Shown piece by piece: positions 1 to 59,439 of a stretch of DNA of 59,439 nucleotides. The DNA is from a virus. Position 1 is the stretch's first letter, and every line of letters starts with the position of its first letter. The notes beneath the pieces are model-generated. The model was given only the letters and a program-made list of their open reading frames with translations, did not search any database and had not been told where the DNA came from. The DNA is taken from IMG/VR virus record IMGVR_UViG_3300037459_000125, positions 1 through 59,439 of that record. One strand, written 5' to 3'. The translations under genes and the position numbers were made by a program.

Positions 1-127
1 GATGGGTGCTTCCATTACAGCCCGTACCTTCTCAGCCCAATGGTCAACGAGGAGATCGGGGACCTCCAGTAGAAAACTGTCGTGCATTTGAAGGATAATT
101 GGACAGTTTAGCAGGTCCAGCTCCCCC
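1..127. repeat. Left copy of 127-bp terminal direct repeat (circular join)
   Basis: These bases are identical to 59313-59439. The repeat lies inside the DNA polymerase gene, which reads through the join without a break. A length of exactly 127 bp equals a k-mer size commonly used as the largest by short-read assemblers. I therefore infer an assembly overlap of a circular or circularly permuted genome, not a biological terminal repeat. Confidence 0.93.
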
Positions 128-1332
128 TGTCGTTGGTTCATCAGCAGCGCCCCGCCGAACTGCATCGGCAGGTTCTTCAACTCTCTATCCAACTCATGTC
201 CCCAGGGTTTGGCGATCCACCGTCGTGCCCCGAGGGGAGACTGGTAGTAGTGATTTCGCCTCACGAACTTGGCGGTCTCCTCTTGGAACTCCCGGACTCG
301 GTAGTGGATCCGATTCCACCGGACCCCCGCCTTTTTAATATCGGCCATCTTTAGTTTGAGGGTTTGGGGGACCTTGGTTTCGCAGAGAGGACATGGGCAG
401 AACAACCGCATTTTCATTGTCTCTGCGATACCACCGTAGCTCAGTCCGTAGAGGAAGCCTTTGGCGAAGTCTCGTGTCGGTTTATCCACCTCGGCCAGTC
501 CCACCCCAAAGAGATCGCTCCCATTTTGTCGATGAACGTCACCTCCGGACTCGAATACCTCGATAGACGGTCTATCGTTAGATAGATAAGCGAGGATCCT
601 AGCTTCCAACTGTGAGTAATCAGCTTGGAGGAATGTAAATCCGTCTTGTGATACGAAAACATGCCTAGCCTCCGGGGGGAACTGTTGAAGTGCAGGTTCA
701 GAGTAGCTGAACCTCATTGTCTTCGTACCGTACATCTTCACGTTGGCACGGACCCTACCGTCGGGGTCAGGTTCAAGGGTTAGGTATCTTTGGAGGATAG
801 TTTTGAGTCTACTGCGATGGAATAGAGCCTCAACCACTGGTCTGTGTCCTTCATCCTTCTTACGGAACCCTCGTAGTATTCGGTAAAGGCTCTCTTGGTC
901 AGTAGAATCTGCGCCTGTATCTGTCTTCTTCCCTGGTTTGAGTCCCAGTGTCCCGAATAAAAACTTACCCAACCTCTTCGAGCTTCCAATTCCGTTAGGG
1001 GACTTAGGAGTGGGGACCCGGAGTTCACCGGAGGTGTCGGCTTGGAGGATCGTATGGTCAGCATCATCGAGGTCGGAACGGACTTGCTTCCGATAGATCC
1101 GTAGGGCGTCGGTGTCCAAGAGAAGCCCGCGGGCCTGCATGTTAATGACGGCTGTCTGGAGGGGTTCCATAACCTGTAGAACGTAGTCGAGATTTCCTCG
1201 GGCTCGGAGTTCATCGAAGAGTGGCTTGACGAGGCGGGCTGTTTCGTATGAGTCTCTTGCATTATATACCCCCAAAATGGTTTCCGGCAGTTGCAAAAAT
1301 AGGTGGTTTGTGTTGACACTATACTTGCCCAC
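1..1332 (-). CDS. polA: DNA polymerase I family A, polymerase part (continues at 59226-59312)
   Basis: This protein carries out template-directed DNA synthesis in phage replication. Starting from GTG at 1332 and joined across the circle to the stop at 59226, it has 472 residues. It opens with YNARD (about residues 23-27), the Exo III motif of the proofreading domain. Polymerase motif A (ADYSQLEARIL, about 236) carries the first catalytic Asp. Motif B (RDFAKGFLYGLSYGG, about 285) carries the Lys and a Tyr at the E. coli Pol I 762 position. Motif C is QMHDSFLLEV, about 413. A cysteine group (CPCPLC) follows motif B and may be a small insertion in the fingers. The GTG shares one base with the TAG of the exonuclease gene (TAGTG). 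The frame therefore changes inside the exonuclease domain; see findings. No ATG lies near the start. Confidence 0.9.
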   Translation of the reverse strand, partial: MGKYSVNTNHLFLQLPETILGVYNARDSYETARLVKPLFDELRARGNLDYVLQVMEPLQTAVINMQARGLLLDTDALRIYRKQVRSDLDDADHTILQADTSGELRVPTPKSPNGIGSSKRLGKFLFGTLGLKPGKKTDTGADSTDQESLYRILRGFRKKDEGHRPVVEALFHRSRLKTILQRYLTLEPDPDGRVRANVKMYGTKTMRFSYSEPALQQFPPEARHVFVSQDGFTFLQADYSQLEARILAYLSNDRPSIEVFESGGDVHRQNGSDLFGVGLAEVDKPTRDFAKGFLYGLSYGGIAETMKMRLFCPCPLCETKVPQTLKLKMADIKKAGVRWNRIHYRVREFQEETAKFVRRNHYYQSPLGARRWIAKPWGHELDRELKNLPMQFGGALLMNQRQGELDLLNCPIILQMHDSFLLEVPDLLVDHWAEKVRAVMEAPI

Positions 1333-1967
1333 TATGCCTTCCCATCTCCTTCGTCTCCCTCGTCAGTCAGTCTCTTCCAGCAAGGCGCAAAGTTATAGAG
1401 TGTAGCACAGAATTGCAACCCTTTACTCATTTCTGGATAACAGGCGTGTTGGAGGTTCAGTGTGTCGATGAGTCTTCCTTTGACTTGGAACCCGAGTGCG
1501 TGGAGAATAGGGACATCATAGACAACTCCGTTATGAAAGACCTTCCCAAGTCGAGGGTTATCCAAAATACCGTAAAGCCAAGCCACAACAGTGAGCAACT
1601 CCACACGCGAACGCCAGTAAGTCCCTCCGCCACGGCGACGAAAACGAAGGCAGATAGTGCTCCCAATGTCCCCACTATCAATAGATAGCAAAGTAAACCC
1701 AATGCAAATGATGTGGGGCCCAGCATTCTCGATGTCGATTGAGACGGCATCATAGTCCTCCAACTTTAGGGTGAACTGTTCCAGATCCTTCAGACTTGGG
1801 AAGAGAATAGTATTAGGCGGAGCCCGAGAGACATCTATCTCCGGCATCGGAACCTTCCCCTTCACCAACTTCCCCAACCTCCGGAGGTAGGTCTCTTGGC
1901 AGGGTTCCTTGGACCACTGTCCGCGGACTATCGCACCCGGATGTTGAATGGGGGAGACGAGGGTCAT
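1332..1967 (-). CDS. DNA polymerase 3'-5' exonuclease part (Exo I and Exo II)
   Basis: This 211-residue protein is the N-terminal proofreading part of a family A polymerase. SIDIEN (about 76-81) is motif Exo I with its Asp and Glu. HNGVVYD (about 145-151) is Exo II. Exo III is missing here and sits at the start of the next gene in the -1 frame. The ORF ends in TAG overlapping the GTG of that gene. Intact phage PolA proteins carry all three motifs in one chain, so this looks like half of a split or frameshifted polymerase. The ATG overlaps the stop of the upstream gene (TAATG), which suggests translational coupling. Confidence 0.82.
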   Translation of the reverse strand: MTLVSPIQHPGAIVRGQWSKEPCQETYLRRLGKLVKGKVPMPEIDVSRAPPNTILFPSLKDLEQFTLKLEDYDAVSIDIENAGPHIICIGFTLLSIDSGDIGSTICLRFRRRGGGTYWRSRVELLTVVAWLYGILDNPRLGKVFHNGVVYDVPILHALGFQVKGRLIDTLNLQHACYPEMSKGLQFCATLYNFAPCWKRLTDEGDEGDGKA

Positions 1968-2413
1968 TAGTTAACTATCTCCTCCCACTCTCCACCGCGA
2001 GAGGTACACATCATTACAGCGTTGGTAGTATTGTTCACATAGATTTGACCCGTTGCCGTACAATCCGGTTCACTGTCACGTCTAAGCCTATCTAGGTATG
2101 GAATCTTACGTGCGTCCAAGCATGCCATGATCTTAGGGGCCCAACTAATGGGGGTGTTTCGGATCCAATCCTCAAGTTCTTCACCTTCCTTATTCCCAAG
2201 CTCGTCACACATCTCTTGATAGGTGACAGTTTGATGGCTGAAAACTCCGCGGGGAAGTTCCATTGGTTCTCCAGGCTTGGGGTCTCCACCCCGATCCACA
2301 AACGCCATCACCAGTAGACCCAACCCCAGACCGATTGGGGTTGTGATAAGAAAGAACCGTCGGACCCGGTCTCCCTTAGTGACTATTCCTTTGCTGGGAG
2401 GGACTCGGGTCAC
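1967..2413 (-). CDS. Hypothetical membrane-anchored protein, 148 aa
   Basis: I do not recognise this protein. One hydrophobic segment at about residues 20-37 (FFLITTPIGLGLGLLVMAF) follows a basic N-terminus, so it is probably a single-span inner-membrane protein. The rest is soluble, with four cysteines. The pattern of an aromatic, Cys and acidic residues after the membrane segment resembles the next gene upstream (2458-2799), so the two may be distant paralogues. Its stop overlaps the start of the exonuclease gene. Confidence 0.65.
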   Translation of the reverse strand: MTRVPPSKGIVTKGDRVRRFFLITTPIGLGLGLLVMAFVDRGGDPKPGEPMELPRGVFSHQTVTYQEMCDELGNKEGEELEDWIRNTPISWAPKIMACLDARKIPYLDRLRRDSEPDCTATGQIYVNNTTNAVMMCTSRGGEWEEIVN

Positions 2414-2457
2414 CTCACACCTACTGTGCAGCCGCTACGCGACACACCGTCAGACAC

Positions 2458-2799
2458 TTAGAAAAGTCTCCCATACATACAGGCAAGGATCGAGGCCAGT
2501 TCTTTATCCTCATCGTTCCACATCCATGCCTCGAAAGCCTTAACATCTCGGGCGGGCATCTGCCGGATTGCCTCACAGGTTTCTTCGAGGGAGAGGACTG
2601 GGGGGGCGTAGAAGAGGTTGTTGGAAGTATCCACAACCCAAGTCCCCCCACTGTTCTCAATCAACTCCTCGTCGGCCTCAACCACCGCGGGCTCCGTCGG
2701 CTCAATCTCCACCACCCCCGAGATCATCCACATCGCCAACCCGACCACCACAAGGGCAATCACACCGAACCTCACCACGGACTTTGTATCTTGGTGCAT
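2458..2799 (-). CDS. Hypothetical membrane-anchored protein, 113 aa
   Basis: I do not recognise this protein. It has a short N-terminus, one transmembrane segment at about residues 10-27 (FGVIALVVVGLAMWMISG) and an acidic linker. A C-terminal part contains ETCEAI and ILACM, echoing EMCDEL and IMACLD in the neighbour at 1967-2413. It is one of three consecutive single-span proteins placed just upstream of the polymerase genes. Function is unknown. Confidence 0.65.
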   Translation of the reverse strand: MHQDTKSVVRFGVIALVVVGLAMWMISGVVEIEPTEPAVVEADEELIENSGGTWVVDTSNNLFYAPPVLSLEETCEAIRQMPARDVKAFEAWMWNDEDKELASILACMYGRLF

Positions 2800-2802
2800 A
2801 AT

Positions 2803-3048
2803 CTAGGATTCCTCTTTGGTTGGTGGTGTGCAGACCCGGATCATTATACACTCCCCACTTTCGGGGGAGAAGGTTTCGTAGTCTGAAGGGGTATCTGTCC
2901 ATTTCCAGGTGGACTCGTCTATGTATGATTTCAGACCACCTTCGATAGGCTCGGGGTCCGGTGACACCAACCAAAGAACCCCGAACATCCCAGCCACTGC
3001 CGCGATGAAAATACAGAATCCTATTGCAGACTCAGGGTCTTTTGTCAC
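2803..3048 (-). CDS. Hypothetical small membrane protein, 81 aa
   Basis: It starts at GTG and has one hydrophobic span at about residues 10-28 (GFCIFIAAVAGMFGVLWLV), then a short acidic tail with two Cys. It is the third in a row of single-span proteins. The region just before the start has TGTCAC and GTGACA arms, the second one being the start codon itself, which could form a hairpin over the start. Function is unknown. Confidence 0.6.
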   Translation of the reverse strand: MTKDPESAIGFCIFIAAVAGMFGVLWLVSPDPEPIEGGLKSYIDESTWKWTDTPSDYETFSPESGECIMIRVCTPPTKEES

Positions 3049-3095
3049 AATTTTATACCCCCCGTCGGGTAGGTGACACAGTTATCAGAATGGGG

Positions 3096-3218
3096 TCAAA
3101 GGAAAACTACAACGATGATGATCCCGATGATCGTCCCCATAATGAGGCCACCGCCTGCGCCACTCTGAGGATTCCAAAACTGCCATATAGGTGCCGTCGC
3201 TTTCGGATGCCAGCCCAT
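3096..3218 (-). CDS. Small membrane protein, 40 aa
   Basis: The ATG overlaps the stop of the regulator gene at 3218-3478 (TAATG). A GGGAGG lies a little upstream, inside the end of that gene. The protein has a short soluble N-terminus rich in Trp and Pro. It then ends in a hydrophobic helix (GLIMGTIIGIIIVVVFL) that reaches the C-terminus, so it is tail-anchored. No function can be given. Confidence 0.5.
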   Translation of the reverse strand: MGWHPKATAPIWQFWNPQSGAGGGLIMGTIIGIIIVVVFL

Positions 3219-3478
3219 TACCGTCTCATCCTCCCTTCCCCCAGCAACAACCAATTCATATTGATCTTCTCCTTCCGAGCCAGGTGAATAAGGAAATCCG
3301 CATGGGGCGAGGTCCCACCGGACAAGTAGCGGCTGATGTTCTGCTGGGGGACACCCAGCTCCCGTCCCCACTGATGTTGGCTCCGGCCCCCGATGACGGT
3401 CCACATCCGATCACTAATGGCGGAGGTGTTCCGGCGGAGGGGTTTCAGGGACTTTCCGTTACCGTTCTTTTTGGGCAC
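3218..3478 (-). CDS. Cro/C1-type helix-turn-helix regulator, 86 aa
   Basis: This is a DNA-binding transcription regulator. The helix-turn-helix spans about residues 34-56: WGRELGVPQQNISRYLSGG fits the Cro/C1 pattern, with the recognition helix around QQNISRYL. It is followed by LIHLARKEKINMNWLLLGEG, the usual tail of small XRE proteins. It starts at GTG with AAAGGAG seven bases upstream. It sits in the middle of the leftward operon, not at a divergent promoter, so it may act on the distant control region at 16-18.9 kb (inference). No integrase accompanies it. Confidence 0.8.
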   Translation of the reverse strand: MPKKNGNGKSLKPLRRNTSAISDRMWTVIGGRSQHQWGRELGVPQQNISRYLSGGTSPHADFLIHLARKEKINMNWLLLGEGRMRR

Positions 3479-3653
3479 TGTTGACTCCTTTCAGGCACGC
3501 GGTTAGATTATGGCCGTTGGTTCGGGAAATACATAGTGTTTCAGGTGTGGAATAAGTGTTCATTCCGCATTGGCCGATCAACGTGCCGAGAATAAGAACC
3601 ACTGCGATAAAGGCCGCTGTAAAACATCTAGCCTCGTTTTGAATGTCGGACAT
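3459..3653 (-). CDS. Small membrane protein, 64 aa
   Basis: It has one transmembrane segment at about residues 12-28 (AAFIAVVLILGTLIGQ) and a polar tail with two Cys. Its end overlaps the start of the HTH regulator by 20 bases, so the two are probably translated together. Not recognised. Confidence 0.55.
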   Translation of the reverse strand: MSDIQNEARCFTAAFIAVVLILGTLIGQCGMNTYSTPETLCISRTNGHNLTACLKGVNSAQKER

Positions 3654-3665
3654 GGGGGGCTACTC

Positions 3666-3995
3666 CTATTCAGGTTGGGCGGTTCCACAGATTCCGCACT
3701 TGTGGGGGTTGGACATCTTCCGCCCGCAATTCAGGCAGTTCCTCTGGTTCGGTTTAGTGGCGAGGGAGAAGGTCTTGGCCTCCACGATCTTCAGTCGGTG
3801 GTCGAGGTCATCCAGACACCGGCTGTGGTGTTCATACTGGGAGACCGTGGACTTGACGTGTTCGGTCAGGATCTCCATGTCCGCGCCGATCTTCTCTAGG
3901 CGTTCGAGAATGTCTCCGATGGGGCCTGGGAGGGTGGCCGGGACTTCTTTAGGGCCTACTACTTTAATCCTGTCTTCGTATACCTTTTCAGACAT
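3666..3995 (-). CDS. Coiled-coil protein with C-terminal zinc ribbon, 109 aa
   Basis: The N-terminal two thirds are heptad-like (about residues 25-72), suggesting a coiled coil. The C-terminus holds two Cys pairs, CLNCG and CGICG, which form a probable rubredoxin-like zinc ribbon. Its start overlaps the end of the uracil-DNA glycosylase gene. The domain order suggests an adaptor or DNA-associated protein, but no family can be named. Confidence 0.65.
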   Translation of the reverse strand: MSEKVYEDRIKVVGPKEVPATLPGPIGDILERLEKIGADMEILTEHVKSTVSQYEHHSRCLDDLDHRLKIVEAKTFSLATKPNQRNCLNCGRKMSNPHKCGICGTAQPE

Positions 3996-4497
3996 CGTTC
4001 TCTCCCACTGGAGGTAGGTTTACCTCATTCATCGTTCCCATAAACTTCTCCGCTCCCTTATCCGGGTCAATTCCCAGAAGCCACTTAGCTGCTGGAACGC
4101 CCACTGGGACAACTACTCGGAGCGCAGCCGTCCCCTCCCCAGAGTGCAGCCACGGTCCCACATGAGCGTTCCAACAAAACTGTATCTCCGCTTGGGTCGG
4201 CTCCCGATTCCCGTTCCCGACTCCGTTCTTCTTGGTCTTTGGTAGCCAGCATTGGACGAGGTTCCCGAGGGAGATCTGAGTTCGGCTGATCCCGGACCGA
4301 TAGAGCCATTTGGTGAGCCTCTCCCCGATGGGAGCCTCGGGATAGAAGGGTTGGGAATTCCAAGCCTCCTGTTCTCCGGGGCCCTGACCTACGAGGACCA
4401 GTCCGGAACTGGCGGGTCCTGAGGGCGGCACGAAGCCGATTCCCCAAGAGTTCGCGGAACAGCCCTCGCAGGCTTTAGGGCGGGGGGAGTAGGTCAT
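3988..4497 (-). CDS. Uracil-DNA glycosylase superfamily protein (family 4/5-like)
   Basis: This protein is predicted to remove uracil (or a related base) from DNA. CEGCSAN near the N-terminus and a later Cys (LVQCW) match Fe-S cluster positions of family 4 enzymes. GQGPGEQE is the motif A loop, equivalent to GEAPGxxE. LGNLVQC corresponds to the N-x-V-x-C stretch after it. Length is 169 residues, slightly below the usual 190-230. I chose ATG 4497, five bases after the previous stop; a longer TTG form is possible. It may repair phage DNA or take part in nucleotide metabolism. Confidence 0.72.
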   Translation of the reverse strand: MTYSPRPKACEGCSANSWGIGFVPPSGPASSGLVLVGQGPGEQEAWNSQPFYPEAPIGERLTKWLYRSGISRTQISLGNLVQCWLPKTKKNGVGNGNREPTQAEIQFCWNAHVGPWLHSGEGTAALRVVVPVGVPAAKWLLGIDPDKGAEKFMGTMNEVNLPPVGENDV

Positions 4498-4501
4498 TCC
4501 G

Positions 4502-4693
4502 CTAAACCTTTGGGTGTTCCATGTACTCAACAACTTGAGTTAAGTTTACTGTAACCATTACAATTCCACACTGATGAACATGATGATGGGAATCTTCAAG
4601 ATCTGCAACGGTCGGGAACACTTGACCCTCCACAACACCTAGACGGTCAAATTCCACCCAGCACATGAATCCCTCTTTTATCTTTTTATCCAT
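4502..4693 (-). CDS. Hypothetical protein, 63 aa
   Basis: A small protein with a basic N-terminus (MDKKIKEGF), His-rich middle (SHHHVHQCG) and beta-strand-like stretches. It ends five bases before the glycosylase gene, so the two are probably co-transcribed. Not recognised. Confidence 0.5.
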   Translation of the reverse strand: MDKKIKEGFMCWVEFDRLGVVEGQVFPTVADLEDSHHHVHQCGIVMVTVNLTQVVEYMEHPKV

Positions 4694-4712
4694 CTCTAGC
4701 CCCCCCTAAACA

Positions 4713-4901
4713 CTACTCATTGGGAAGTTCCTCTTTCTTTTGGTTAAGCCAAAGTTCAACAAAACCTGCGGCAGCTTGGACTGACTCGTCATACGCAGCT
4801 TGGACAGCAGTGTCAACCGGGAAGTTGTCCCGGTTTCTCAAATAAATTCGATAGAAGAGTTCCCAGACTGGACCCCTATTAAGTTCACTGATGGGAATCA
4901 T
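4713..4901 (-). CDS. Hypothetical helical protein, 62 aa
   Basis: A small, mostly alpha-helical, acidic protein. Its ATG overlaps the stop of the GroES-like gene (ATGA), which indicates coupled translation. No motif recognised. Confidence 0.55.
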   Translation of the reverse strand: MIPISELNRGPVWELFYRIYLRNRDNFPVDTAVQAAYDESVQAAAGFVELWLNQKKEELPNE

Positions 4902-5380
4902 TCCTTCATCCTCTCTTCAATCCTCTTGGTCAGAGGAGTTGGGTTCGTATCTACTCCTCGGATATCCTTTGCGGACATCACAAGGACCGGGGCCCTGAAC
5001 TCTCGGTCCATCATCGAGACCCGCAGGGGCATACCGGTGTGGGAGCCGAAGATGACGTGGAGACCCAGCAATACCTCAGACCTATCAGTGGCCACCTCGC
5101 TGTCTTGGATTACCCCAATAGGTCCGGAGAGGTTGTTTTCGTATATGTGATCTCCGGCTAGGGGGCCAGCCGCAATAATATACCCAACCCCCATCTTCTC
5201 ATCGGACACAATGTAGTCGGGGATCTTGATTGGTCCGTACTCCTCCGGCGGGGGTTCCAAAAGAACGTGAACCAGATTCCCCGTCGGATGAATGGTGAGG
5301 ACATCCAAGCTGACGGCCTGCCCAGTCAACTCCAGGATATCGTGGGCCTTCATTATTTGGGCGTGCCAGAAATCGGACAT
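4898..5380 (-). CDS. GroES-like co-chaperonin candidate, 160 aa
   Basis: This is probably a phage co-chaperonin that works with the host GroEL to fold phage proteins such as capsid subunits. The middle reads like the GroES beta-barrel: LVHVLLEPPPEEY (cf. DRVLVKP), then IKIPD, GVGYIIAAGPLAGD (cf. GEVVAVGPG), LGLHVIFGSHTG (cf. GDKVLFGKYAG) and VMSAKDIRGV (cf. ILRESDILAV). It is longer than bacterial GroES (about 97), with extra residues at both ends. Start ATG 5380 has AAGGAG five bases upstream. No GroEL gene is present. Assignment is by motif order only. Confidence 0.6.
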   Translation of the reverse strand: MSDFWHAQIMKAHDILELTGQAVSLDVLTIHPTGNLVHVLLEPPPEEYGPIKIPDYIVSDEKMGVGYIIAAGPLAGDHIYENNLSGPIGVIQDSEVATDRSEVLLGLHVIFGSHTGMPLRVSMMDREFRAPVLVMSAKDIRGVDTNPTPLTKRIEERMKE

Positions 5381-5388
5381 CAGTCTCC

Positions 5389-5652
5389 TTAGGGTTCGGA
5401 AAACTCTTCCAGTTGATCTTTTGTCGGTTCCACAGCACCTAGATTTTTGAGCCATTCAACGAAGGTTATGTATTTTATGGGATTCTTGCTTTTGGGGCGA
5501 AGCCCATTTCTCGGTCTGTAATACACATCCTGATACCATTCCCGCCAATTCTGTGCCTCAACCTCAACCCCTACATTCTCGGGTAGAATCAGATGATCCA
5601 CACTGGCGTCCGCCCAGTCACCCCCACCGAGGATTGCTGTGATCTTAGGCAT
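5389..5652 (-). CDS. Hypothetical protein, 87 aa
   Basis: I chose ATG 5652 because GAGGAGGAAGAG lies just before it; the longer reading to 5706 has no such site. The protein is rich in Trp and Tyr (NWREWYQDVYY) and beta-rich at the N-terminus. It lies eight bases upstream of the GroES-like gene. Not recognised. Confidence 0.6.
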   Translation of the reverse strand: MPKITAILGGGDWADASVDHLILPENVGVEVEAQNWREWYQDVYYRPRNGLRPKSKNPIKYITFVEWLKNLGAVEPTKDQLEEFSEP

Positions 5653-5991
5653 CTCTTCCTCCTCTGTACTCTCTATGCGAAGAAAGCCAGCACAGTGCGG
5701 GGCCAATGCCCCCCGAGCCCGATAGGCCCAGGAGGGCTTTAGGTTCCGGCGCTACCGGATCCACTTCAACTAGAGTCCACCCGGGTGTCCTCTAGAAGCA
5801 TCAACCCCGGTCTCCCGGGGAACCAGTTCGGGGTGGGTCAGAGCTAGACCCCGAACAACTAGCGGGAGACCCCCGCCCCGTGGGCGATCTACACGGGTTC
5901 GCCATCTGGGGGAACTCCCGGGCCTTCCGGAAACTGCGGCTCACAGCCATCCGGACCTGCCAACTAAGGTGTTTCTCAACCCTGTTAGCTT
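5653..5991 (-). ncRNA. Hairpin-rich intergenic region, candidate structured RNA
   Basis: No plausible gene lies in these 339 bases. Several hairpins follow one another: arms 5742-5749/5755-5762 (one mismatch), 5771-5775/5790-5794 enclosing palindrome CACCCGGGTG, and 5826-5834/5848-5856 (GTTCGGGGT with ACCCCGAAC, nine pairs). Further arms are 5862-5866/5872-5876 and 5877-5882/5892-5897 (CCCGTG with CACGGG). The strand is inferred from the flanking genes. It could be an untranslated RNA, a long leader of the 5652 gene or GC-rich DNA folding by chance. No known RNA class was recognised. Confidence 0.35.
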
Positions 5992-6441
5992 CTAAACCCC
6001 GAACACCTGAAGAAGCCGTCCCGTGTAGAACCGGTCCGTTGTCGGATCACCAGTGTTCTTTTTACTGGCCTGTTCATCACCGACTTCAACGCCACACATC
6101 AGACCGACTACCTGATCGGTATCATGGCGGAAGGTGTCGCCTTCTACCGCAACACCCATCCCGGTAAGCCAAGCCCCAAGTTTGGAACCAGAGTTTGCCC
6201 CAATGGGCTCGTGATGGAAGATGTCACAGGTTGGTCCACCGTTCTGTTTCACCCGAATCCGGATGAATGACCAGTCCTCTACGTTCTCTTTATCCTCTTG
6301 ATCCCAACCGGGTGTCTCATCGGCGGGGAACTGATAATCTACTACCTGACATTCGGCCTGATTGGTCTGACCCGGACCGTACATACCTCCGTGGAGGTAG
6401 GGACGCTTTTGGGCATCGGGGTGCATCTCAACAATAGGCAT
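5992..6441 (-). CDS. Hypothetical protein near recombination genes, possible ssDNA-binding type
   Basis: 149 residues with alternating beta-strands and no clear motif. It lies downstream of the Sak4-like ATPase. In many phages a single-strand binding protein occupies this position, and the KLGAWLTGMG...GRLLQVFGV layout would fit an OB-fold partner. This is context-based inference and the sequence does not prove it. Confidence 0.55.
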   Translation of the reverse strand: MPIVEMHPDAQKRPYLHGGMYGPGQTNQAECQVVDYQFPADETPGWDQEDKENVEDWSFIRIRVKQNGGPTCDIFHHEPIGANSGSKLGAWLTGMGVAVEGDTFRHDTDQVVGLMCGVEVGDEQASKKNTGDPTTDRFYTGRLLQVFGV

Positions 6442-6490
6442 AGCGATGGTGCTCCTTCTGGTTGTTTACGAGTACTCGTTTACTGCCTTG

Positions 6491-6637
6491 CTACATCAGT
6501 AGATTTTTTACGTTGGGGACCTCCCCCCTGTCAACCATCCAATTCATTATATCCAGAAACATTTTGAGTTGAGTATTATCAAGAGTTTCTAAAAATGGTG
6601 TAACCTTCACTGCCGTTTCTTCCTCTATTTTAGACAC
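6491..6637 (-). CDS. Small helical protein, 48 aa
   Basis: Start GTG 6637 is preceded by GGAGG at eight bases; the longer ORF to 6691 overlaps the upstream gene and lacks a site. The sequence is a predicted pair of amphipathic helices (FLETLDNTQLKMFLDIMNWM). Not recognised. Confidence 0.5.
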   Translation of the reverse strand: MSKIEEETAVKVTPFLETLDNTQLKMFLDIMNWMVDRGEVPNVKNLLM

Positions 6638-6639
6638 TG

Positions 6640-6888
6640 TTACTGCCTCCTTTCCCCCGGGGGCTTCCCAGGGCCAATAGCTTTCGACCAATTTCGAAGG
6701 GTCCGCTCCATGCCCTCGGTAAAGTAGGCTCCGTCCTTCAGGCGGGCCCGGAGTCCAATGAGACTGAGGTGAACGGAGGAGGTAAACGGGTGGACCTCGG
6801 TGGACTGTTTGATAATCCGGATAGTCTCGTCCGCTAGGATGACTCCCTCGGCGTTGGTTATGGAGGCGGGGGGTTTGGGTTTAGACAT
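6640..6888 (-). CDS. Hypothetical protein, 82 aa
   Basis: A small basic, mainly helical protein with a Lys/Pro-rich start. Its ATG lies inside the last codons of the short upstream ORF (6881-7021). Not recognised. Confidence 0.5.
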   Translation of the reverse strand: MSKPKPPASITNAEGVILADETIRIIKQSTEVHPFTSSVHLSLIGLRARLKDGAYFTEGMERTLRNWSKAIGPGKPPGERRQ

Positions 6889-7021
6889 TCGAGGATTCTA
6901 TAATATTCTTGATTGCCGTAGTTGCGTCTCGAATTGCACTCATTTCATAACAGAGTGTTTTGTCTTCACTATTCTTGTCCAGCAAACTATTAACCTTGTT
7001 CAATAGTTTTTGTATTAGCAT
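6881..7021 (-). CDS. Short helical ORF, 46 aa
   Basis: This short ORF fills the gap between the ATPase and the 6640-6888 gene and overlaps the latter's start by eight bases. It encodes an amphipathic helix beginning MLIQKLLNKVNSLLDKN. A GTG at 7042 in the same frame would give 53 residues. Base composition is AT-rich compared with its neighbours and no clear ribosome site is seen, so it is only probable. Confidence 0.4.
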   Translation of the reverse strand: MLIQKLLNKVNSLLDKNSEDKTLCYEMSAIRDATTAIKNIIESSNV

Positions 7022-7049
7022 TCGAGCACTGTCTTTTCCCACCCTTATT

Positions 7050-7808
7050 TTAGCCAACCGGAGTCTCCTTCTTCTTATCCCACTCCTTCCTCAGAGTCGG
7101 GTAGTCCCCTGGGGTAATAGTGGGGAGGCCCCCTCCCTTACAGGTAATGAACGGATTGGGAGGAACCGAGTGGCAGATGAACTCCTTGGAGGGGATGAGT
7201 TTGGATCCACCACCCGGCTGGGGGACAGGTTGAGAGGAAATTTGAGCTTTGCAGTAGAGGACCGTGTCGATGTAAGCTTCGATCTCATCCTTGAACCGAC
7301 CGGAGATCATCGGGGATGTCTTGATGAGACCTCCCTTGTCGTCGGTGACATCCATCAGATGATAGTTGAAGACGATGTTGTAGGAGGGTTTACCCTCGAT
7401 GGGCGCTGCCGCAGAAGTGAGGTCGGCACAGATGGAGCGGAGTTTGTTGAGGATAACTCCCCAGTCAGGGATGGTGAGTTTGGGTTTGATCCCCTGGACA
7501 TCGTTGACAACCATCGCGGCCATACCGTCGATGGTATCTATGATGATTGTCTCGGCCTCGAACTCCCGATGGAGAACGGGGCGAACAAACTCATCCTCGA
7601 ACTCTTTGAGAGTATCGGGGAGGAATAGCTTGGCATCCAACCCACCCTTTATCAGATCCGAGATGGTCCCAAGGTTGCGGTCGAAGTAGGCCCACTTCTG
7701 CGGCCCGGGCCATGTGCTGGCATTGTGGGTCTTACCGGAGCCTGGATCACCTTTGTAGGCTATGGATTTCTTGGACTCGCCAAGGTTCTCGGCTGTTAGG
7801 ATCTTCAC
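7050..7808 (-). CDS. Sak4-like AAA/RecA-type ATPase
   Basis: This is a predicted recombination ATPase of the kind many phages use for annealing or strand exchange with a single-strand binding protein. Walker A is GDPGSGKTH (about residues 20-28) and Walker B is TIIIDTIDG. GTG 7808 is chosen because GGAGG lies nine bases upstream; ATG 7835 and TTG 7865 have no such site and would overlap the preceding gene. At 252 residues it matches the Sak4 group. A PD-(D/E)XK nuclease lies upstream in the same operon. Confidence 0.78.
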   Translation of the reverse strand: MKILTAENLGESKKSIAYKGDPGSGKTHNASTWPGPQKWAYFDRNLGTISDLIKGGLDAKLFLPDTLKEFEDEFVRPVLHREFEAETIIIDTIDGMAAMVVNDVQGIKPKLTIPDWGVILNKLRSICADLTSAAAPIEGKPSYNIVFNYHLMDVTDDKGGLIKTSPMISGRFKDEIEAYIDTVLYCKAQISSQPVPQPGGGSKLIPSKEFICHSVPPNPFITCKGGGLPTITPGDYPTLRKEWDKKKETPVG

Positions 7809-7848
7809 AGTGGGGGGCCTCCTCAGTGGTTGCATGGACGGTAACTCA

Positions 7849-8091
7849 TTACTCAGAATTGTCAACCGGTCTTGGTTTCAGGATCGCATCCATAAGAGCC
7901 TCTCCGGGGTCTTTGGATTCTACGATCTCTATCGCCTCAACCAACAATGATCGCAGCCGCTCGATCTCGTCGATGAGCCGGAACCCCCAGCCCAGCGCCT
8001 CGCTCATCTCATCTGGACTCAGCGAGCGCACACCCTCTGCTGCAAAATGGGTTAGCCGCGCTCGGGCCTTGCCTACATCCACCTCACCCAT
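7849..8091 (-). CDS. Hypothetical helical protein, 80 aa
   Basis: An acidic all-helical protein with a heptad-like stretch (RLIDEIERLRSLLVEAIEIV), probably a short coiled coil. ATG 8091 follows a purine-rich GGAGAGGGGGCGGGG run. It overlaps the end of the MazG-like gene by eight bases. Not recognised. Confidence 0.55.
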   Translation of the reverse strand: MGEVDVGKARARLTHFAAEGVRSLSPDEMSEALGWGFRLIDEIERLRSLLVEAIEIVESKDPGEALMDAILKPRPVDNSE

Positions 8092-8386
8092 CCCCGCCCC
8101 CCTCTCCAACCAAACCTTCCAGTTCCTTTACCTTTTCTATCATCTCACCCATCTTGACAATCCCAATGAACCCCCAGAGGACCACATCGAACAACTCCTG
8201 TTCTTGTTCTTCGAGGAGAGAACTCAAAGGCCGGTCGAAACTCTGATCCCCGTACTCCCGGTGCCCCTGTCGGAGCCGCTTCAGGAATCGCTTCTCAAAC
8301 GCGGGCCACTCCTTCTTGTAGCGGGGGTCGATACGTTGGCCCGGTCGGCGTTTGTCGTTCCATTGGGTCAAGTCAGGATCTCCCAT
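8084..8386 (-). CDS. MazG-like all-alpha NTP pyrophosphohydrolase candidate
   Basis: About 100 residues. EYGDQSFDRP followed by LLEEQEQELFDVVLWGF gives the E-x-x-E and E-x-x-D pattern of the all-alpha NTP-PPase (MazG/dUTPase) superfamily in phage. Such enzymes hydrolyse non-canonical or excess nucleotides, which would fit the nearby uracil glycosylase. ATG 8386 gives a start within the end of the upstream gene; a longer form to 8437 is open. Confidence 0.5.
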   Translation of the reverse strand: MGDPDLTQWNDKRRPGQRIDPRYKKEWPAFEKRFLKRLRQGHREYGDQSFDRPLSSLLEEQEQELFDVVLWGFIGIVKMGEMIEKVKELEGLVGEGGGDG

Positions 8387-8685
8387 CGACTCAACAGTTC
8401 CAAGACTGTAGCGGCAAGGGTCCCACCCACTCCCCACCCGGCAGCCTCCCAGAGACGATGGGGGGTGATCCAGCCGAAGAAGGTTTCATCGCGGACTGTG
8501 AAAACTGTACTCAATTTACCATCCACAAGTACCTTCGTGTCCTGAACCTTAGTGATCTTCCTCCGATGCTGTGTCTTCTCCCAGAAGAACCCCAGTAGGA
8601 AGAAAGAGGGGATGGCCAGCCAATGACACCAACTGATCCCTAGGACAATCACGGTGGCCGCAATTAGATGTAGTACTCCGCCCAT
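8368..8685 (-). CDS. Hypothetical membrane protein, 105 aa
   Basis: Two hydrophobic segments at the N-terminus (about 5-34) and one near the C-terminus (about 80-97, AAGWGVGGTLAATVLELL) flank a basic loop. It is a predicted small integral membrane protein of unknown role. Its ATG and the stop of the upstream gene share a base. Confidence 0.55.
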   Translation of the reverse strand: MGGVLHLIAATVIVLGISWCHWLAIPSFFLLGFFWEKTQHRRKITKVQDTKVLVDGKLSTVFTVRDETFFGWITPHRLWEAAGWGVGGTLAATVLELLSRWEILT

Positions 8686-8894
8686 TAGAACGCCTCTCCT
8701 ATTGACTCACACCGATTCAAACATGCCTCCCATCCCTCGCCACATTGGTTCAACAAATCCGCTGCTTCACCCGCTATCCTATCAAACTCATTAATATCAA
8801 GCTGGTGTTGGTAGTAGTTCCCGAAGTCAAACCCGGCTCCGAAGATCCCGGCTCCGAGGATGGCTGAGAATAGGATTAGTAGGTAGGTTCTCAT
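8685..8894 (-). CDS. Small protein with N-terminal membrane or signal segment, 69 aa
   Basis: The start MRTYLLILFSAILGAGIFGAG resembles a signal peptide or membrane anchor. The rest is acidic and contains three Cys (CGEGWEACLNRC), consistent with a periplasmic location. Its ATG overlaps the stop of the preceding gene (ATGA). Not recognised. Confidence 0.55.
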   Translation of the reverse strand: MRTYLLILFSAILGAGIFGAGFDFGNYYQHQLDINEFDRIAGEAADLLNQCGEGWEACLNRCESIGEAF

Positions 8895-9430
8895 GGCTTA
8901 GGCTCTAGGGTGTCGCTAGCGCGCTTCATATCGGCCAGCACCAACAACTGTTTTCCACCCCTGCCACCCAGTAGTTCTATATTCTCCGGCACATCAACTC
9001 CGTGTCGTTCCTCCCATTCAGGACGAGCCTCGTCTAGGCCGTTGTCCAAGTAAACGTCGAACACCTTTGCGAACGGCTCCAGCGCCTCGCGGAGACGGGT
9101 GATCTCGTTCTCCAACTCGCCCGATTTATGAAACCGTTTAGCGTCCACCCTACGCAATCTCGCAATCTCTTCGTTTTTATCGCCAGCTTCTTTCATCAGC
9201 CGCTCAACATCAACTTCCAGCCCTCGGTATGAAACACGACAACGATCTATGGAGCCGTCCCGCCGCTCCACCTCCTGCCGCAGATCCCGGTTCTCGTCGA
9301 GAATCTGGATGGCGTCGCAGGGCCAAGATCCACGACATGTACGGCAATCCGCTTTTTCGGGCCAGTGTTCAACCATCACTGTAGATGTGTGCCGCGCCCG
9401 GATCGCGTCGGTGTCGAGGGGGTTAGTCAT
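8891..9430 (-). CDS. Coiled-coil protein with Cys motif, 179 aa
   Basis: CRTCRGSWPC near the N-terminus looks like a metal site. A long heptad region follows (about 45-125). ATG 9430 is chosen because it overlaps the previous stop (ATGACTAA), the pattern used throughout this operon. Proteins of this layout (CxxC...C, then 'ENRDLR' coiled coil) are common in phage early regions and have no known function. Confidence 0.6.
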   Translation of the reverse strand: MTNPLDTDAIRARHTSTVMVEHWPEKADCRTCRGSWPCDAIQILDENRDLRQEVERRDGSIDRCRVSYRGLEVDVERLMKEAGDKNEEIARLRRVDAKRFHKSGELENEITRLREALEPFAKVFDVYLDNGLDEARPEWEERHGVDVPENIELLGGRGGKQLLVLADMKRASDTLEPKP

Positions 9431-9836
9431 CGGTGGGCTCAGGGGTGGGGGCTCGGACGGCGGCGGCGATACGGACCTTGTGGTAAAGCCCGTAGGCGGG
9501 CTTGCTACCGGGTTCATTCCATTTTCTGCACGCAACCCCTGCGCCTACTAGGCAATCAGAATTAGCGCAGCCTACAAGTAGTGGGTCAGCGCCCGCACAC
9601 CGCTCGGTCTCGGCCTGGACACGATCAGCAACAGCCTTCACTCGACCATCACTGTGCATGTCCCGCTTGCCCAGGAGCGTCTCGTGCCACAACACGGCCT
9701 CGGCCTCGACGGCGGCGCGGACCCGTTTCAATATCTGCCGACGTGACGGGATGGGGATAAGTTTCGAGACAGTTTTCTGCTTGATAAGCGACAAAATCTC
9801 ATCAGCGGCTTTCTCTTCCGGTGTCGGCTCACTCAT
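9423..9836 (-). CDS. Hypothetical protein, 137 aa
   Basis: A helical, charged N-terminal half and a C-terminal part with three Cys (CANSDCLVGAGVAC). ATG 9836 overlaps the preceding stop. Not recognised. Confidence 0.55.
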   Translation of the reverse strand: MSEPTPEEKAADEILSLIKQKTVSKLIPIPSRRQILKRVRAAVEAEAVLWHETLLGKRDMHSDGRVKAVADRVQAETERCAGADPLLVGCANSDCLVGAGVACRKWNEPGSKPAYGLYHKVRIAAAVRAPTPEPTDD

Positions 9837-10197
9837 CCGGCAACTCACAGGCCGTGCCAAACAACCGCAAGAACACTCCGAAATCCCCGAAACCAACCCG
9901 AAGGTCGCCAGTGAAATCCGCAGCCCTACAGATATCCAACGGCACGTTGGGGATGTTGGCCTGAATCACCCTCGGGTGCCCCGGTTCGGTGATCTCCAAC
10001 CGACTCTCATCCTCGAAGACAGCCCAGATCCGTACGGTATGAGACTGGTCGTCGGAGACACAGACCTCCACCACCGGCTCGGTAATCAGGTGTATGGTCT
10101 CGTAGGGCTCGTCATCCAACTCGGCCTCGTAGTGGGTCACGGGCCCCGTCGGTGGATCCCAGATATAGAGGGCACATAGTAGGGCGGTTCTCAGCAT
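9829..10197 (-). CDS. Protein with dockerin/EF-hand-like calcium motif, 122 aa
   Basis: ATG 10197 has GGAGG eight bases upstream. The C-terminus contains DFTGDLRVGFGDFGVFLRLFG, which matches the D-x-(D/N)-G-D-x-x-V-x-x-x-D pattern of a dockerin type I half-repeat and resembles repeats common in Planctomycetes secreted proteins. A weakly hydrophobic N-terminus (MLRTALLCALYI) could be a short export or membrane segment. The middle is beta-rich. Only one motif copy is present, whereas dockerins usually have two. Confidence 0.55.
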   Translation of the reverse strand: MLRTALLCALYIWDPPTGPVTHYEAELDDEPYETIHLITEPVVEVCVSDDQSHTVRIWAVFEDESRLEITEPGHPRVIQANIPNVPLDICRAADFTGDLRVGFGDFGVFLRLFGTACELPDE

Positions 10198-10427
10198 CTT
10201 CGGTTCCTCCATTCTAGCTCGGCACACCGGCAACAGGTTCGGAAGCGGGGCTTCGGGACCCGCTTCGTGGTCCAGGTTTTTGCGGCGCTGGGCTGGTAGA
10301 GTTCGTACCAGACAATATACTCGAAGCATCCCGGAACCTTACACCTCTGGTCTAGGCGACGGTGTTTCCAAACGACCGGAGGGGGGTCTGTGGTGTCTGT
10401 TCCGCCGACGAGTTTGAGGGGGGTCAT
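10191..10427 (-). CDS. Small cysteine-rich protein, 78 aa
   Basis: Cysteines at CKVPGC and CCRC fit a small zinc-binding fold with a very basic tail. ATGA overlap with the upstream gene. Not recognised. Confidence 0.55.
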   Translation of the reverse strand: MTPLKLVGGTDTTDPPPVVWKHRRLDQRCKVPGCFEYIVWYELYQPSAAKTWTTKRVPKPRFRTCCRCAELEWRNRRC

Positions 10428-10657
10428 GTACCGTTGTCCGTGTCAAACTCTCCCACCTTCACAAACCCATCCCTTCCGTTCACCAACCCAGAGTTCGGTG
10501 GGGCCTTGTACCGGTCAATATAGTCATCTCCGTTGGTGAACTGGAGAACCGGCTCTCCGTCAATCAGAACTTTCACTCCGTACGCTACTTCTAGAAGTTC
10601 AATCCGATATGTTTTGAGGCCCCTATCAGTGACGTATCGAATACCTGTGTTGCTCAT
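10424..10657 (-). CDS. Hypothetical beta-rich protein, 77 aa
   Basis: Alternating beta-strand pattern without motif. It is coupled to both neighbours by ATGA overlaps, so it is clearly part of the operon. Not recognised. Confidence 0.55.
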   Translation of the reverse strand: MSNTGIRYVTDRGLKTYRIELLEVAYGVKVLIDGEPVLQFTNGDDYIDRYKAPPNSGLVNGRDGFVKVGEFDTDNGT

Positions 10658-11058
10658 CCCAAAGCTCCCTCCCTCGCCCTAGCGTATCGTTTGGTGTTGA
10701 GGATTCGCTCGATTTGGTCGGCCTTTCGTGCCGGAGATTCCTCGTCTACGCCTAGACAAATTCGATTAGTCTCCCTTGCACTGAATCCGTAGAACTCTTG
10801 GAAATTACCCGCATAAACACTTAGTTGTCCGAACAGACCTTTCGGCCAAGTTTCGTAGTTCTGGATTGCTGCCCACCCGGCTACACAACAAGATGTACCA
10901 CATTTGAGAGCCTTTGTTGTAGTGGTTGGGTCATCGTGTTCGTGGATACCCCTAAATGTTCGTTTGGGATTGTAGGTCCACATCGCCAGATTCCTCTTCG
11001 GCAATCTCCGCATCAACCTCACCAACCGCATCGCATTCTTCCATTGTTTGGGCTTCAT
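10654..11058 (-). CDS. Hypothetical protein with CGTSCCVAGWA motif, 134 aa
   Basis: Basic N-terminus, then CGTSCCVAGWA, a Cys-Gly motif I recall from a widespread but uncharacterised phage and bacterial family. A helical C-terminus with RxADQIERIL follows. ATG 11058 overlaps the nuclease stop (ATGA). Confidence 0.6.
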   Translation of the reverse strand: MKPKQWKNAMRLVRLMRRLPKRNLAMWTYNPKRTFRGIHEHDDPTTTTKALKCGTSCCVAGWAAIQNYETWPKGLFGQLSVYAGNFQEFYGFSARETNRICLGVDEESPARKADQIERILNTKRYARAREGALG

Positions 11059-12074
11059 CCTGTCCACTCCTTCATCTGATCCGTCTGCTCCTGAGTCCGC
11101 GGACGGAAAGTCTTAAGGTTCGCCTCTACTCGGTCTTTGTTCCGACAGAGGACTTGGAATTCGCATCCTCCATAGTTCTCGCAGGCTCCCGTTTTAGTAC
11201 CGTGGTCGGGGAACCAGCGGTTAATGGCTTCTTCCTCAGGGTATCCAGCATCGAGGTCATTAGAGAAACCTTCTGTTCGATGGTCAATTTGTTGTAGTAT
11301 GTCAAGCGCTGAAAGTCGAAAGGTGTTAAAATCGTGATGATCGCGTCGAGTGCTTTCTCGAATTGCGATCTTCGTCTTCCCCTTCTTAATGACAACATTA
11401 CACAGCACCCCATCTATTTGTTCTCCCGGAAACAGGGAGGCCAGAACGAAACACTCCCCAGTAAACTGGGAGTCAGTGTGGATGGCATTCAACCTCTTCT
11501 GCGCCCAGAACCCGGGGGCCGAGGTCTTGTGCTCCATCACCTTTGGGTATCCGTGGTGGTGGATCAGGAGATCTGCCCGACAGGTGAAAACGTAACCGCT
11601 GTTTGCGAGGTCCACCTTGAACTCCCTCTCGATTAGGGGCTCACCGGCCCCATCGTGCATAACACGGATGGTTGGATAGTCGGGGGCGGCTCCGTTGAGG
11701 CTGAACTGATCGTAGTAGGCGATAATCATTGAGGTTAGGAGGATCTTGTCCTCGTCGGCTTTCTCCTCGGAGGCGTAGCGGGAGACCGAGGAGGCATGGT
11801 GGATCTCTAGCTTTGCTACGGCCCGGTCCAAGTTCCACTCTCCGGTGTCTTCACCGTCCTGACAGCCGGAGAGATACAGCTCTGCGATGGCCTCGTGGAA
11901 GGTAGAGCCCTTAATCAAGTGTTCAGAGATGAACTGGGCTCGGATACCCTTGCTCCCCTCGAAAGGGCGGTAGTAGGAGTTGAACCACCGACGGGGACAG
12001 GTGGCGAAGGAGGAGAGGTAGGAGTTACCGACGAGGGAGCCACCCTTGGGATCATTTTCGGGGATGAATTTCAT
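11055..12074 (-). CDS. PD-(D/E)XK superfamily exonuclease with Fe-S type cysteines (RecB/Cas4-like)
   Basis: This is a predicted nuclease for recombination or DNA degradation. CRADLLI and VMEHKTSAPGF give the catalytic Asp and the E-x-K of the PD-(D/E)XK core (about residues 170-195), followed by the Q-x-x-Y-like helix region (DSQFTGECF). CPRRW near the N-terminus and CENYGGCEFQVLC at the C-terminus supply four Cys for an iron-sulfur cluster, as in Cas4 and AddB. Length is 339 residues. It lies upstream of the Sak4-like ATPase in the same operon. Confidence 0.82.
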   Translation of the reverse strand: MKFIPENDPKGGSLVGNSYLSSFATCPRRWFNSYYRPFEGSKGIRAQFISEHLIKGSTFHEAIAELYLSGCQDGEDTGEWNLDRAVAKLEIHHASSVSRYASEEKADEDKILLTSMIIAYYDQFSLNGAAPDYPTIRVMHDGAGEPLIEREFKVDLANSGYVFTCRADLLIHHHGYPKVMEHKTSAPGFWAQKRLNAIHTDSQFTGECFVLASLFPGEQIDGVLCNVVIKKGKTKIAIRESTRRDHHDFNTFRLSALDILQQIDHRTEGFSNDLDAGYPEEEAINRWFPDHGTKTGACENYGGCEFQVLCRNKDRVEANLKTFRPRTQEQTDQMKEWTG

Positions 12075-12403
12075 TTCAATGCCGCCTCGAACTCTTTTTT
12101 AGGCCAGAACCACTTATCCTCAACAATATGACCGATAGCATCCACCCCACCATTGGTAGCTGATACCCGAATTGTTTTACCTTTCAGATCTTCCCACTTC
12201 CCAACCCCAACCACCTCAAGCACTCGCCAGATAAACAGGCCACAGAGGTTAGGCCCCTCACCTTGAGATTTGGGAGCATAGAGATTGTACCCACCAAATC
12301 CCTGCCCGGACCCACCATAATTAAGATGAACCCAAGCAGACAACAGCCCATGATCCTCGTTATTGATTGTTGCACTTATGATTACAGCGTTCTTCTCACC
12401 CAT
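12071..12403 (-). CDS. Conserved phage protein of unknown function, 110 aa
   Basis: The stretches DHGLLSAWVHLNYGGSGQGFGG and WRVLEVVGVGKWEDLKGK recall a family common in phage early regions (from memory; function unknown). ATG 12403 follows GGAGG and starts two bases after the previous stop. It overlaps the nuclease start by four bases. Confidence 0.65.
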   Translation of the reverse strand: MGEKNAVIISATINNEDHGLLSAWVHLNYGGSGQGFGGYNLYAPKSQGEGPNLCGLFIWRVLEVVGVGKWEDLKGKTIRVSATNGGVDAIGHIVEDKWFWPKKEFEAALK

Positions 12404-12404
12404 C

Positions 12405-12734
12405 TCAAACCTCCGTCGCCTCACCCTTAAAGACTTTCTCACAAACCAGATCCACCAAGACATCAAGCTCCGGCTTGTCGAGGAAGTGTTCGATCTCCTC
12501 CGCGGTGGAGAATAGCCTGACCGAAGCCCGACCGGGGAAGTAAAGAATCAAGGTATGGATCTCGATCTCCGTGATCTCTGATTTGAACTTCCCTCGGTTC
12601 CCGTCGGCATCGGCTCCCCAGTTTTCATCATCGTAGGTTTGGACTTGGGCCTCTACCAAGATGGCCGAGTCCGCTGGGGGGAACAGTTCGAGTGTGTGTT
12701 CGACCTGGACGTTGTAGGTACGGTGGGAGTTCAT
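12405..12734 (-). CDS. Hypothetical acidic protein, 109 aa
   Basis: ATG 12734 overlaps the stop of the 40-residue membrane ORF (ATGA). Mixed alpha/beta with a C-terminal acidic helix region. Not recognised. Confidence 0.55.
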   Translation of the reverse strand: MNSHRTYNVQVEHTLELFPPADSAILVEAQVQTYDDENWGADADGNRGKFKSEITEIEIHTLILYFPGRASVRLFSTAEEIEHFLDKPELDVLVDLVCEKVFKGEATEV

Positions 12735-12853
12735 CGAGTAACTCCTACCCATATACTACCTAGAATTAAAGAAAGTTGAATTATCATTATCCAACCAGTA
12801 CCGTCTAAACTCTTGAGAAGTTGAATAATCTCCGCAGCCTGTTCAGGTGTCAT
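12731..12853 (-). CDS. Small membrane protein, 40 aa
   Basis: A short ORF that exactly fills the gap between two genes and overlaps both by four bases (ATGA at each end). It has a polar N-terminus (MTPEQAAEIIQLLKS) and then one hydrophobic span (WIMIIQLSLILGSIWVGV). The double coupling makes it a likely real gene. Confidence 0.55.
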   Translation of the reverse strand: MTPEQAAEIIQLLKSLDGTGWIMIIQLSLILGSIWVGVTR

Positions 12854-13083
12854 TCATCCCCCTTCTTTTCAAACGCAGTTTTGGTGTTTCCTTCTTTCAC
12901 CAAAAAGTATTCCGCTATCTTCAATCCCCCAGAAAGGGTTTCTACGCCAGTTTCTACCGTGAAGTCATCCTCATAAACAAAGCAGGTACCTGAAAGATCT
13001 GGGTTGACTTTTCTTCTCAGGTGGTGGACAAGATAAATACTCCTGGGGAATACAGATTCTTCAGCTTTCTTCTTTCTTCCCAC
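12850..13083 (-). CDS. Hypothetical basic protein, 77 aa
   Basis: GTG 13083 is preceded by GGAGG seven bases upstream and lies inside the end of the previous gene. Basic N-terminus (VGRKKKAEE) followed by beta strands. Not recognised. Confidence 0.5.
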   Translation of the reverse strand: MGRKKKAEESVFPRSIYLVHHLRRKVNPDLSGTCFVYEDDFTVETGVETLSGGLKIAEYFLVKEGNTKTAFEKKGDE

Positions 13084-13399
13084 TTTTCTTCCTCCCAGCC
13101 TTCTCAAACATCCCCTGCCACTCAGGGTCCGTCCATCGAAGTTCAGATAGAGTACCTAATTCTGAGATATGTGTCAATAAAATTCCGAGCGAGTCCACTT
13201 TTGATATTGTGACCGGGGTCCCCACGGGGAGCCTGAGCCCGGGCCGGAACCACTCCCGTCGGAGAAGGAGCCGTTGTCCGAGCTTGAGTGTTCTCCAGGA
13301 CTGTTTGGTTCGGGCTACCTTCTTGGCCGGTTGGGGGATGGTCCGGGTGAGCCGGTCGGCGATCTGATTCAAGAGCTGTTTGCTGACGGGGACAGACAC
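13061..13399 (-). CDS. Hypothetical basic protein, 112 aa
   Basis: Very basic protein with a beta-rich core and Lys-rich C-terminus, so nucleic-acid binding is plausible. Start GTG 13399 follows GAGGAGAG. It is the first gene downstream of the inverted-repeat element at 13419-13595. Confidence 0.55.
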   Translation of the reverse strand: MSVPVSKQLLNQIADRLTRTIPQPAKKVARTKQSWRTLKLGQRLLLRREWFRPGLRLPVGTPVTISKVDSLGILLTHISELGTLSELRWTDPEWQGMFEKAGRKKSGKKEES

Positions 13400-13418
13400 G
13401 GGGCTCTCTCCTCGGGGT

Positions 13419-13595
13419 GATTAGTTCTACCTGCTGGCCGGATTCCAACCGACTAGCTGTTTACGGGTGGCTTCCCGTTGGTTTTACAGCGGTTCTTACA
13501 CCACCTGCCAATGGTTTCGGGATCAAAGGACGTGCGAAGCGCCTCCCCCTAGCCACAAGCTGTGTCGCACCACATCGCAACAGGTAGAACTAATC
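13419..13595. repeat. 15-bp perfect inverted repeat enclosing a 147-nt intergenic element
   Basis: GATTAGTTCTACCTG at 13419-13433 is the exact reverse complement of 13581-13595. The element sits between two genes; one arm includes the stop of the 13590-13832 gene. Read on the minus strand, further nested arms occur: GCTGT with ACAGC enclosing ACGGG with CCCGT. It could be a structured RNA closed by a long stem, an mRNA-processing element or a remnant of an inserted element. The minus strand also contains a TAG-interrupted reading frame; see findings. Confidence 0.7.
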
Positions 13596-13832
13596 CTCCC
13601 TCTTCCAAGGTAGATTCAATTCCCGCAGATACTCATGCTCGGCCATAGTACCTGTGTTTGGCCTACTGTCACCTATATCATCCTTATACCTACCTACCCT
13701 CCCCTTCATCCCATTATTCGTAATGATAGGAGCCGTGATCTTCCAATTCTTCTCGTCAGCCTTCAACAGCCGTCGGTACATACTCCGAGCCCTGATCCGA
13801 GCGAACTTCCTTTTACTTGCTTTGTTGGGCAT
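13590..13832 (-). CDS. Hypothetical basic protein, 80 aa
   Basis: Arg/Lys-rich N-terminus (KASKRKFARIRARSMYRR) suggesting nucleic-acid binding. The last codons lie within the arm of the inverted repeat. Not recognised. Confidence 0.55.
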   Translation of the reverse strand: MPNKASKRKFARIRARSMYRRLLKADEKNWKITAPIITNNGMKGRVGRYKDDIGDSRPNTGTMAEHEYLRELNLPWKRED

Positions 13833-13859
13833 TATTCTCTATCTCCATCGGGGGTAGAA

Positions 13860-14213
13860 TCAATCTCCATCCCACACACCATCCGGTCGCATCTCTGCAA
13901 GCACGATCAGTTGTAGAATTGCTCGCTTTGCGTTCCCTTCAGTTGGTTTCCAATAATCATCATCAACATCATCCCCAAGAGAATCAGCGAGAGATTGGAG
14001 TGCAGTAATACTTTCGGATGCTTTCATCCCATAGATGGTACGGATACCTTCCTCCCCAAGGGGTGTGAAGTGCCGACCGTAATTATATGTGATGTTTAGG
14101 TGGCAATTTGTTGTGCCCCCAAGTATATAGGTTCCTCCAGTCATTTGATGGGGGGAGTTCAACTGGAGCATTTCGCCACTCACTGGATCATTGAGGTAGA
14201 TATCGTAGCTCAT
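13860..14213 (-). CDS. Conserved phage protein (MSYDIYLNDP family), 117 aa
   Basis: MSYDIYLNDPVSGEML, HMT/GGTY, NITYNYGRHF, GIRTIYGM and DDYWKPTEGNAKRAI are hallmarks, from memory, of a widely distributed phage and bacterial family without assigned function. ATG 14213 follows AAGGA; the longer reading is not needed. Unusually well conserved for this operon. Confidence 0.75.
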   Translation of the reverse strand: MSYDIYLNDPVSGEMLQLNSPHQMTGGTYILGGTTNCHLNITYNYGRHFTPLGEEGIRTIYGMKASESITALQSLADSLGDDVDDDYWKPTEGNAKRAILQLIVLAEMRPDGVWDGD

Positions 14214-14227
14214 TAGTTTTCCTTCCA

Positions 14228-14377
14228 TCAAACCCAAGGACACTCGGCCAGAGGCACCGCAATAGCCAAGAATAGCAGGAGGTAACGCGACGAAATGCTC
14301 GCCCCCGGTCGGGGGGAGGAAAAACCGCGACGGTGCCCTACTACTGCAACCCTAGGGGCTGCTGTCCAAGTCAACAT
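14228..14377 (-). CDS. Short ORF with C-terminal hydrophobic segment, 49 aa
   Basis: The ATG overlaps the previous short ORF's stop. An Arg-rich half precedes a hydrophobic stretch (YLLLFLAIAVPLAECPWV). It is one of three tiny overlapping ORFs filling 14228-14606. Probable at best. Confidence 0.35.
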   Translation of the reverse strand: MLTWTAAPRVAVVGHRRGFSSPRPGASISSRYLLLFLAIAVPLAECPWV

Positions 14378-14463
14378 CTTCCTATCAAACTCCCTGCCAG
14401 GACCACGAGGATAAACCAGAGTCCGATCTTGGCCACGTAGTCGGTCTGCCCGGGGCCTACCAA
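14371..14463 (-). CDS. Tiny membrane ORF, 30 aa
   Basis: TTG start with GAGG seven bases upstream, overlapping the stop of the previous ORF. One hydrophobic span (IGLWFILVVLAGSLIG). Very short, so supported mainly by its coupling and membrane character. Confidence 0.35.
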   Translation of the reverse strand: MVGPGQTDYVAKIGLWFILVVLAGSLIGRC

Positions 14464-14606
14464 TGAATCACCTCTTCGGGCTCACGGGTCTTGAGTGGGG
14501 GACGGACTACCATTCTCCGCCTCTGGACGTAGACTCCCCGATGGTATCCGATCCAGCCGTTGAGCACGAAAAGGACAAAGAGGATTAGCCAGTGACCTTC
14601 GATCAC
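14457..14606 (-). CDS. Small membrane protein, 49 aa
   Basis: GTG 14606 overlaps the stop of the 14603-15073 gene (GTGA). A hydrophobic N-terminal span (WLILFVLFVLNGWIGY) is followed by a basic tail (VQRRRMVVRPP), the usual topology of a single-span protein with cytoplasmic tail. Not recognised. Confidence 0.5.
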   Translation of the reverse strand: MIEGHWLILFVLFVLNGWIGYHRGVYVQRRRMVVRPPLKTREPEEVIHW

Positions 14607-15073
14607 TCCGGGGCTCCTTGGTTGTACTGGAAAGAATCAGCATGGGCATCGCAACGGATTTCCCCGTCACTACATATATCCAGGGGCCCACCGCAATCCT
14701 CGAAAGGTACACGGTTTCGTTCCCCATCGAGACACATATCACCTTCCTCATCGTCAGAGTGTGCATCACTTTGACCTTTGGGGGCTCCTTGAGTGGCTTT
14801 GAGGATGGCAGCCCGAGCAATCTCGTTGATACGCAAAAGCTGGACAACTACATTGGGCCATTGGTATGTCACGTCTTCCTTGATCTTCTCCAGCGCTGCT
14901 AGAAGCTCTGGCGCGGCTGCGATTAGGCGGGCGTTGGCCCGCATAGCCGGTCCTGGCTTCTCAGAGGGGTAGGGCATCCCGTTCATATAGCAAACCCCTT
15001 GGTCATCCCGACCTCCAGTAATGAATTCCCATTTGCCGCTAATTCTCCATGGCCCGGGCGTATGCTCTGTCAT
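14603..15073 (-). CDS. HTPGPW family phage protein, 156 aa
   Basis: HTPGPWR at the N-terminus and ANARLIAAAPELLAALE are signatures, recalled from many phages and prophages, of a family with unknown function. The C-terminal third is Cys-rich (CLDGERN...CGGPLDICSDGEIRC) and appears to be an added metal-binding tail. The gene at 17082-17408 is a second member of this family. Confidence 0.75.
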   Translation of the reverse strand: MTEHTPGPWRISGKWEFITGGRDDQGVCYMNGMPYPSEKPGPAMRANARLIAAAPELLAALEKIKEDVTYQWPNVVVQLLRINEIARAAILKATQGAPKGQSDAHSDDEEGDMCLDGERNRVPFEDCGGPLDICSDGEIRCDAHADSFQYNQGAPE

Positions 15074-15075
15074 TT

Positions 15076-15399
15076 CTATTTCTCCCTAAGCAAGAATTCT
15101 AACTCATTCAGCACCACAGTCGCCCCCAGTCTCATCTTCTCGTCCCCGCGGGGGATCTTGTTCCTAGCCTTCCGGCATCTATCGAGGACGGGAATGAGTA
15201 TTAGCCTCCTCCGCGTGAGGTCTTTGTTCCTGATCCTCTCCTGGGCAGCCGCTATGGCCTTGCGCTCACGTCTTTCCACGTTCCTAGGGTGGTGGGAATG
15301 GCAGAAGCCCTCAAGTGTCGCTGGGGCTCGACAGGGGCGTGGTGGGTCGTTGAAAGACCTACCGTAGACCTGTTCTTTGCAGAGAGGGGGGGCGGCCAC
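15076..15399 (-). CDS. Hypothetical basic protein with Cys motif, 107 aa
   Basis: GTG 15399 lies just after the preceding stop with GAGG ten bases upstream. CRAPATLEGFCHSHHP resembles the small zinc motif of phage proteins that describe C..C..H patterns; the C-terminal half is helical and basic. Function unknown. Confidence 0.55.
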   Translation of the reverse strand: MAAPPLCKEQVYGRSFNDPPRPCRAPATLEGFCHSHHPRNVERRERKAIAAAQERIRNKDLTRRRLILIPVLDRCRKARNKIPRGDEKMRLGATVVLNELEFLLREK

Positions 15400-15401
15400 A
15401 G

Positions 15402-15866
15402 CTACAGCGCCTCGATCATGTTGTCCAGAGCATCGGTGTCCAAGCCTGAGTCGTTCCAAGCCACCCCGTCAGGGGTTCTAGTAAGAGGTGCGCCTATCTC
15501 CAAAAGGAGGCGTGTTTCTTCGATTGCGTCTATTCTAGCAACGAAATCGGCATAGTTTCTAGCTTCTTTACCTAGTTCATAGAATCCCTCATCGTTCCCG
15601 ATCCACAGAGCCACGTTCCAAGTCTGGTAGTTTTCCCACCCGTTATAGCCTTCGCTCATCATTTCCCCCCCACTAGGCCCGTTTGTACCTGCGATATACC
15701 CGAGCCACCGCTCTCGGTCGAACCTGGGATTTTGGCTCTGGCAGAAGTCAGCCAAGGCGAAGATTTGACCCTCAATGAAGGGTGGGGAATCCACAATCTC
15801 GGCTGTTTTGTTGTAGTTGCGGATAATGTCTGCGAGCTGGATGAAATGGCGTTTACTCATTCCCAT
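15402..15866 (-). CDS. Two-domain conserved phage protein (fusion), 154 aa
   Basis: Residues 1-70 resemble a small phage protein with LADFCQSQNPRFDRERWLGYI. Residues 75-154 resemble another small family with NYQTWNVALWIGNDEGFY (DUF7249-like, from memory). In other phages I recall these as separate proteins, so this appears to be a fusion. ATG 15866 has AAGGAGG seven bases upstream. It is the first gene behind the promoter at 15910-15938 and so is probably expressed early and strongly. Confidence 0.7.
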   Translation of the reverse strand: MGMSKRHFIQLADIIRNYNKTAEIVDSPPFIEGQIFALADFCQSQNPRFDRERWLGYIAGTNGPSGGEMMSEGYNGWENYQTWNVALWIGNDEGFYELGKEARNYADFVARIDAIEETRLLLEIGAPLTRTPDGVAWNDSGLDTDALDNMIEAL

Positions 15867-15909
15867 TGTGTTTCCTCCTTAGGTATCACTTCGGGTGTTT
15901 CGCTCGGAT

Positions 15910-15938
15910 ACTTTAGCACAAACTCCGAGTGGTGTCAA
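15910..15938 (-). promoter_or_regulatory. Sigma70-type promoter for the leftward arm
   Basis: On the minus strand, TTGACA (15938-15933) and TAAAGT (15915-15910) are 17 bases apart. Transcription would start near 15903 and give a leader of about 37 bases with a strong ribosome site. The bases after the -10 are ATCCGA, the same as after the -10 of the two rightward promoter repeats at 18440 and 18807. Confidence 0.65.
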
Positions 15939-16344
15939 ACTCAACTACTAATCTCCTGCTAATGAAAGTCAATTTAGTAGTTCCCCGCGGGGACTGTAGG
16001 GCTCTCCACCTACCCCTAAAAGGGGCAGTAAATGACGGTTTGACACTTTTGACACTTTGCGTTGAAATCCCTACGCTCGCAATCGGCACTTTTGGCACTT
16101 TCGGCAACTTCGAGTGTAACTAGCTGATAAAACCCCCATGTGGGGGGAAATCCCCTGAGTGCAGTGATGTTAGAGATATATTGTTGTTTGTGTATTATAA
16201 GCGGAGCTATTATGCTCTAACTCAACCTCCTGCCTTTAATAAAAGAGGGGTGCACGGTTTACAACCCACAGAGTTGTGTACCCCCTACCTACCCTTGGAG
16301 TATGATTTAACCTACTCTTTCGGGTAGGGAGAAAAGCCTACAGT
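15939..16344. other. Intergenic control region without genes
   Basis: No plausible gene is seen; ORFs on both strands are short and overlap each other antisense. It holds a perfect palindrome TCCCCGCGGGGA (15982-15993) and a CCCCTAAAAGGGG hairpin. It also holds clustered TTTGACACT/TTGGCACTTT repeats near 16040-16105 and a hairpin with arms 16247-16255/16276-16284. TTAGAG and TATTAT with a 17-base gap on the plus strand could be a weak promoter. The repeats may be regulator binding sites. Confidence 0.45.
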
Positions 16345-16420
16345 TGGTCAGGAGTATGGGAATCGAACCCATATCGGCGGGGCCACAACCCACTGTTTTA
16401 GCCGGTTAAACTAACTCCTG
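16345..16420 (-). tRNA. tRNA-His (GTG), CCA encoded
   Basis: 76 nt folding as a full cloverleaf: acceptor CAGGAGT/ACTCCTG, D stem GTTT/AAAC, anticodon stem GTGGG/CCCGC, loop TTGTGGC with anticodon GTG, T arm ATGGG-TTCGATT-CCCAT, discriminator A73, then CCA. The base before position 1 is C, so there is no G-1, and A73 replaces the usual C73. Most bacterial tRNA-His have G-1:C73; a clade of Alphaproteobacteria does not. Confidence 0.93.
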
Positions 16421-16438
16421 GTTTGGGGTGTTGGGCCC

Positions 16439-16525
16439 TCAGTCTCCCAGACTGACCGCCCACGCTCCCGCCCGGATCAGTCCATAGATCACAGCCGAGG
16501 TGGTTATCCAGAGTAGGTAGATCAT
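16439..16525 (-). CDS. Tiny membrane protein, 28 aa
   Basis: ATG overlaps the stop of the 59-residue gene (ATGA). Almost entirely one hydrophobic helix (IYLLWITTSAVIYGLI...AWAV). Very short; likely real because of the coupling and because GGGGAAGGAG lies upstream. Confidence 0.4.
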   Translation of the reverse strand: MIYLLWITTSAVIYGLIRAGAWAVSLGD

Positions 16526-16701
16526 CGGTTCTCCTTCCCCGCGGGGATATCAGTCTTCTCCCCAAAGTCAAACAACAAACCTGGAGTCTGGTCTCTCCAA
16601 GGCGAGTCTACAAAGCTGAGCCCGATAGACTCCGCAGCCGTCACTGGTTCAGTCTGATCGGGGTGGCCGTGGAATGTTAGCGGTAGGTCGATTGGGTGCA
16701 T
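16522..16701 (-). CDS. Hypothetical protein, 59 aa
   Basis: ATG 16701 lies two bases after the previous stop and has GAGGA eight bases upstream. Soluble, acidic; not recognised. It contains the palindrome TCCCCGCGGGGA near its end (16536-16547). Confidence 0.5.
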   Translation of the reverse strand: MHPIDLPLTFHGHPDQTEPVTAAESIGLSFVDSPWRDQTPGLLFDFGEKTDIPAGKENR

Positions 16702-16702
16702 T

Positions 16703-17026
16703 TCACACTTCCTCTATGTCTAGGGTCGATAGAATCGCTGATCGCAGATCCTCTGCGGGCTCTTCACCACTATCAGTCAATCGACGGCACAGTACGCCCA
16801 TACTCCGGGGCTCAATCCTGAAACCTCGCTTCCCGTAACACCCTTCAAACTCCTTGAAGAATATCGCGGTAAGGTGGGCGTCGATCCCCTGATTGACCGC
16901 AGAGGATAGAGTCTCGAAATCCTCGGACCCTTGATGACACTCGATCTCGTAACCCTCCGGGCATTCTCGGGTTACTGCCGCAATAATTACTTCCTCTGGT
17001 GTAGTACCTGCTGTATAGGTTTGCAT
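16703..17026 (-). CDS. Hypothetical protein, 107 aa
   Basis: Mixed alpha/beta protein with four Cys spread along it. It starts downstream of GGGAGAACGG. No family recognised. It is the second gene of the leftward arm. Confidence 0.55.
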   Translation of the reverse strand: MQTYTAGTTPEEVIIAAVTRECPEGYEIECHQGSEDFETLSSAVNQGIDAHLTAIFFKEFEGCYGKRGFRIEPRSMGVLCRRLTDSGEEPAEDLRSAILSTLDIEEV

Positions 17027-17081
17027 TTCCGTTCTCCCTTATTCTAACCCTAACCCTTACCCCATCCCACCCCGAGATCTC

Positions 17082-17408
17082 TCAACCCTGGGGATCCTCG
17101 GGGCTTCCCGTGGGGATATTTCCCTTAGCTTGAGCCACATACCCCTCGGCCTCGGCTAGATGCGCCTTGTAGATATCCATTCCCGGTTCAGTCCGCGCCG
17201 CTTGCAGCAACCATTCTAGGGAATGAAGTAGATCAGGAGCAGCAACTATAAGCCGCGCATTCTCTTCTTGATTGTTAGCGTAGTGTGGGCGTGGGCTCAC
17301 ACTCGCGATCATGCCTCGCTTTGCCGGACGAGTAGCACTCCCTGTTATTGCTATTGTGTTGTCTCGTGGATCACGTTCCCCAACTACCCATGGTCTTGCA
17401 GTGTGCAT
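17082..17408 (-). CDS. HTPGPW-like family protein, 108 aa
   Basis: MHTARPW at the start and ENARLIVAAPDLLHSLEWLL match the two signatures of the gene at 14603-15073, so the genome has two members of the family. ATG 17408 follows GGAAGG; the longer ORF to 17426 is not preferred. It is the first gene of the leftward arm, behind an operator-like palindrome at 17425. Confidence 0.7.
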   Translation of the reverse strand: MHTARPWVVGERDPRDNTIAITGSATRPAKRGMIASVSPRPHYANNQEENARLIVAAPDLLHSLEWLLQAARTEPGMDIYKAHLAEAEGYVAQAKGNIPTGSPEDPQG

Positions 17409-17424
17409 TTCCTTCCCCCTAATC

Positions 17425-17446
17425 ATTAACTCACTTCAGAGTTAAT
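17425..17446. promoter_or_regulatory. Operator-like palindrome at the leftward promoter
   Basis: ATTAACTC and GAGTTAAT, eight-base perfect arms, are separated by six bases. On the minus strand a TATTAA with preceding TG overlaps it, and TTGCGC lies 16 bases further upstream. A promoter covered by an operator, or a hairpin at the 5' end of the mRNA, are both possible. The HTH regulator at 3218-3478 is a candidate binder (inference). Confidence 0.5.
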
Positions 17447-17703
17447 ACACCATCGGCCCCCAAGCGCAAGACCTTGAGGATAATAATCTAATAAACTTTC
17501 TAACAGACTTAGAGCCAATGGAAAGGTCTATTCTTTACTCAAGTTAGATAGACTTGGGGAGGGGGGCCAGTGTCCCCGGGGGGACTGTGTATGCAAGTGC
17601 TGTGCCAACCCCCCGTCCTCCCTACCCTGGGCTTGGATGGTGCGCCTCATGTGCTTGGGCTAGCCCGCATGCGGTGGGCTAATGTAAGATACCAACCGAC
17701 GAG

Positions 17704-17724
17704 GTGTAAGTTATTAACTTACAC
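17704..17724. promoter_or_regulatory. Perfect 9-bp-arm palindrome, operator candidate
   Basis: GTGTAAGTT and AACTTACAC flank ATT. Size and symmetry fit the binding site of a dimeric helix-turn-helix protein. It lies between the two divergent arms. No second perfect copy was noticed. Confidence 0.5.
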
Positions 17725-17895
17725 TCTGTCCCCCGGGGGACCAGTAAGGTCTAAGGAGTGCCTGTCTATCGAAGCCTTTGGAGTAGAAAGTAAAGTCCCC
17801 CACAGAGACTCTGGTACTGAACACCCTTCGGTCTCGTGGGAGAGAGTCTAGAGGAGGAGTACACAGTTCGGTGTCCCCCCAGATTCTTATACTCC

Positions 17896-17946
17896 GACTT
17901 AACTTTAGGTGGTCGGAAGTTATAGGATTTGCTAACCTTTCGGCTC
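17896..17946 (+). repeat. 51-bp intergenic repeat R1, copy 1
   Basis: Identical over 51 bp to 18659-18709. It contains TTAACT and TATAGG 16 bases apart, a possible weak promoter. CCGAC, starting two bases upstream of the repeat, can pair with GTCGG inside it; copy 2 has CTGAC and still pairs through a wobble. The two R1 copies alternate with the two R2 copies. Confidence 0.75.
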
Positions 17947-18096
17947 CTTAGTCAGAGAGGTGTTCTACTGTCCTGCCTCTCGGCCTAGACGTATGCGGCC
18001 ACGTATGGTTCTCCCGGACCTAAACCGACGGGGGCGACAAGCCGGATGCGTGACGAGGCGATTGTAAGCTTGGGGCAGGGCAGCCGATAGTTTCTG

Positions 18097-18138
18097 TGTT
18101 ACAATAATTGGCGAGAGCCTTTCTACGGGAACCTCGCC
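18097..18138 (+). promoter_or_regulatory. Extended -10 promoter with 5' leader hairpin
   Basis: TGTTACAAT (18097-18105) is an extended -10 with only a weak -35. Transcription would begin near 18111. GGCGAG (18110-18115) pairs with CTCGCC (18133-18138), placing a hairpin at the very 5' end of the mRNA of the 18164 gene. The same arrangement is seen in repeat R2. Confidence 0.55.
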
Positions 18139-18163
18139 GCGCCTTAACCTAGAGGACCATACG

Positions 18164-18340
18164 ATGAATGCGAATCCCACCGATACGACTTTAGACCTGC
18201 TAAACACAAGTACCGAGGAGGTCCAAAGGCTTAGAAAAGAGCTACTGGACTGGAAGACGGCGGTGGGTTACATCAAACTAATACTAAAGAGCACGACTGA
18301 TAACCTAGGCAATATCGAACAACCAGAAGGGCCAACCTAG
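18164..18340 (+). CDS. Small coiled-coil protein, 58 aa
   Basis: ATG 18164 has GAGG eight bases upstream. The protein has a helical pattern TEEVQRLRKELLDW, similar to the EEIRRLR stretches in the genes at 18927 and 19148, so the three may be paralogues. First gene of the rightward arm. Function unknown. Confidence 0.55.
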   Translation: MNANPTDTTLDLLNTSTEEVQRLRKELLDWKTAVGYIKLILKSTTDNLGNIEQPEGPT

Positions 18341-18359
18341 CGGGGGCAGGGTAGTTGGC

Positions 18360-18435
18360 TCCCCGGTAGCTCAGTTGGTAGAGCTGCGCCCTGTTAAGGC
18401 GACGGTCGCAGGTTCGAGTCCTGCCCGGGGAGCCA
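18360..18435 (+). tRNA. tRNA-Asn (GTT), CCA encoded
   Basis: 76 nt: acceptor TCCCCGG/CCGGGGA, D arm GCTC/GAGC, anticodon arm GCGCC/GGCGA with one end mismatch, loop CTGTTAA with anticodon GTT, T arm GCAGG-TTCGAGT-CCTGC, discriminator G and CCA. The bases flanking the gene extend the acceptor helix: GTTGGC upstream pairs with GCCAAC, which includes the CCA end. Confidence 0.95.
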
Positions 18436-18439
18436 ACCG

Positions 18440-18529
18440 TCCTTGACCCACCTTGAATATCAGGTACACTATCCGATACTCAGGCTCTAACTGTCTGAAT
18501 CTTCTAGCTTTCCCGGCCCCTGGGGGACC
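18440..18529 (+). promoter_or_regulatory. Repeat R2 copy 1: promoter plus leader hairpin
   Basis: TTGACC (18443-18448) and TACACT (18465-18470) lie 16 bases apart. They are followed by ATCCGATAC and a hairpin TCAGGC/GTCTGA with a 7-base loop. The first 42 bases equal 18807-18848, and the tail CTTCTAGCTTTCCCGGCCCCTG is also shared. No gene follows directly; the next ORF is past copy 2. Confidence 0.7.
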
Positions 18530-18658
18530 CCATCCCACCAAGTTTCCATCTGTCAGAAAATACCCCTACTTTGTTTTCAGTTTTGTCAATGGGGACGGGG
18601 AGTTAGAGTGGTGGGATGAGGGAAGGGACGCCCCGCGGGGACCAAACTCTTCTACTCT

Positions 18659-18709
18659 GACTTAACTTTAGGTGGTCGGAAGTTATAGGATTTGCTAACC
18701 TTTCGGCTC
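18659..18709 (+). repeat. 51-bp intergenic repeat R1, copy 2
   Basis: Exact copy of 17896-17946. The flanking base change CCGAC to CTGAC keeps pairing with GTCGG through G-U. It lies between the two copies of R2. Confidence 0.75.
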
Positions 18710-18806
18710 GATAGGCACCAAATACTCCCGCTTCGCAAACGCCAGCAGACGGCGGGGATGATGAGTGTCAAGGGATCGGGGTGTCGCTGCCCTGTCCCAC
18801 GCTCCC

Positions 18807-18904
18807 TCCTTGACCCACCTTGAATATCAGGTACACTATCCGATACTCCGAGGCCAACTCCTCGGATCTTCTAGCTTTCCCGGCCCCTGTCCCCTGGGGG
18901 ACCC
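18807..18904 (+). promoter_or_regulatory. Repeat R2 copy 2: promoter plus leader hairpin for early rightward genes
   Basis: TTGACC (18810-18815) and TACACT (18832-18837) are 16 bases apart, then ATCCGATAC and a hairpin TCCGAGG/CCTCGGA with loop CCAACT. Relative to copy 1 both arms of the stem have changed while pairing is kept, and AACT of the loop is conserved. It lies about 90 bases upstream of the 18927 gene. Confidence 0.75.
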
Positions 18905-18926
18905 TAGCTCCGCAGGAGGTGACCCT

Positions 18927-19127
18927 GTGACGAAGAACCTTTCCTACTCCGACCATCTACTCCAACGCCTAGACGAAGCAAGCGAAGATCTGACCACCAG
19001 CGCGGCTGAAGAGATCCGAAGACTTCGTAGATCTGTTCTAGCTTTTGAGGGTCTAGCCGAGAAACGTCGTAAAGCCCTAGCCCGAATACAACGGATTCTG
19101 CGAGACGAAGAGCAGAAACTAGGGTGA
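18927..19127 (+). CDS. Small coiled-coil protein, 66 aa
   Basis: GTG 18927 has AGGAGGT six bases upstream. LLQRLDEASEDL followed by AAEEIRRLRRSVLAF gives one long amphipathic helix. The next gene shares the same order (WLEATSEDP...AAKEIRRLRAEL), so the two are probably tandem duplicates. Function unknown. Confidence 0.65.
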   Translation: MTKNLSYSDHLLQRLDEASEDLTTSAAEEIRRLRRSVLAFEGLAEKRRKALARIQRILRDEEQKLG

Positions 19128-19147
19128 CTAAACCCTCGGAGGACCCT

Positions 19148-19369
19148 GTGACGAAGACCCCGACCCCCATCATCCACGACATTCTTGACTGGCTTGAAGC
19201 TACATCAGAGGATCCTGCCTATTGTGAGGGATCCCACGAACAGGCCGCCAAGGAGATCCGGAGGCTCAGGGCGGAACTGAAAGACGCAGAAGCTAGGATA
19301 AGTCTCACTGCTAATACGATATACTTGGCGTTGGATATGCTGCAAGGTCGGGACACTGACCATGACTGA
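19148..19369 (+). CDS. Small coiled-coil protein, paralogue of the previous gene, 73 aa
   Basis: GTG 19148 has GGAGG five bases upstream. It begins VTK like its neighbour and contains ILDWLEATSEDP and AAKEIRRLRAEL. The stop overlaps the next ATG (ATGACTGA). Function unknown. Confidence 0.65.
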   Translation: MTKTPTPIIHDILDWLEATSEDPAYCEGSHEQAAKEIRRLRAELKDAEARISLTANTIYLALDMLQGRDTDHD

Positions 19370-19601
19370 CCGCCCCCTCCCAAAGCTCTCCTCCAAAGCC
19401 AACATCTGTGTGCTCTGTGGGTACCCGCTACCTACCAAGACCCCCACGGGGGCCACAGCAGTAATGCAGTACCTAAAGACAGAGGAGTGTGAAGCTGTCA
19501 GTCCTGAAGCCTCAGCCCTGATCTGTACGCGAGAGCCGGGGCACCGAGGCAAGCACGCCGCCTGTGGTTTCATCGCCCATCCGTCGGACTCTTGGAAGTG
19601 A
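19362..19601 (+). CDS. Small cysteine-rich protein, 79 aa
   Basis: CVLCG, an internal Cys and CTREPGHRGKHAACG suggest two zinc sites; phrases like REPGHxGxH also occur in small zinc-finger proteins of actinobacteria and phages. Coupled to both neighbours. Function unknown. Confidence 0.6.
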   Translation: MTDRPLPKLSSKANICVLCGYPLPTKTPTGATAVMQYLKTEECEAVSPEASALICTREPGHRGKHAACGFIAHPSDSWK

Positions 19602-20353
19602 AGAACACCAGACCGGAGCCCAAACTAAGCTCGAAGGATATCCTCATCTGGGACATCGAGACCAGCCCAAACCTCGTCTTCTCCTGGGGAATCGGCCACA
19701 AGGTCTCCATCTCCTTCGAGAACATCTACCGCGAACGGGCAATCACGTGCATAGCCTGGAAGATCCTGGGCAAGTCGAGGGTCTACTCCCTGAACTGGGA
19801 CCAGAACCACTGCGACAAGGAGATGATCGACACCTTTATAGGTCACTTGAACAACTGCCGCTACTCGGTGGCCCACAACGGGGACCGGTTCGATCTCCGA
19901 TGGCTCCGGGGCAGGGCCATGTTCCACCGGCTAGGGATGTGGCCGGAATACACCAGCGTAGATACCTTGAAGATCTTCCGGAAGCTGGCCTACCTGAACT
20001 CCTATCGGCTCGACTACCTCCTCCAATACTTTGGATTCGGCCGGAAGATCAAGGTGGACTATGATCTCTGGAAACGGGTATTCGCGGGTGAGGCCAAAGC
20101 CCTCCAGGAGATGATCCGCTATAACCGTAAGGATGTCGTGGCCTTAGAGGAACTCTACACCTTCGTCCGTCAGTATATGAGTCCTGTAGACTCTCTGACC
20201 AAGAGCTGCCGAACCTGCCCCCACTGCGCCAGTGAGAAGTTCCAGCGTAAACACCACCGGTTCACCAAGGCTGGAGGTGAGAAGATCCAACTCCAGTGTG
20301 ATGCCGGTCACTATTGGACTGTGACCGCTAGCCGGTTTTTTAGGGAGAGGTGA
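19598..20353 (+). CDS. DEDDy 3'-5' exonuclease (RNase H-like) with zinc ribbon
   Basis: Predicted to degrade single-stranded DNA or RNA from the 3' end. IWDIETSPNL is Exo I, AHNGDRFDLRWL is Exo II and YNRKDVVALEEL is Exo III of the DEDDy class. The C-terminal 60 residues have CRTCPHC and a later Cys/His set, a zinc ribbon. GTG 19598 overlaps the previous stop (GTGA). 251 residues. A copy of its last ten codons is found at 20673. Confidence 0.82.
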   Translation: MKNTRPEPKLSSKDILIWDIETSPNLVFSWGIGHKVSISFENIYRERAITCIAWKILGKSRVYSLNWDQNHCDKEMIDTFIGHLNNCRYSVAHNGDRFDLRWLRGRAMFHRLGMWPEYTSVDTLKIFRKLAYLNSYRLDYLLQYFGFGRKIKVDYDLWKRVFAGEAKALQEMIRYNRKDVVALEELYTFVRQYMSPVDSLTKSCRTCPHCASEKFQRKHHRFTKAGGEKIQLQCDAGHYWTVTASRFFRER

Positions 20354-20637
20354 TGATTAAACGACACCCGAACTCAAGCCCATACGATGCAAGCGGCCTA
20401 CCACGGTCGGACCAGACACTTAACCCGGTCCAATACCGCTCTGGGAGGAAACCGATAGCTGAAGACACCCGAATTCAAAATGTAGTAAACAGATGGCGAG
20501 ATTCCTACAAGAACGCCGATGATGCAATAATGTCTGAGCTGAAACAGATACTTGGCGGAAGGTTGAGTGAAAAAGTGCAGTTCTACGAGACGGGCTACAT
20601 TCGTATCAACGGTGTTATGTATGAGCCCCCTGAGTAA
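20353..20637 (+). CDS. Hypothetical protein, 94 aa
   Basis: ATG 20353 follows GGGAGAGG. Helical middle, no motif recognised. It is flanked by two related 30-bp segments (20321-20350 and 20673-20702), as if it had been inserted as a cassette behind the exonuclease gene. Confidence 0.6.
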   Translation: MIKRHPNSSPYDASGLPRSDQTLNPVQYRSGRKPIAEDTRIQNVVNRWRDSYKNADDAIMSELKQILGGRLSEKVQFYETGYIRINGVMYEPPE

Positions 20638-20672
20638 CGCTAGAAAGCTATAAATGCCTCCTCGCCCCAACC

Positions 20673-20705
20673 GTGACCGCTAACAGATTCTTCAGGGAGA
20701 GATAG
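20673..20705 (+). pseudogene. Remnant 3' end of a second exonuclease gene
   Basis: These bases encode VTANRFFRER and a stop, against VTASRFFRER and a stop at the end of the intact exonuclease gene. 24 of 30 bases agree and five of the six differences are silent or third-position. The bases just before (20655-20680) resemble the start of the 20933 gene (RPNRDR versus RSNRDR). This looks like a recombination scar. Confidence 0.65.
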
Positions 20706-20933
20706 ATGGCAATCTCCATCCAGGCTAGATGTAGGCGGTGTCAAGAAATCCATGAGTTTGAATCTCCGTTTGACGATAGAACTGAGTTCTTTTTATGGAT
20801 TATGGGAGGTTCAAGCCGGGATTTGAGACACAATGGACCTCCAAGCGTCATTATACGAGATTGCCCAAACTGTGGGTACGATGCGATATTCGATTTCCTA
20901 GGTAGCGTTCTAAGCACCTACCCGGAGGGTTGA
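20706..20933 (+). CDS. Small zinc-ribbon protein, 75 aa
   Basis: CRRC near the N-terminus and CPNCG near the C-terminus form a probable zinc ribbon. ATG 20706 uses the AGGGAGAG left by the exonuclease remnant as its ribosome site. Function unknown. Confidence 0.65.
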   Translation: MAISIQARCRRCQEIHEFESPFDDRTEFFLWIMGGSSRDLRHNGPPSVIIRDCPNCGYDAIFDFLGSVLSTYPEG

Positions 20934-21322
20934 TGGCCGCCCGCTCCAACCGTGACCGTGTCCTCCAAATAGCACGGTGGCTGGCCGCGGAGTTCCCGGC
21001 TCCCTACCCGGTCACCGTCCGCTGCCCGAAGAAGATCGCGGCCCTCCCGGGCTCCAAGGGCCTCGATGTCCAGATCGGGGATTCCGGAGTTACCCGACAG
21101 CGGGGCCGTAGAATTACCATCAACATTGCAGTTCGACCCGGATTCTCCCGGGCGACGGTGATCGACTCCATCCTCCACGAATGGGCCCATGCAGCCACAG
21201 TCCGCCATGCGGATATAGAGATGAACCGGGGTGATCATGATGATGAGTGGGCGCTGATGTACGGTAGGATCTACCGAAGGTTCTTCGATGAGGATGGGTG
21301 TAAGGATAGTGAGGATTTTTAG
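20933..21322 (+). CDS. SprT-like zinc metallopeptidase, 129 aa
   Basis: HEWAH within ILHEWAHAATVRH is the HExxH zinc site with the catalytic Glu. DHDDEWALMYGRIYRRF after it would supply the third ligand region of SprT-like proteases. SprT/Spartan enzymes cut DNA-bound proteins; in phage the target is unknown. ATG 20933 overlaps the preceding stop with CGGAGGG upstream. Confidence 0.75.
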   Translation: MAARSNRDRVLQIARWLAAEFPAPYPVTVRCPKKIAALPGSKGLDVQIGDSGVTRQRGRRITINIAVRPGFSRATVIDSILHEWAHAATVRHADIEMNRGDHDDEWALMYGRIYRRFFDEDGCKDSEDF

Positions 21323-21541
21323 ATGAGACGACATATCTGGGTAGTTGAGCAGCGAGACCCGAAGCGTTCTCACCTGTGGAACAATGGTACCCGAGAAAGC
21401 TGTTTCATACGGGAAAAAGATGCTGTGATCGACGCTAGACGGTCTAGAGGCCAAAGCAACGAGTTTGGTTGGGGGCTTGAGTATCGTGTAGCCAAATACA
21501 CCCCCCACGATCCACTTGAACACTACCGGGGTGGATACTGA
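21323..21541 (+). CDS. Hypothetical protein, 72 aa
   Basis: Small basic protein, beta-rich with several aromatic residues. Begins directly after the SprT-like stop. Not recognised. Confidence 0.55.
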   Translation: MRRHIWVVEQRDPKRSHLWNNGTRESCFIREKDAVIDARRSRGQSNEFGWGLEYRVAKYTPHDPLEHYRGGY

Positions 21542-21627
21542 TCCCCTCAGCGAGCGTAGCGAGCTAAGCACTCCAGACTTCCCCCCGGGGGTTGCGCTCC
21601 GGTTCCCCCCGGGGTATCCTCCCTGAA

Positions 21628-22281
21628 ATGTCCCAGACCCCCGTAGTACCAGACCCTCGTCCCGAGCCTCCTGTCTCACGCGAGCGGGCCAAGGACTATC
21701 AACTTGAAACCATCGCGCAGTTGTCAACCTTAGGGACTCCTGTGGCGACTATGGCTCAAGTGACCGGACTCTCCGAGCGATACGTTGACCGACTCTTGTC
21801 GGACGGTCGTAACGAGAAGTTCAACAAGCTCCGCGAGCGGTACAAGGAAACGAACCTCAAAAACGTAATAGGTTCCCACTTTCAGCTCGTGGATATGATC
21901 CCCCAAGCTCTACAGGCTTTCTCCGATGCCCTAGGGGGACAAGATGTACGGCTGCGAAAGGAGACCGCCCAGTGGATCTGGGACCAAGTGGTCCCGAACC
22001 TGAACGGTAAAAACGGCTCCGATAAACAGGATGCCCTCTCCATCACCATCAACCAGCCGCATGTACAGACTCAAATTGGTGAGACTATGGCCAACGTCGC
22101 CTATATGCTGTCGGGACTACGAGACGCCATCTCAAGCCAAGACCCCAACGCACATATACTGATCGGCACGGATGCCCTACCGGTACCTGAAGCCCAGCTT
22201 GAGGTATCGGGGGGGCCGGCTCCCTTGGGGGAATCATCCGGTAAGGGTGACCTACTGACCGAAGTGGTCGAGGAGAGATAA
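21628..22281 (+). CDS. Terminase small subunit-like protein
   Basis: A helix-turn-helix, VATMAQVTGLSERYVDRLLSD (about residues 37-58), is followed by a helical oligomerisation region and an acidic tail, the layout of small terminase subunits. It sits two genes before the large subunit. ATG 21628 is chosen; no good ribosome site is seen, and GC palindromes precede it. Confidence 0.65.
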   Translation: MSQTPVVPDPRPEPPVSRERAKDYQLETIAQLSTLGTPVATMAQVTGLSERYVDRLLSDGRNEKFNKLRERYKETNLKNVIGSHFQLVDMIPQALQAFSDALGGQDVRLRKETAQWIWDQVVPNLNGKNGSDKQDALSITINQPHVQTQIGETMANVAYMLSGLRDAISSQDPNAHILIGTDALPVPEAQLEVSGGPAPLGESSGKGDLLTEVVEER

Positions 22282-22282
22282 C

Positions 22283-22561
22283 GTGGCACAGAACGCTGGC
22301 GCGGGAACTAGAGGACAAGCAAGGCGAAGGGGGACAGGCGCAACAGGAATGTCTCTCCCTACAGGGGGTGCTAGTCGATTAGCCACACCCGCCCCTCTCG
22401 CTGGTCCCTCACCCCTCGCCGCACCGCCCGCTGTACCCACAACCGACTTTTCTGCCTTAGGCCCAGCCCAGAGCGCATCAATACAAGGACTGATGGAACT
22501 GTTCGGACGGATACGATCCAACCGGGGGGGGTTTGGCGGTAACGGAGGCTCCAAGGGGTGA
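22283..22561 (+). CDS. Hypothetical Ala/Gly-rich basic protein, 92 aa
   Basis: GTG 22283 follows GAGGAGAG. Low-complexity Ala/Pro/Gly sequence with a short helix (SIQGLMELFGRI) near the end. It lies between the terminase subunits and is coupled to TerL by GTGA. Role unknown. Confidence 0.5.
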   Translation: MAQNAGAGTRGQARRRGTGATGMSLPTGGASRLATPAPLAGPSPLAAPPAVPTTDFSALGPAQSASIQGLMELFGRIRSNRGGFGGNGGSKG

Positions 22562-24324
22562 GCTTCAATCTCGGCCTCGGCGTCCTCGAAGACATGAAGA
22601 CATCCGGAGGATCCCCGCGTGATCTCTCCCATCCCCAACTCAATCTCCTCAAGGAAGCCTTCGAGGACCAAGACATCGGTCTGTACTTATTCTCCACCCA
22701 GATCTTTGGTTACAAAGACCTAACACTCAGTATCCACCTTCCCATCAGCCGCTTCTTGGGGAAATGGGGCATGTCTGAAACTACTCGGTCGGGGACCATC
22801 TGGACCCCACCTACCGAGACCGACGGCCTCGTCACCGACTCCTGGCGGCGGCTGATGGTCTGTATCCCCCGCGAACACTTCAAGACCTCGATGTGTACTC
22901 GCGCCCTAGCACTCTGGACTCTTGCCCGCAACCCAGACGCGACCATAGGTATCTTCAATGAAAAAGAAGAGAATGCACAGAGCTGGACCGCGGCGATAGC
23001 GGAAGTAGTCGAGTCGTCCTTGTTGTTCCAACTGATCTGGCGTGATATGATCCCGCAAGGAATCGGATTCTGGGACAAGGAGAACGGAGTAACTCGACCT
23101 AGAGGATTGAAGTGGGGGGGTACTGGTCTCAAATTTGTACGGCCCACAATTGGTGTACCCGAACTTTCGATTGAGCCTCGCGGCATCGGGGGCGCGGTTA
23201 CCGGCAAGCACTACACTCATAAGATCCTAGACGACATCATCGGGGAGAAGACCAGTGACTCAGTCGCACTTATGCAAGACGCTATTAACTGGATCGACCA
23301 CTCTAGGCCGTTGGAACGTCCTGCCGAGAATGGTCAAGAGTTGGTTGTCCATACCCCGTGGGCCTATGCTGACGTATACGCTCACATGCTCAAAAAGTGG
23401 AAAGGTGAGTATAAAGTCCACAAGCGACACCTCCTAGAAGACAAGAACGGCAACCCCAGTCTTCAGGGGAAGTCCATCTTCCCCCAGAAGATCTCCACCA
23501 CCAAAGCCCGCCAGATGTGCAAGACAGACCCCTTCGTCTTCTGGGCTCAGTATATGTGCATCCCCAAAGCCGGTAGAACGCTGGACTTCGACGACGCATG
23601 GTTCCGCTTCGGTCGCCTAACATACTCCGGGAAGGAACCGGTGTTCGCCATTGACAAAAAGTACTACGACCCTGAGATATACGATCTGGAAGCGACTGTT
23701 TCTGTGGAGGGCCCGCCTCGGCTCATACCGCTCTCTTGGATGGAGAAGGCCGTCATCTTCGATCCGATCCCCGGGAAGGAATCGGAAAGGAAGAAAGAAA
23801 CCTACTGCCGACACGGACTTGTAGTAGTCGGTAAGGACCCCTGGGGACGTCGCTACGTCCTAGAGTCCGAACGGAGTGACCTCAATGAAACGGATGTCTG
23901 CCATCGGCTACTTACTCTCGCTAAGAAATGGAACGTCGATAAGATCGGTATCGAAGCCGTCAACGCCTTCCATCTCTACGGTCCGCTCCTCACTCTACTC
24001 TCTGAACGAGATTGGGATGACTACCTGCCCGACATCATATACGTTGAGCCGGAGGGCCGACAGAAGGACCAAAGGATTAGGGCGGACCTCGGACCCATGC
24101 ACCAAAACGGATTCTGGTACTACAACCGAGAAGGGACCTCCGAAGCCATCGAAGAGCTAACTGAGTTCCCCCACTCCACCTACAAAGATGTCTCTGATGC
24201 CCAGTCCTACACAGACAAGGTCTGCATCCGGCCCAACACCCCAGACGAAGCCCGAAGCTCTTGGTACAACGAAAAGATCGCTGAACGGGAGCGGGGACAG
24301 ACTGGTTATGGAGATTTCTTCTAG
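22558..24324 (+). CDS. terL: Terminase large subunit
   Basis: The packaging motor and headful or site-specific nuclease. The ATPase has a Walker A variant CIPREHFKTS (about 102-111) and Walker B HKILDDI. The nuclease domain has AVIFDPI, IGIEAVN and DVSDAQSY, giving acidic residues for metal binding. 588 residues, normal for the family. GTG start overlapping the previous stop. Confidence 0.9.
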   Translation: MSFNLGLGVLEDMKTSGGSPRDLSHPQLNLLKEAFEDQDIGLYLFSTQIFGYKDLTLSIHLPISRFLGKWGMSETTRSGTIWTPPTETDGLVTDSWRRLMVCIPREHFKTSMCTRALALWTLARNPDATIGIFNEKEENAQSWTAAIAEVVESSLLFQLIWRDMIPQGIGFWDKENGVTRPRGLKWGGTGLKFVRPTIGVPELSIEPRGIGGAVTGKHYTHKILDDIIGEKTSDSVALMQDAINWIDHSRPLERPAENGQELVVHTPWAYADVYAHMLKKWKGEYKVHKRHLLEDKNGNPSLQGKSIFPQKISTTKARQMCKTDPFVFWAQYMCIPKAGRTLDFDDAWFRFGRLTYSGKEPVFAIDKKYYDPEIYDLEATVSVEGPPRLIPLSWMEKAVIFDPIPGKESERKKETYCRHGLVVVGKDPWGRRYVLESERSDLNETDVCHRLLTLAKKWNVDKIGIEAVNAFHLYGPLLTLLSERDWDDYLPDIIYVEPEGRQKDQRIRADLGPMHQNGFWYYNREGTSEAIEELTEFPHSTYKDVSDAQSYTDKVCIRPNTPDEARSSWYNEKIAERERGQTGYGDFF

Positions 24325-24533
24325 TGGGACTCATGCACACCTACATCATTTGGCCCCTGACCTCCGCAACCAAGTTCAAATTCCTAGAGCTAATCCACGA
24401 ATACGAACAAGTAGAGGAAGACTCAGATGCCGCAAAAGCAATCTGTGAGGGGATACGTTCCCTTCCAGGCTACCCAAAGCTAGCCCCCGACATGAGTGAC
24501 ATCCTACTAGAAGTCACTGACGTAATGAACTGA
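24324..24533 (+). CDS. Hypothetical protein, 69 aa
   Basis: GTG 24324 shares a base with the TerL stop (TAGTG); ATG 24333 is an alternative. Acidic, helical. Between terminase and portal genes; not recognised. Confidence 0.55.
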   Translation: MGLMHTYIIWPLTSATKFKFLELIHEYEQVEEDSDAAKAICEGIRSLPGYPKLAPDMSDILLEVTDVMN

Positions 24534-24544
24534 AAGGAACCCTA

Positions 24545-25123
24545 ATGGAACTCTCAATGCCCAAGACAGTCCCCGAAACCGAGCCCGGAAGTGTCTACGT
24601 TCCGCGGCCCTTCACTTTCACCCACATCCCGGACCTAAGGGAGTTGCTTCCTAAATTCCGGGGGCGTCCCGGCTTCGAGTATCTCCAGTGCTGTGTAGCC
24701 AACCTCCGCCGCGCCCAAGACGAGGGCTGGACCGAAGTGGAGAACACCGTCATCTACACCATCGAGGGCCCCAAGGGCGAAGCTAGCATGAAGCTCCTCG
24801 CCCGTGGTAAGCCCATCCCAGGAGCCACCCACAACGCCGGAGCCCGCCTCTGTGTCTGTGACAAGTCCGTAGAGGGCTTGACCGGAGTCTGGATCAACCC
24901 TCACCGCCACGAAGAATCTCCGGAGGTTCCAGATTTGACGACCAGTGGAGATGAGACTACGTGTGTAGATTTGACGACTCAGGGGGGCCCCGCGACACCG
25001 AAGAGAGTCGAAGAACCTAAGTACGAGGTTGGTACCTCAGATTCTAATGTCAACACGGCAGTAAACAACCCACCGGATGAGACTCCGGTATTCCGCTCCG
25101 GAGGAGGTCCAAGTGCCGCATAG
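24545..25123 (+). CDS. Hypothetical protein, 192 aa
   Basis: ATG 24545 follows AAAGGA. The N-terminal 125 residues look folded, with CVANLRRAQDEGW and RLCVCDK; the tail is acidic and Thr/Pro-rich. Located just upstream of the portal. Not recognised. Confidence 0.6.
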   Translation: MELSMPKTVPETEPGSVYVPRPFTFTHIPDLRELLPKFRGRPGFEYLQCCVANLRRAQDEGWTEVENTVIYTIEGPKGEASMKLLARGKPIPGATHNAGARLCVCDKSVEGLTGVWINPHRHEESPEVPDLTTSGDETTCVDLTTQGGPATPKRVEEPKYEVGTSDSNVNTAVNNPPDETPVFRSGGGPSAA

Positions 25124-25376
25124 TCGAAGTCTAGCCGACCTTAGAGGACACCAGAGGTCCGACGCTCCCGTAGTAGGGGCGACCAACTTCGCCGGAGGTG
25201 CGGGGACTCCTGCTCCGTCTCCTACCCCGGTCGGTGCTCCCAAACAGCAGACCACCACAGCCGACGGGCCCATCGGAGAGCGAATCGGCAAACGAGTCCA
25301 AGGAGCCAAGGACAGTGTCCAAGGTGTCAAGGATCTAGTCAAGAAACTTGGTGGTTCCTCGGGATCCTTTCCTTGA
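25113..25376 (+). CDS. Hypothetical protein with C-terminal amphipathic helix, 87 aa
   Basis: GTG 25113 has GGAGG five bases upstream. Proline/glycine-rich first half, then IGKRVQGAKDSVQGVKDLVKKL, a basic amphipathic helix. Ends overlapping the portal start (TTGA). Possibly a minor head protein. Confidence 0.55.
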   Translation: MPHSRSLADLRGHQRSDAPVVGATNFAGGAGTPAPSPTPVGAPKQQTTTADGPIGERIGKRVQGAKDSVQGVKDLVKKLGGSSGSFP

Positions 25377-27349
25377 TCCTCCCGGGCCAAGCGCTCCCGA
25401 TCTCCGACAAGGTCTCCGAAGGCTTGGGCCGAGAACTGTCCCAAGCCATAGACGACATGGAGTCGAACTTCTCGACCTTCTTTGACGACATCGAGACGCA
25501 CTGGAAGTGGTACGAGGCCACTCCCCTGACCCAAGGCCCGCGCAACTTCCCCTTCAAGGGAGCCAGCAACATCGTAGTCCCCCTGATCCAGATCATGGCC
25601 GACACCTTCGTCAACCGAGCCTATGCTTCGATCTTCGGTCAGAGGGAAAGGGTCTGGTCACTCTCCACAGAGAGGGAGGACCTGGACCGTCAGGTCAAGG
25701 ACGTAGCCCGTTGGCTAAACTGGGCTGCTAACGACAACGACTTCTCCATCCGGCTCCCTGCCTACGACCAGATGCTAGAGATGGCAGTTATCGGCTCCTC
25801 CGTCATAGGTCTTAACTGGAGGACTGATGTCCGCTGGGCCTACGTGGGCACCGGTAAGAAGCTTCGAGCCCAACAGGTCCGCTACGCCCGTGGAGCCCAC
25901 CCCGAGCACATCCCCCGCGAACAGATCCTCTGGGACACGAACTTCCTGATCCAAGACGCCCCGATGGTGGTCCGGGAGTTCCGACTCCAGTGGACCCAGC
26001 TCCGTAACCTCGCGGCTCTCAACGAAGCCTACGACAAAGAGGCCGTAGAGTTGATCCAAGGCCACGGTGGCCCCCGCGGACCCTCCCAAAGAATTAGGGA
26101 GGCCAAAGAACGGGAGGACGGACGCCAGCCCTCCGTCATGGGCGCGGACACCGAGCACGATATCCGGGAGATCCACCTCGACTGGCCGATGCTGGACCAA
26201 CTGGGCTTCGAGTCTGATGTGGCCCCCAAGCCCGGTAAGGAACGGATGAAGACCCCATCTCCCCCAATCGTCGTAACCCTAGACCGCAACAGTCAGAGGG
26301 TCCTAAAGGTAATCGCCGAGCCCTACTTCTTCCCCTTCAAACCCTTCTTCGACATCTTCTACCGGAAGCGATCCGGTCGGGGCCACAGCGCAGGCATGGC
26401 CAAGAAGCTCGAACACCTACAGCGCTCAATGACCACCAGTCTCAACCAGGCCCACGATGCTCGAACCCGTGCCAACGCTGTCTGGGCCAAGACCAAGCGC
26501 CGCGACATGCTCAACCGTCCCATCGACCCCTCGACCATGATCTACGATCCGGACATGAAATCGGTGGAAGCCTTCAGCCTAGGCCCCCAGTCCACTTTCG
26601 ACGACATGAGGATCCTCACCGCCGTAAACACAATGGCGGAACGCCTGACTGGTATGTCCGACCCCGCAATGGGCCGCGAGACTCGCCAAGGTGGTCACCC
26701 CTCTCCGGCCACCTCCACCCTCGCTCTCCTAGACCAGTCGGAGATAATGCAGGGCACCACCCGGGAACTAATCCGTAGCCAATACAGCCGACTCGGGGAG
26801 GCCATTGCCTCCCTCTACCAACAGTTCGAGACCAACGATGACGGGAAGCTCCAACGACTCCTGGGCGAAGGGGACGCCAAGAACGTAGAAGAGTTCCTCT
26901 TCCCCACCGACCCAGTCTCCGGCTCCCTAATGTTCGACGTTACCGCCATGTCCTCACACAACACCCCGAAGGCGGAGATGGAGAAATCCATCCTCATCAG
27001 CCAGATGAACAGCAACTATTGGCTGATGCTAATCAAGGGTGTCCAATTCCTAGAGAACCCCCAAGTGGGACCAATGGTCAAGGAAGCCATCATTGGAGCT
27101 ATCCGGGCCTCAACCAAATCCCACCTCAGATTCCTAGAATCAGGAGACATAGATGACCTCGAACGATACGTCTTTAGCCTCGCCGAGAACGAACGGAGCG
27201 GAGCCGATGACCTACGAGAAGCTGCGGGACGCGCCACAGAGATTGCGGAAGCTCGCTTGGGTGCTCAAGGGGGCGGAGTGGGAGGCCCTGGCGGAGTTCC
27301 TACAAATGGAGCGGCAGGACCGCCTCAGCCTACTGGAGGATTCCAATGA
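25373..27349 (+). CDS. Portal protein
   Basis: Twelve copies would form the head vertex ring through which DNA passes. Features seen are the N-terminal helical region, WKWYEATPL..., NFPFKGASNIVVPLIQ (typical early portal segment), a long stem-like helical middle and a Gly-rich tail. 658 residues. TTG start overlapping the previous stop. Position between terminase and capsid supports the call. Confidence 0.85.
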   Translation: MILPGQALPISDKVSEGLGRELSQAIDDMESNFSTFFDDIETHWKWYEATPLTQGPRNFPFKGASNIVVPLIQIMADTFVNRAYASIFGQRERVWSLSTEREDLDRQVKDVARWLNWAANDNDFSIRLPAYDQMLEMAVIGSSVIGLNWRTDVRWAYVGTGKKLRAQQVRYARGAHPEHIPREQILWDTNFLIQDAPMVVREFRLQWTQLRNLAALNEAYDKEAVELIQGHGGPRGPSQRIREAKEREDGRQPSVMGADTEHDIREIHLDWPMLDQLGFESDVAPKPGKERMKTPSPPIVVTLDRNSQRVLKVIAEPYFFPFKPFFDIFYRKRSGRGHSAGMAKKLEHLQRSMTTSLNQAHDARTRANAVWAKTKRRDMLNRPIDPSTMIYDPDMKSVEAFSLGPQSTFDDMRILTAVNTMAERLTGMSDPAMGRETRQGGHPSPATSTLALLDQSEIMQGTTRELIRSQYSRLGEAIASLYQQFETNDDGKLQRLLGEGDAKNVEEFLFPTDPVSGSLMFDVTAMSSHNTPKAEMEKSILISQMNSNYWLMLIKGVQFLENPQVGPMVKEAIIGAIRASTKSHLRFLESGDIDDLERYVFSLAENERSGADDLREAAGRATEIAEARLGAQGGGVGGPGGVPTNGAAGPPQPTGGFQ

Positions 27350-27527
27350 TCCAGCCGAACGTGAAGCCTGTCGAATTATTGCTAAGTGGATCAAGAACTT
27401 CCTTGGGGTGGCTCGGGATTATATCTTGGATCAAGACACTGCGGACCGCGAGCCCGTGGCCGAAACCGAGCCCGATTATATGGCCCGAGACAGCAGCAGC
27501 ACAGTCCCCCCAGGGGACCCTACTTGA
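27207..27527 (+). CDS. Hypothetical protein overlapping the portal end, 106 aa
   Basis: ATG 27207 has GGAG five bases upstream and lies 143 bases inside the portal gene in another frame. Helical protein (ACRIIAKWIKNFLGVARDYIL) with acidic tail. The stretch after the portal stop can only be coded here, which supports the frame. Function unknown. Confidence 0.6.
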   Translation: MTYEKLRDAPQRLRKLAWVLKGAEWEALAEFLQMERQDRLSLLEDSNDPAEREACRIIAKWIKNFLGVARDYILDQDTADREPVAETEPDYMARDSSSTVPPGDPT

Positions 27528-27552
27528 CAGAACTGTCCCCGCGGGGCATTAT
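27524..27552 (+). promoter_or_regulatory. Candidate promoter for the head genes
   Basis: TTGACA (27524-27529) and CATTAT (27547-27552) are 17 bases apart. The spacer contains the palindrome TCCCCGCGGGG. The expected start would lie very close to the ribosome site of the 27569 gene, so the mRNA leader would be only about ten bases. Confidence 0.45.
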
Positions 27553-27568
27553 CTAGAAAGGAACCCCT

Positions 27569-28435
27569 ATGCCTGACGACAATCTATTCCCAGACGCGAC
27601 CCCGAAGACTGAGACCCCCCCGGGGGATCCGCCTAAGGGCAATGGTGCTGACCCCGCGGGGGAAGCTCCCTTATCCGGAGCCGCCATCGCCCAGTTGATT
27701 TCCGACAGCAACGCTCCCTTGGCTGCCCAGATTGAAAAGCTGGCAGAGGCTACAGCAGCCGCAGCAGCCGCGGCTCAGACTCCAGCCCCACCGCCTCCGC
27801 AAGACACGGGGGCCCCTCCGGAGGACTTCCTGACCCGGTTCGCCAATGACCCCGAAGCAGCAATCCGAGAGGTAGCTGGGGGCCAGATGCAAGTCGCTGT
27901 CCCCCTAATGTCGGGCCTAATCAACTCCACAGTGGCGAACTTCATAGGCCGAGAGACCGCGGACATCGACCGTGACTTCGGTAAGGGAGCTTGGGATAAG
28001 TTCTTCGACAAGCCCCTCGGGGTCCTGATGGACGGCTACCGAAAGTCGAACGTAGCTGCCTTGGCCGACGACTCCACTATCCGCCGAGAAGTGGACGGAC
28101 TCAAGGGCCGGATGTTCAACGAGCTAGTCGAGTTCCGGGAGGCCAGCCGAAAAACTGAGACTGAAGGAACCGAGGCCGACACCAAGAAGTTGGTAGACGG
28201 AGTGACCGAGACTGTGATAGCACAAACGAACCTGTCCGGGGGCATCCGTCGGATCTCCGGCGGAGAGGAAGAGATCACCGAAGGAGTAAAGGGATACCTA
28301 GCCGAAAGGATCGCTGCCATCGGAGGCGACGAGACCGGTAAAGACTTCCTCGCCCGCACCGACTACGGGGACTCAATCGAAGACTACATGGCCCATCAGA
28401 AGAAACTCGAAGCGGCCTCGGGAGGTGCATCGTGA
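27569..28435 (+). CDS. Scaffold-like head assembly protein
   Basis: Acidic, Pro/Ala-rich N-terminus, a long helical centre and a helical C-terminus, placed between portal and capsid. This composition and position fit a scaffolding protein that shapes the procapsid. No sequence motif proves it. ATG has AAAGGAACCCCT upstream. Confidence 0.6.
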   Translation: MPDDNLFPDATPKTETPPGDPPKGNGADPAGEAPLSGAAIAQLISDSNAPLAAQIEKLAEATAAAAAAAQTPAPPPPQDTGAPPEDFLTRFANDPEAAIREVAGGQMQVAVPLMSGLINSTVANFIGRETADIDRDFGKGAWDKFFDKPLGVLMDGYRKSNVAALADDSTIRREVDGLKGRMFNELVEFREASRKTETEGTEADTKKLVDGVTETVIAQTNLSGGIRRISGGEEEITEGVKGYLAERIAAIGGDETGKDFLARTDYGDSIEDYMAHQKKLEAASGGAS

Positions 28436-29022
28436 GCATCGGACTAGGTGGAGGCTCAGACCGGGAATGGTTAGAGACTCTCGACATCGAAGGCAACCGT
28501 AACTCAGAGTTGGGGGTGGAAGAGAAGACCATCGGCTCCCATGTCGGCCCCTACTCGGGCCTGAACGTAATGAACCCCCAGCCGGGTTACGAATACGAAT
28601 GGCTCCTCAACCCCTCCCGCTCCGGCGGCAGGCTCTCCGACAGTCACATGATTCACCAGATCGGCGGCGAGGTAGTTCAGGAGGGCGATCTTGAATTCGC
28701 TGCCTACAGAGATATGGAAGGGATGCAGGCCAGCGGAGTAGACACCGCCTCTGTCTTCAACGAACTGGTCCTAGTCCGAATCCCCGTAGAGAAACAACGC
28801 GCCCGGATGCAAGCACAACTGGACGCTAACAACCGAATGTTGCGAAAGGGTCCTGACGAGTCTTTCGTGAACAGCGCCTCCTACCTAGAAGGTGAGAGGT
28901 ACAGTGATCGGGGGCCCACCCGCTTCGCCTTGCGTAGCCATAAGACAGTCTTCAAACACGGCAACGAAGAGGCTGAAGTCTCACTCCCTGATTCTGGAAT
29001 AGTTAGAACTGAAAACAGATAA
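28432..29022 (+). CDS. Hypothetical virion-module protein, 196 aa
   Basis: GTG start overlapping the scaffold-like stop. Sequence has PQPGYEYEWLLNPSR and a helical EKQRARMQAQLDANNRML region. Proteins with a similar 'YEYEW' pattern occur next to capsid genes in other podoviruses, from memory. Possibly a second assembly factor. Confidence 0.55.
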   Translation: MSIGLGGGSDREWLETLDIEGNRNSELGVEEKTIGSHVGPYSGLNVMNPQPGYEYEWLLNPSRSGGRLSDSHMIHQIGGEVVQEGDLEFAAYRDMEGMQASGVDTASVFNELVLVRIPVEKQRARMQAQLDANNRMLRKGPDESFVNSASYLEGERYSDRGPTRFALRSHKTVFKHGNEEAEVSLPDSGIVRTENR

Positions 29023-29041
29023 CTGAGAAGGAGACTATTGA

Positions 29042-29641
29042 ATGGCATTTGATGACATTCAGATCCATAGCTCTCAAGGTGGGGTGAATCCTCGTATCTT
29101 CTACTTTGGAATGGACGCCAGTGAGGCGTTCTCCAGAGGAGATGTGGTTACTCTCGCCGATACAGGGCAAGTGCAAGAAGCACTAACTACAGGTGTGCTT
29201 CCGGCAGGTCTAACGGGCGTTGCTATGGCAGGCTCGGTAGGTCCCGTCGGGACCACGTACAACAACCCAAGAACGGGAACTACCTATACCGAGAACGACG
29301 CAATTCCTGTTGCGATGTTCGATCTAGGTACCGTTTGGAGAACTCACCAATTCACCGAAGCAGCTTCGACATTTAACGAAGCGGCTCCTACCCGGGCCAG
29401 CATCGGTGACACCTGTTCGATTATGTCCATCGGTGGAGTTTGGGGAGTAGACCAGGGTGAGGATGCCGATGAAGCGACTTGTCGCATCATGGATGTCCTG
29501 AACGCCCGGGGCGAATCCATCCAAGACACGGGTGAAACTCTAACCGCAACCGCAACCGACTACTGGGTAATCTTCCAGGTGGTCGCACACATGCAGACAC
29601 CGGACTCGGCTGAAGCCGCTGATCCGATTTCTGAGACATAG
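29042..29641 (+). CDS. Head decoration-like protein, 199 aa
   Basis: Beta-rich protein with FSRGDVVTLADTGQV and the pattern of small head or decoration proteins (DUF2190-like in feel). Directly upstream of the capsid gene. The gene at 30699 has a similar layout (FLVGEPIAQQSGGRA...GIAAH). Strong AAGGAG upstream. Confidence 0.55.
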   Translation: MAFDDIQIHSSQGGVNPRIFYFGMDASEAFSRGDVVTLADTGQVQEALTTGVLPAGLTGVAMAGSVGPVGTTYNNPRTGTTYTENDAIPVAMFDLGTVWRTHQFTEAASTFNEAAPTRASIGDTCSIMSIGGVWGVDQGEDADEATCRIMDVLNARGESIQDTGETLTATATDYWVIFQVVAHMQTPDSAEAADPISET

Positions 29642-29650
29642 GAGTAACGT

Positions 29651-30571
29651 ATGGGTACTTTCACATTCAACCATCCGGAACTCCTGGAAAGAGATACCAA
29701 AGATATCTTTTTCAAGAATTTCGGCATGATCCCGCTACTCTACACATCCCTCTTCAACACTAAAACTTCAACGAAGGCTTATGAGGATGGGATGCGAGTC
29801 GCGGGAATGGGCACCTTCCACACCAAAGCGGAAGGCACTCCCATCGGATTCGACGATCCGGTATCCGCCAGCGTGGTCCGAACGGTCCACACTGTCTACG
29901 GACTGGGTTTTCGGGTGACGATGGAAATGAGCGACGATGACCAGCACGGCATCATCAGTCAGATGCCCGCTGATCTCGGCGACAGCGCCCGCGACCACCA
30001 GGAGCGACTAGCCTGGAGTCTGGTCAACGACGCATTCGCCGGAAACACCTACACTGGTCTCGTTGACGGTGCGGCGGCTGTATCGCTCTGCAATGCCACA
30101 CACACAAACCTGAAGACGGGGACCACACAGTCCAACGTCCTCACACCTCCGGTAGCCCTCTCGGTCACCGGTCTGGAGTCCCTGATGACCACGGCCTCCA
30201 CGACCCAGTCCGAAGAGGACCGGTACATCAGCCTCACCCAATCAAAGCTGGTCTACCATCCGGATCTCCAACACACAGCCCACGTCCTTCTGAACACGGA
30301 GTTCAGGTCCGGATCATCGGACAACGACCGAAGTACAGTCGTCTCGTCCCGGTCCGGCATCACACCGCTGGAGCGGACGGGTATCCCCTACCTGACCTCG
30401 ACAACGGCGTGGTTCCTCTCGGGGAAGAATGACCTGACCTGGAACAACAGGAAGAGTCTGACCTTCAGCCGAGACAAGGACTCCGATTCGATGGATCAGA
30501 AATTCATGGCGATCTACCGTGCGTCAGTGATGCACCGTGAGTGGAGAGGTTTCTGGGGCTCGAATGCTTAG
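29651..30571 (+). CDS. Major capsid protein
   Basis: 306 residues. N-terminal helix followed by the elongated loop region, a central P-domain-like part (RDHQERLAWSLVNDAFAG) and the C-terminal strand SDSMDQKFMAIYRASV. Length, order and position after scaffold fit an HK97-fold capsid protein. A terminator follows, as often behind capsid genes. Confidence 0.8.
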   Translation: MGTFTFNHPELLERDTKDIFFKNFGMIPLLYTSLFNTKTSTKAYEDGMRVAGMGTFHTKAEGTPIGFDDPVSASVVRTVHTVYGLGFRVTMEMSDDDQHGIISQMPADLGDSARDHQERLAWSLVNDAFAGNTYTGLVDGAAAVSLCNATHTNLKTGTTQSNVLTPPVALSVTGLESLMTTASTTQSEEDRYISLTQSKLVYHPDLQHTAHVLLNTEFRSGSSDNDRSTVVSSRSGITPLERTGIPYLTSTTAWFLSGKNDLTWNNRKSLTFSRDKDSDSMDQKFMAIYRASVMHREWRGFWGSNA

Positions 30572-30627
30572 TGCATAGCACTAATCAAGTCTGAGCGTGG
30601 CCACGGGGGGCCATCTCACAGGTCGCT

Positions 30628-30658
30628 GGCACGCCGACCTTAATTAGCGTGCCCTTTT
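30628..30658 (+). terminator. Rho-independent terminator after the capsid gene
   Basis: GGCACGC (30628-30634) pairs with GCGTGCC (30647-30653), followed by CTTTT. It may stop part of the transcription and so raise capsid mRNA relative to the downstream genes. Confidence 0.75.
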
Positions 30659-30659
30659 G

Positions 30660-30687
30660 GTCCCCCTCGGGACTGGCCTTCGGGCTG
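30660..30687 (+). promoter_or_regulatory. Double-hairpin leader, copy A
   Basis: Hairpin 1 is GTCCC/GGGAC (30660-30673) and hairpin 2 is TGGCC-TTCG-GGCTG (30674-30687) with a TTCG tetraloop. It lies directly between a terminator and the ribosome site of the 30699 gene. The same set-up with compensating changes occurs at 32559-32591. Confidence 0.65.
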
Positions 30688-30698
30688 AAGGAGAGGTA

Positions 30699-31193
30699 AT
30701 GGCATCTAGAGATTTCATGCCGTTTAGAACCCTAGACGGCTCGCAAGAACAGAGAGTTTCTCGTGGTGTCACCAGCAGCGAGACATTTCTGGTTGGTGAA
30801 CCCATAGCCCAGCAATCTGGGGGGCGGGCAGCGATAGCTACCACTGATCCTTCTACCGTAGTGGGTATTGCTGCTCACCGAAGTACCGACGTAAATGGGA
30901 CTTCCCTCGCAGGGGACACCCAGATTACCCTGTACGGTGTCGGCAGAAACCAACTCTACAAAACTAGGAATTTCTCCACCAGTGGAACGGGAACCTCAGC
31001 GACTCCGGCAGTGACTAGAATCGGAGACTTCGCGGGTCTGATCCTCAACGGCTCTGACTGGTACGTGGACACTGGGGCGAACAACAAGATCTGTGAGATC
31101 GTAGGTTTACGGGACAGGAATGGGCGTGATATTAGCGACCCCAGTCATGTGGTCGAAACCATTGTCTTTACCATCTTCCGGTTCATCCTCTAG
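30699..31193 (+). CDS. Virion-module protein, 164 aa
   Basis: ATG 30699 has AAGGAGAGG upstream; the longer ORF to 30657 would run through the leader. Beta-rich, with similarities in layout to the 29042 protein, so a head-surface or decoration role is possible. Not firmly recognised. Confidence 0.55.
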   Translation: MASRDFMPFRTLDGSQEQRVSRGVTSSETFLVGEPIAQQSGGRAAIATTDPSTVVGIAAHRSTDVNGTSLAGDTQITLYGVGRNQLYKTRNFSTSGTGTSATPAVTRIGDFAGLILNGSDWYVDTGANNKICEIVGLRDRNGRDISDPSHVVETIVFTIFRFIL

Positions 31194-31202
31194 GAGATTT
31201 AG

Positions 31203-32528
31203 ATGAAACGATTCGGATTTCTAGCAACTCTTCTTCTCCTACTCCCGACAGTTGCCGGGGCTCAGGGAAACACCAACACCCTTCCTCCGGCTTGCACAGC
31301 CGCCACCTTGTTGACCACCTGTGTTCCTCAGGTCCAAGGGACCATAGCTCGGGTAACGGATGCGGCCTCCGCAACGGTCTGTACAGGCGGCAGCACTGTA
31401 ACAGTAACTTGTCAGTTTGACGGGACTACTTGGGGCCCAATGGCTAACACCTCTGCTACGGGTGGTGTTTGGACCGGTGCCAACGGCGAGACAATCGACA
31501 ATGCTACCGATGATACTATTGCTTTAACCAATAGTGATACCACTAGCACAATCGCAATTACCTTCCATGACTTTGGAGATACCGACGACGATGATATGGC
31601 CCACGGCAGTATTACTGTCAACTGTACTGACGTTGGTACCGGAGCCGAGAATTGTGACGTGGTATTTCGTGGTGTTGACGGTGGTGTAGAGACAACATTT
31701 TTGACCTTTGACGGCAGTGCCGCGAACGCCAATACCAGATTCGTGGGGCTTAGTGGTGGGATCGGGGCCGACGAAATTGCAAATGACATTGTAGACGGCA
31801 CCGAACTGGCAGACACCATCGTTCTGGATGCCACCTTGGGGATCACCTCCGGGGCTGCCGAAGGCATCGCTATGACCCATGCGATGACCAACGACACCGC
31901 CGAGGTTGCCTTCAACCTAGCCATTACCGCGTCGGACACCAGTCCGTCTACCACAGGTCAGTATGGTTTGTATATCGACAACGTAGCCAGCACTGAGGGA
32001 TTGGACGCCGCCATCGTCATCGACAACAGTGATGCCGACGACGCGGTGATTGCCGGTATCCTCTTCGTAGATGCGGGGGGTGGGTTTACCAACGCGATTG
32101 ACACGGCAGGCGGCAATATCACCACGGGTGCGGCACACATCACTGCTCAGATGCCCGTTGTCTCGCTCGCCAGTGGCGCGCTAACACTCAATACGATCCA
32201 TCTGGCTACGGCTGGTGGGGCCGACTACGACATCCCAGATAGTGCTTGCGATGCCGCCGCAGACCTCGGCAACTGGGTCACGGTGGTCTTGGAGGACGCT
32301 TCGGTAGTCGTCTCGATCACCTCGGACGATGCCAGCAACATCTTCACCGTTCCCGGCCTCGGTGCCCTCACCGCTGGTAACGAACTCGACTCTGTGTCCC
32401 ACACGGTGACAGAAGGACAGAGCATCACGCTGACGTGCTTGACGGCCGAGAACTGGTATTTCACTGGCGGCGTCTCGATGCACACCGATGCGACGATAGC
32501 ATGGGCGGACGGCGGTACAGCAGATTGA
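31203..32528 (+). CDS. Secreted-type fibre-like virion protein with signal peptide, 441 aa
   Basis: MKRFGFLATLLLLLPTVAGA is a complete signal peptide (basic start, hydrophobic core, A-x-A site at about residue 20). The body is repetitive, Thr/Asp/Gly-rich and beta-rich, with a fibre-type segment ARVTDAASATVC...CQFDGTTWGP and a C-terminal part seen in phage fibres. Several Cys are present. Function unknown; probably a fibre or appendage. Confidence 0.65.
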   Translation: MKRFGFLATLLLLLPTVAGAQGNTNTLPPACTAATLLTTCVPQVQGTIARVTDAASATVCTGGSTVTVTCQFDGTTWGPMANTSATGGVWTGANGETIDNATDDTIALTNSDTTSTIAITFHDFGDTDDDDMAHGSITVNCTDVGTGAENCDVVFRGVDGGVETTFLTFDGSAANANTRFVGLSGGIGADEIANDIVDGTELADTIVLDATLGITSGAAEGIAMTHAMTNDTAEVAFNLAITASDTSPSTTGQYGLYIDNVASTEGLDAAIVIDNSDADDAVIAGILFVDAGGGFTNAIDTAGGNITTGAAHITAQMPVVSLASGALTLNTIHLATAGGADYDIPDSACDAAADLGNWVTVVLEDASVVVSITSDDASNIFTVPGLGALTAGNELDSVSHTVTEGQSITLTCLTAENWYFTGGVSMHTDATIAWADGGTAD

Positions 32529-32536
32529 TCTAACTA

Positions 32537-32557
32537 GGACCACTCCGGTCCACTTTT
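32537..32557 (+). terminator. Terminator-like hairpin
   Basis: GGACC and GGTCC arms with a five-base loop, followed by ACTTTT. Weaker than the one at 30628 but in the same position relative to the double-hairpin leader. Confidence 0.55.
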
Positions 32558-32558
32558 G

Positions 32559-32591
32559 GTTCCCCCAGTGGGAACTGGCCCTTCGGGGCTG
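32559..32591 (+). promoter_or_regulatory. Double-hairpin leader, copy B
   Basis: Hairpin 1 is GTTCCC/GGGAAC (32559-32575) and hairpin 2 is TGGCCC-TTCG-GGGCTG (32576-32591). Compared with copy A each stem is one pair longer, with matched changes on both arms. The gene start follows 14 bases later. Confidence 0.65.
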
Positions 32592-32604
32592 AAAGGAAAA
32601 CAGA

Positions 32605-33519
32605 ATGAGTTATCAAAGTAGAAACGGTAAGACTGGGGCCCGAGGCTCCCATTGGCAAAACCCACTACTCGTTAGTGGCGGGCCGTTGGACGACTGTGCC
32701 CGTGGTATAATTGATGGAGTCGATGGTGTCTACAAGATCTGGTATGAGGACTTCGATGAAGTTCTTCTCGACAATCAGTTTGAAACTGTGGGCTGGACGG
32801 TTACAGACAAGAACACAGCCACAAACCCCAGTAATGTAGTCCTTGGCGCAGACCGGGCATTCTTCCTGAACCCCGGCACTAAGGCTGACTCGGGGACTGA
32901 GCTTCAATTCAACATCCCAGGCACCGCAGCCAGCACCAGCAATATGCACAAGGTCTGCCCAGAGATCGTGGACACCGCCACCCTATTTGATGGTCAGGAG
33001 ATCTTCTTCCAGACCCGGATCGGTAGTGTCTCAGACTCAGCAACCGACAACGACTCCAAGTACATCCTTGGATTCTTTGTGAACAACACAGATCTGATAG
33101 ACGATGCTACAGGTGTCCCTGGTGTACCTGCTGGCGGAGGTTTCGGCTTTTTCAAATCTGAGTTGGGCGTGGTGACCGCAGTTTCAACTGAGGCAGCCAT
33201 TACCGCAGTAGGAACTGCGCTAGTCCCGGCTGTGAGTGAGTTGGCTATGACGGTAACTGTCCCCAACTGGCACACCTATGCAGCCAGATGTCGGATCATC
33301 GACGCCAGTGCTGGAACCGGTTTTACCGACTTTTGGTACGATGGTATCCACAGGCTGCGTCTAGCTACAGTCCCTCACGATGCTACCGATACCTGCTCCT
33401 TCACCATCGGTCTACTCAACGGGCCCTCTCAGATTGCCGATATGCACATCGACTACATCCTGACCGGGATCACCAGACCAGGACTCACTTGGCCCTACAC
33501 TGACGGCACCATCTACTAA
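32605..33519 (+). CDS. Concanavalin/laminin-G-like virion protein, 304 aa
   Basis: The order YEDFDEVLLDNQ...WTVTDKN...FLNPGTKADSGTELQF...QEIFFQTRIGSVSDS...FKSELGV resembles a virion protein found next to capsid genes in other phages (jelly-roll, lectin-like; from memory). No signal peptide. Probably exposed on the particle. Confidence 0.6.
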   Translation: MSYQSRNGKTGARGSHWQNPLLVSGGPLDDCARGIIDGVDGVYKIWYEDFDEVLLDNQFETVGWTVTDKNTATNPSNVVLGADRAFFLNPGTKADSGTELQFNIPGTAASTSNMHKVCPEIVDTATLFDGQEIFFQTRIGSVSDSATDNDSKYILGFFVNNTDLIDDATGVPGVPAGGGFGFFKSELGVVTAVSTEAAITAVGTALVPAVSELAMTVTVPNWHTYAARCRIIDASAGTGFTDFWYDGIHRLRLATVPHDATDTCSFTIGLLNGPSQIADMHIDYILTGITRPGLTWPYTDGTIY

Positions 33520-33529
33520 GGGGCCGGCG

Positions 33530-34405
33530 ATGAAACGGCTCCTAACTTTGGGGGCTCTCTTCGGGGGGCTCCTCTTCCCCACGGTCTCTGGGTCTGAGGA
33601 CGTGTTCTCGGTGGCTGCCCATTCCTATGGGGCAGCTAAGTTCACAGCGGACATCTACGGGCACAACGGTCTTGTAGAAAATGCCGAAGAGTCTATTTGG
33701 GACGGCGAAGATGCGATAAGCGCGGGCACTGGACCAGTCCGGTGCTTCTCCAACATGAACACTGGGACTGTACCGACGGCTGCGGCTATCTTCATATCCA
33801 GCGATGATGAGGCCGATGCTGGAGAGGAAATCACGGTGGATGCTCTGGATGTCAACTGGAATCCAGTAACTATCGTCCAGGCTTTGGGTGTCGCGGCAGC
33901 CAGTGGCACCGTTAATGCCCAAATCGGCACAGCGGACCTAATGCGAATCAACCGGGCCTATGTTGCCGGTAGGACGGCTGTCGTCGGAAATATCTATCTT
34001 CACTTGGATGATACGATTGGGACCGATGGCCTTCCAGATACTATTCTGACAGATTTGGTGGCCCACATCACTATCGGCAACAACGAAACCCAGATGGCCT
34101 GCTACTCAGTCCCCAACGACTACACCGCGTTCGTGACTCATATATGTACGGACAATGACACTATTACTGGGTCTGGTACTGTAGACTTCAGACTCCGGGC
34201 CAGTGTCGATGGTCAAATATCCCGAGTTCGATGGGGGCCCCATGTTGTAGCGGACGCCGCTGGAGACTGCCGAAACTTCACCCAGCCCCTGAGTTTCGGT
34301 GAAATGACAGACATTGATATTACTGGGCTGAGTACAGGGGACAGCGCCTCGGCCAATATAGGTTTGGTTCTCGTCAAAAACGGTAGGTCCCTAACTGGCC
34401 CTTGA
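33530..34405 (+). CDS. Virion protein with signal peptide, 291 aa
   Basis: MKRLLTLGALFGGLLFPTVSG is a signal-like N-terminus. The body (DIYGHNGLVENAEES..., PTAAAIFISSDDEADAG, DALDVNWNPVT, MRINRAYVAGRT, TIGNNETQMACYSVP, DFRLRASVDGQ) resembles a virion protein of podoviruses that normally lacks a signal. This is the clearest case of a virion protein with an export signal in this genome. Confidence 0.65.
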   Translation: MKRLLTLGALFGGLLFPTVSGSEDVFSVAAHSYGAAKFTADIYGHNGLVENAEESIWDGEDAISAGTGPVRCFSNMNTGTVPTAAAIFISSDDEADAGEEITVDALDVNWNPVTIVQALGVAAASGTVNAQIGTADLMRINRAYVAGRTAVVGNIYLHLDDTIGTDGLPDTILTDLVAHITIGNNETQMACYSVPNDYTAFVTHICTDNDTITGSGTVDFRLRASVDGQISRVRWGPHVVADAAGDCRNFTQPLSFGEMTDIDITGLSTGDSASANIGLVLVKNGRSLTGP

Positions 34406-34414
34406 GGTAGTAGC

Positions 34415-34978
34415 ATGAAACGGCTTTGTTTTATCGTGGGGCTGATCGGGGCCCTCCTATTCCCTACCCTATCCTTGGCCAAAGAAGTGAAGACCGACCA
34501 TACTCCGTGTGAAGAGATGGACACCGACGCTGCGGTTCCTCTGTGGACCAAGGGTCAGTGGATCGCAACAGCCTGTATCCTCTTGTGTGATGGGTATGCG
34601 GCTGCCGACACCGGAGCGGGCTGCGTAGAGTGGGACTTCAACGACTTCCCCGGTATGCCCGACATGATTATCCTAGAGTACGAACAGGAGTCTGATGATG
34701 ATTGTGGGGCCAACGTACCTCAGTTCACTATCGCCACCGGTCCGATGTCCAACGGGACTCTGACCAGCCAGACCAACGCCAGCTACGTTGGGGACCCCAC
34801 CTATGAAATTGGTTCCTCGGCGGTGGTCATAGACGAAACCAACCCACGGGTAACTATCCTAACCGAGACTGCCCCACTAGACCGGTATATATTCGTCACC
34901 CAAACCGGCACGGACACCAACTGCACCGATATCGACATACGGATGTTCTTCTACAGCCGTAAGACGAACATCTACTAG
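34415..34978 (+). CDS. Cysteine-containing protein with signal peptide, 187 aa
   Basis: MKRLCFIVGLIGALLFPTLSLA has a clear hydrophobic core and an LSLA cleavage site. The mature part has eight Cys, an even number consistent with disulfides. It resembles the preceding gene in the start (MKRL...LLFPT) and in overall beta character. Unknown role in the virion module. Confidence 0.6.
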   Translation: MKRLCFIVGLIGALLFPTLSLAKEVKTDHTPCEEMDTDAAVPLWTKGQWIATACILLCDGYAAADTGAGCVEWDFNDFPGMPDMIILEYEQESDDDCGANVPQFTIATGPMSNGTLTSQTNASYVGDPTYEIGSSAVVIDETNPRVTILTETAPLDRYIFVTQTGTDTNCTDIDIRMFFYSRKTNIY

Positions 34979-34993
34979 GACTGAGGTGATTAG

Positions 34994-37684
34994 ATGAAGC
35001 TCCGGGCTTTACTGGCCTCCGTCCTCCTACTCTTCCCTAGTGTAGCTCTGGGTACTCAGATCGTCGGTGGAGCTGTACCTGCTGGTGGTGGCATAGTTTC
35101 CTTCCTCCAAGGCAGCCTCCCCTCCCTAGGCAGCGCTGACACCGGCTACCTCGCCTTCGTTACCGATGGGGCTGATGACTCAGACTGTGGGCCAAGCGGG
35201 ACTGGTTCAATCCTAGTCTTCTGTATGTGGAACGGCACAGCTTGGGAGGCCACAGGTGACTCAGGCTCGGGCAGCGGGGACAACTTAACAGTAGACGGCA
35301 GTGGGTTAGCTGATGGGAACTTGGCAGACAGCACTCAGCTTAACGTCACCGCCGACGGCAGTTCTCCCTCCCAGATCACCTTCAATATCATCGCCAACAC
35401 CATCGACGAGGATGAGATAGACACGGACTCTATCTTCAAGGACGAGTTGGCGACCGTAGGCGACTTCAACATTGGTGAAACGGTCCACGTAGACGACTCG
35501 GACGCTACTAAGTTCTTCGCCCGGTCCGCAACGCAGCACCTCGCTTTGGTGGGAGCCGCCGAAAAGGGGGCCAACACCTTTACCGGAACCCAAGACGCCG
35601 CTAGTTGGTCTATTACCACAGCGGGAGTCGCCACTTTCATCTCCCTAGACGACAACGACGGCAGCCCTCTGTGGGGGATCAATACCTCAGGCCACATCAC
35701 AGGGGTCCGGTTCGCGGGGCTCGAAGATGAGAACCTAGTCGGTAAGACCTCTGCCGAGGACATCAGTGGTATTTGGAACTTCGGTACCGCCGACGGCCTT
35801 GAGATCCCCAACGGACCAGTGTCCGAACTCACTGGCTCCCCCACCGTCGGTAGTCTTTTCCAAGTTGACGACGGAGCCAACGCCACTGACTGTGCCACAG
35901 GCAGCTCAACCACTGATGTTCTCTGTCTCTACAATGGCTCCGGATGGGCAGCCGTAGCCGCGGGTGGCACCACAGCCTGGGACTCCGTCGGCGACCCCTC
36001 CGGGGACGGGTCCGTCGCTATGGCAGAGCTGGATCAGGACCTCGCTTGGGACACCGGGAACAGCACGGCTGCGGTCTTCGACGGCCTCACCCTTAGTCTT
36101 GACTATGATCCTACTTCCACAGACTCCGGAGCCCAGCATGTTCTAAGGGTTGTTCAAATAAACAGCGGTGCGGATGTTACAGGTCAGCCTGAAGCTCTTA
36201 TTCTTCTCGAAAATCTAGATACTGATTCAGACGATGCTGTAGCCGCCGCTCTATTGATCCGAGGGACTACTGCTGTTCCCATTGCTATTGATCTTTCGGA
36301 CGCCGAGATTGTTACCGCCATCGACATCGGAGCCAACGATATTGTCTTCTCCAGTGGTACCCTTAGTTCCACAGACCTAGAGATCCTGGACGACGGCTCC
36401 ATCGCCTCCAGTGAGATCACCGACAATACTATCACTGCCGCAGATATCGCGGCCACCGTTACGATGGCGGACGAGGACTTTCTGGACTTCAGCGCGGCCC
36501 TGATCGACGCGGCCTCGGAGGGGATCTACCTACCCCGGCAGAACGCCGATAGTTGTGCTGCCTCGGTTGGGGAAGGTCAGATCTGTTGGGATGACAGCAA
36601 CGACAACCTTTGGATAGGTGACGGAACCGCGGCCCAGCAGATGAACCTCTCCGGTATCGGGGCCTTCAGTGACAGCTCGGACCCCGCTATCCTCAACACC
36701 ACCACCAAGGATGTAGTTGTAGGCGCAGCGCAGATCAACACAGCCAAACTAACGGTGGACGGGGATGCCGATCAGGTCCAGTTCACAGTCCAAGGTCACT
36801 CCACTCAGTCATTAGTTACTGAATTCATCGTCCACGAGACCAGTGGTGGGACTGAGTTGTACTCTCTGGATACCAGTGGAGACCTTGAGGTCCAGTCCAT
36901 TCAAGACATCGACGGGCCGGGGACTCTCTGGCAGATTGACATTAACGGCGCAGCGACATTTGTATCAGTCACCACTGGGACCAGCCTAACTCCCTCCATA
37001 GTCTTCAACGACTCCAGCTCGGGCTCGGAAGCCACCGACGCCAGTATCTTCGTAGATGCCACTGATGCTGTAGGAGGTCAAGAGGACGTAGACATGACCT
37101 TCCGGGTTCAGGTCAACTCCACCCTCACCGACCGGATCTTCATCAACGCCGACGGCCACACAGAGATCCAGAACTCCAATCTCCGACTTGCCGATAGTCT
37201 CTACATTCTCGAACAGGCCGATGCGGACGGGGACGTATCCACCTACGGACAGCTTTGGGTGGACAACACTACTCCCCAACTCCTGAAGTTCACAACTGAG
37301 GCGGGAGTAGACACCACCCTCGGAGTCGCGGCCACCGTCGCGGGCACCACCTTCGAGGAGTGCTTCGTGGTGTACGCCCCAACGGCAGAGATCCAAGCCA
37401 CCGACGACATCCAAAGTGTCTGGCGCGCTGCCGCAGCCCTCACCATAACGGAGGTATTCTGCGAGACCGATACCGGAACCGTAACGATGGACATTCAGGT
37501 AGACAGCGGGAGTACCTTAGATGTTATGGGTACCGATCTCGTCTGCGACGTAAGTCCCGGAGAAAACGACAGTACCAGTCTCACAGGTAGTATGGCCGAT
37601 GGTGACCGTCTTGACTTCCTCATCTTCGCGGTAGCCTCCAACCCCAAACGTCTAACCTTGTGTATTGAATATGACTTTGACTGA
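34994..37684 (+). CDS. Large fibre-like protein with signal peptide, 896 aa
   Basis: MKLRALLASVLLLFPSVALG is the signal. The body is a long repetitive beta structure with many Asp/Thr/Gly turns. It carries fibre segments such as GYLAFVTDGADDSDC...MWNGTAWEA and, near residue 530, GQICWDDSNDNLWIGDG. The C-terminal 110 residues with paired Cys look like a globular tip. Likely a main tail or head fibre. Confidence 0.65.
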   Translation: MKLRALLASVLLLFPSVALGTQIVGGAVPAGGGIVSFLQGSLPSLGSADTGYLAFVTDGADDSDCGPSGTGSILVFCMWNGTAWEATGDSGSGSGDNLTVDGSGLADGNLADSTQLNVTADGSSPSQITFNIIANTIDEDEIDTDSIFKDELATVGDFNIGETVHVDDSDATKFFARSATQHLALVGAAEKGANTFTGTQDAASWSITTAGVATFISLDDNDGSPLWGINTSGHITGVRFAGLEDENLVGKTSAEDISGIWNFGTADGLEIPNGPVSELTGSPTVGSLFQVDDGANATDCATGSSTTDVLCLYNGSGWAAVAAGGTTAWDSVGDPSGDGSVAMAELDQDLAWDTGNSTAAVFDGLTLSLDYDPTSTDSGAQHVLRVVQINSGADVTGQPEALILLENLDTDSDDAVAAALLIRGTTAVPIAIDLSDAEIVTAIDIGANDIVFSSGTLSSTDLEILDDGSIASSEITDNTITAADIAATVTMADEDFLDFSAALIDAASEGIYLPRQNADSCAASVGEGQICWDDSNDNLWIGDGTAAQQMNLSGIGAFSDSSDPAILNTTTKDVVVGAAQINTAKLTVDGDADQVQFTVQGHSTQSLVTEFIVHETSGGTELYSLDTSGDLEVQSIQDIDGPGTLWQIDINGAATFVSVTTGTSLTPSIVFNDSSSGSEATDASIFVDATDAVGGQEDVDMTFRVQVNSTLTDRIFINADGHTEIQNSNLRLADSLYILEQADADGDVSTYGQLWVDNTTPQLLKFTTEAGVDTTLGVAATVAGTTFEECFVVYAPTAEIQATDDIQSVWRAAAALTITEVFCETDTGTVTMDIQVDSGSTLDVMGTDLVCDVSPGENDSTSLTGSMADGDRLDFLIFAVASNPKRLTLCIEYDFD

Positions 37685-38447
37685 TCGGGGAAAACTACTC
37701 GGACTCCTTGGTCTACTCTGTCTCCTTTCCTCCCCCACCGGGGCTGGGATCATCTACAAGGAGAGTGCCGGTGGCGGAGGTGGTGGCGGAACGATCTTTA
37801 GCGAGAACTGTTCGAGCCTGTCTGAGTGGACGGCTGCTAGTAGCGGGTCGGCCAGTGTGGACGTGGTCGCAAACCAGTGCCTTGGCAACCTCGCAGCCAA
37901 CTTCGAGGATGCGGCCATACTCCAAGGCCCGCTCGACAGTACCAGTGAGTTCTGCTCAATGAAGGTCATCACGATTAACACGGCCGATTCCAACAAGGTC
38001 GGTTGTATATTCAGAGCACCTGCCACTCCAGGCGTTCATTACTCAGCATTCTTCAACAACGGCAACGGTTCGTATTTGATAGAAAACCAGACCGCCGGAC
38101 ACGACTTTGTGGACGGGGTACTCGGGGGCACGAACTGTGGCTGCTCTGCATATGTGGACATCGGCAACAACGACTACATAGGCATTACGTTGTCCGGCAC
38201 GGGTTCATCAACGACGGTGAACTGGTGGGACTTTGGTAGCTCTGCCCCGTCTGACCTCGAAGACCCCGGCACTTGGGGTGATGCCCACACGGTCACTTGT
38301 ACCTGTTCCACGAGCGAGATCGCAACCGTGGTCACAGCAGAAAACTTCACCCTGATTGACGTAGCCGGGGACTGTGGACCTGAGATGACGGGCCTTGCAG
38401 CTAGTGAAATCACCATCGACGACTTCGCCTGTGGGGACACACCTTGA
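37671..38447 (+). CDS. Protein with signal peptide, 258 aa
   Basis: ATG 37671 lies inside the end of the previous gene. The signal is MTLTDRGKLLGLLGLLCLLSSPTGAG. The body reads like a lectin or jelly-roll domain (IFSENCSSLSEWTAASSGSA, then CSMKVITINT...CIFRAP). Seven or more Cys. Coupled to the next gene by TTGA. Confidence 0.55.
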   Translation: MTLTDRGKLLGLLGLLCLLSSPTGAGIIYKESAGGGGGGGTIFSENCSSLSEWTAASSGSASVDVVANQCLGNLAANFEDAAILQGPLDSTSEFCSMKVITINTADSNKVGCIFRAPATPGVHYSAFFNNGNGSYLIENQTAGHDFVDGVLGGTNCGCSAYVDIGNNDYIGITLSGTGSSTTVNWWDFGSSAPSDLEDPGTWGDAHTVTCTCSTSEIATVVTAENFTLIDVAGDCGPEMTGLAASEITIDDFACGDTP

Positions 38448-39562
38448 AGTGGATACTGCTCTTCCTACTTCTGTTTGCTTCGCCCGCCTGGGCCACCGGT
38501 AACGACACCGAGGAACTATGTGATAGCCCCGGAAGTGGAGTTACCTGTCACTGTAGTGAGCCACTGACCGTAAATGATGGATTTCAGGATAACGTATACA
38601 ATCCGTCTGGTTCTACCACAAAGCCGTGTATACCCGGTGGTAATCCACTTCAGCCCTCATCAGGTTCAACGCTTACTTTTGTTCTAGGGTCCGCTGTTAC
38701 ACCTAGTAGCGGCCTGGAGGAACTAACGGTTGGCGGGGATGGCTATGTAGCAAAAATCGCAAGTGGCAGTGCGTGGACGCTTCGACAAACCAAGGTGACG
38801 TTCACCAACAATACATGGTGCTATAGATACTATGCGCTCTACGATCCCCTATTTGAATGCAACGGAAACTGTAACTTCAAGTGGCCAAGACAGTCTGACA
38901 CCAACTTTTTAGCCACAAACGCCGGGATGCAATCATCGGTCGGAACGTCGGTTGACGCCGGTACTCATGTGAAGTTCAATTTGGGCCAAGATCATGTTCT
39001 GACGAATGAGCAGTGCCAGAACTCCCCTGATTCGGGTTGTAGCTCCCAAGCCAAACTTATTAGACGTGGTGATAGTGTTTCGTTTGAGGATATGCAGACT
39101 GGCTGGTCGAGAATGGAAATTTGCTACGACCACAATCTAACCGCGGCGCAGGTCACGGGATCAAGTGGCCTAAACGCTCTCTATGGATCATCCCTAACAC
39201 GGCCCGGCGACAACTACCTGTATATGCGTGTGAGAATCACGATGGTAACGGGGCCCAACATAGGCGACGTACAGAGTTACGGTCCCGGTCGCTTAAATCT
39301 TGTTCAAACCGTCATTGATACAGGCCGCGCCGATAGAGCCACGATCTTCTCCAGTGGTGTGGGAAGTCCGGGGTTTACCCACACTCGTTCTGTGGTTTGG
39401 CTTGGCTACATGATGACTACCGAAAAGTCCCCCGCTGACCCAGCCTACTGGATCGGGGGGGCCGCAGAGATCGAAGGCGGCACTCCGGTAGTCCCCTCCC
39501 CCACCGAATCCGAGGGTGTGAACTTCGGCTCCGGAGTCAACTTGACAATGGTCATGCCTTGA
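38444..39562 (+). CDS. Cysteine-rich protein with signal peptide, 372 aa
   Basis: TTG start; MKWILLFLLLFASPAWA is a textbook signal peptide. The mature protein has about ten Cys (CDSPGSGVTCHCSEPL...CIPGG, CYRYYAL...CNGNCNF), a pattern of exported, oxidised proteins. The next gene has the same FASPAWA cleavage region, so the signals are related. Function unknown. Confidence 0.6.
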   Translation: MKWILLFLLLFASPAWATGNDTEELCDSPGSGVTCHCSEPLTVNDGFQDNVYNPSGSTTKPCIPGGNPLQPSSGSTLTFVLGSAVTPSSGLEELTVGGDGYVAKIASGSAWTLRQTKVTFTNNTWCYRYYALYDPLFECNGNCNFKWPRQSDTNFLATNAGMQSSVGTSVDAGTHVKFNLGQDHVLTNEQCQNSPDSGCSSQAKLIRRGDSVSFEDMQTGWSRMEICYDHNLTAAQVTGSSGLNALYGSSLTRPGDNYLYMRVRITMVTGPNIGDVQSYGPGRLNLVQTVIDTGRADRATIFSSGVGSPGFTHTRSVVWLGYMMTTEKSPADPAYWIGGAAEIEGGTPVVPSPTESEGVNFGSGVNLTMVMP

Positions 39563-41343
39563 GGTGGTTGGTATTGGTACTGATCCTGTTTGCCTCTCCT
39601 GCTTGGGCGGGGGTGCGGTCTCATGCCAGTAATTGCCTGAGCAGTGTCTCCTGTACTGCTGGGATGGATACTGAGATGTGCTTCCAAGTAGACACCCAAG
39701 CCTTCTTTATTTGTGATGGGGCCACTACTACCTTTATTCAGATAGGCTCCGCCGGGGCCGGCGGAACCCATCCCATCGCAGCGGGTGACTACGCGGCTGA
39801 CTCGGTGGATGTGGATGCGATTTTGAAGGTGGGAAACGCCGCATCGAATCCCGACCTGGCCGGAGACGAGATGTGGTTCGGCCCCGGTGGCCTGATCTTC
39901 GAGGGTACCGTGGATGACTTTGAGGGCACCTTGGGGGTTGGAACCCTGTCATCCGACAAAATATGGATCCTCCCGGACCTTACCGGAACCCTTGCCCTGA
40001 TCGGTTCACCAATCTTCACAGGAGATCCCACCGGGCCAACGGCTTCCGGTGGAGACAGTGACTTCTCGCTTGCCACTACGGCGTTTCACCAAAGCGAGTT
40101 GCTCACCGAGGATGAGGTAGAGGCTTTCATATTCGACACGGATACCGAGAACGTCTCGGGTGTTTGGACATGGAACGACGATGTCCAAGCTAAATTTGGA
40201 ACTGATGCCGATGCAGGTATTTACTACCTTTCTGCTACGGATAAGATGATAATTTTCGGTCCGAATATGTTAATTGATGCGGAGCAACAAGGGAAGGTAA
40301 CAGTAGTGGGCGGGTTGTTAGCTTCCGCCAGCGACAACGAGTTCAGCCGCTTCGGAGACAGCCCGACACACATCACTGATCTTGACTTGCGGGATCGACT
40401 TGTAGCTACCTTGCCGCGAAACAGCCTAACCCTGTCGTCTAGGACTGGTCTATTCGTACACGAGGACACCGATGCCCTCAGCGGAACCATCGACAAGGCG
40501 GGGCAGGCACTCAATACTTTCGCGTTCACAACTGACCTTTCGACGGTGGACAACAGCGTGACGACCAATGCTGGCGGAGCGGTGGGAAACAAGTCCGCGT
40601 TTACTCACCGTGGAGAGGGCACATACCAACTAGGCGGCGGCGTCTCTGCCCAGGTTAAACTTGGGGGAGCTAATGAGGACGGCACCATCGTAGACGGTTA
40701 CGCCCTCCATGCCGTAGGCCCCGATGGTGGAACCAGTGGAACCGCTGGAGACGGTATCACCCGGGCTATGGGTCTATGGGTCCGGGATGGTGAGTCAGGG
40801 ACCAACATAGAGAACTACTACGGGATACGCATCGACGACATCACCGCCCTCTCCGATTCCGGGGTTGAGGTAGGGATCAGGCTCGACGGAGCGGACGACT
40901 ACGCACTGTGGTTCAACAACGATTCCGGGACTGCTAACGACGGGATCACCTTCGGAGCTGATGCGACGGTGAACCTCTACCGGAGCGCGGCGAACATCCT
41001 AAAAACCGACGACACCTTCATAACCGCTACAGACCTCCATTCTCTCGGTGGGTTCGTGGGGGACGTGGAGACCGTCACTGGAACTTCAGCAACCCTCGGG
41101 GCCGACGATCATATCATGCTTATCGATGACGACACCGCTGGTGGGGCTGTTACTATCACCCTTCCCGCATGCGCAAGCCACAACGGTCGGCAGTACCATG
41201 TCAAGAAACTAGGGACCACCGGGAACGTCACCATAGACGGCAACGCCAGCGAAACTATCGACGGGGGACTAACCGCTGTCCTAACAGCACAGTACGAGTC
41301 CGTTGGCCTCGTCTGCGACTCTAGCAACTGGAGTATCTTCTAA
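39559..41343 (+). CDS. Tail fibre-like protein with signal peptide, 594 aa
   Basis: TTG start; signal MRWLVLVLILFASPAWA. The C-terminal 85 residues (HIMLIDDDTAGGAVTITLPA, GRQYHVKKLGTTGNVTIDG, ETIDGG, YESVGLVCDSSNWSIF) match a C-terminal domain well known in phage tail fibres. The centre is repetitive. A real fibre domain behind an export signal is unusual. Confidence 0.7.
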   Translation: MRWLVLVLILFASPAWAGVRSHASNCLSSVSCTAGMDTEMCFQVDTQAFFICDGATTTFIQIGSAGAGGTHPIAAGDYAADSVDVDAILKVGNAASNPDLAGDEMWFGPGGLIFEGTVDDFEGTLGVGTLSSDKIWILPDLTGTLALIGSPIFTGDPTGPTASGGDSDFSLATTAFHQSELLTEDEVEAFIFDTDTENVSGVWTWNDDVQAKFGTDADAGIYYLSATDKMIIFGPNMLIDAEQQGKVTVVGGLLASASDNEFSRFGDSPTHITDLDLRDRLVATLPRNSLTLSSRTGLFVHEDTDALSGTIDKAGQALNTFAFTTDLSTVDNSVTTNAGGAVGNKSAFTHRGEGTYQLGGGVSAQVKLGGANEDGTIVDGYALHAVGPDGGTSGTAGDGITRAMGLWVRDGESGTNIENYYGIRIDDITALSDSGVEVGIRLDGADDYALWFNNDSGTANDGITFGADATVNLYRSAANILKTDDTFITATDLHSLGGFVGDVETVTGTSATLGADDHIMLIDDDTAGGAVTITLPACASHNGRQYHVKKLGTTGNVTIDGNASETIDGGLTAVLTAQYESVGLVCDSSNWSIF

Positions 41344-42803
41344 TGGCATATCAACCATTTACAGAATCAGATAAAACAGCCTTTGGAGAACTAAGTGTTG
41401 CTGAACTGACACCAGTAGTTCAGCTACATTTTCCATATAACGTCAATGATTTTCTTGTAGATGCGAGATTGAATAATGGAGCAGCCACAGTAGACAGTAA
41501 CCGTCTTAAGCTTTCTACGGGGGCTGCTGCAAATCAGTCGGCTCAATTACTCTCAAAAAGAGCAGTTACATATCAACCGGGTCAAGGGGGTTTGTGGAGA
41601 GGTACGGCGGTGTTTACAGCAGGTGCCGCTAACAGTACTCAATATATAGGGATTGGAAGTAGCAGTGATGGATACTTCTTCGGGTTTAACGGAACGGCCT
41701 TTGGTATTATGCGCCGACAGGGGGGTAGTCCAGAGGTAAGATTACTCACCGTAACAACAGGATCATCCACGGCTGAAGATATTACAATTACATTAGATGG
41801 GGATGCTGTTGCAACGGTTACGGTTACGAACACTGCAGACACCACACTCACAGCCAATGAAATAGCGGCACATGATTATTCAAACCTAGGACAAGGTTGG
41901 GCAGCTCATAGTATGGGAGCAACTGTAAGGTTTGAATCTTACAACGCAGCTTCTCAAACCGGTACTTATTCTTTGAGCAGCGCGACAACCGCTGTCGGAA
42001 CATTTGGACAAGACGTAGCGGGGGCAGCTCCCACTGAAACTGTCGTTGCTCAAACTTCGTGGAATGTAGACAAAGCTGCTGGGGCTGAAGACCTTCCGAG
42101 TTTAACCTTTACTAATGGAAATGTGTTTCAAATTCAGTATCAGTGGTTAGGGTATGGAGCAATCAATTTTTATATAGAACATCCTGGAGACGGTGGTTTT
42201 CATCTGGTTCACAGAATACAATACGCAAACTCCGCTACAGTCCCTTCGGTAGATAATCCGACACTTCCTCTATGCGCAGCCGTTAAAAACACCAGCAACA
42301 CTACAGATATTGTTATGTTTGTTGGTTCAATGGGTGGATTTATAGAGGGAAAGGAATCAGAGTTAGGTATAAGGCGTGGAGCATCTTCGGGTGAAGTCAC
42401 AGTAGGGACAACAGAACTTCCTCTACTTACTATTCATAATAGAATTATACACAACAGTGTTGTGAATCGTAAAAGGATTAGACTCGCCTTTGCGGTATTG
42501 TCTAACGACGGCACCAAGTCGGGGACGATAAAGTTCAAGACGAACGCCACTTTAACGGGAGCGGTGTTCTCTGATATAGATGCTTCTAACTCTGTCGTAA
42601 GAACAGATACTACTGCAACAGCCATAACTGCCTCAACAGGTGTTGAACAATTCGATGTCGCTCTGCCGAAGTCAGGACAGGTTGTTATTGATTTACATGA
42701 CCTGAAGATTGAGCTTGAGCCGGAAGATTTCCTTACAATATCTGGGCTTGGCTCAGCGGCTTCCGCAGCTTTTACAGTATCGGTAAATTGGGTGGAAATA
42801 TAG
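41343..42803 (+). CDS. AT-rich foreign-looking virion protein, 486 aa
   Basis: Its base composition is clearly lower in GC than both neighbours, with many A/T-ending codons. It therefore seems to come from another genome. No signal peptide. The start (QPFTESDKTAFGELSVAELTPVVQLHFPYN) and the segment RKRIRLAF recall an uncharacterised marine viral family that may be fibre-like (memory only). ATG overlaps the preceding stop. Confidence 0.6.
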   Translation: MAYQPFTESDKTAFGELSVAELTPVVQLHFPYNVNDFLVDARLNNGAATVDSNRLKLSTGAAANQSAQLLSKRAVTYQPGQGGLWRGTAVFTAGAANSTQYIGIGSSSDGYFFGFNGTAFGIMRRQGGSPEVRLLTVTTGSSTAEDITITLDGDAVATVTVTNTADTTLTANEIAAHDYSNLGQGWAAHSMGATVRFESYNAASQTGTYSLSSATTAVGTFGQDVAGAAPTETVVAQTSWNVDKAAGAEDLPSLTFTNGNVFQIQYQWLGYGAINFYIEHPGDGGFHLVHRIQYANSATVPSVDNPTLPLCAAVKNTSNTTDIVMFVGSMGGFIEGKESELGIRRGASSGEVTVGTTELPLLTIHNRIIHNSVVNRKRIRLAFAVLSNDGTKSGTIKFKTNATLTGAVFSDIDASNSVVRTDTTATAITASTGVEQFDVALPKSGQVVIDLHDLKIELEPEDFLTISGLGSAASAAFTVSVNWVEI

Positions 42804-42819
42804 AGGGTTTGTGCTAACC

Positions 42820-42831
42820 TCCCCGCGGGGA
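42820..42831. repeat. Perfect palindrome TCCCCGCGGGGA
   Basis: Same 12-mer as 15982-15993 and 16536-16547, with near copies at 18630-18641 and 27536-27546. Here it lies just upstream of the lysis cassette and covers most of the 35-base spacer. Confidence 0.7.
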
Positions 42832-42838
42832 CCGTGAT

Positions 42839-43117
42839 ATGACCAAGTGGCAGAGAGGCGTAGGAGCTACCATAACGGCGGCGGCCCTGATCTTTGGGGG
42901 TAAGGCATGGGTGGGGCATCTGGCCCAAGCGGGAGAGGACCACAGGAGTCTAACTGAGGCCCAAAAGACCCAGAAGATGCTGGTGGGCCTGACCTCAGCC
43001 ATCAGCTCCAGGATTCAGTTGGAGGATGCGGCATCGGCTCGGGACGTGAAGCTCTGTGAGGAGGGATTGATTACCAACAAGACTGTTTGCAGGCAAGCTC
43101 GCCTGAGAATGCAATAG
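42839..43117 (+). CDS. Small membrane protein of the lysis cassette, 92 aa
   Basis: One membrane span at about residues 8-27 (VGATITAAALIFGGKAWVG), then a helical tail with two Cys. It stands immediately before the putative holin and spanins, so a holin, antiholin or lysis regulator role is possible. Not proven by sequence. Confidence 0.55.
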   Translation: MTKWQRGVGATITAAALIFGGKAWVGHLAQAGEDHRSLTEAQKTQKMLVGLTSAISSRIQLEDAASARDVKLCEEGLITNKTVCRQARLRMQ

Positions 43118-43127
43118 GAGTACCAAG

Positions 43128-43292
43128 ATGGACAATCTAGACAAGTATGTGGAGATCGCCTTGTTGGTGATTGGTGTGTTTGCGGCTATCGCAACCATCA
43201 CCCCCAACGAGAGCGACAACAAGATCGCGCAGTTCCTCCTCAACATCATCAATAAGTTGGGCCTGAACATTGGCAACGCCAAGAACCAGTAG
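43128..43292 (+). CDS. Holin-like small membrane protein, 54 aa
   Basis: ATG 43128 follows AGGAG. One hydrophobic span (ALLVIGVFAAIATI) and an amphipathic C-terminus. It ends two bases before the i-spanin start. Size and position fit a pinholin or holin. Confidence 0.5.
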   Translation: MDNLDKYVEIALLVIGVFAAIATITPNESDNKIAQFLLNIINKLGLNIGNAKNQ

Positions 43293-43294
43293 TC

Positions 43295-43552
43295 GTGGGT
43301 TGGGAGATCTACGCAGGCATCGGAGCCGCGGCAGCCGTAGTGGTCGGTGTGATCTACATCGCCATGCGAATGATCCGCAAAGAAGCCCGAGCCGTTGGAG
43401 GTGAACGTGAGGCCCGAGAGAAACTGGAAGAGTTCATCGAGCTGGATAAGAAGCGCCACGCGCTGGACGGCCTTCCTGTTCCTCTTGGTAAGCGTGAACA
43501 ATCTCGCCGGTTGCGCGTTCTTCTCGAAGCCCGTGAACGTGATCGGGATTGA
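43295..43552 (+). CDS. Inner-membrane spanin (Rz-like), 85 aa
   Basis: N-terminal membrane span (IYAGIGAAAAVVVGVIYIAM) followed by a charged helical domain (REAREKLEEFIELDKKRHAL), the design of i-spanins that bridge the periplasm. GTG start directly after the holin-like stop. The o-spanin gene begins inside it in another frame. Confidence 0.7.
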   Translation: MGWEIYAGIGAAAAVVVGVIYIAMRMIRKEARAVGGEREAREKLEEFIELDKKRHALDGLPVPLGKREQSRRLRVLLEARERDRD

Positions 43553-43685
43553 GCGGTGCCCGGTGATGTCCAATGAGGCCATCCTGAACTGGGTAGAGAT
43601 CTACCCTCGGACCAACGTACACCTTCAGGCTTGGATGGGACAAACCATCCTACACTGTGAAAAGGTGGAGGCGATGCTTAAGTAA
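43407..43685 (+). CDS. Outer-membrane lipoprotein spanin (Rz1-like), 92 aa
   Basis: GTG 43407 has GGAGG five bases upstream. FLFLLVSVNNLAGC ends in a lipobox LAGC, so the mature protein would be a lipoprotein of the outer membrane. The gene overlaps the i-spanin by 146 bases in the +1 frame, as in lambda-type Rz/Rz1. This shows that the host is Gram-negative. Confidence 0.75.
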   Translation: MRPERNWKSSSSWIRSATRWTAFLFLLVSVNNLAGCAFFSKPVNVIGIERCPVMSNEAILNWVEIYPRTNVHLQAWMGQTILHCEKVEAMLK

Positions 43686-44560
43686 TGCCCGTCGTCCTGC
43701 CCACCTACGACTCGTCTAAGGTCTCCAATTTGAGCCTGAGCACCCTTCAAATAGGAGTTGATTTGGGTGGGACTTGGTTCGAGACTGGCGGGTCAAACAC
43801 AAACAATCTTAGAACCGCCGGGTTCTCGTTCGATTTCGATATTTCCAACAACACCGGTGGATTGGTTTTAGCCCCGCGGCTCCCATTCACCACCGCCACT
43901 ACTGATCCCGCTGGAACTGGTGAAACTGCGGGAACTTGGACCTTTACCATCATTACCTCTGGAGGAATAACAGACCCCTCATCCGTACAAACCATCAGTT
44001 TGTATGGTGTGGTTACCCCAACTCCCACCACATGGTCCGATAGTTTCCTCCCCAGTACCCAACTGACCACACTCGGGTCCACCTATCTGATCGAAACCAT
44101 CACAGGTTCTAGTTCCTCCTGGGTTTTCAATGGTGCGACATACGATTTGGTATTTAATTTCGACTTCCTCACCAATTACACTGAGACTGTGGGAGGGGCT
44201 ACTCTCACCAGCCCAATGGCAGTAACAGCCAACTCATCTAATTGGACAGGGGTCGTTCAGTTCATCATTACGGGGACTGAAAGTGCGTTGGTCCAGTTCT
44301 TAAGTGCTTCCTACGTCGGCAACATTCACAGTTGGCACACAGGACTAGCCAACCAGCCCCACGACCGACGGGCCCGAGTGGTTCACGACTACATCACTGG
44401 TCTGTCCTACCTCTCCGATGAGGCGGTCCCCGACGGATTCCGGCACGGCATCATGGTCCACCCAGACCAGTGGGACCCGGTGGACCCCTTGGAAGACAAT
44501 CCTTTCACACCTCCCCCGGGTGAGGGAGTGGTGGACGATGAGATTATAGATGTGGAGTAA
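43685..44560 (+). CDS. Hypothetical virion protein, 291 aa
   Basis: Beta-rich Thr/Ser/Gly protein with a segment SSKVSNLSLSTLQIGVDLG and a proline-rich acidic tail. No signal peptide. Located between the lysis cassette and the adaptor. Not recognised. Confidence 0.55.
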   Translation: MPVVLPTYDSSKVSNLSLSTLQIGVDLGGTWFETGGSNTNNLRTAGFSFDFDISNNTGGLVLAPRLPFTTATTDPAGTGETAGTWTFTIITSGGITDPSSVQTISLYGVVTPTPTTWSDSFLPSTQLTTLGSTYLIETITGSSSSWVFNGATYDLVFNFDFLTNYTETVGGATLTSPMAVTANSSNWTGVVQFIITGTESALVQFLSASYVGNIHSWHTGLANQPHDRRARVVHDYITGLSYLSDEAVPDGFRHGIMVHPDQWDPVDPLEDNPFTPPPGEGVVDDEIIDVE

Positions 44561-44563
44561 CTG

Positions 44564-45256
44564 ATGGGAACAATGACACGCGGCGACTTCAAAACTGAGC
44601 TGGGGTTCCTCCTTCGTAACCGTACCGACTCGGACGCCACGAACGAAACTCGGATTGAGCAGTGGATCAACCAAGCGTACCACTATATGTGCCACCCTTC
44701 GGTTCACGATTTCTACCAGATGAATTCGTTCGATACCAGTACAACCTTGGTTACTGGGGACAATACATATAGTGTAGAAACATTAAACTCCAGAACTATG
44801 ATAGCAATAAATTCAATCTCCCACATTAAAGCCACTACATTCACAAACACAACTAACAGGACAGCCCTCAAACCCAGAAGTATCCACTGGTTTGAGCGCA
44901 GGACCCTGCAATCTGGACCTCCACTTTTCTTTGCTAGAAGCGGTGGCCAGATATTTATCTCAGGGGTTCCTCGTTCCCAGGAGAGCGGACAGCTTCTCAG
45001 GATACATTACACCCACTCTCCCGATAATTTGAACCCAGACACCGCCCAAACCGTTCTCCCCCGCTACTACGACCGAGTCCTCCTGAAGTTCGCACAGTCA
45101 TTCGCCGAGGGTGATCTAGGTGACCGGGCGAGGGCTCTCCTAACACTCAAAGAAGCATCAGGGCTGTTGAACAACACCCCTAACGATCCGGAACTCGACG
45201 CTGAACAAGTTGGCAGCCGAGTAGACCTTGTCCTCGAAAACCCGATGGGGCCATAA
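44564..45256 (+). CDS. Head-tail adaptor (tail tube A / gp11-like)
   Basis: 230 residues. RIEQWINQAYHYMCHP near the N-terminus, RPRYYDRVLLKFAQSFAEGD and a helical end fit adaptor proteins that join portal and nozzle in podoviruses. The nozzle gene follows two genes later. Confidence 0.6.
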   Translation: MGTMTRGDFKTELGFLLRNRTDSDATNETRIEQWINQAYHYMCHPSVHDFYQMNSFDTSTTLVTGDNTYSVETLNSRTMIAINSISHIKATTFTNTTNRTALKPRSIHWFERRTLQSGPPLFFARSGGQIFISGVPRSQESGQLLRIHYTHSPDNLNPDTAQTVLPRYYDRVLLKFAQSFAEGDLGDRARALLTLKEASGLLNNTPNDPELDAEQVGSRVDLVLENPMGP

Positions 45257-45257
45257 A

Positions 45258-46883
45258 ATGAACCTTAAGAAGTATCTATTGACTCTGATCGGTGTCGGTT
45301 TACTCCTACCCTCTGGGGCGGGGGCGGAGGTCTGGGCAGCTTCAGGGTTCGAGGACAGCCCTGCTAACTCCGATGCGGCCTCCGGTGGTGCCGGGAAGAT
45401 CCGCGACACCCGTGGGGAGGTCCGTCAGCGGTTGGAGGTCGAGCATTTCTTCGGGGACACCGCGGCCTCCGAGGATGATGATAATGGGCTTCACCGGATT
45501 GGGGCGGCCAGATGCTACGTTCAAGACGCAGCACCCACAGGACTCTTCGATTCTCATTCCGGTATCGGTCTTATCACTGATCTGGCAGACCACAACACCT
45601 CAGGGTCCGGGGAAGGAACCCTCGCTAACACAGCCACCGGAGCTGCGGGGGCTGCTGTAGAGGACGATGTCGGGCATGCTAGGTGCTGGATTGATGAAGA
45701 TGGGGCGGATGGTAACACCAATGATGAGTGTACGGGGAGCGCAACCTCGGCAGGATCCGGTTCACCCACAGACTCCACCCCCGCTTGTTGTACTGCGGCA
45801 GACACCGGTACCTGTGATCTGGATGACAACAAGATGTATGTCTACCTCGGAGTGGCAGGGGATGGGGGCACCCCTCCGACGGGACTGGTGGCTGGTTGGC
45901 AAGAAGTCAAAACCCGACCGGATGGTACCGGTTCGGGAGTTCGGGTGAAAGCTGGGGCCCCCAACATTCTCAGCAACTCAGACTTCGACTTTAATGGTTG
46001 TACTGGGACCACCCGACCAACTGCTTGGTCTGAAACTGGGAGCCCAACCTTCACCTATGCGGGTGGGGGTACTACCCAGGGGGTAGGTTGTAATGTACTG
46101 GTCACAGATGTGGGCGGTGGGGACGACATCCGACAGACACTCACCAATGTAAAGGGAGGCACCACCACCTATCGAGTAACCGCTCAAGTCAGGGAAACAG
46201 CATCGGATGATATTTGTACCCTCTCCACCTCTGGGGCTGGGACAGAAGTGACCGGGATGGTGTCCTCTGGCACCGCTTGGGTGCAGCTTGATGGGTTCTT
46301 CATTACCAGTGCTGCGACAGATACGGTTACTATAATCCTGACCAACACAGCAGCCGGAGATATTTGCCACTGGGATCACATTGGAGTCTATCGACAGGAG
46401 ACGATAGAGGTTCCGCAGGCAGGGATTATTGCGGTCTATGATACCTACTTGACTTCCGACGGAGCTGATATTGAGGAGGCTGGCGTAGGCTACGCTGATG
46501 TCCCCAGCCTATCCATCACCATCGTTCCTCCAACGGAAGGATACGTCGTTAGTGTCCGTGCCAATATCTCAGTGGGCTGTGATGGCTCTTGTAATATCGG
46601 TAGTGGAGGCGGTAACAACGAGGGTGTCATCTGTCGGTTGGAGGTGGGGGGCAATGAAGTGGCAGGTACAGTCCGCTCCTTTGTGGCGATGGACTCTACT
46701 CTAGACCCGGGTGGTCAGATCATTATTGACTATATTAATGTTATTCCTATAGCGGGTACCTCACTCGTCTACACTGTCGGATGTAAAGAGGTGGGGGCGA
46801 ACGCGATGATCTTCAATCTAGAAACCGCTGATGGAGACGATACCGAGTCCTCTCTGTCTCTGATCGCCTTCCCCCCACACTAG
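45258..46883 (+). CDS. Secreted-type virion protein with signal peptide, 541 aa
   Basis: ATG 45258 begins just after the adaptor stop; the ORF open to 45228 would spoil the signal. MNLKKYLLTLIGVGLLLPSGAGA is the signal. The mature protein is Gly/Thr/Asp-rich with many Cys (CTAADTGTCDLDD). It includes a carbohydrate-binding-like stretch (NILSNSDFDFNGCTGTTRPTAW...) typical of jelly-roll modules. Role unknown. Confidence 0.6.
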   Translation: MNLKKYLLTLIGVGLLLPSGAGAEVWAASGFEDSPANSDAASGGAGKIRDTRGEVRQRLEVEHFFGDTAASEDDDNGLHRIGAARCYVQDAAPTGLFDSHSGIGLITDLADHNTSGSGEGTLANTATGAAGAAVEDDVGHARCWIDEDGADGNTNDECTGSATSAGSGSPTDSTPACCTAADTGTCDLDDNKMYVYLGVAGDGGTPPTGLVAGWQEVKTRPDGTGSGVRVKAGAPNILSNSDFDFNGCTGTTRPTAWSETGSPTFTYAGGGTTQGVGCNVLVTDVGGGDDIRQTLTNVKGGTTTYRVTAQVRETASDDICTLSTSGAGTEVTGMVSSGTAWVQLDGFFITSAATDTVTIILTNTAAGDICHWDHIGVYRQETIEVPQAGIIAVYDTYLTSDGADIEEAGVGYADVPSLSITIVPPTEGYVVSVRANISVGCDGSCNIGSGGGNNEGVICRLEVGGNEVAGTVRSFVAMDSTLDPGGQIIIDYINVIPIAGTSLVYTVGCKEVGANAMIFNLETADGDDTESSLSLIAFPPH

Positions 46884-46892
46884 AGGAACCCT

Positions 46893-48770
46893 TTGCCCGC
46901 TTTCCTAGTCCCGCAGAACTCCGAGATCTACGACCAATGGGTCCGAGATGCGGCACTGGTGGATAGGATTGTCCGAGTCCGGGCCGGGAGTCCTTGGCAG
47001 GGACTCACTCCGGACCTGGACCCCAGTCAAGTTGGACCGTCGGCGATGGGGATCACCTCCTTCGGGTTGGTGGCGCGGCCCGGACCTAACAGTGTGGGTG
47101 AGGTCTTGATGCCCGACGCGGGGTTTACGGAGGTCCCGGGGACGGGGACAGGACTCCCGTTGACCAGTAGCTCCGGTACAGCCTCCACCCGCACAAACAT
47201 TACCATGCTAGGGATGTTCAACCGGACTGATTCTGTAGGGGCTGTGGTTACTGAGTGGGACAAAACTACCCTAGCTACCGTTGGTGGAGATGGAACCACC
47301 GTCGGCTCCCGAGAGTTTTGGAAGAGGCTCCCCTCTACCGGGGCGTGGACACTGGTCCCGTGGGTAGGTAGCGCTGGATCAGGCCCGCCCGATGCCCACG
47401 AACCCGAGGCCACACGGGAGTTCATGTCTGACTGGGCAGAATTCCCGGCGGGGGCCCCGGGCCGGACAGCCTACAACGGAGCCATCATCGAGCCAGTCTT
47501 TGTCTGGTGTAACCTTCACGACAGAGCGATGGTGTGGCCCATCCTAGAGGGGGCAGGTTCCCGAGAGACCTCCGACTTCGAGACCCTTACCGACCGATTC
47601 TCCGCAGACTTCCGAGCCCGCACCGTTGAACACTTCGGGGGCCGGTTGTATTTTGGCAACACTATCGAGGCTGGGACCCAGCACCGACAAAGGATCCGTC
47701 GAACAGCCCTCTTCACCGCGGACCCCTTGGAGACCACAGCCGGAGCTGGAGCCTTTGACATCCGAGACTTCTCCCGTGACTTAGTCCGGTTGGAGAAACT
47801 GGGCGATCTCTTGGTGGCTTACTTTGAGGACGGGACCGCGTTCATTCGACTCTCCGGTATCGCTACCTCCCCCGATGCAGTACAGCTCCTCCGGGAGAAG
47901 AGGGGACTCCTTGCTACCTTCGCTGTAACCTCCGTCGGCAACCAAGAACACTTCGGGATCTTCGACGATGGGTGGTTCTTCCTCGATCCCTCCGGTCGGT
48001 GGACTGAGGTGGGTATGCTCAACATCGATGGTATCCAAGTCGGTAAGTGGAAGGAGACTTTCTACAATCTCCTCGACTACAACCAACGCCATCGGATGGT
48101 AGTTGGCTACGACGGAAAGTTCATCCGGATCGCATTCCCGACGGTGGATGACGTTGACAATGGCTTGGACAATCAGGAGGTCTGGATCTTCGACCCCCGA
48201 GGGAACAGGGTCTACCGAGACCGCTATCCCGTCTCGGTCTGGGCCAACATCGACGACGACGTGCAGGCTGCGACTCTATGGTCAGCATTGGTGGGCTCAT
48301 GGGCCGACCAGACCGGTAGTTGGGACAGCCTCGCCGCCAAGTTCGGGATCAAGAACCTCACCCACGGTACCGTCGAGGGCCACGTCTTTGTCCACAACTA
48401 TGGGATCATCACCAAGTTTGACATCCCTACCCAGACGGACCTCAACCCAAACTGGGCTATCCACGGCATCCTCGGATCCGGTGGGGACCCGACTACCTTC
48501 AAGACCGGGATCAAGTTATGGATGGAGTACATCAACACCGGCACCGGCTCGGTTGTTATGACATTCCACGGTGACAGTACCGATGGTTCTGAGGGTGGGT
48601 CCGTCCAAGTAGGTTCTAACAGCAGCATCGGCGATATCGACACAGCCTTCCGGACCTTCAACTTCACTGCGGTCAACATCCGGTACTCAATCACCGGCAG
48701 CATACCTATCCAGATACGCTCCATCTTGGCCGACCTCCAAACTGGTGTGACCGAAGAGGTCTTCGCCTAA
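46893..48770 (+). CDS. Tail nozzle protein (tail tubular protein B-like)
   Basis: 625 residues, TTG start with GAGGAA upstream. A beta-propeller type body with FSRDLVRLEKLGDLLVAYFEDG and RHRMVVGYDGKFIRIAFP fits nozzle proteins that close the podovirus tail. Immediately after the adaptor and the signal-peptide gene. Confidence 0.65.
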   Translation: MPAFLVPQNSEIYDQWVRDAALVDRIVRVRAGSPWQGLTPDLDPSQVGPSAMGITSFGLVARPGPNSVGEVLMPDAGFTEVPGTGTGLPLTSSSGTASTRTNITMLGMFNRTDSVGAVVTEWDKTTLATVGGDGTTVGSREFWKRLPSTGAWTLVPWVGSAGSGPPDAHEPEATREFMSDWAEFPAGAPGRTAYNGAIIEPVFVWCNLHDRAMVWPILEGAGSRETSDFETLTDRFSADFRARTVEHFGGRLYFGNTIEAGTQHRQRIRRTALFTADPLETTAGAGAFDIRDFSRDLVRLEKLGDLLVAYFEDGTAFIRLSGIATSPDAVQLLREKRGLLATFAVTSVGNQEHFGIFDDGWFFLDPSGRWTEVGMLNIDGIQVGKWKETFYNLLDYNQRHRMVVGYDGKFIRIAFPTVDDVDNGLDNQEVWIFDPRGNRVYRDRYPVSVWANIDDDVQAATLWSALVGSWADQTGSWDSLAAKFGIKNLTHGTVEGHVFVHNYGIITKFDIPTQTDLNPNWAIHGILGSGGDPTTFKTGIKLWMEYINTGTGSVVMTFHGDSTDGSEGGSVQVGSNSSIGDIDTAFRTFNFTAVNIRYSITGSIPIQIRSILADLQTGVTEEVFA

Positions 48771-49327
48771 TGGGCCGGGTAGCGCGGACAAGCCAAGCTG
48801 GTGGACTGGAACCCAATCCCGTTGCTATCGGTCAACAGGTAGATGCGTTGCTCCGAGAGGTGGACGGGAACATGGAGTTTGGGGAGCCCTCGAATCCCAA
48901 CGACCCCACCTCCACCACCCTAGCTGGGGCCACTGGAGTGGACGCCTCCCACAACGGAACTCCCGGCAACATCGCAGGGAGCTGGGTAGAGGTGGAGTTG
49001 GAGAGTATGGGGATGAGCATCATCACCTGTACTCACAACCTCTACCTTCACGATCCGGACTATGTGGTCCCCGTCTCTGGTCAGCCCAACTGTCGGTGGT
49101 TGCCCTTCGGGGTGATTCATGCTGGGACTGGGAAGGATACCACTGTAGCCAGCTCCCGAGTGGTGGTAGATGTCTGTTTCCTCGGGGACACTGTGGCCGC
49201 CAATAGTATCCAACTCCGTTTCAACGTCACCATGATGGGGGACGATATCACCATAGCCTCCGGCAGCAACGCCGTCCTAGTCACCCTCTTCTTCACCAAG
49301 GCCACACGAGGAGCCGCGGAAGCATGA
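48770..49327 (+). CDS. Hypothetical virion protein, 185 aa
   Basis: Beta-rich second half (VDVCFLGDTVAANSIQLRFNVT), helical start. It follows the nozzle gene. A tail or fibre adaptor role is possible. Not recognised. Confidence 0.55.
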   Translation: MGRVARTSQAGGLEPNPVAIGQQVDALLREVDGNMEFGEPSNPNDPTSTTLAGATGVDASHNGTPGNIAGSWVEVELESMGMSIITCTHNLYLHDPDYVVPVSGQPNCRWLPFGVIHAGTGKDTTVASSRVVVDVCFLGDTVAANSIQLRFNVTMMGDDITIASGSNAVLVTLFFTKATRGAAEA

Positions 49328-49830
49328 TCCGAACAGCCACCATCGAAGACCGACCTCACTTCCTCAGGCTCCAAGCTAGATTGTTGGAAGACCTCCGGAA
49401 AGGGGGGAGCCACATCCTCCCCACCCTCCCGAACCTCTACCGCTGCCTCGATGCCTTCGAGTGCTATGTCCAAGGGGACCGCTACGGGGCCTGCCTCTTC
49501 TGGCACCCTACGGACCTCCGGGATCCGGTAGGAATGATAATGGCTGGGGCCGACAATGTAGATGACCCCTGGGAGACAGATCTAGGAGAGTTGTGTACTC
49601 TATGGGGAGTCTACGTGGACCCTGAGCACCAAGGCAAGGGTATAGGTAATAGCTTAAATGAGGCAATCTTTCAGCTCGCCCTGACCTGGCCCGCGGACAG
49701 TTTCGAGACGTACATCTTGGCCACCAACAGTACCGTTCACCACATGATGGATGGGTTTGACGGCAAGCCCTTCATCAGCCGGTATACTGTATCCCTCCGT
49801 GAAGCCAAGGAATTTAGGGGGACCAAGTAA
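49324..49830 (+). CDS. GNAT family N-acetyltransferase
   Basis: LWGVYVDPEHQGKGIGNSLN is motif A with the Q/R-x-x-G-x-G acetyl-CoA loop, and RTATIEDRPHFLRL is the usual N-terminus. It would acetylate an unknown substrate. Its position among internal virion genes is known from other podoviruses. Coupled by ATGA. Confidence 0.82.
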   Translation: MIRTATIEDRPHFLRLQARLLEDLRKGGSHILPTLPNLYRCLDAFECYVQGDRYGACLFWHPTDLRDPVGMIMAGADNVDDPWETDLGELCTLWGVYVDPEHQGKGIGNSLNEAIFQLALTWPADSFETYILATNSTVHHMMDGFDGKPFISRYTVSLREAKEFRGTK

Positions 49831-50759
49831 TGTCAGCACAGGGCAGTAGTAGTCAAAGTTCGGGTAGAGCTAAGACCGAAGGAACCAGTAGTCTATCCTT
49901 TATCCCGGCCCTACTAGGCAGTGCCTTCTTCGGCTCCGGAGTGGGGATCGACAACGGTGGGTTCAGTATTACTGGCCAGGGGGATTTCAGCGGAGGCGGA
50001 AATATCAGGGGCAAGAACAAGTCCTCCCTGATCGACCCCTTCGGATTCGGTGGGGGCCTCACTGACCAACAGCTTCAAGATCCTTTCAGCTCTTTCGGAG
50101 CGGGTGGTGGTCTTCCTGGTGGTCCCAGCCAGGGACCCCTCAACCCCTTCGATCTAGTCTCAAACCTCACTGACCTCGTTAACCCGAACTCCAACCCAGG
50201 AGTAGGGAGCGCTTTGCAATCCCTTCTCCAAGGACAGTTCGGTGGACAGGTGGGACAGGGCCTACTGCTGGGTGGGATCGCGCCCACCTTCGCGGAAGGA
50301 TTGAACACCGGCTTCAAGCCCGACCTCCAGCCGGTCATTGACGAAGCCAGTCGGGCGTTCTTCTCAGACATCGTTCCCCAGCTCGGCCAAAACAACGTGG
50401 CCCTCCAAGAAGGGGTCGGACCCTTTTCCTCCGACCTCTCGGCTGGCCTTTTGAGTGCCGGTGGAGCCCTCGCTAGTCAACTCGGATCCCTAGAGGTCCA
50501 GAACCAGAACCTCGCTGGGGACCGGAGGAATGACCTCCTCGGAATCTCCGGTCTCATCACTGACCAACTGTTTAACTCCGCCACCAATGCGGGCCGGAAC
50601 TCCCTAGATCTAGGCGAACAGTTGGTACAACAGGGAACCCTCGGTGGACGACAAGCAAGCCTGTTGTCGTTCCTGAACCAACTCATGTCCGGCAGCCCGA
50701 TTCAAGCCAGCTCCAGTAGTAACAGCAGTAGCTCGAAGGGCGGCGGCGGGAGTCTTTAG
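49830..50759 (+). CDS. Gly-rich internal virion protein candidate, 309 aa
   Basis: Gly/Ser/Phe-rich first third (GGGLPGGPSQGPL) followed by long amphipathic helices (DLSAGLLSAGGALASQLGSLEVQ). With the next two genes it forms a set of three, as in T7-like ejectosomes (gp14-gp16). Function inferred from order and composition. Confidence 0.6.
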   Translation: MSAQGSSSQSSGRAKTEGTSSLSFIPALLGSAFFGSGVGIDNGGFSITGQGDFSGGGNIRGKNKSSLIDPFGFGGGLTDQQLQDPFSSFGAGGGLPGGPSQGPLNPFDLVSNLTDLVNPNSNPGVGSALQSLLQGQFGGQVGQGLLLGGIAPTFAEGLNTGFKPDLQPVIDEASRAFFSDIVPQLGQNNVALQEGVGPFSSDLSAGLLSAGGALASQLGSLEVQNQNLAGDRRNDLLGISGLITDQLFNSATNAGRNSLDLGEQLVQQGTLGGRQASLLSFLNQLMSGSPIQASSSSNSSSSKGGGGSL

Positions 50760-50768
50760 GAGATAGGT

Positions 50769-52694
50769 ATGGCGATTGGCGCAACCGTAGCGGGGCTCAT
50801 CAAGAAGCAACAGCAGGAGAGGGCTGCCGCGGACGATGCTCTGCGGACAGCCTTTCGGGATCGGCAGGCACTTCAGTCCGGGCATCAGTTGGACCAGAAG
50901 GGCCTCGCCTTCGATGAGAAGATGAAGGCCGAACAGGCAGCGTCCGCGGCTCGGGCTTCTGAACAGGGCCAGAGCGCCGGGACTCCAACCAACAGCGGTC
51001 TCGGCAAGCTAGGTCCCGAAGCGGTTCCGGGGAGGCTCAGTGAACTCTTCAGTGAGTTTGAGGACGCAGGAGTCGCATCGGAGAACACAGTCCAAGACGC
51101 CGACCCGAGAACTGAAACGACTACCACCACCACAGATACCGAACGCTTAGGTTTTGGACGGGGGGGCGAGTTCCTCCGTGGGTTTGAAAAGTTCAAGGAC
51201 TTCGGGGTCACCAAGGGAACCCGGACTTCAACCCGTACTGGTCCTAGCCAAGCCTTCGCCGCGAAGAAAGCCGACGCCCGGACTGCCACCGGAGAGGCAA
51301 TCTTCCGTGTCAACCAACGGGACATGAAGCCCAATGACTTTATGTCATTCCTCCAGCCCACCCTCAACCAATTCAACCAAGCTGAGCAGAAAGAGATTAT
51401 GCTTGGGGCACAGCAGGATGCCCAGATCCTTGGTGCTCGGCAGACCTCACTGGACCGGAAACTTGGTAATGAACTAGGACTGAGTACCCTACAAGCCAAC
51501 CCTAGTCTGGGCGCGGCGGGGATGGAAGCCTCCCATGCGGTTGCGACGGCACGGACCTCCGATGAGAAGCGGGAAGCATCGGACAGGTATGCCGGTTTGA
51601 TCCTCGGTAGTGGTGAAGCTGTCGCAGCTCGGGACCGAGTAGCCTCCGCAGAGGCCCGTGCACAGGCAGGAGAGGGGCGAGCTGTCCGGGCTGAGACCCG
51701 AGCTATAACCCGAGAGCAGAAAGACGACCATCTCCGAGGTATCAACTCGAAGCTCGCGGACATCCGGCTGGAGCAGGCGGAGTTTGACGCCACCCAACAG
51801 GGCCCGATCCGGGCTCGCGCAGCCGCAGCAGTGAAGACCGTGGGGTTCTTCGCAGAGAACGGACTAACGTCCAGTCGTACTGAAGAGCAGGTACTCGGTG
51901 ACATCAAGGCTCTTCGGAACGATGCGGGCGGGATCAACTTCACCGAAGAGGCTCGGGGGGTAATTGAACAGACCCAACTCAACGCCCTCCAGTTGGGTGT
52001 GTTGATCCCCCTCGCCTCCGAGGGTGGGTTCATCGAGGACCCGGCCTTGAGGAACATGGACTTCAGGCTGGCTCAAAAGTTCTCCGCGGCGTTCGACGGT
52101 CAGATGTTTGACAGCAACGGGCGGATCACCACGGACAAGAAGAAGTTTAGCCTTGAGACAACTCGTCGGGTCCGTAAGGAAGGACGAGCCTACATGAATG
52201 GGATTGGTTACAACCTAAGCGGCCAAGCCCATTCCAATACAGCCGGAGACTTCGATCTCCTTGAACAGATCCGAATGGAACCCGACCCCAACAATCCCAA
52301 CAAGCCTATCTTGGCTCGGGCGATGGAGTTGTTGATCTCCAAGGATATCTATCGGGCTGAGACCGGTAATGTCGTCGATGATATCTACGACTTCCAATCC
52401 GAGAGATCTGCGGGAGACCTCACCACTCCATTCGCCGGTCAGATCTTCGTACCGGGTGGACTTCCCAGACCCGCCACTCCAGGTGCCCCGTCAGACCCGG
52501 CATCACAAGCTGGTCTCCGAGCTGGTAAGAGCTTTGTTGAGTTTTCTAGGAGCGCACTTACAGCCGAGTTCCGTAAAAACCAAGAGTTAGGCAAGGCAGC
52601 GGCTAGAGGTCTGATCCCGGCCGGTAAAGCAGCCCTCGGATTTGGCATCGGTGCGGGCAACGAACTCTTCGGTGGCCCAGAAGAGGAACGCTAA
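50769..52694 (+). CDS. Internal virion protein candidate, 641 aa
   Basis: Long helical, Ala/Arg/Glu-rich protein, probably coiled coil over much of its length. Middle member of the three putative ejection proteins. No enzymatic motif seen. Confidence 0.6.
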   Translation: MAIGATVAGLIKKQQQERAAADDALRTAFRDRQALQSGHQLDQKGLAFDEKMKAEQAASAARASEQGQSAGTPTNSGLGKLGPEAVPGRLSELFSEFEDAGVASENTVQDADPRTETTTTTTDTERLGFGRGGEFLRGFEKFKDFGVTKGTRTSTRTGPSQAFAAKKADARTATGEAIFRVNQRDMKPNDFMSFLQPTLNQFNQAEQKEIMLGAQQDAQILGARQTSLDRKLGNELGLSTLQANPSLGAAGMEASHAVATARTSDEKREASDRYAGLILGSGEAVAARDRVASAEARAQAGEGRAVRAETRAITREQKDDHLRGINSKLADIRLEQAEFDATQQGPIRARAAAAVKTVGFFAENGLTSSRTEEQVLGDIKALRNDAGGINFTEEARGVIEQTQLNALQLGVLIPLASEGGFIEDPALRNMDFRLAQKFSAAFDGQMFDSNGRITTDKKKFSLETTRRVRKEGRAYMNGIGYNLSGQAHSNTAGDFDLLEQIRMEPDPNNPNKPILARAMELLISKDIYRAETGNVVDDIYDFQSERSAGDLTTPFAGQIFVPGGLPRPATPGAPSDPASQAGLRAGKSFVEFSRSALTAEFRKNQELGKAAARGLIPAGKAALGFGIGAGNELFGGPEEER

Positions 52695-55600
52695 GTGGTC
52701 ACACGCCTAACAGAGAAGGACCGCAACGATGCGGGCTCCGGAGATAGTCTCTTCGACTCCACTGTCTCGTCCCTTGCGAGTTTCGGGAAGGGTCTAGGGC
52801 AGGGAGTCAAGCAAGATCCCTTCGTGGCCCTGGCTTTGAAGGAACTCTCGGAGATCCCGGGAGTGGACCCCGATGGCTTTCGGCAGGTAGTAGAATATGC
52901 TGACAATTCTACCTCCGCACAGGTCGGACGGTTCATCGGCGAGTTCGGGCCCACTCTCCTCTTCGGCATCCCCCTAGCTGGAGTCGGTGCCGTCGGTGGT
53001 AGGCTCGCTATCCGAGGGATCGCCAAGCAACTCGCCACCAAAGCGGCCCTCCAAGATATCAAGACCGCGGCAGGGAGGGGAGCCCTCACCCGTAGCGCGG
53101 CCTCCGGAGCGGCAGGCAAGACAGCCACCGCCGAGAGCACCTTCCTCAAGGGCAAGCTCGGGCAGGTACAGAGAAAGGCTGGGGACACTAACGAAGCCTT
53201 ACTCGCAGGCCGGAAGCCCAGTATTCAGGGGAACCCAGTCCTACAGAGGTCCTCTGAGTCCGCCGGAGCCAACCTCGCCTTCAGTAGCTTAACAGTGGCC
53301 CAAGAGAAGGCCCGAGGGAAGTCAGACGTAGAGGCTCTGAAGACCGGAGGCTTGGTCCTCGCCTTCGGGGCCGGGATCGATGTAGCCCTCGTCGGAGGTG
53401 CCCGACTCCTCTTCCCTGGTGCCCGAACGGTGGATCTTGACTCAATACGGAGTCGATATATCAGGTCCAACGCCCCGGAGAAGTTGAACGCCATCAGCCG
53501 GGTCCGGAAGGGACGGATTCAGGAGATCAACGAGGCGGTGACGGCGGAGTTGAATACCGAGGCGCAGGTCCTTGACCTGACTGTGTCCCGAGCCTCCGCA
53601 GGGAAGGCAATAGACATCCCCGTCGTCGGCCAGACCCTCGGGGAGAACGCCACCAACGCCCAGCGCCTCCGTCAGATCCTCAAGGGAGAGGGACCGGGCG
53701 GTGCCCTCGCAGCCAAGAGAGTGAAGGAACTCCTAGCCGAGAAGCGCGGGCTGAAGACAATCATCAAGAGCACCGACGAAGCCATCGCTGCGGAAGGAAC
53801 CCAACCCTACATCGGACGGGGCGTTGGCTACTTCACTCCGGTTCAGGACTTCTGGGACAAGGTAGATCCCTCGGGGAGCTTCCGGGTGAAGTGGACCTCC
53901 GCCGCGGAGTCCTTGTTCGGCAAGGCTGGCTCCGTCGGGAACCGAATAGGTACCCAACTGGTCCGGGCCGTCACTCACATGGAACAGCTAGGAAAAACAG
54001 CCGAGGTCAACTACTCCCTCTGGAGTGATGCGACTCGGAAGGCGATGGGCGCCAGCCAACGGGAGTGGAAGAACGGTATCGGCAAGAACCTCAACTCCGC
54101 TCACGCTTGGGAGACCGGTGGCGAAGCGGGGCTCCGTCGGTACATGAAGGAGGAGATCGGTCGCAGCTCCGACGATATTGAGACAGCCGTTGCCGCGTTC
54201 AAGGCCCGGAAAGAGTTCGAGTGGGATCTTTATCAGGTACAGGGCCGGAAGATTGGTGGCAAGGATGCCATCGACATGGAGTCCGTGGGCCTAAAAGAGT
54301 ACCTGACTCACAGTTCTTTGGACCTTCCTGAAGATGACCTCGTGAAACTGTTGGTAAAGAACAAGGGGATGACCAAGGCCGAGGCGATGGAAGTGATCCG
54401 GGCTAACAAGAGTCATCTGGATCCGGTCCCTGCCGAGGGTGTGGCCAGTGGCAGCCCCGCCCGCACCGGACCGCTGGACTTCGACAGGTTCGGCAAGGGC
54501 TCCACCCGGGACAAGATCCTCAACGACACAATCCCGATGAACCCCAACGTCTGGGACTCTGGGCTCCGGACAGCACAGGCAGCCCAGCGGAGGATAGCCC
54601 TTCACCCGATCCTCGGAGACTTCACAGCGGGGGAGAGAGGTAGGGTCTTCGGTGGGACCATCGATGAGCTGGTCAAGGCTGTCGAGGCAGAGAGCGGCAT
54701 GGTCACCGCCAACAAGTTCCGGACCCTACTGGAGAGCATCGCGGGCCGGACTTACTACAACGAATCCATGCGGAAGATCGCCGTGGCTACCACCAGTATT
54801 CAAGTGGCAACGAAACTCCCGATGGCTGTCCTCGCCAACGCCAGTCAGGCTATCCTCACCACTACCTGGACCGGCATCCGAGCCTCCCTCAAGGGGGCCA
54901 TCGCCATCACCAACAAGGCCAACCGGGAGCACTACGCTCAGGCTTTGGCAGTCCATGAACACATCATCCGAGGGATCGGTAGGAGTGTGGACTCCGAGGG
55001 CTTGGCCCTGACCTCCTTCGAGAAGGCAGCAGACTGGGTGCTCCGGTTCTCTGGGTTCTCTAGGGTGGAGAGGTTCAACCGTATCCACGCAGCGGCGGCC
55101 TCCCAGGTAGCTATCCGGGACAAGTTGGTCCGGGCGGCGGCAGGTAGGCTCCGTGGTAACACCCTTGACTCTTCCCGGAAGATGCTAGGTGAGCTGGGGC
55201 TGGACCTCGGCTCGCTGGCCCGGGACCTGAACCGGATGGGAGACGAGGCGTTCTTCTCTAGTGCCCGGTACCTTCGATTGGAGACCGACGCTGTCATCCG
55301 TGGGGCCCAGAAGACACAGTTCTTCCCGGGCCGTCTCCGGACACCCTCGGCATGGTCCTCTCCGGTGGGCAGGGTACTGTTCCAATTCAAGACCTTCTCC
55401 ACCGGGCAGAGTCGATTCTTCCGGGACGCAGTACTGAATGAGTGGTCGGCCGGGAACGTAGTCCCGATGGCGACCTTACTATCCTTCTCCCCCATCGCGG
55501 GCGAGTTGGTGGCCGACGGACGTGCCATCATCAAAGACAAGAACCGTGGTGAGAACGGCATCGCCCGGTACATCGACAACGCCACGGCTATCGGAGGGCT

Positions 55601-55907
55601 CGGGTTGTGGACTGATGCGATGGGTCAGATCCGCTACGGTAACCTTGCGGGATTCATCCTGGGACCTACCTTCTCTGACTTAAACCAAGTGGGGGAGGCG
55701 CTTCTGTCCCCGCAGGGAGGCTCCATTTGGGACATCATCAAGCGCCAACCCCTCTACCAGACCACGAACTTCCTAATGGGAGCCGCAGCGGAGACTGGGA
55801 GCACAGCCGATGAGTATCTGGACGCGCTTGGTGCAGGCGATGACGGCGCTGTCACTCGGGTTGACGTGGGCGAGCGCCTCACCGAACGAATCCGCAGCAA
55901 GCGATAG
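52695..55907 (+). CDS. Large internal virion protein candidate, 1070 aa
   Basis: GTG directly after the previous stop (TAAGTG). Mostly helical. It has a hydrophobic glycine-rich segment (LLFGIPLAGVGAVGGRLAI, about 75-95) and a second one (LVLAFGAGIDVALVGGARLLF, about 220-240). The C-terminal half is conserved-looking (RFNRIHAAAAS, FQFKTFSTGQSRF). Likely the main ejection protein that crosses the envelope. No lysozyme-type motif was noticed. Confidence 0.65.
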   Translation: MVTRLTEKDRNDAGSGDSLFDSTVSSLASFGKGLGQGVKQDPFVALALKELSEIPGVDPDGFRQVVEYADNSTSAQVGRFIGEFGPTLLFGIPLAGVGAVGGRLAIRGIAKQLATKAALQDIKTAAGRGALTRSAASGAAGKTATAESTFLKGKLGQVQRKAGDTNEALLAGRKPSIQGNPVLQRSSESAGANLAFSSLTVAQEKARGKSDVEALKTGGLVLAFGAGIDVALVGGARLLFPGARTVDLDSIRSRYIRSNAPEKLNAISRVRKGRIQEINEAVTAELNTEAQVLDLTVSRASAGKAIDIPVVGQTLGENATNAQRLRQILKGEGPGGALAAKRVKELLAEKRGLKTIIKSTDEAIAAEGTQPYIGRGVGYFTPVQDFWDKVDPSGSFRVKWTSAAESLFGKAGSVGNRIGTQLVRAVTHMEQLGKTAEVNYSLWSDATRKAMGASQREWKNGIGKNLNSAHAWETGGEAGLRRYMKEEIGRSSDDIETAVAAFKARKEFEWDLYQVQGRKIGGKDAIDMESVGLKEYLTHSSLDLPEDDLVKLLVKNKGMTKAEAMEVIRANKSHLDPVPAEGVASGSPARTGPLDFDRFGKGSTRDKILNDTIPMNPNVWDSGLRTAQAAQRRIALHPILGDFTAGERGRVFGGTIDELVKAVEAESGMVTANKFRTLLESIAGRTYYNESMRKIAVATTSIQVATKLPMAVLANASQAILTTTWTGIRASLKGAIAITNKANREHYAQALAVHEHIIRGIGRSVDSEGLALTSFEKAADWVLRFSGFSRVERFNRIHAAAASQVAIRDKLVRAAAGRLRGNTLDSSRKMLGELGLDLGSLARDLNRMGDEAFFSSARYLRLETDAVIRGAQKTQFFPGRLRTPSAWSSPVGRVLFQFKTFSTGQSRFFRDAVLNEWSAGNVVPMATLLSFSPIAGELVADGRAIIKDKNRGENGIARYIDNATAIGGLGLWTDAMGQIRYGNLAGFILGPTFSDLNQVGEALLSPQGGSIWDIIKRQPLYQTTNFLMGAAAETGSTADEYLDALGAGDDGAVTRVDVGERLTERIRSKR

Positions 55908-56250
55908 CCTCCCGATCCTCGGGCAGAAGCAAGAACTCTTCTCCCGACTTCTCCCCCGGCTCATAGACAAGGCTCACTCCCTGGGCTTCGAGGTTCGGCT
56001 GAAGGAACTCCAACGCCCCGAGGAGATGGCGGAGATCTATAGCGAACGGGGAATGGGTGTCTCCAACTCCCTACACCTCTCTGGCCTTGCGATTGATTTA
56101 GTGCTATTCAAGAGGGGTCAGCCGTTAGTTGACACCGCTGATTACCTAGAGCTTGGTGAGTTCTGGGAAAGTCTGGACATCCTATGTGCCTGGGGTGGCA
56201 GATTCGGAGACGGTGGTCACTTCTCTGTCAAACATAGAGGGTACAAATAG
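55810..56250 (+). CDS. Peptidase M15-type endolysin with signal peptide, 146 aa
   Basis: Cuts peptidoglycan cross-links at lysis. SLHLSGLAIDLVLF contains S-x-H-x-x-G-x-A-x-D, the zinc site of M15 (VanY/endolysin) peptidases; GDGGHFS supplies the second His. The N-terminus WTRLVQAMTALSLGLTWASA is a signal peptide, so export may use the host Sec system. ATG 55810 has GGGAG eight bases upstream and lies 98 bases inside the internal virion gene. Confidence 0.8.
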   Translation: MSIWTRLVQAMTALSLGLTWASASPNESAASDSLPILGQKQELFSRLLPRLIDKAHSLGFEVRLKELQRPEEMAEIYSERGMGVSNSLHLSGLAIDLVLFKRGQPLVDTADYLELGEFWESLDILCAWGGRFGDGGHFSVKHRGYK

Positions 56251-56263
56251 GAGAATTTCACCG

Positions 56264-57316
56264 ATGAAATTCCTAGTCATCTCGCACACCCACTCCCTCC
56301 TTCCCTTCGCATACAGACTCCAACTCGCTGGACATGATGTCCAGACCGTCGTCGTCGTTCAGGCTTTCGAGGCCGCTTGGAAGGGGAAGATGGAACCCTC
56401 GCCCCGGGACTCGAAGGGGAAGTTAAGTCCAGATTTCTTGAAGGAGCTTACCCGAATAGCCAACACCGAAGAGAGTATAATTCTCACTGATGACTGGAAA
56501 CTTCAACAGATGCTTGGGGAGGGTGTCTTCGGCGTCCACACCCAACAGCACATAGTCACCGGAGGACTGGTTACTCCTGTCCGTCTTGGGGGTTGGTTTG
56601 ACGGGGAAAGAATGGTAGCTCCCCATCTTCTAGTGGTAGACAGGGGTGCTTGGACTGGTGGAATGGGTCCAGCGGTTGACTCGGGACTGACAATGGTTCG
56701 GATCGACGTTCCAGAGACTCAGATGATGGTTGAGGGATTGGTGCAGACTCAAGTGGATGAGTTGAAGTCAAGTGGTTTCCGAGGTCTTGTGCAGCTTTCG
56801 CTAAACTTTCAGACAGAGGATGGGCAGCCGGAGGTGGACGGGATGTCTGCGGGCTGGCCGTTTCTTCACACTCACGCCTTCGTGTCGGAGTTGGAGGACT
56901 TTGCGGGGCTCCTAGCGGAGGGTACATCCGAGGATGAACAGTCTCCCAGCCATCATCTTCTACCGTCGAAGTTCGTCTCAGTTCTCCCCGTTTCTCGTCC
57001 CCCGTGGCCCACTCGAAAGGCTCGCTTTCGGTTCGATCTTGCTCAGGTGAAGGGGCTGACTCCCCCCCAACTTGGTAGGATTTTCTGGCACGACGTACAA
57101 GTCGATTCAGAAGCGGGAACAATATCGACGGCTGGTCTGGATGGTCTGCTCGGAGTTGTGCGAGGTGCCGCTGACACTTCTGAGCTAGCTCTGGCCCGTG
57201 CCCTTGAAGTAGCCGTACGACTTCGGCTTCCCGAGAAGCAATTTCGGCCAGATGTTGGAAGACAAGTGCAGACAGTCCTAGCGGAGTTGGAGGGGAGGTA
57301 TGGTGTCCTGCTTTAG
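56264..57316 (+). CDS. PurD-like (phosphoribosylamine-glycine ligase-like) protein, 350 aa
   Basis: WFDGERMVAPHLLVVDRGAWTGGMGP corresponds to the GARS segment with T-G-x-M-G-P. MKFLVISHTHSLLPFAYRLQ matches the N-domain start, and LRLPEKQFRPDVG matches the C-terminal part of phage GARS-like proteins. It is about 75 residues shorter than true PurD and seems to lack the ATP-binding subdomain after the N-domain, so it may not be an active ligase. ATG 56264 follows AGGAG. Confidence 0.65.
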   Translation: MKFLVISHTHSLLPFAYRLQLAGHDVQTVVVVQAFEAAWKGKMEPSPRDSKGKLSPDFLKELTRIANTEESIILTDDWKLQQMLGEGVFGVHTQQHIVTGGLVTPVRLGGWFDGERMVAPHLLVVDRGAWTGGMGPAVDSGLTMVRIDVPETQMMVEGLVQTQVDELKSSGFRGLVQLSLNFQTEDGQPEVDGMSAGWPFLHTHAFVSELEDFAGLLAEGTSEDEQSPSHHLLPSKFVSVLPVSRPPWPTRKARFRFDLAQVKGLTPPQLGRIFWHDVQVDSEAGTISTAGLDGLLGVVRGAADTSELALARALEVAVRLRLPEKQFRPDVGRQVQTVLAELEGRYGVLL

Positions 57317-57662
57317 CCGCATAGTATTCCGCATCGTGCGGCCAGCCCATATCTGGTTCTCGATGTCTGCACACATTTGACCATTCCTTACATAGAGTAC
57401 ACCAGGGGGAGGTATGGGGTTCTTCTTTAGCAATTTGTTCTAGGTGTCTCTCAGTATTTTTAATCATTGTTCTGGCGAGTCTATCCCACCCCTCTTCCCC
57501 CCGTTTAACCATGTCCCAAAATCTACCACTAGACTCTTCCGGTGACTCTGGGGAGGTATGGGGTTCTGCTCTGAATACCGCCTCCACATCTTTAATAGCC
57601 TTTACCCAGTATTCTTTATTAGACCAGTGCCCGCTCGGGGACTTCAAGTCCTGCGATCCCAT
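56571..57662 (-). CDS. Hypothetical protein convergent with and antisense to the PurD-like gene
   Basis: ATG 57662 has GGGAGG eight bases upstream, which favours a real gene. Residues 1-115 look like a normal protein (NKEYWVKAIKDVEAVF, CTLCKEWSNVC) and carry three PHTSP motifs. From about residue 116 onwards it is antisense to the PurD-like gene and becomes Pro/Ser-rich. Either the two genes overlap by about 745 bases or only the first third is meaningful. Confidence 0.45.
   Translation of the reverse strand: MGSQDLKSPSGHWSNKEYWVKAIKDVEAVFRAEPHTSPESPEESSGRFWDMVKRGEEGWDRLARTMIKNTERHLEQIAKEEPHTSPWCTLCKEWSNVCRHREPDMGWPHDAEYYAAKAGHHTSPPTPLGLSALVFQHLAEIASREAEVVRLLQGHGPELAQKCQRHLAQLRADHPDQPSILFPLLNRLVRRARKSYQVGGESAPSPEQDRTESEPFEWATGDEKRGELRRTSTVEDDGWETVHPRMYPPLGAPQSPPTPTRRRECEETASPQTSRPPPAAHPLSESLAKAAQDLGNHLTSTHPLESAPIPQPSSESLERRSEPLSVPSQPLDPFHQSKHPCLPLEDGELPFFPRQTNPQDGQE
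57292..57574. repeat. Three imperfect copies of a 25-bp repeat (GGGGAGGTATGG...)
   Basis: Copies at 57292-57316, 57406-57430 and 57550-57574 agree at 20 or more of 25 positions. On the plus strand the first two encode GRYGVLL and a stop; the first is the true end of the PurD-like gene. On the minus strand all three encode a (P/H)HTSP motif in frame. Confidence 0.65.
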
Positions 57663-59244
57663 ACCAAGTACCTCCCTTCCCATTAGGGTAAACTTGCAAA
57701 CTCCCAGTATCCAAGAGATCCTTTATGATCTCATGTCTCTTCTTCAACTCCCACTTCCGGAACCTCTGAGCATAGGTCCGCTTCGTGCTCCACCCTCCCT
57801 GAGAATTTAGCCAACCCAGCACCTCCCGACACTTTAAGGCGTCGTCAGTCTCATTGGCCTGAGCCATGAACAACGGTATGAACTCAAGCTCAGCCTCGAC
57901 GATGCCGATAGCCTGTTTCATAGTGGCGGTCTGGATGTAGGGGAGGTCTTCACCCTCGGAGATGGCGAGGATCGAGGCGAGGCGGAGGATGTGAATGCAG
58001 CGGCGGTCTAGGGTATGTTTCTCGGCCTCTGTCAGATCCCGGGGAATCTTACCGGCCTCCCGCATCCACCATCCGTGGAAGAACTCGTCGCACTCCTCAG
58101 TGATCCGCATCACCTTCGGGCGGTCCAAGCTGTAGCATAGAAAGATCAGTTCCTCCGCCAACCTCTCGGCCTGGAGGGGATCTAGGATGGGGATCCGAAG
58201 GAAGGAATACTTACGGTTGGACGGGGGTCGGTAGATGAAATTCACCCGCTCGATGAACCCACCTTCCTTGGCGTCGGAGCTGATGGTGTTCCGCATCCAT
58301 CCCGGCTGGGTGCAAGCTAGGATACTGAAGGCCATCCTCCAAATATCCTCCTGCCCACCGGTCTTGGTGGACTTGTGGTACTCGGCACCGAAGCCTAGCT
58401 GGGTAAGGAGGGGGATCATCAGGCCCGCTCCGAACTTGGCCGAGCCTGCGGTGTTGGACAGCTCATCCGAGAACATGATCGCTACGGCCTCTCCGTCCTT
58501 GGGTTGCTCGACCATGTTCCCCGGGGGGAGGACGGACCGGGGCTTCGCGGAGAGGACGGAGAGTTGTTTAGTCAAGTCCTGGGGGGTGATGTCACTGGCG
58601 ATGAAGGGGATCTTGAAGGCATCGGTGTTGGGCTTGGACAGGACTCCCGTGGTTTCCATGTCATCAAACCTCCGGTTCATCCGAGTAAGGACATCTTGGG
58701 CAACTTCCATTGCGACTGTCTTACCGTTTCCCTTCGGGCCCGCGAGGACTATGAATTGGCTTAGCCAGATTCGGGCGACGTTGTTATCTACGTAGTAGTT
58801 TCGTCGGATCGCGGCTCCCAGGATAGAAGCCCCGGCCCAGAAGTGGAGAGCCAACGGTACTTTGTTCCATCGTGCATACTCAAGGTAACGTCCCAACCAA
58901 CCGCTAGACGGATAGATGTCTTCTCCAGGATCACAGACGTATCCCGCATAGTCGCTTGTTCTGACTCGGAGCGCCCTTTGAACATCTTCTCCGCTCGGTA
59001 GGTTAAGTATTCTTCTAAGGCACTGTTGTGGGTTCTGGTTCTCTCTCGTCCTCGGGAAAAGAAGCGCATACCTTTGAAGAAGGAGCCCTTGGTCCTCTTT
59101 TGATAACTCTTTCCATCCGTGTCGGAGTTCATTGGCCAGTTCCTCCTGTGCGTAGTCGTCCCGGTCGAAACTCTCTTGATCCCTACTGATCTGAATTGCA
59201 CGCTGTTCGAGTTCAGCGTTGGAGCTTAGTCCAGTGGACTCCAC
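57619..59244 (-). CDS. DUF3987-type replication ATPase, 541 aa
   Basis: Probably a helicase-like ATPase in DNA replication. GPKGNGKT (about 169-176) is Walker A and AIMFSDE is Walker B; YLEYARWNKVPLALHFWAGAS before it is typical of DUF3987 proteins, which often follow a primase domain. No primase motif is seen in residues 1-110. Its start overlaps the end of the polymerase gene by 19 bases. Confidence 0.75.
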   Translation of the reverse strand: MESTGLSSNAELEQRAIQISRDQESFDRDDYAQEELANELRHGWKELSKEDQGLLLQRYALLFPRTRENQNPQQCLRRILNLPSGEDVQRALRVRTSDYAGYVCDPGEDIYPSSGWLGRYLEYARWNKVPLALHFWAGASILGAAIRRNYYVDNNVARIWLSQFIVLAGPKGNGKTVAMEVAQDVLTRMNRRFDDMETTGVLSKPNTDAFKIPFIASDITPQDLTKQLSVLSAKPRSVLPPGNMVEQPKDGEAVAIMFSDELSNTAGSAKFGAGLMIPLLTQLGFGAEYHKSTKTGGQEDIWRMAFSILACTQPGWMRNTISSDAKEGGFIERVNFIYRPPSNRKYSFLRIPILDPLQAERLAEELIFLCYSLDRPKVMRITEECDEFFHGWWMREAGKIPRDLTEAEKHTLDRRCIHILRLASILAISEGEDLPYIQTATMKQAIGIVEAELEFIPLFMAQANETDDALKCREVLGWLNSQGGWSTKRTYAQRFRKWELKKRHEIIKDLLDTGSLQVYPNGKGGTWYGIAGLEVPERALV

Positions 59245-59439
59245 TTCTTGAGGCTCCCCCAGTTCTTGCCGGTCTCGATGTCGGCAGGAATTGACACCCC
59301 ATTCAGGCCATCGATGGGTGCTTCCATTACAGCCCGTACCTTCTCAGCCCAATGGTCAACGAGGAGATCGGGGACCTCCAGTAGAAAACTGTCGTGCATT
59401 TGAAGGATAATTGGACAGTTTAGCAGGTCCAGCTCCCCC
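59226..59439 (-). CDS. polA: C-terminal end of DNA polymerase I (joined to 1-1332)
   Basis: This is the same reading frame as the gene at 1-1332, continuing across the circular join. The last 28 codons (59226-59312) end in TAA; 59313-59439 repeats bases 1-127. It contains the motif C region with HDS in the repeated part. Confidence 0.88.
   Translation of the reverse strand, partial: GELDLLNCPIILQMHDSFLLEVPDLLVDHWAEKVRAVMEAPIDGLNGVSIPADIETGKNWGSLKKWSPLD
59313..59439. repeat. Right copy of 127-bp terminal direct repeat
   Basis: Exact copy of 1-127; see the first entry. One copy must be removed to obtain the circular sequence. Confidence 0.93.

Follow-up and report, generated by a model that had tools for sequence, protein, structure and literature searches.

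Tailed-phage assembly is, in the textbook account, entirely cytoplasmic before lysis, and no tailed phage is known to export appendage proteins to the cell envelope for folding. Virion proteins made with signal peptides occur in filamentous phages, in which the coat proteins pIII and pVIII enter the inner membrane and are built into the particle there as it is extruded, with no tailed-capsid route. Among the closest described systems are single proteins. Lambda Lom too carries a signal peptide and has its gene among those for the tail (PMC12309495), though Lom is one outer-membrane beta-barrel, whereas the set considered here comprises eight soluble, cysteine-rich, partly fibre-like proteins. 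The T4 antiholin RI is also a late protein, loses its Sec signal peptide by cleavage and matures in the periplasm (PMC8385771), but it is a lysis regulator and not an appendage. The signal peptides found on bacterial DGR target proteins are noted to be missing from those of phages (PMC6199706), and within the open-access subset of the literature we found no report of a set of signal-peptide fibres.

The window analyzed here is the whole 59,439-nucleotide stretch of IMG/VR virus record IMGVR_UViG_3300037459_000125. The same 127 bases open and close it, which marks a complete genome (circular map, 59,312 bp), and the DNA polymerase gene spans the ends of the record. Late genes on the + strand run in the order terminase (22558), portal-like (25373), scaffold-like (27569) and capsid (29651), followed by the region of the eight-gene module; downstream of it come 41343, a lysis cluster, the tail adaptor (44564), 45258, the stabilisation protein (46893) and a GNAT acetyltransferase (49324), and large internal-type proteins end the late region, reaching 55907 (the terminase, portal, scaffold and internal-protein names are taken from gene order and relatives). 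The features discussed below are:

29651..30571, + strand: major capsid protein, the query used for finding relatives
31203..32528, + strand: predicted exported protein 1, 441 aa; signal 31203-31262 (MKRFGFLATLLLLLPTVAGA/Q); 8 mature cysteines; ribosome-binding site AGGAG
32605..33519, + strand: module protein with no signal, conserved clade-wide (L003, L005, L022)
33530..34405, + strand: predicted exported protein 2, 291 aa; signal 33530-33592; mature part phrog_8198; 4 mature cysteines
34415..34978, + strand: predicted exported protein 3, 187 aa; signal 34415-34480; 6 mature cysteines
34994..37684, + strand: predicted exported protein 4 (largest fibre-like member, 896 aa); signal ~34994-35053; 10 mature cysteines
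37671..38447, + strand: predicted exported protein 5, 258 aa; signal 37671-37745; 10 mature cysteines
38444..39562, + strand: predicted exported protein 6, 372 aa, TTG start; signal 38444-38494 (LKWILLFLLLFASPAWA/T); 10 mature cysteines
39559..41343, + strand: predicted exported protein 7, 594 aa, TTG start; signal 39559-39609, resembling that of 38444; 6 mature cysteines
41343..42803, + strand: phrog_1645 virion structural protein (E 4e-38), no signal peptide
43295..43552, + strand: inner-spanin-like protein with N-terminal transmembrane segment and charged coil; no family match
43395..43685, + strand: outer-spanin-like lipoprotein (LAGC lipobox), overlapping the 43295 gene; no family match
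44564..45256, + strand: virion protein resembling a tail adaptor (matches phrog_2941 weakly), signal-less
45258..46883, + strand: predicted exported protein 8, 541 aa; signal 45258-45326; 14 mature cysteines; between the tail adaptor and stabilisation genes
46893..48770, + strand: tail "stabilisation" protein, named from its position in relatives; homologous to L022:9459

The eight signal-peptide genes take up 18% of the genome, and no rival long-fibre gene is obvious in the complete genome besides them. Two non-exported virion proteins (32605 and 41343) are interspersed among the eight, so the signals are gene-specific, and the lipobox in the 43395 spanin-like protein points to an outer membrane, and hence a periplasm, in the host.

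All eight starts named in the sequence-only reading proved to be genuine open-reading-frame starts; for 37671 and 45258 the mechanical call is longer, by 6 and 30 nt respectively, and a signal peptide is obtained from either start. Each N-terminus has a basic n-region, a hydrophobic core (8–16 residues) and a small-x-small cleavage site (i.e., the Sec/signal-peptidase-I type), and by eye none of the eight carries a lipobox or twin-arginine motif. A first, cruder scorer, with a chance rate of 0.5% of ORFs from shuffled window DNA, missed some signals in relatives, and a second was built afterwards and calibrated on two 50-kb stretches of E. coli K-12 holding 22 known exported proteins. The second scorer placed 19 of these 22 at ≥8 (positives mostly 7.8–10.6), and the only proteins labelled non-exported that exceeded 8 were LdtD, itself exported, and the polytopic SsuC. 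In gene order, the eight score 10.8, 8.3, 10.3, 9.3, 9.5, 11.1, 10.8 and 10.4, 33530 being the lowest. Across 74 loci with distant capsids (30–34% identity), 4 of 864 genes were positive, a rate at which at least seven positives among about two dozen module genes have a probability of order 1e-11 (simple binomial estimate). Other morphogenesis genes are signal-negative except 42839, a 92-aa membrane protein adjoining the spanin-like pair, which is positive with the first scorer and reaches 6.4 with the second. We regard the observation as real and, judging from these N-termini, Sec export of the eight as very likely.

Uncleaved signal-anchor domains are known from phage SAR endolysins, and the two scorers disagree on where 34994 is cut (after 18 or after 27 residues); both would suit an arrangement in which uncleaved N-termini anchor the proteins in the inner membrane, as a site of virion assembly or holding. 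The sequence-only reading had offered such anchoring, and the evidence disfavours it: a permanent anchor is the less likely fate because the 8–16 residue cores are short and followed by A/G-x-A/G cleavage sites, with full scores on a cleavage-aware scale. No further clear membrane helix was found in the eight mature parts (the strongest stretch, in 34994, is marginal), and T4 RI, formerly considered a SAR protein, has a cleaved signal peptide (PMC8385771), all of which makes inner-membrane anchoring very improbable. That the proteins are not exported at all, their N-termini being hydrophobic docking peptides on cytoplasmic virion proteins or the product of mis-called starts, would agree with two mature domains whose homologues in other phages work without a signal (below), but is highly unlikely given the full n/h/c pattern in eight proteins, its conservation in orthologues and a cysteine enrichment with even counts that fits an oxidising compartment. 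Ribosome sites are present at most of the eight starts, and a good later start is mostly absent: few of the post-signal alternatives have a ribosome site, and in 38444 the first 90 codons offer no second start at all. The signals themselves look like reusable front ends, with 12 of 17 signal residues common to 38444 and 39559, whose mature parts are unrelated, and the first 25 residues of 33530 and 34415 52% alike.

Several mature parts had been noted to have many cysteines, and the eight together contain 68 in 3,415 residues (2.0%) against 14 in 5,966 (0.23%) for 15 other module proteins (Fisher p=4.5e-18). Mature counts (8, 4, 6, 10, 10, 10, 6 and 14) are even in 8/8, for which the chance is 1/256, and those of full-length, cysteine-containing signal-peptide proteins in close relatives (6, 16, 4, 12 and 6; near-identical copies counted once) are even in 5/5. 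Several pairs are spaced 9–12 residues apart, including three close pairs in 34994 (spacing 10–12), and a hairpin-like motif, TDGADDSDC...CMWNGTAW, is common to 34994 and the N-terminal part of 31203. This pattern fits folding where disulfides form, and the eight are probably disulfide-bonded. As the crAss001 structure has disulfide-stabilised tail hubs (PMC10172136), disulfides alone are no proof of export.

The bodies of 33530 and 39559 had been said to look like virion proteins, a view that domain matches support for both and that extends to 45258 by position only. Specifically, residues 42–284 of 33530 match phrog_8198 (E 3.6e-20), a T4-like cyanophage family whose genes mostly neighbour those for neck and terminase proteins, and are homologous to the Kyanoviridae neck-cluster proteins (Syn1_111, S-H9-1 gp083); the S-H9-1 member is annotated as a "virion structural protein." Unlike 33530, the cyanophage proteins start MAQWNKDAQ..., have no signal and contain 0–4 cysteines, and 26/26 full-length homologues from viral contigs also begin MAQWN... 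without a signal. The 33530 signal occupies the place of the homologues' own N-terminus, and its four mature cysteines are absent at matching sites in the aligned cyanophage homologues. That the distant homologues lack a signal suggests that it was added to a virion-type domain and is not mis-called. The second protein, 39559, matches the fibre families phrog_22682 (E 1.6e-5) and phrog_15797 (E 2.4e-6), and its last 100 residues form a domain of many phages' minor tail, baseplate and fibre proteins, flanked here by a private Cys538/Cys586 pair; among six homologues of the domain, none has a signal and none has both flanking cysteines. These alignments are most simply read as ordinary virion domains that acquired an export signal and paired cysteines.

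No fibre-family domain match was found for 31203, 34415, 34994, 37671, 38444 or 45258, and for five of the eight mature parts searches of phage records and family libraries (family libraries only for 31203 and 37671) turned up no recognisable relatives. An AlphaFold model of 34415, built with its only orthologue, was unusable (pLDDT 34), while that of 33530, built with 20 cyanophage homologues, reached pLDDT 51; a fragment of about 100 residues of this low-confidence model is similar to some small proteins of phages, a cyanophage "virion protein" among them, and its fold searches also matched uncharacterised phage proteins. Birnavirus VP2 and PHM, returned from the PDB as fold matches to 33530, were discarded (TM-scores near 0.25), and sequence searches against solved structures gave nothing useful. 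Lysis proteins of the SAR endolysin or antiholin type were likewise rejected, the eight having no muralytic domain in Pfam and not being small (187–896 aa), and none matches an outer-membrane beta-barrel family of the Lom type in Pfam.

Close relatives, with capsids 59–74% identical to that of the window, have signal-peptide genes of their own, located downstream of the capsid gene and of the tail adaptor (L003 10400 and 10898; L005 6601, 7065 and 8855; L022 7623). For three of these the assignment was made partly by reading the sequence, as L005:6601 and 7065 score just 8.0 and L003:10400 falls below the scorer's call because an acidic residue cancels the charge of its n-region. L003:10400 is the orthologue of 34415 (46%), with the signal peptide kept and 6/6 mature cysteines conserved, and L022:7623 that of 45258 (28% by BLAST), with the signal peptide kept in the same gene position. 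Homologues starting downstream of the signal had been named as grounds for abandoning the export reading; the close orthologues (L003:10400, L022:7623) keep the signal, and such starts are found in the distant cyanophage homologues of 33530. Beyond the two orthologue pairs, mature parts vary from one phage to the next, with signals retained. Viral-contig scans with 33530, 34994, 34415/L003, 45258/L022 and 46893/L022 returned no further relatives of the window, and 45258 has no recognisable relatives outside its own clade.

How the eight might serve the phage is a separate question from their export. We propose that the genes encode fibre or spike subunits bearing cleavable Sec signal peptides, which the host periplasm would receive, signal peptidase I would cut and the host disulfide machinery would oxidise. 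Capsids, tail adaptor and tube would meanwhile be assembled in the cytoplasm from signal-less proteins, and once holin, endolysin and spanins break the envelope, finished appendages would encounter the particles set free and attach to them. T4 long tail fibres and the P22 tailspike are known to be added late, to particles already complete, so docking at lysis is biochemically reasonable; against it, eight separately exported proteins would have to oligomerise and find virions after lysis dilution. The sequence-only reading, which had joined export to addition at lysis, holds up for periplasmic export with oxidation (from the signals, the high and even cysteine counts and the orthologues' signals), and its second half stays conjectural. 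The signal peptides, the paired-cysteine pattern and the virion-type ancestry of two mature domains can be read from the DNA itself; cleavage and oxidation would be events in the host. A virion role we infer from the late-operon position, the domain ancestry, the 18% share of the genome and the want of another obvious long-fibre gene, and we put the chance that the eight belong to the virion at about even; that they are adhesive appendage proteins joined to it is, likewise by inference, an evenly balanced proposition. The fuller scheme falls a little short of that: a clade with a two-compartment virion, in which a cytoplasmic capsid and tube join periplasmic, disulfide-bonded, Sec-exported fibres only at lysis, signals having been grafted onto virion domains and cysteines gained afterwards.

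The main rival agrees that the eight are exported and oxidised but keeps them with the infected cell, in its periplasm or on its surface, where they would act as adhesins, receptor masks, superinfection-exclusion factors or secreted binders, with the late operon providing timing only; coating of the host surface, which the earlier reading had offered, is possible. Lambda Lom, encoded among tail genes with a signal peptide, ends in the host membrane (PMC12309495), one secreted DUF1996 protein lies in the fibre region of a distant relative (L034:9703), and the five mature parts without recognisable virion relatives point the same way. However, eight genes and 18% of the genome far exceed the usual scale of accessory genes, two mature domains are of virion families, 45258 sits between tail genes with its orthologue in the same place, and the genome would be left without an obvious receptor-binding protein. 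We consider retention by the host a serious but doubtful account, and even then eight late genes devoted to the host envelope would be unusual for a phage. If docking on the virion is correct, exporting 18% of coding capacity as oxidised appendages breaks the rule of cytoplasmic assembly, Sec and Dsb become host factors in virion maturation, and a natural route toward disulfide-stabilised receptor-binding proteins exists. The case would also show how adding a signal and cysteine pairs can move a cytoplasmic virion domain into a new compartment.

A metagenome-assembled genome containing the relative L004 is named Halobacteriovorax, but the bin is weak evidence, since the genes on the L004 contig look viral, with homologues of many of them in the window, and GC differs (38% vs 46%) between two contigs sampled from the bin; we claim no host from it. 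More distant phages that share the capsid at 26–32% (Roseobacter CRP-902, Alcaligenes vB_Af_QDWS535, Caulobacter RW and the Manatee Spring phages) have a similar late order, with capsid and tail adaptor and, in some, the stabilisation protein and GNAT acetyltransferase. These six annotated genomes have no signal-peptide proteins in the virion module, the single positive being an early-region, membrane-like protein in L013.

Because a protein with a signal peptide is found among the fibre genes of a distant relative (locus L034), secreted proteins may have entered the gene slot of the fibre region in more than one event.

L034 9703-10881: DUF1996 protein with a signal peptide and 10 Cys, among the fibre genes

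In the window, the signal peptides encoded at 38444-38494 and 39559-39609, in two adjacent genes, have 12 of 17 residues in common. The mature parts are unrelated, a pattern that a swap or duplication of the signal would give.

A gene pair resembling Rz/Rz1-type spanins points to a diderm host. One member carries an N-terminal TM and the other a lipobox (LAGC).

43295-43685: spanin-like pair, two overlapping genes in different frames

Two small-protein genes flank the capsid gene (29042-29641 and 30657-31193). Their products, matching at 26% over 84 residues, are possibly paralogous, and may be decoration or head proteins that arose by duplication.

An exact 127-bp repeat at the two ends (1-127 and 59313-59439) marks the record as a complete circular map; a DNA polymerase A gene spans the join of these ends. 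The two tRNAs listed first below sit between the early and late halves of the genome.

16345-16420: tRNA-His(gtg)
18360-18435: tRNA-Asn(gtt)
49324-49830: GNAT acetyltransferase gene, after the tail genes
56153-57316: conserved late protein

The acetyltransferase gene occurs in comparable positions in Roseobacter phage CRP-902, Alcaligenes phage QDWS535, an annotated relative (L013) and a close relative (L022). The conserved late protein, for which there was no Pfam match, shows 40% to 19801-20811 on the contig of L022/L023.
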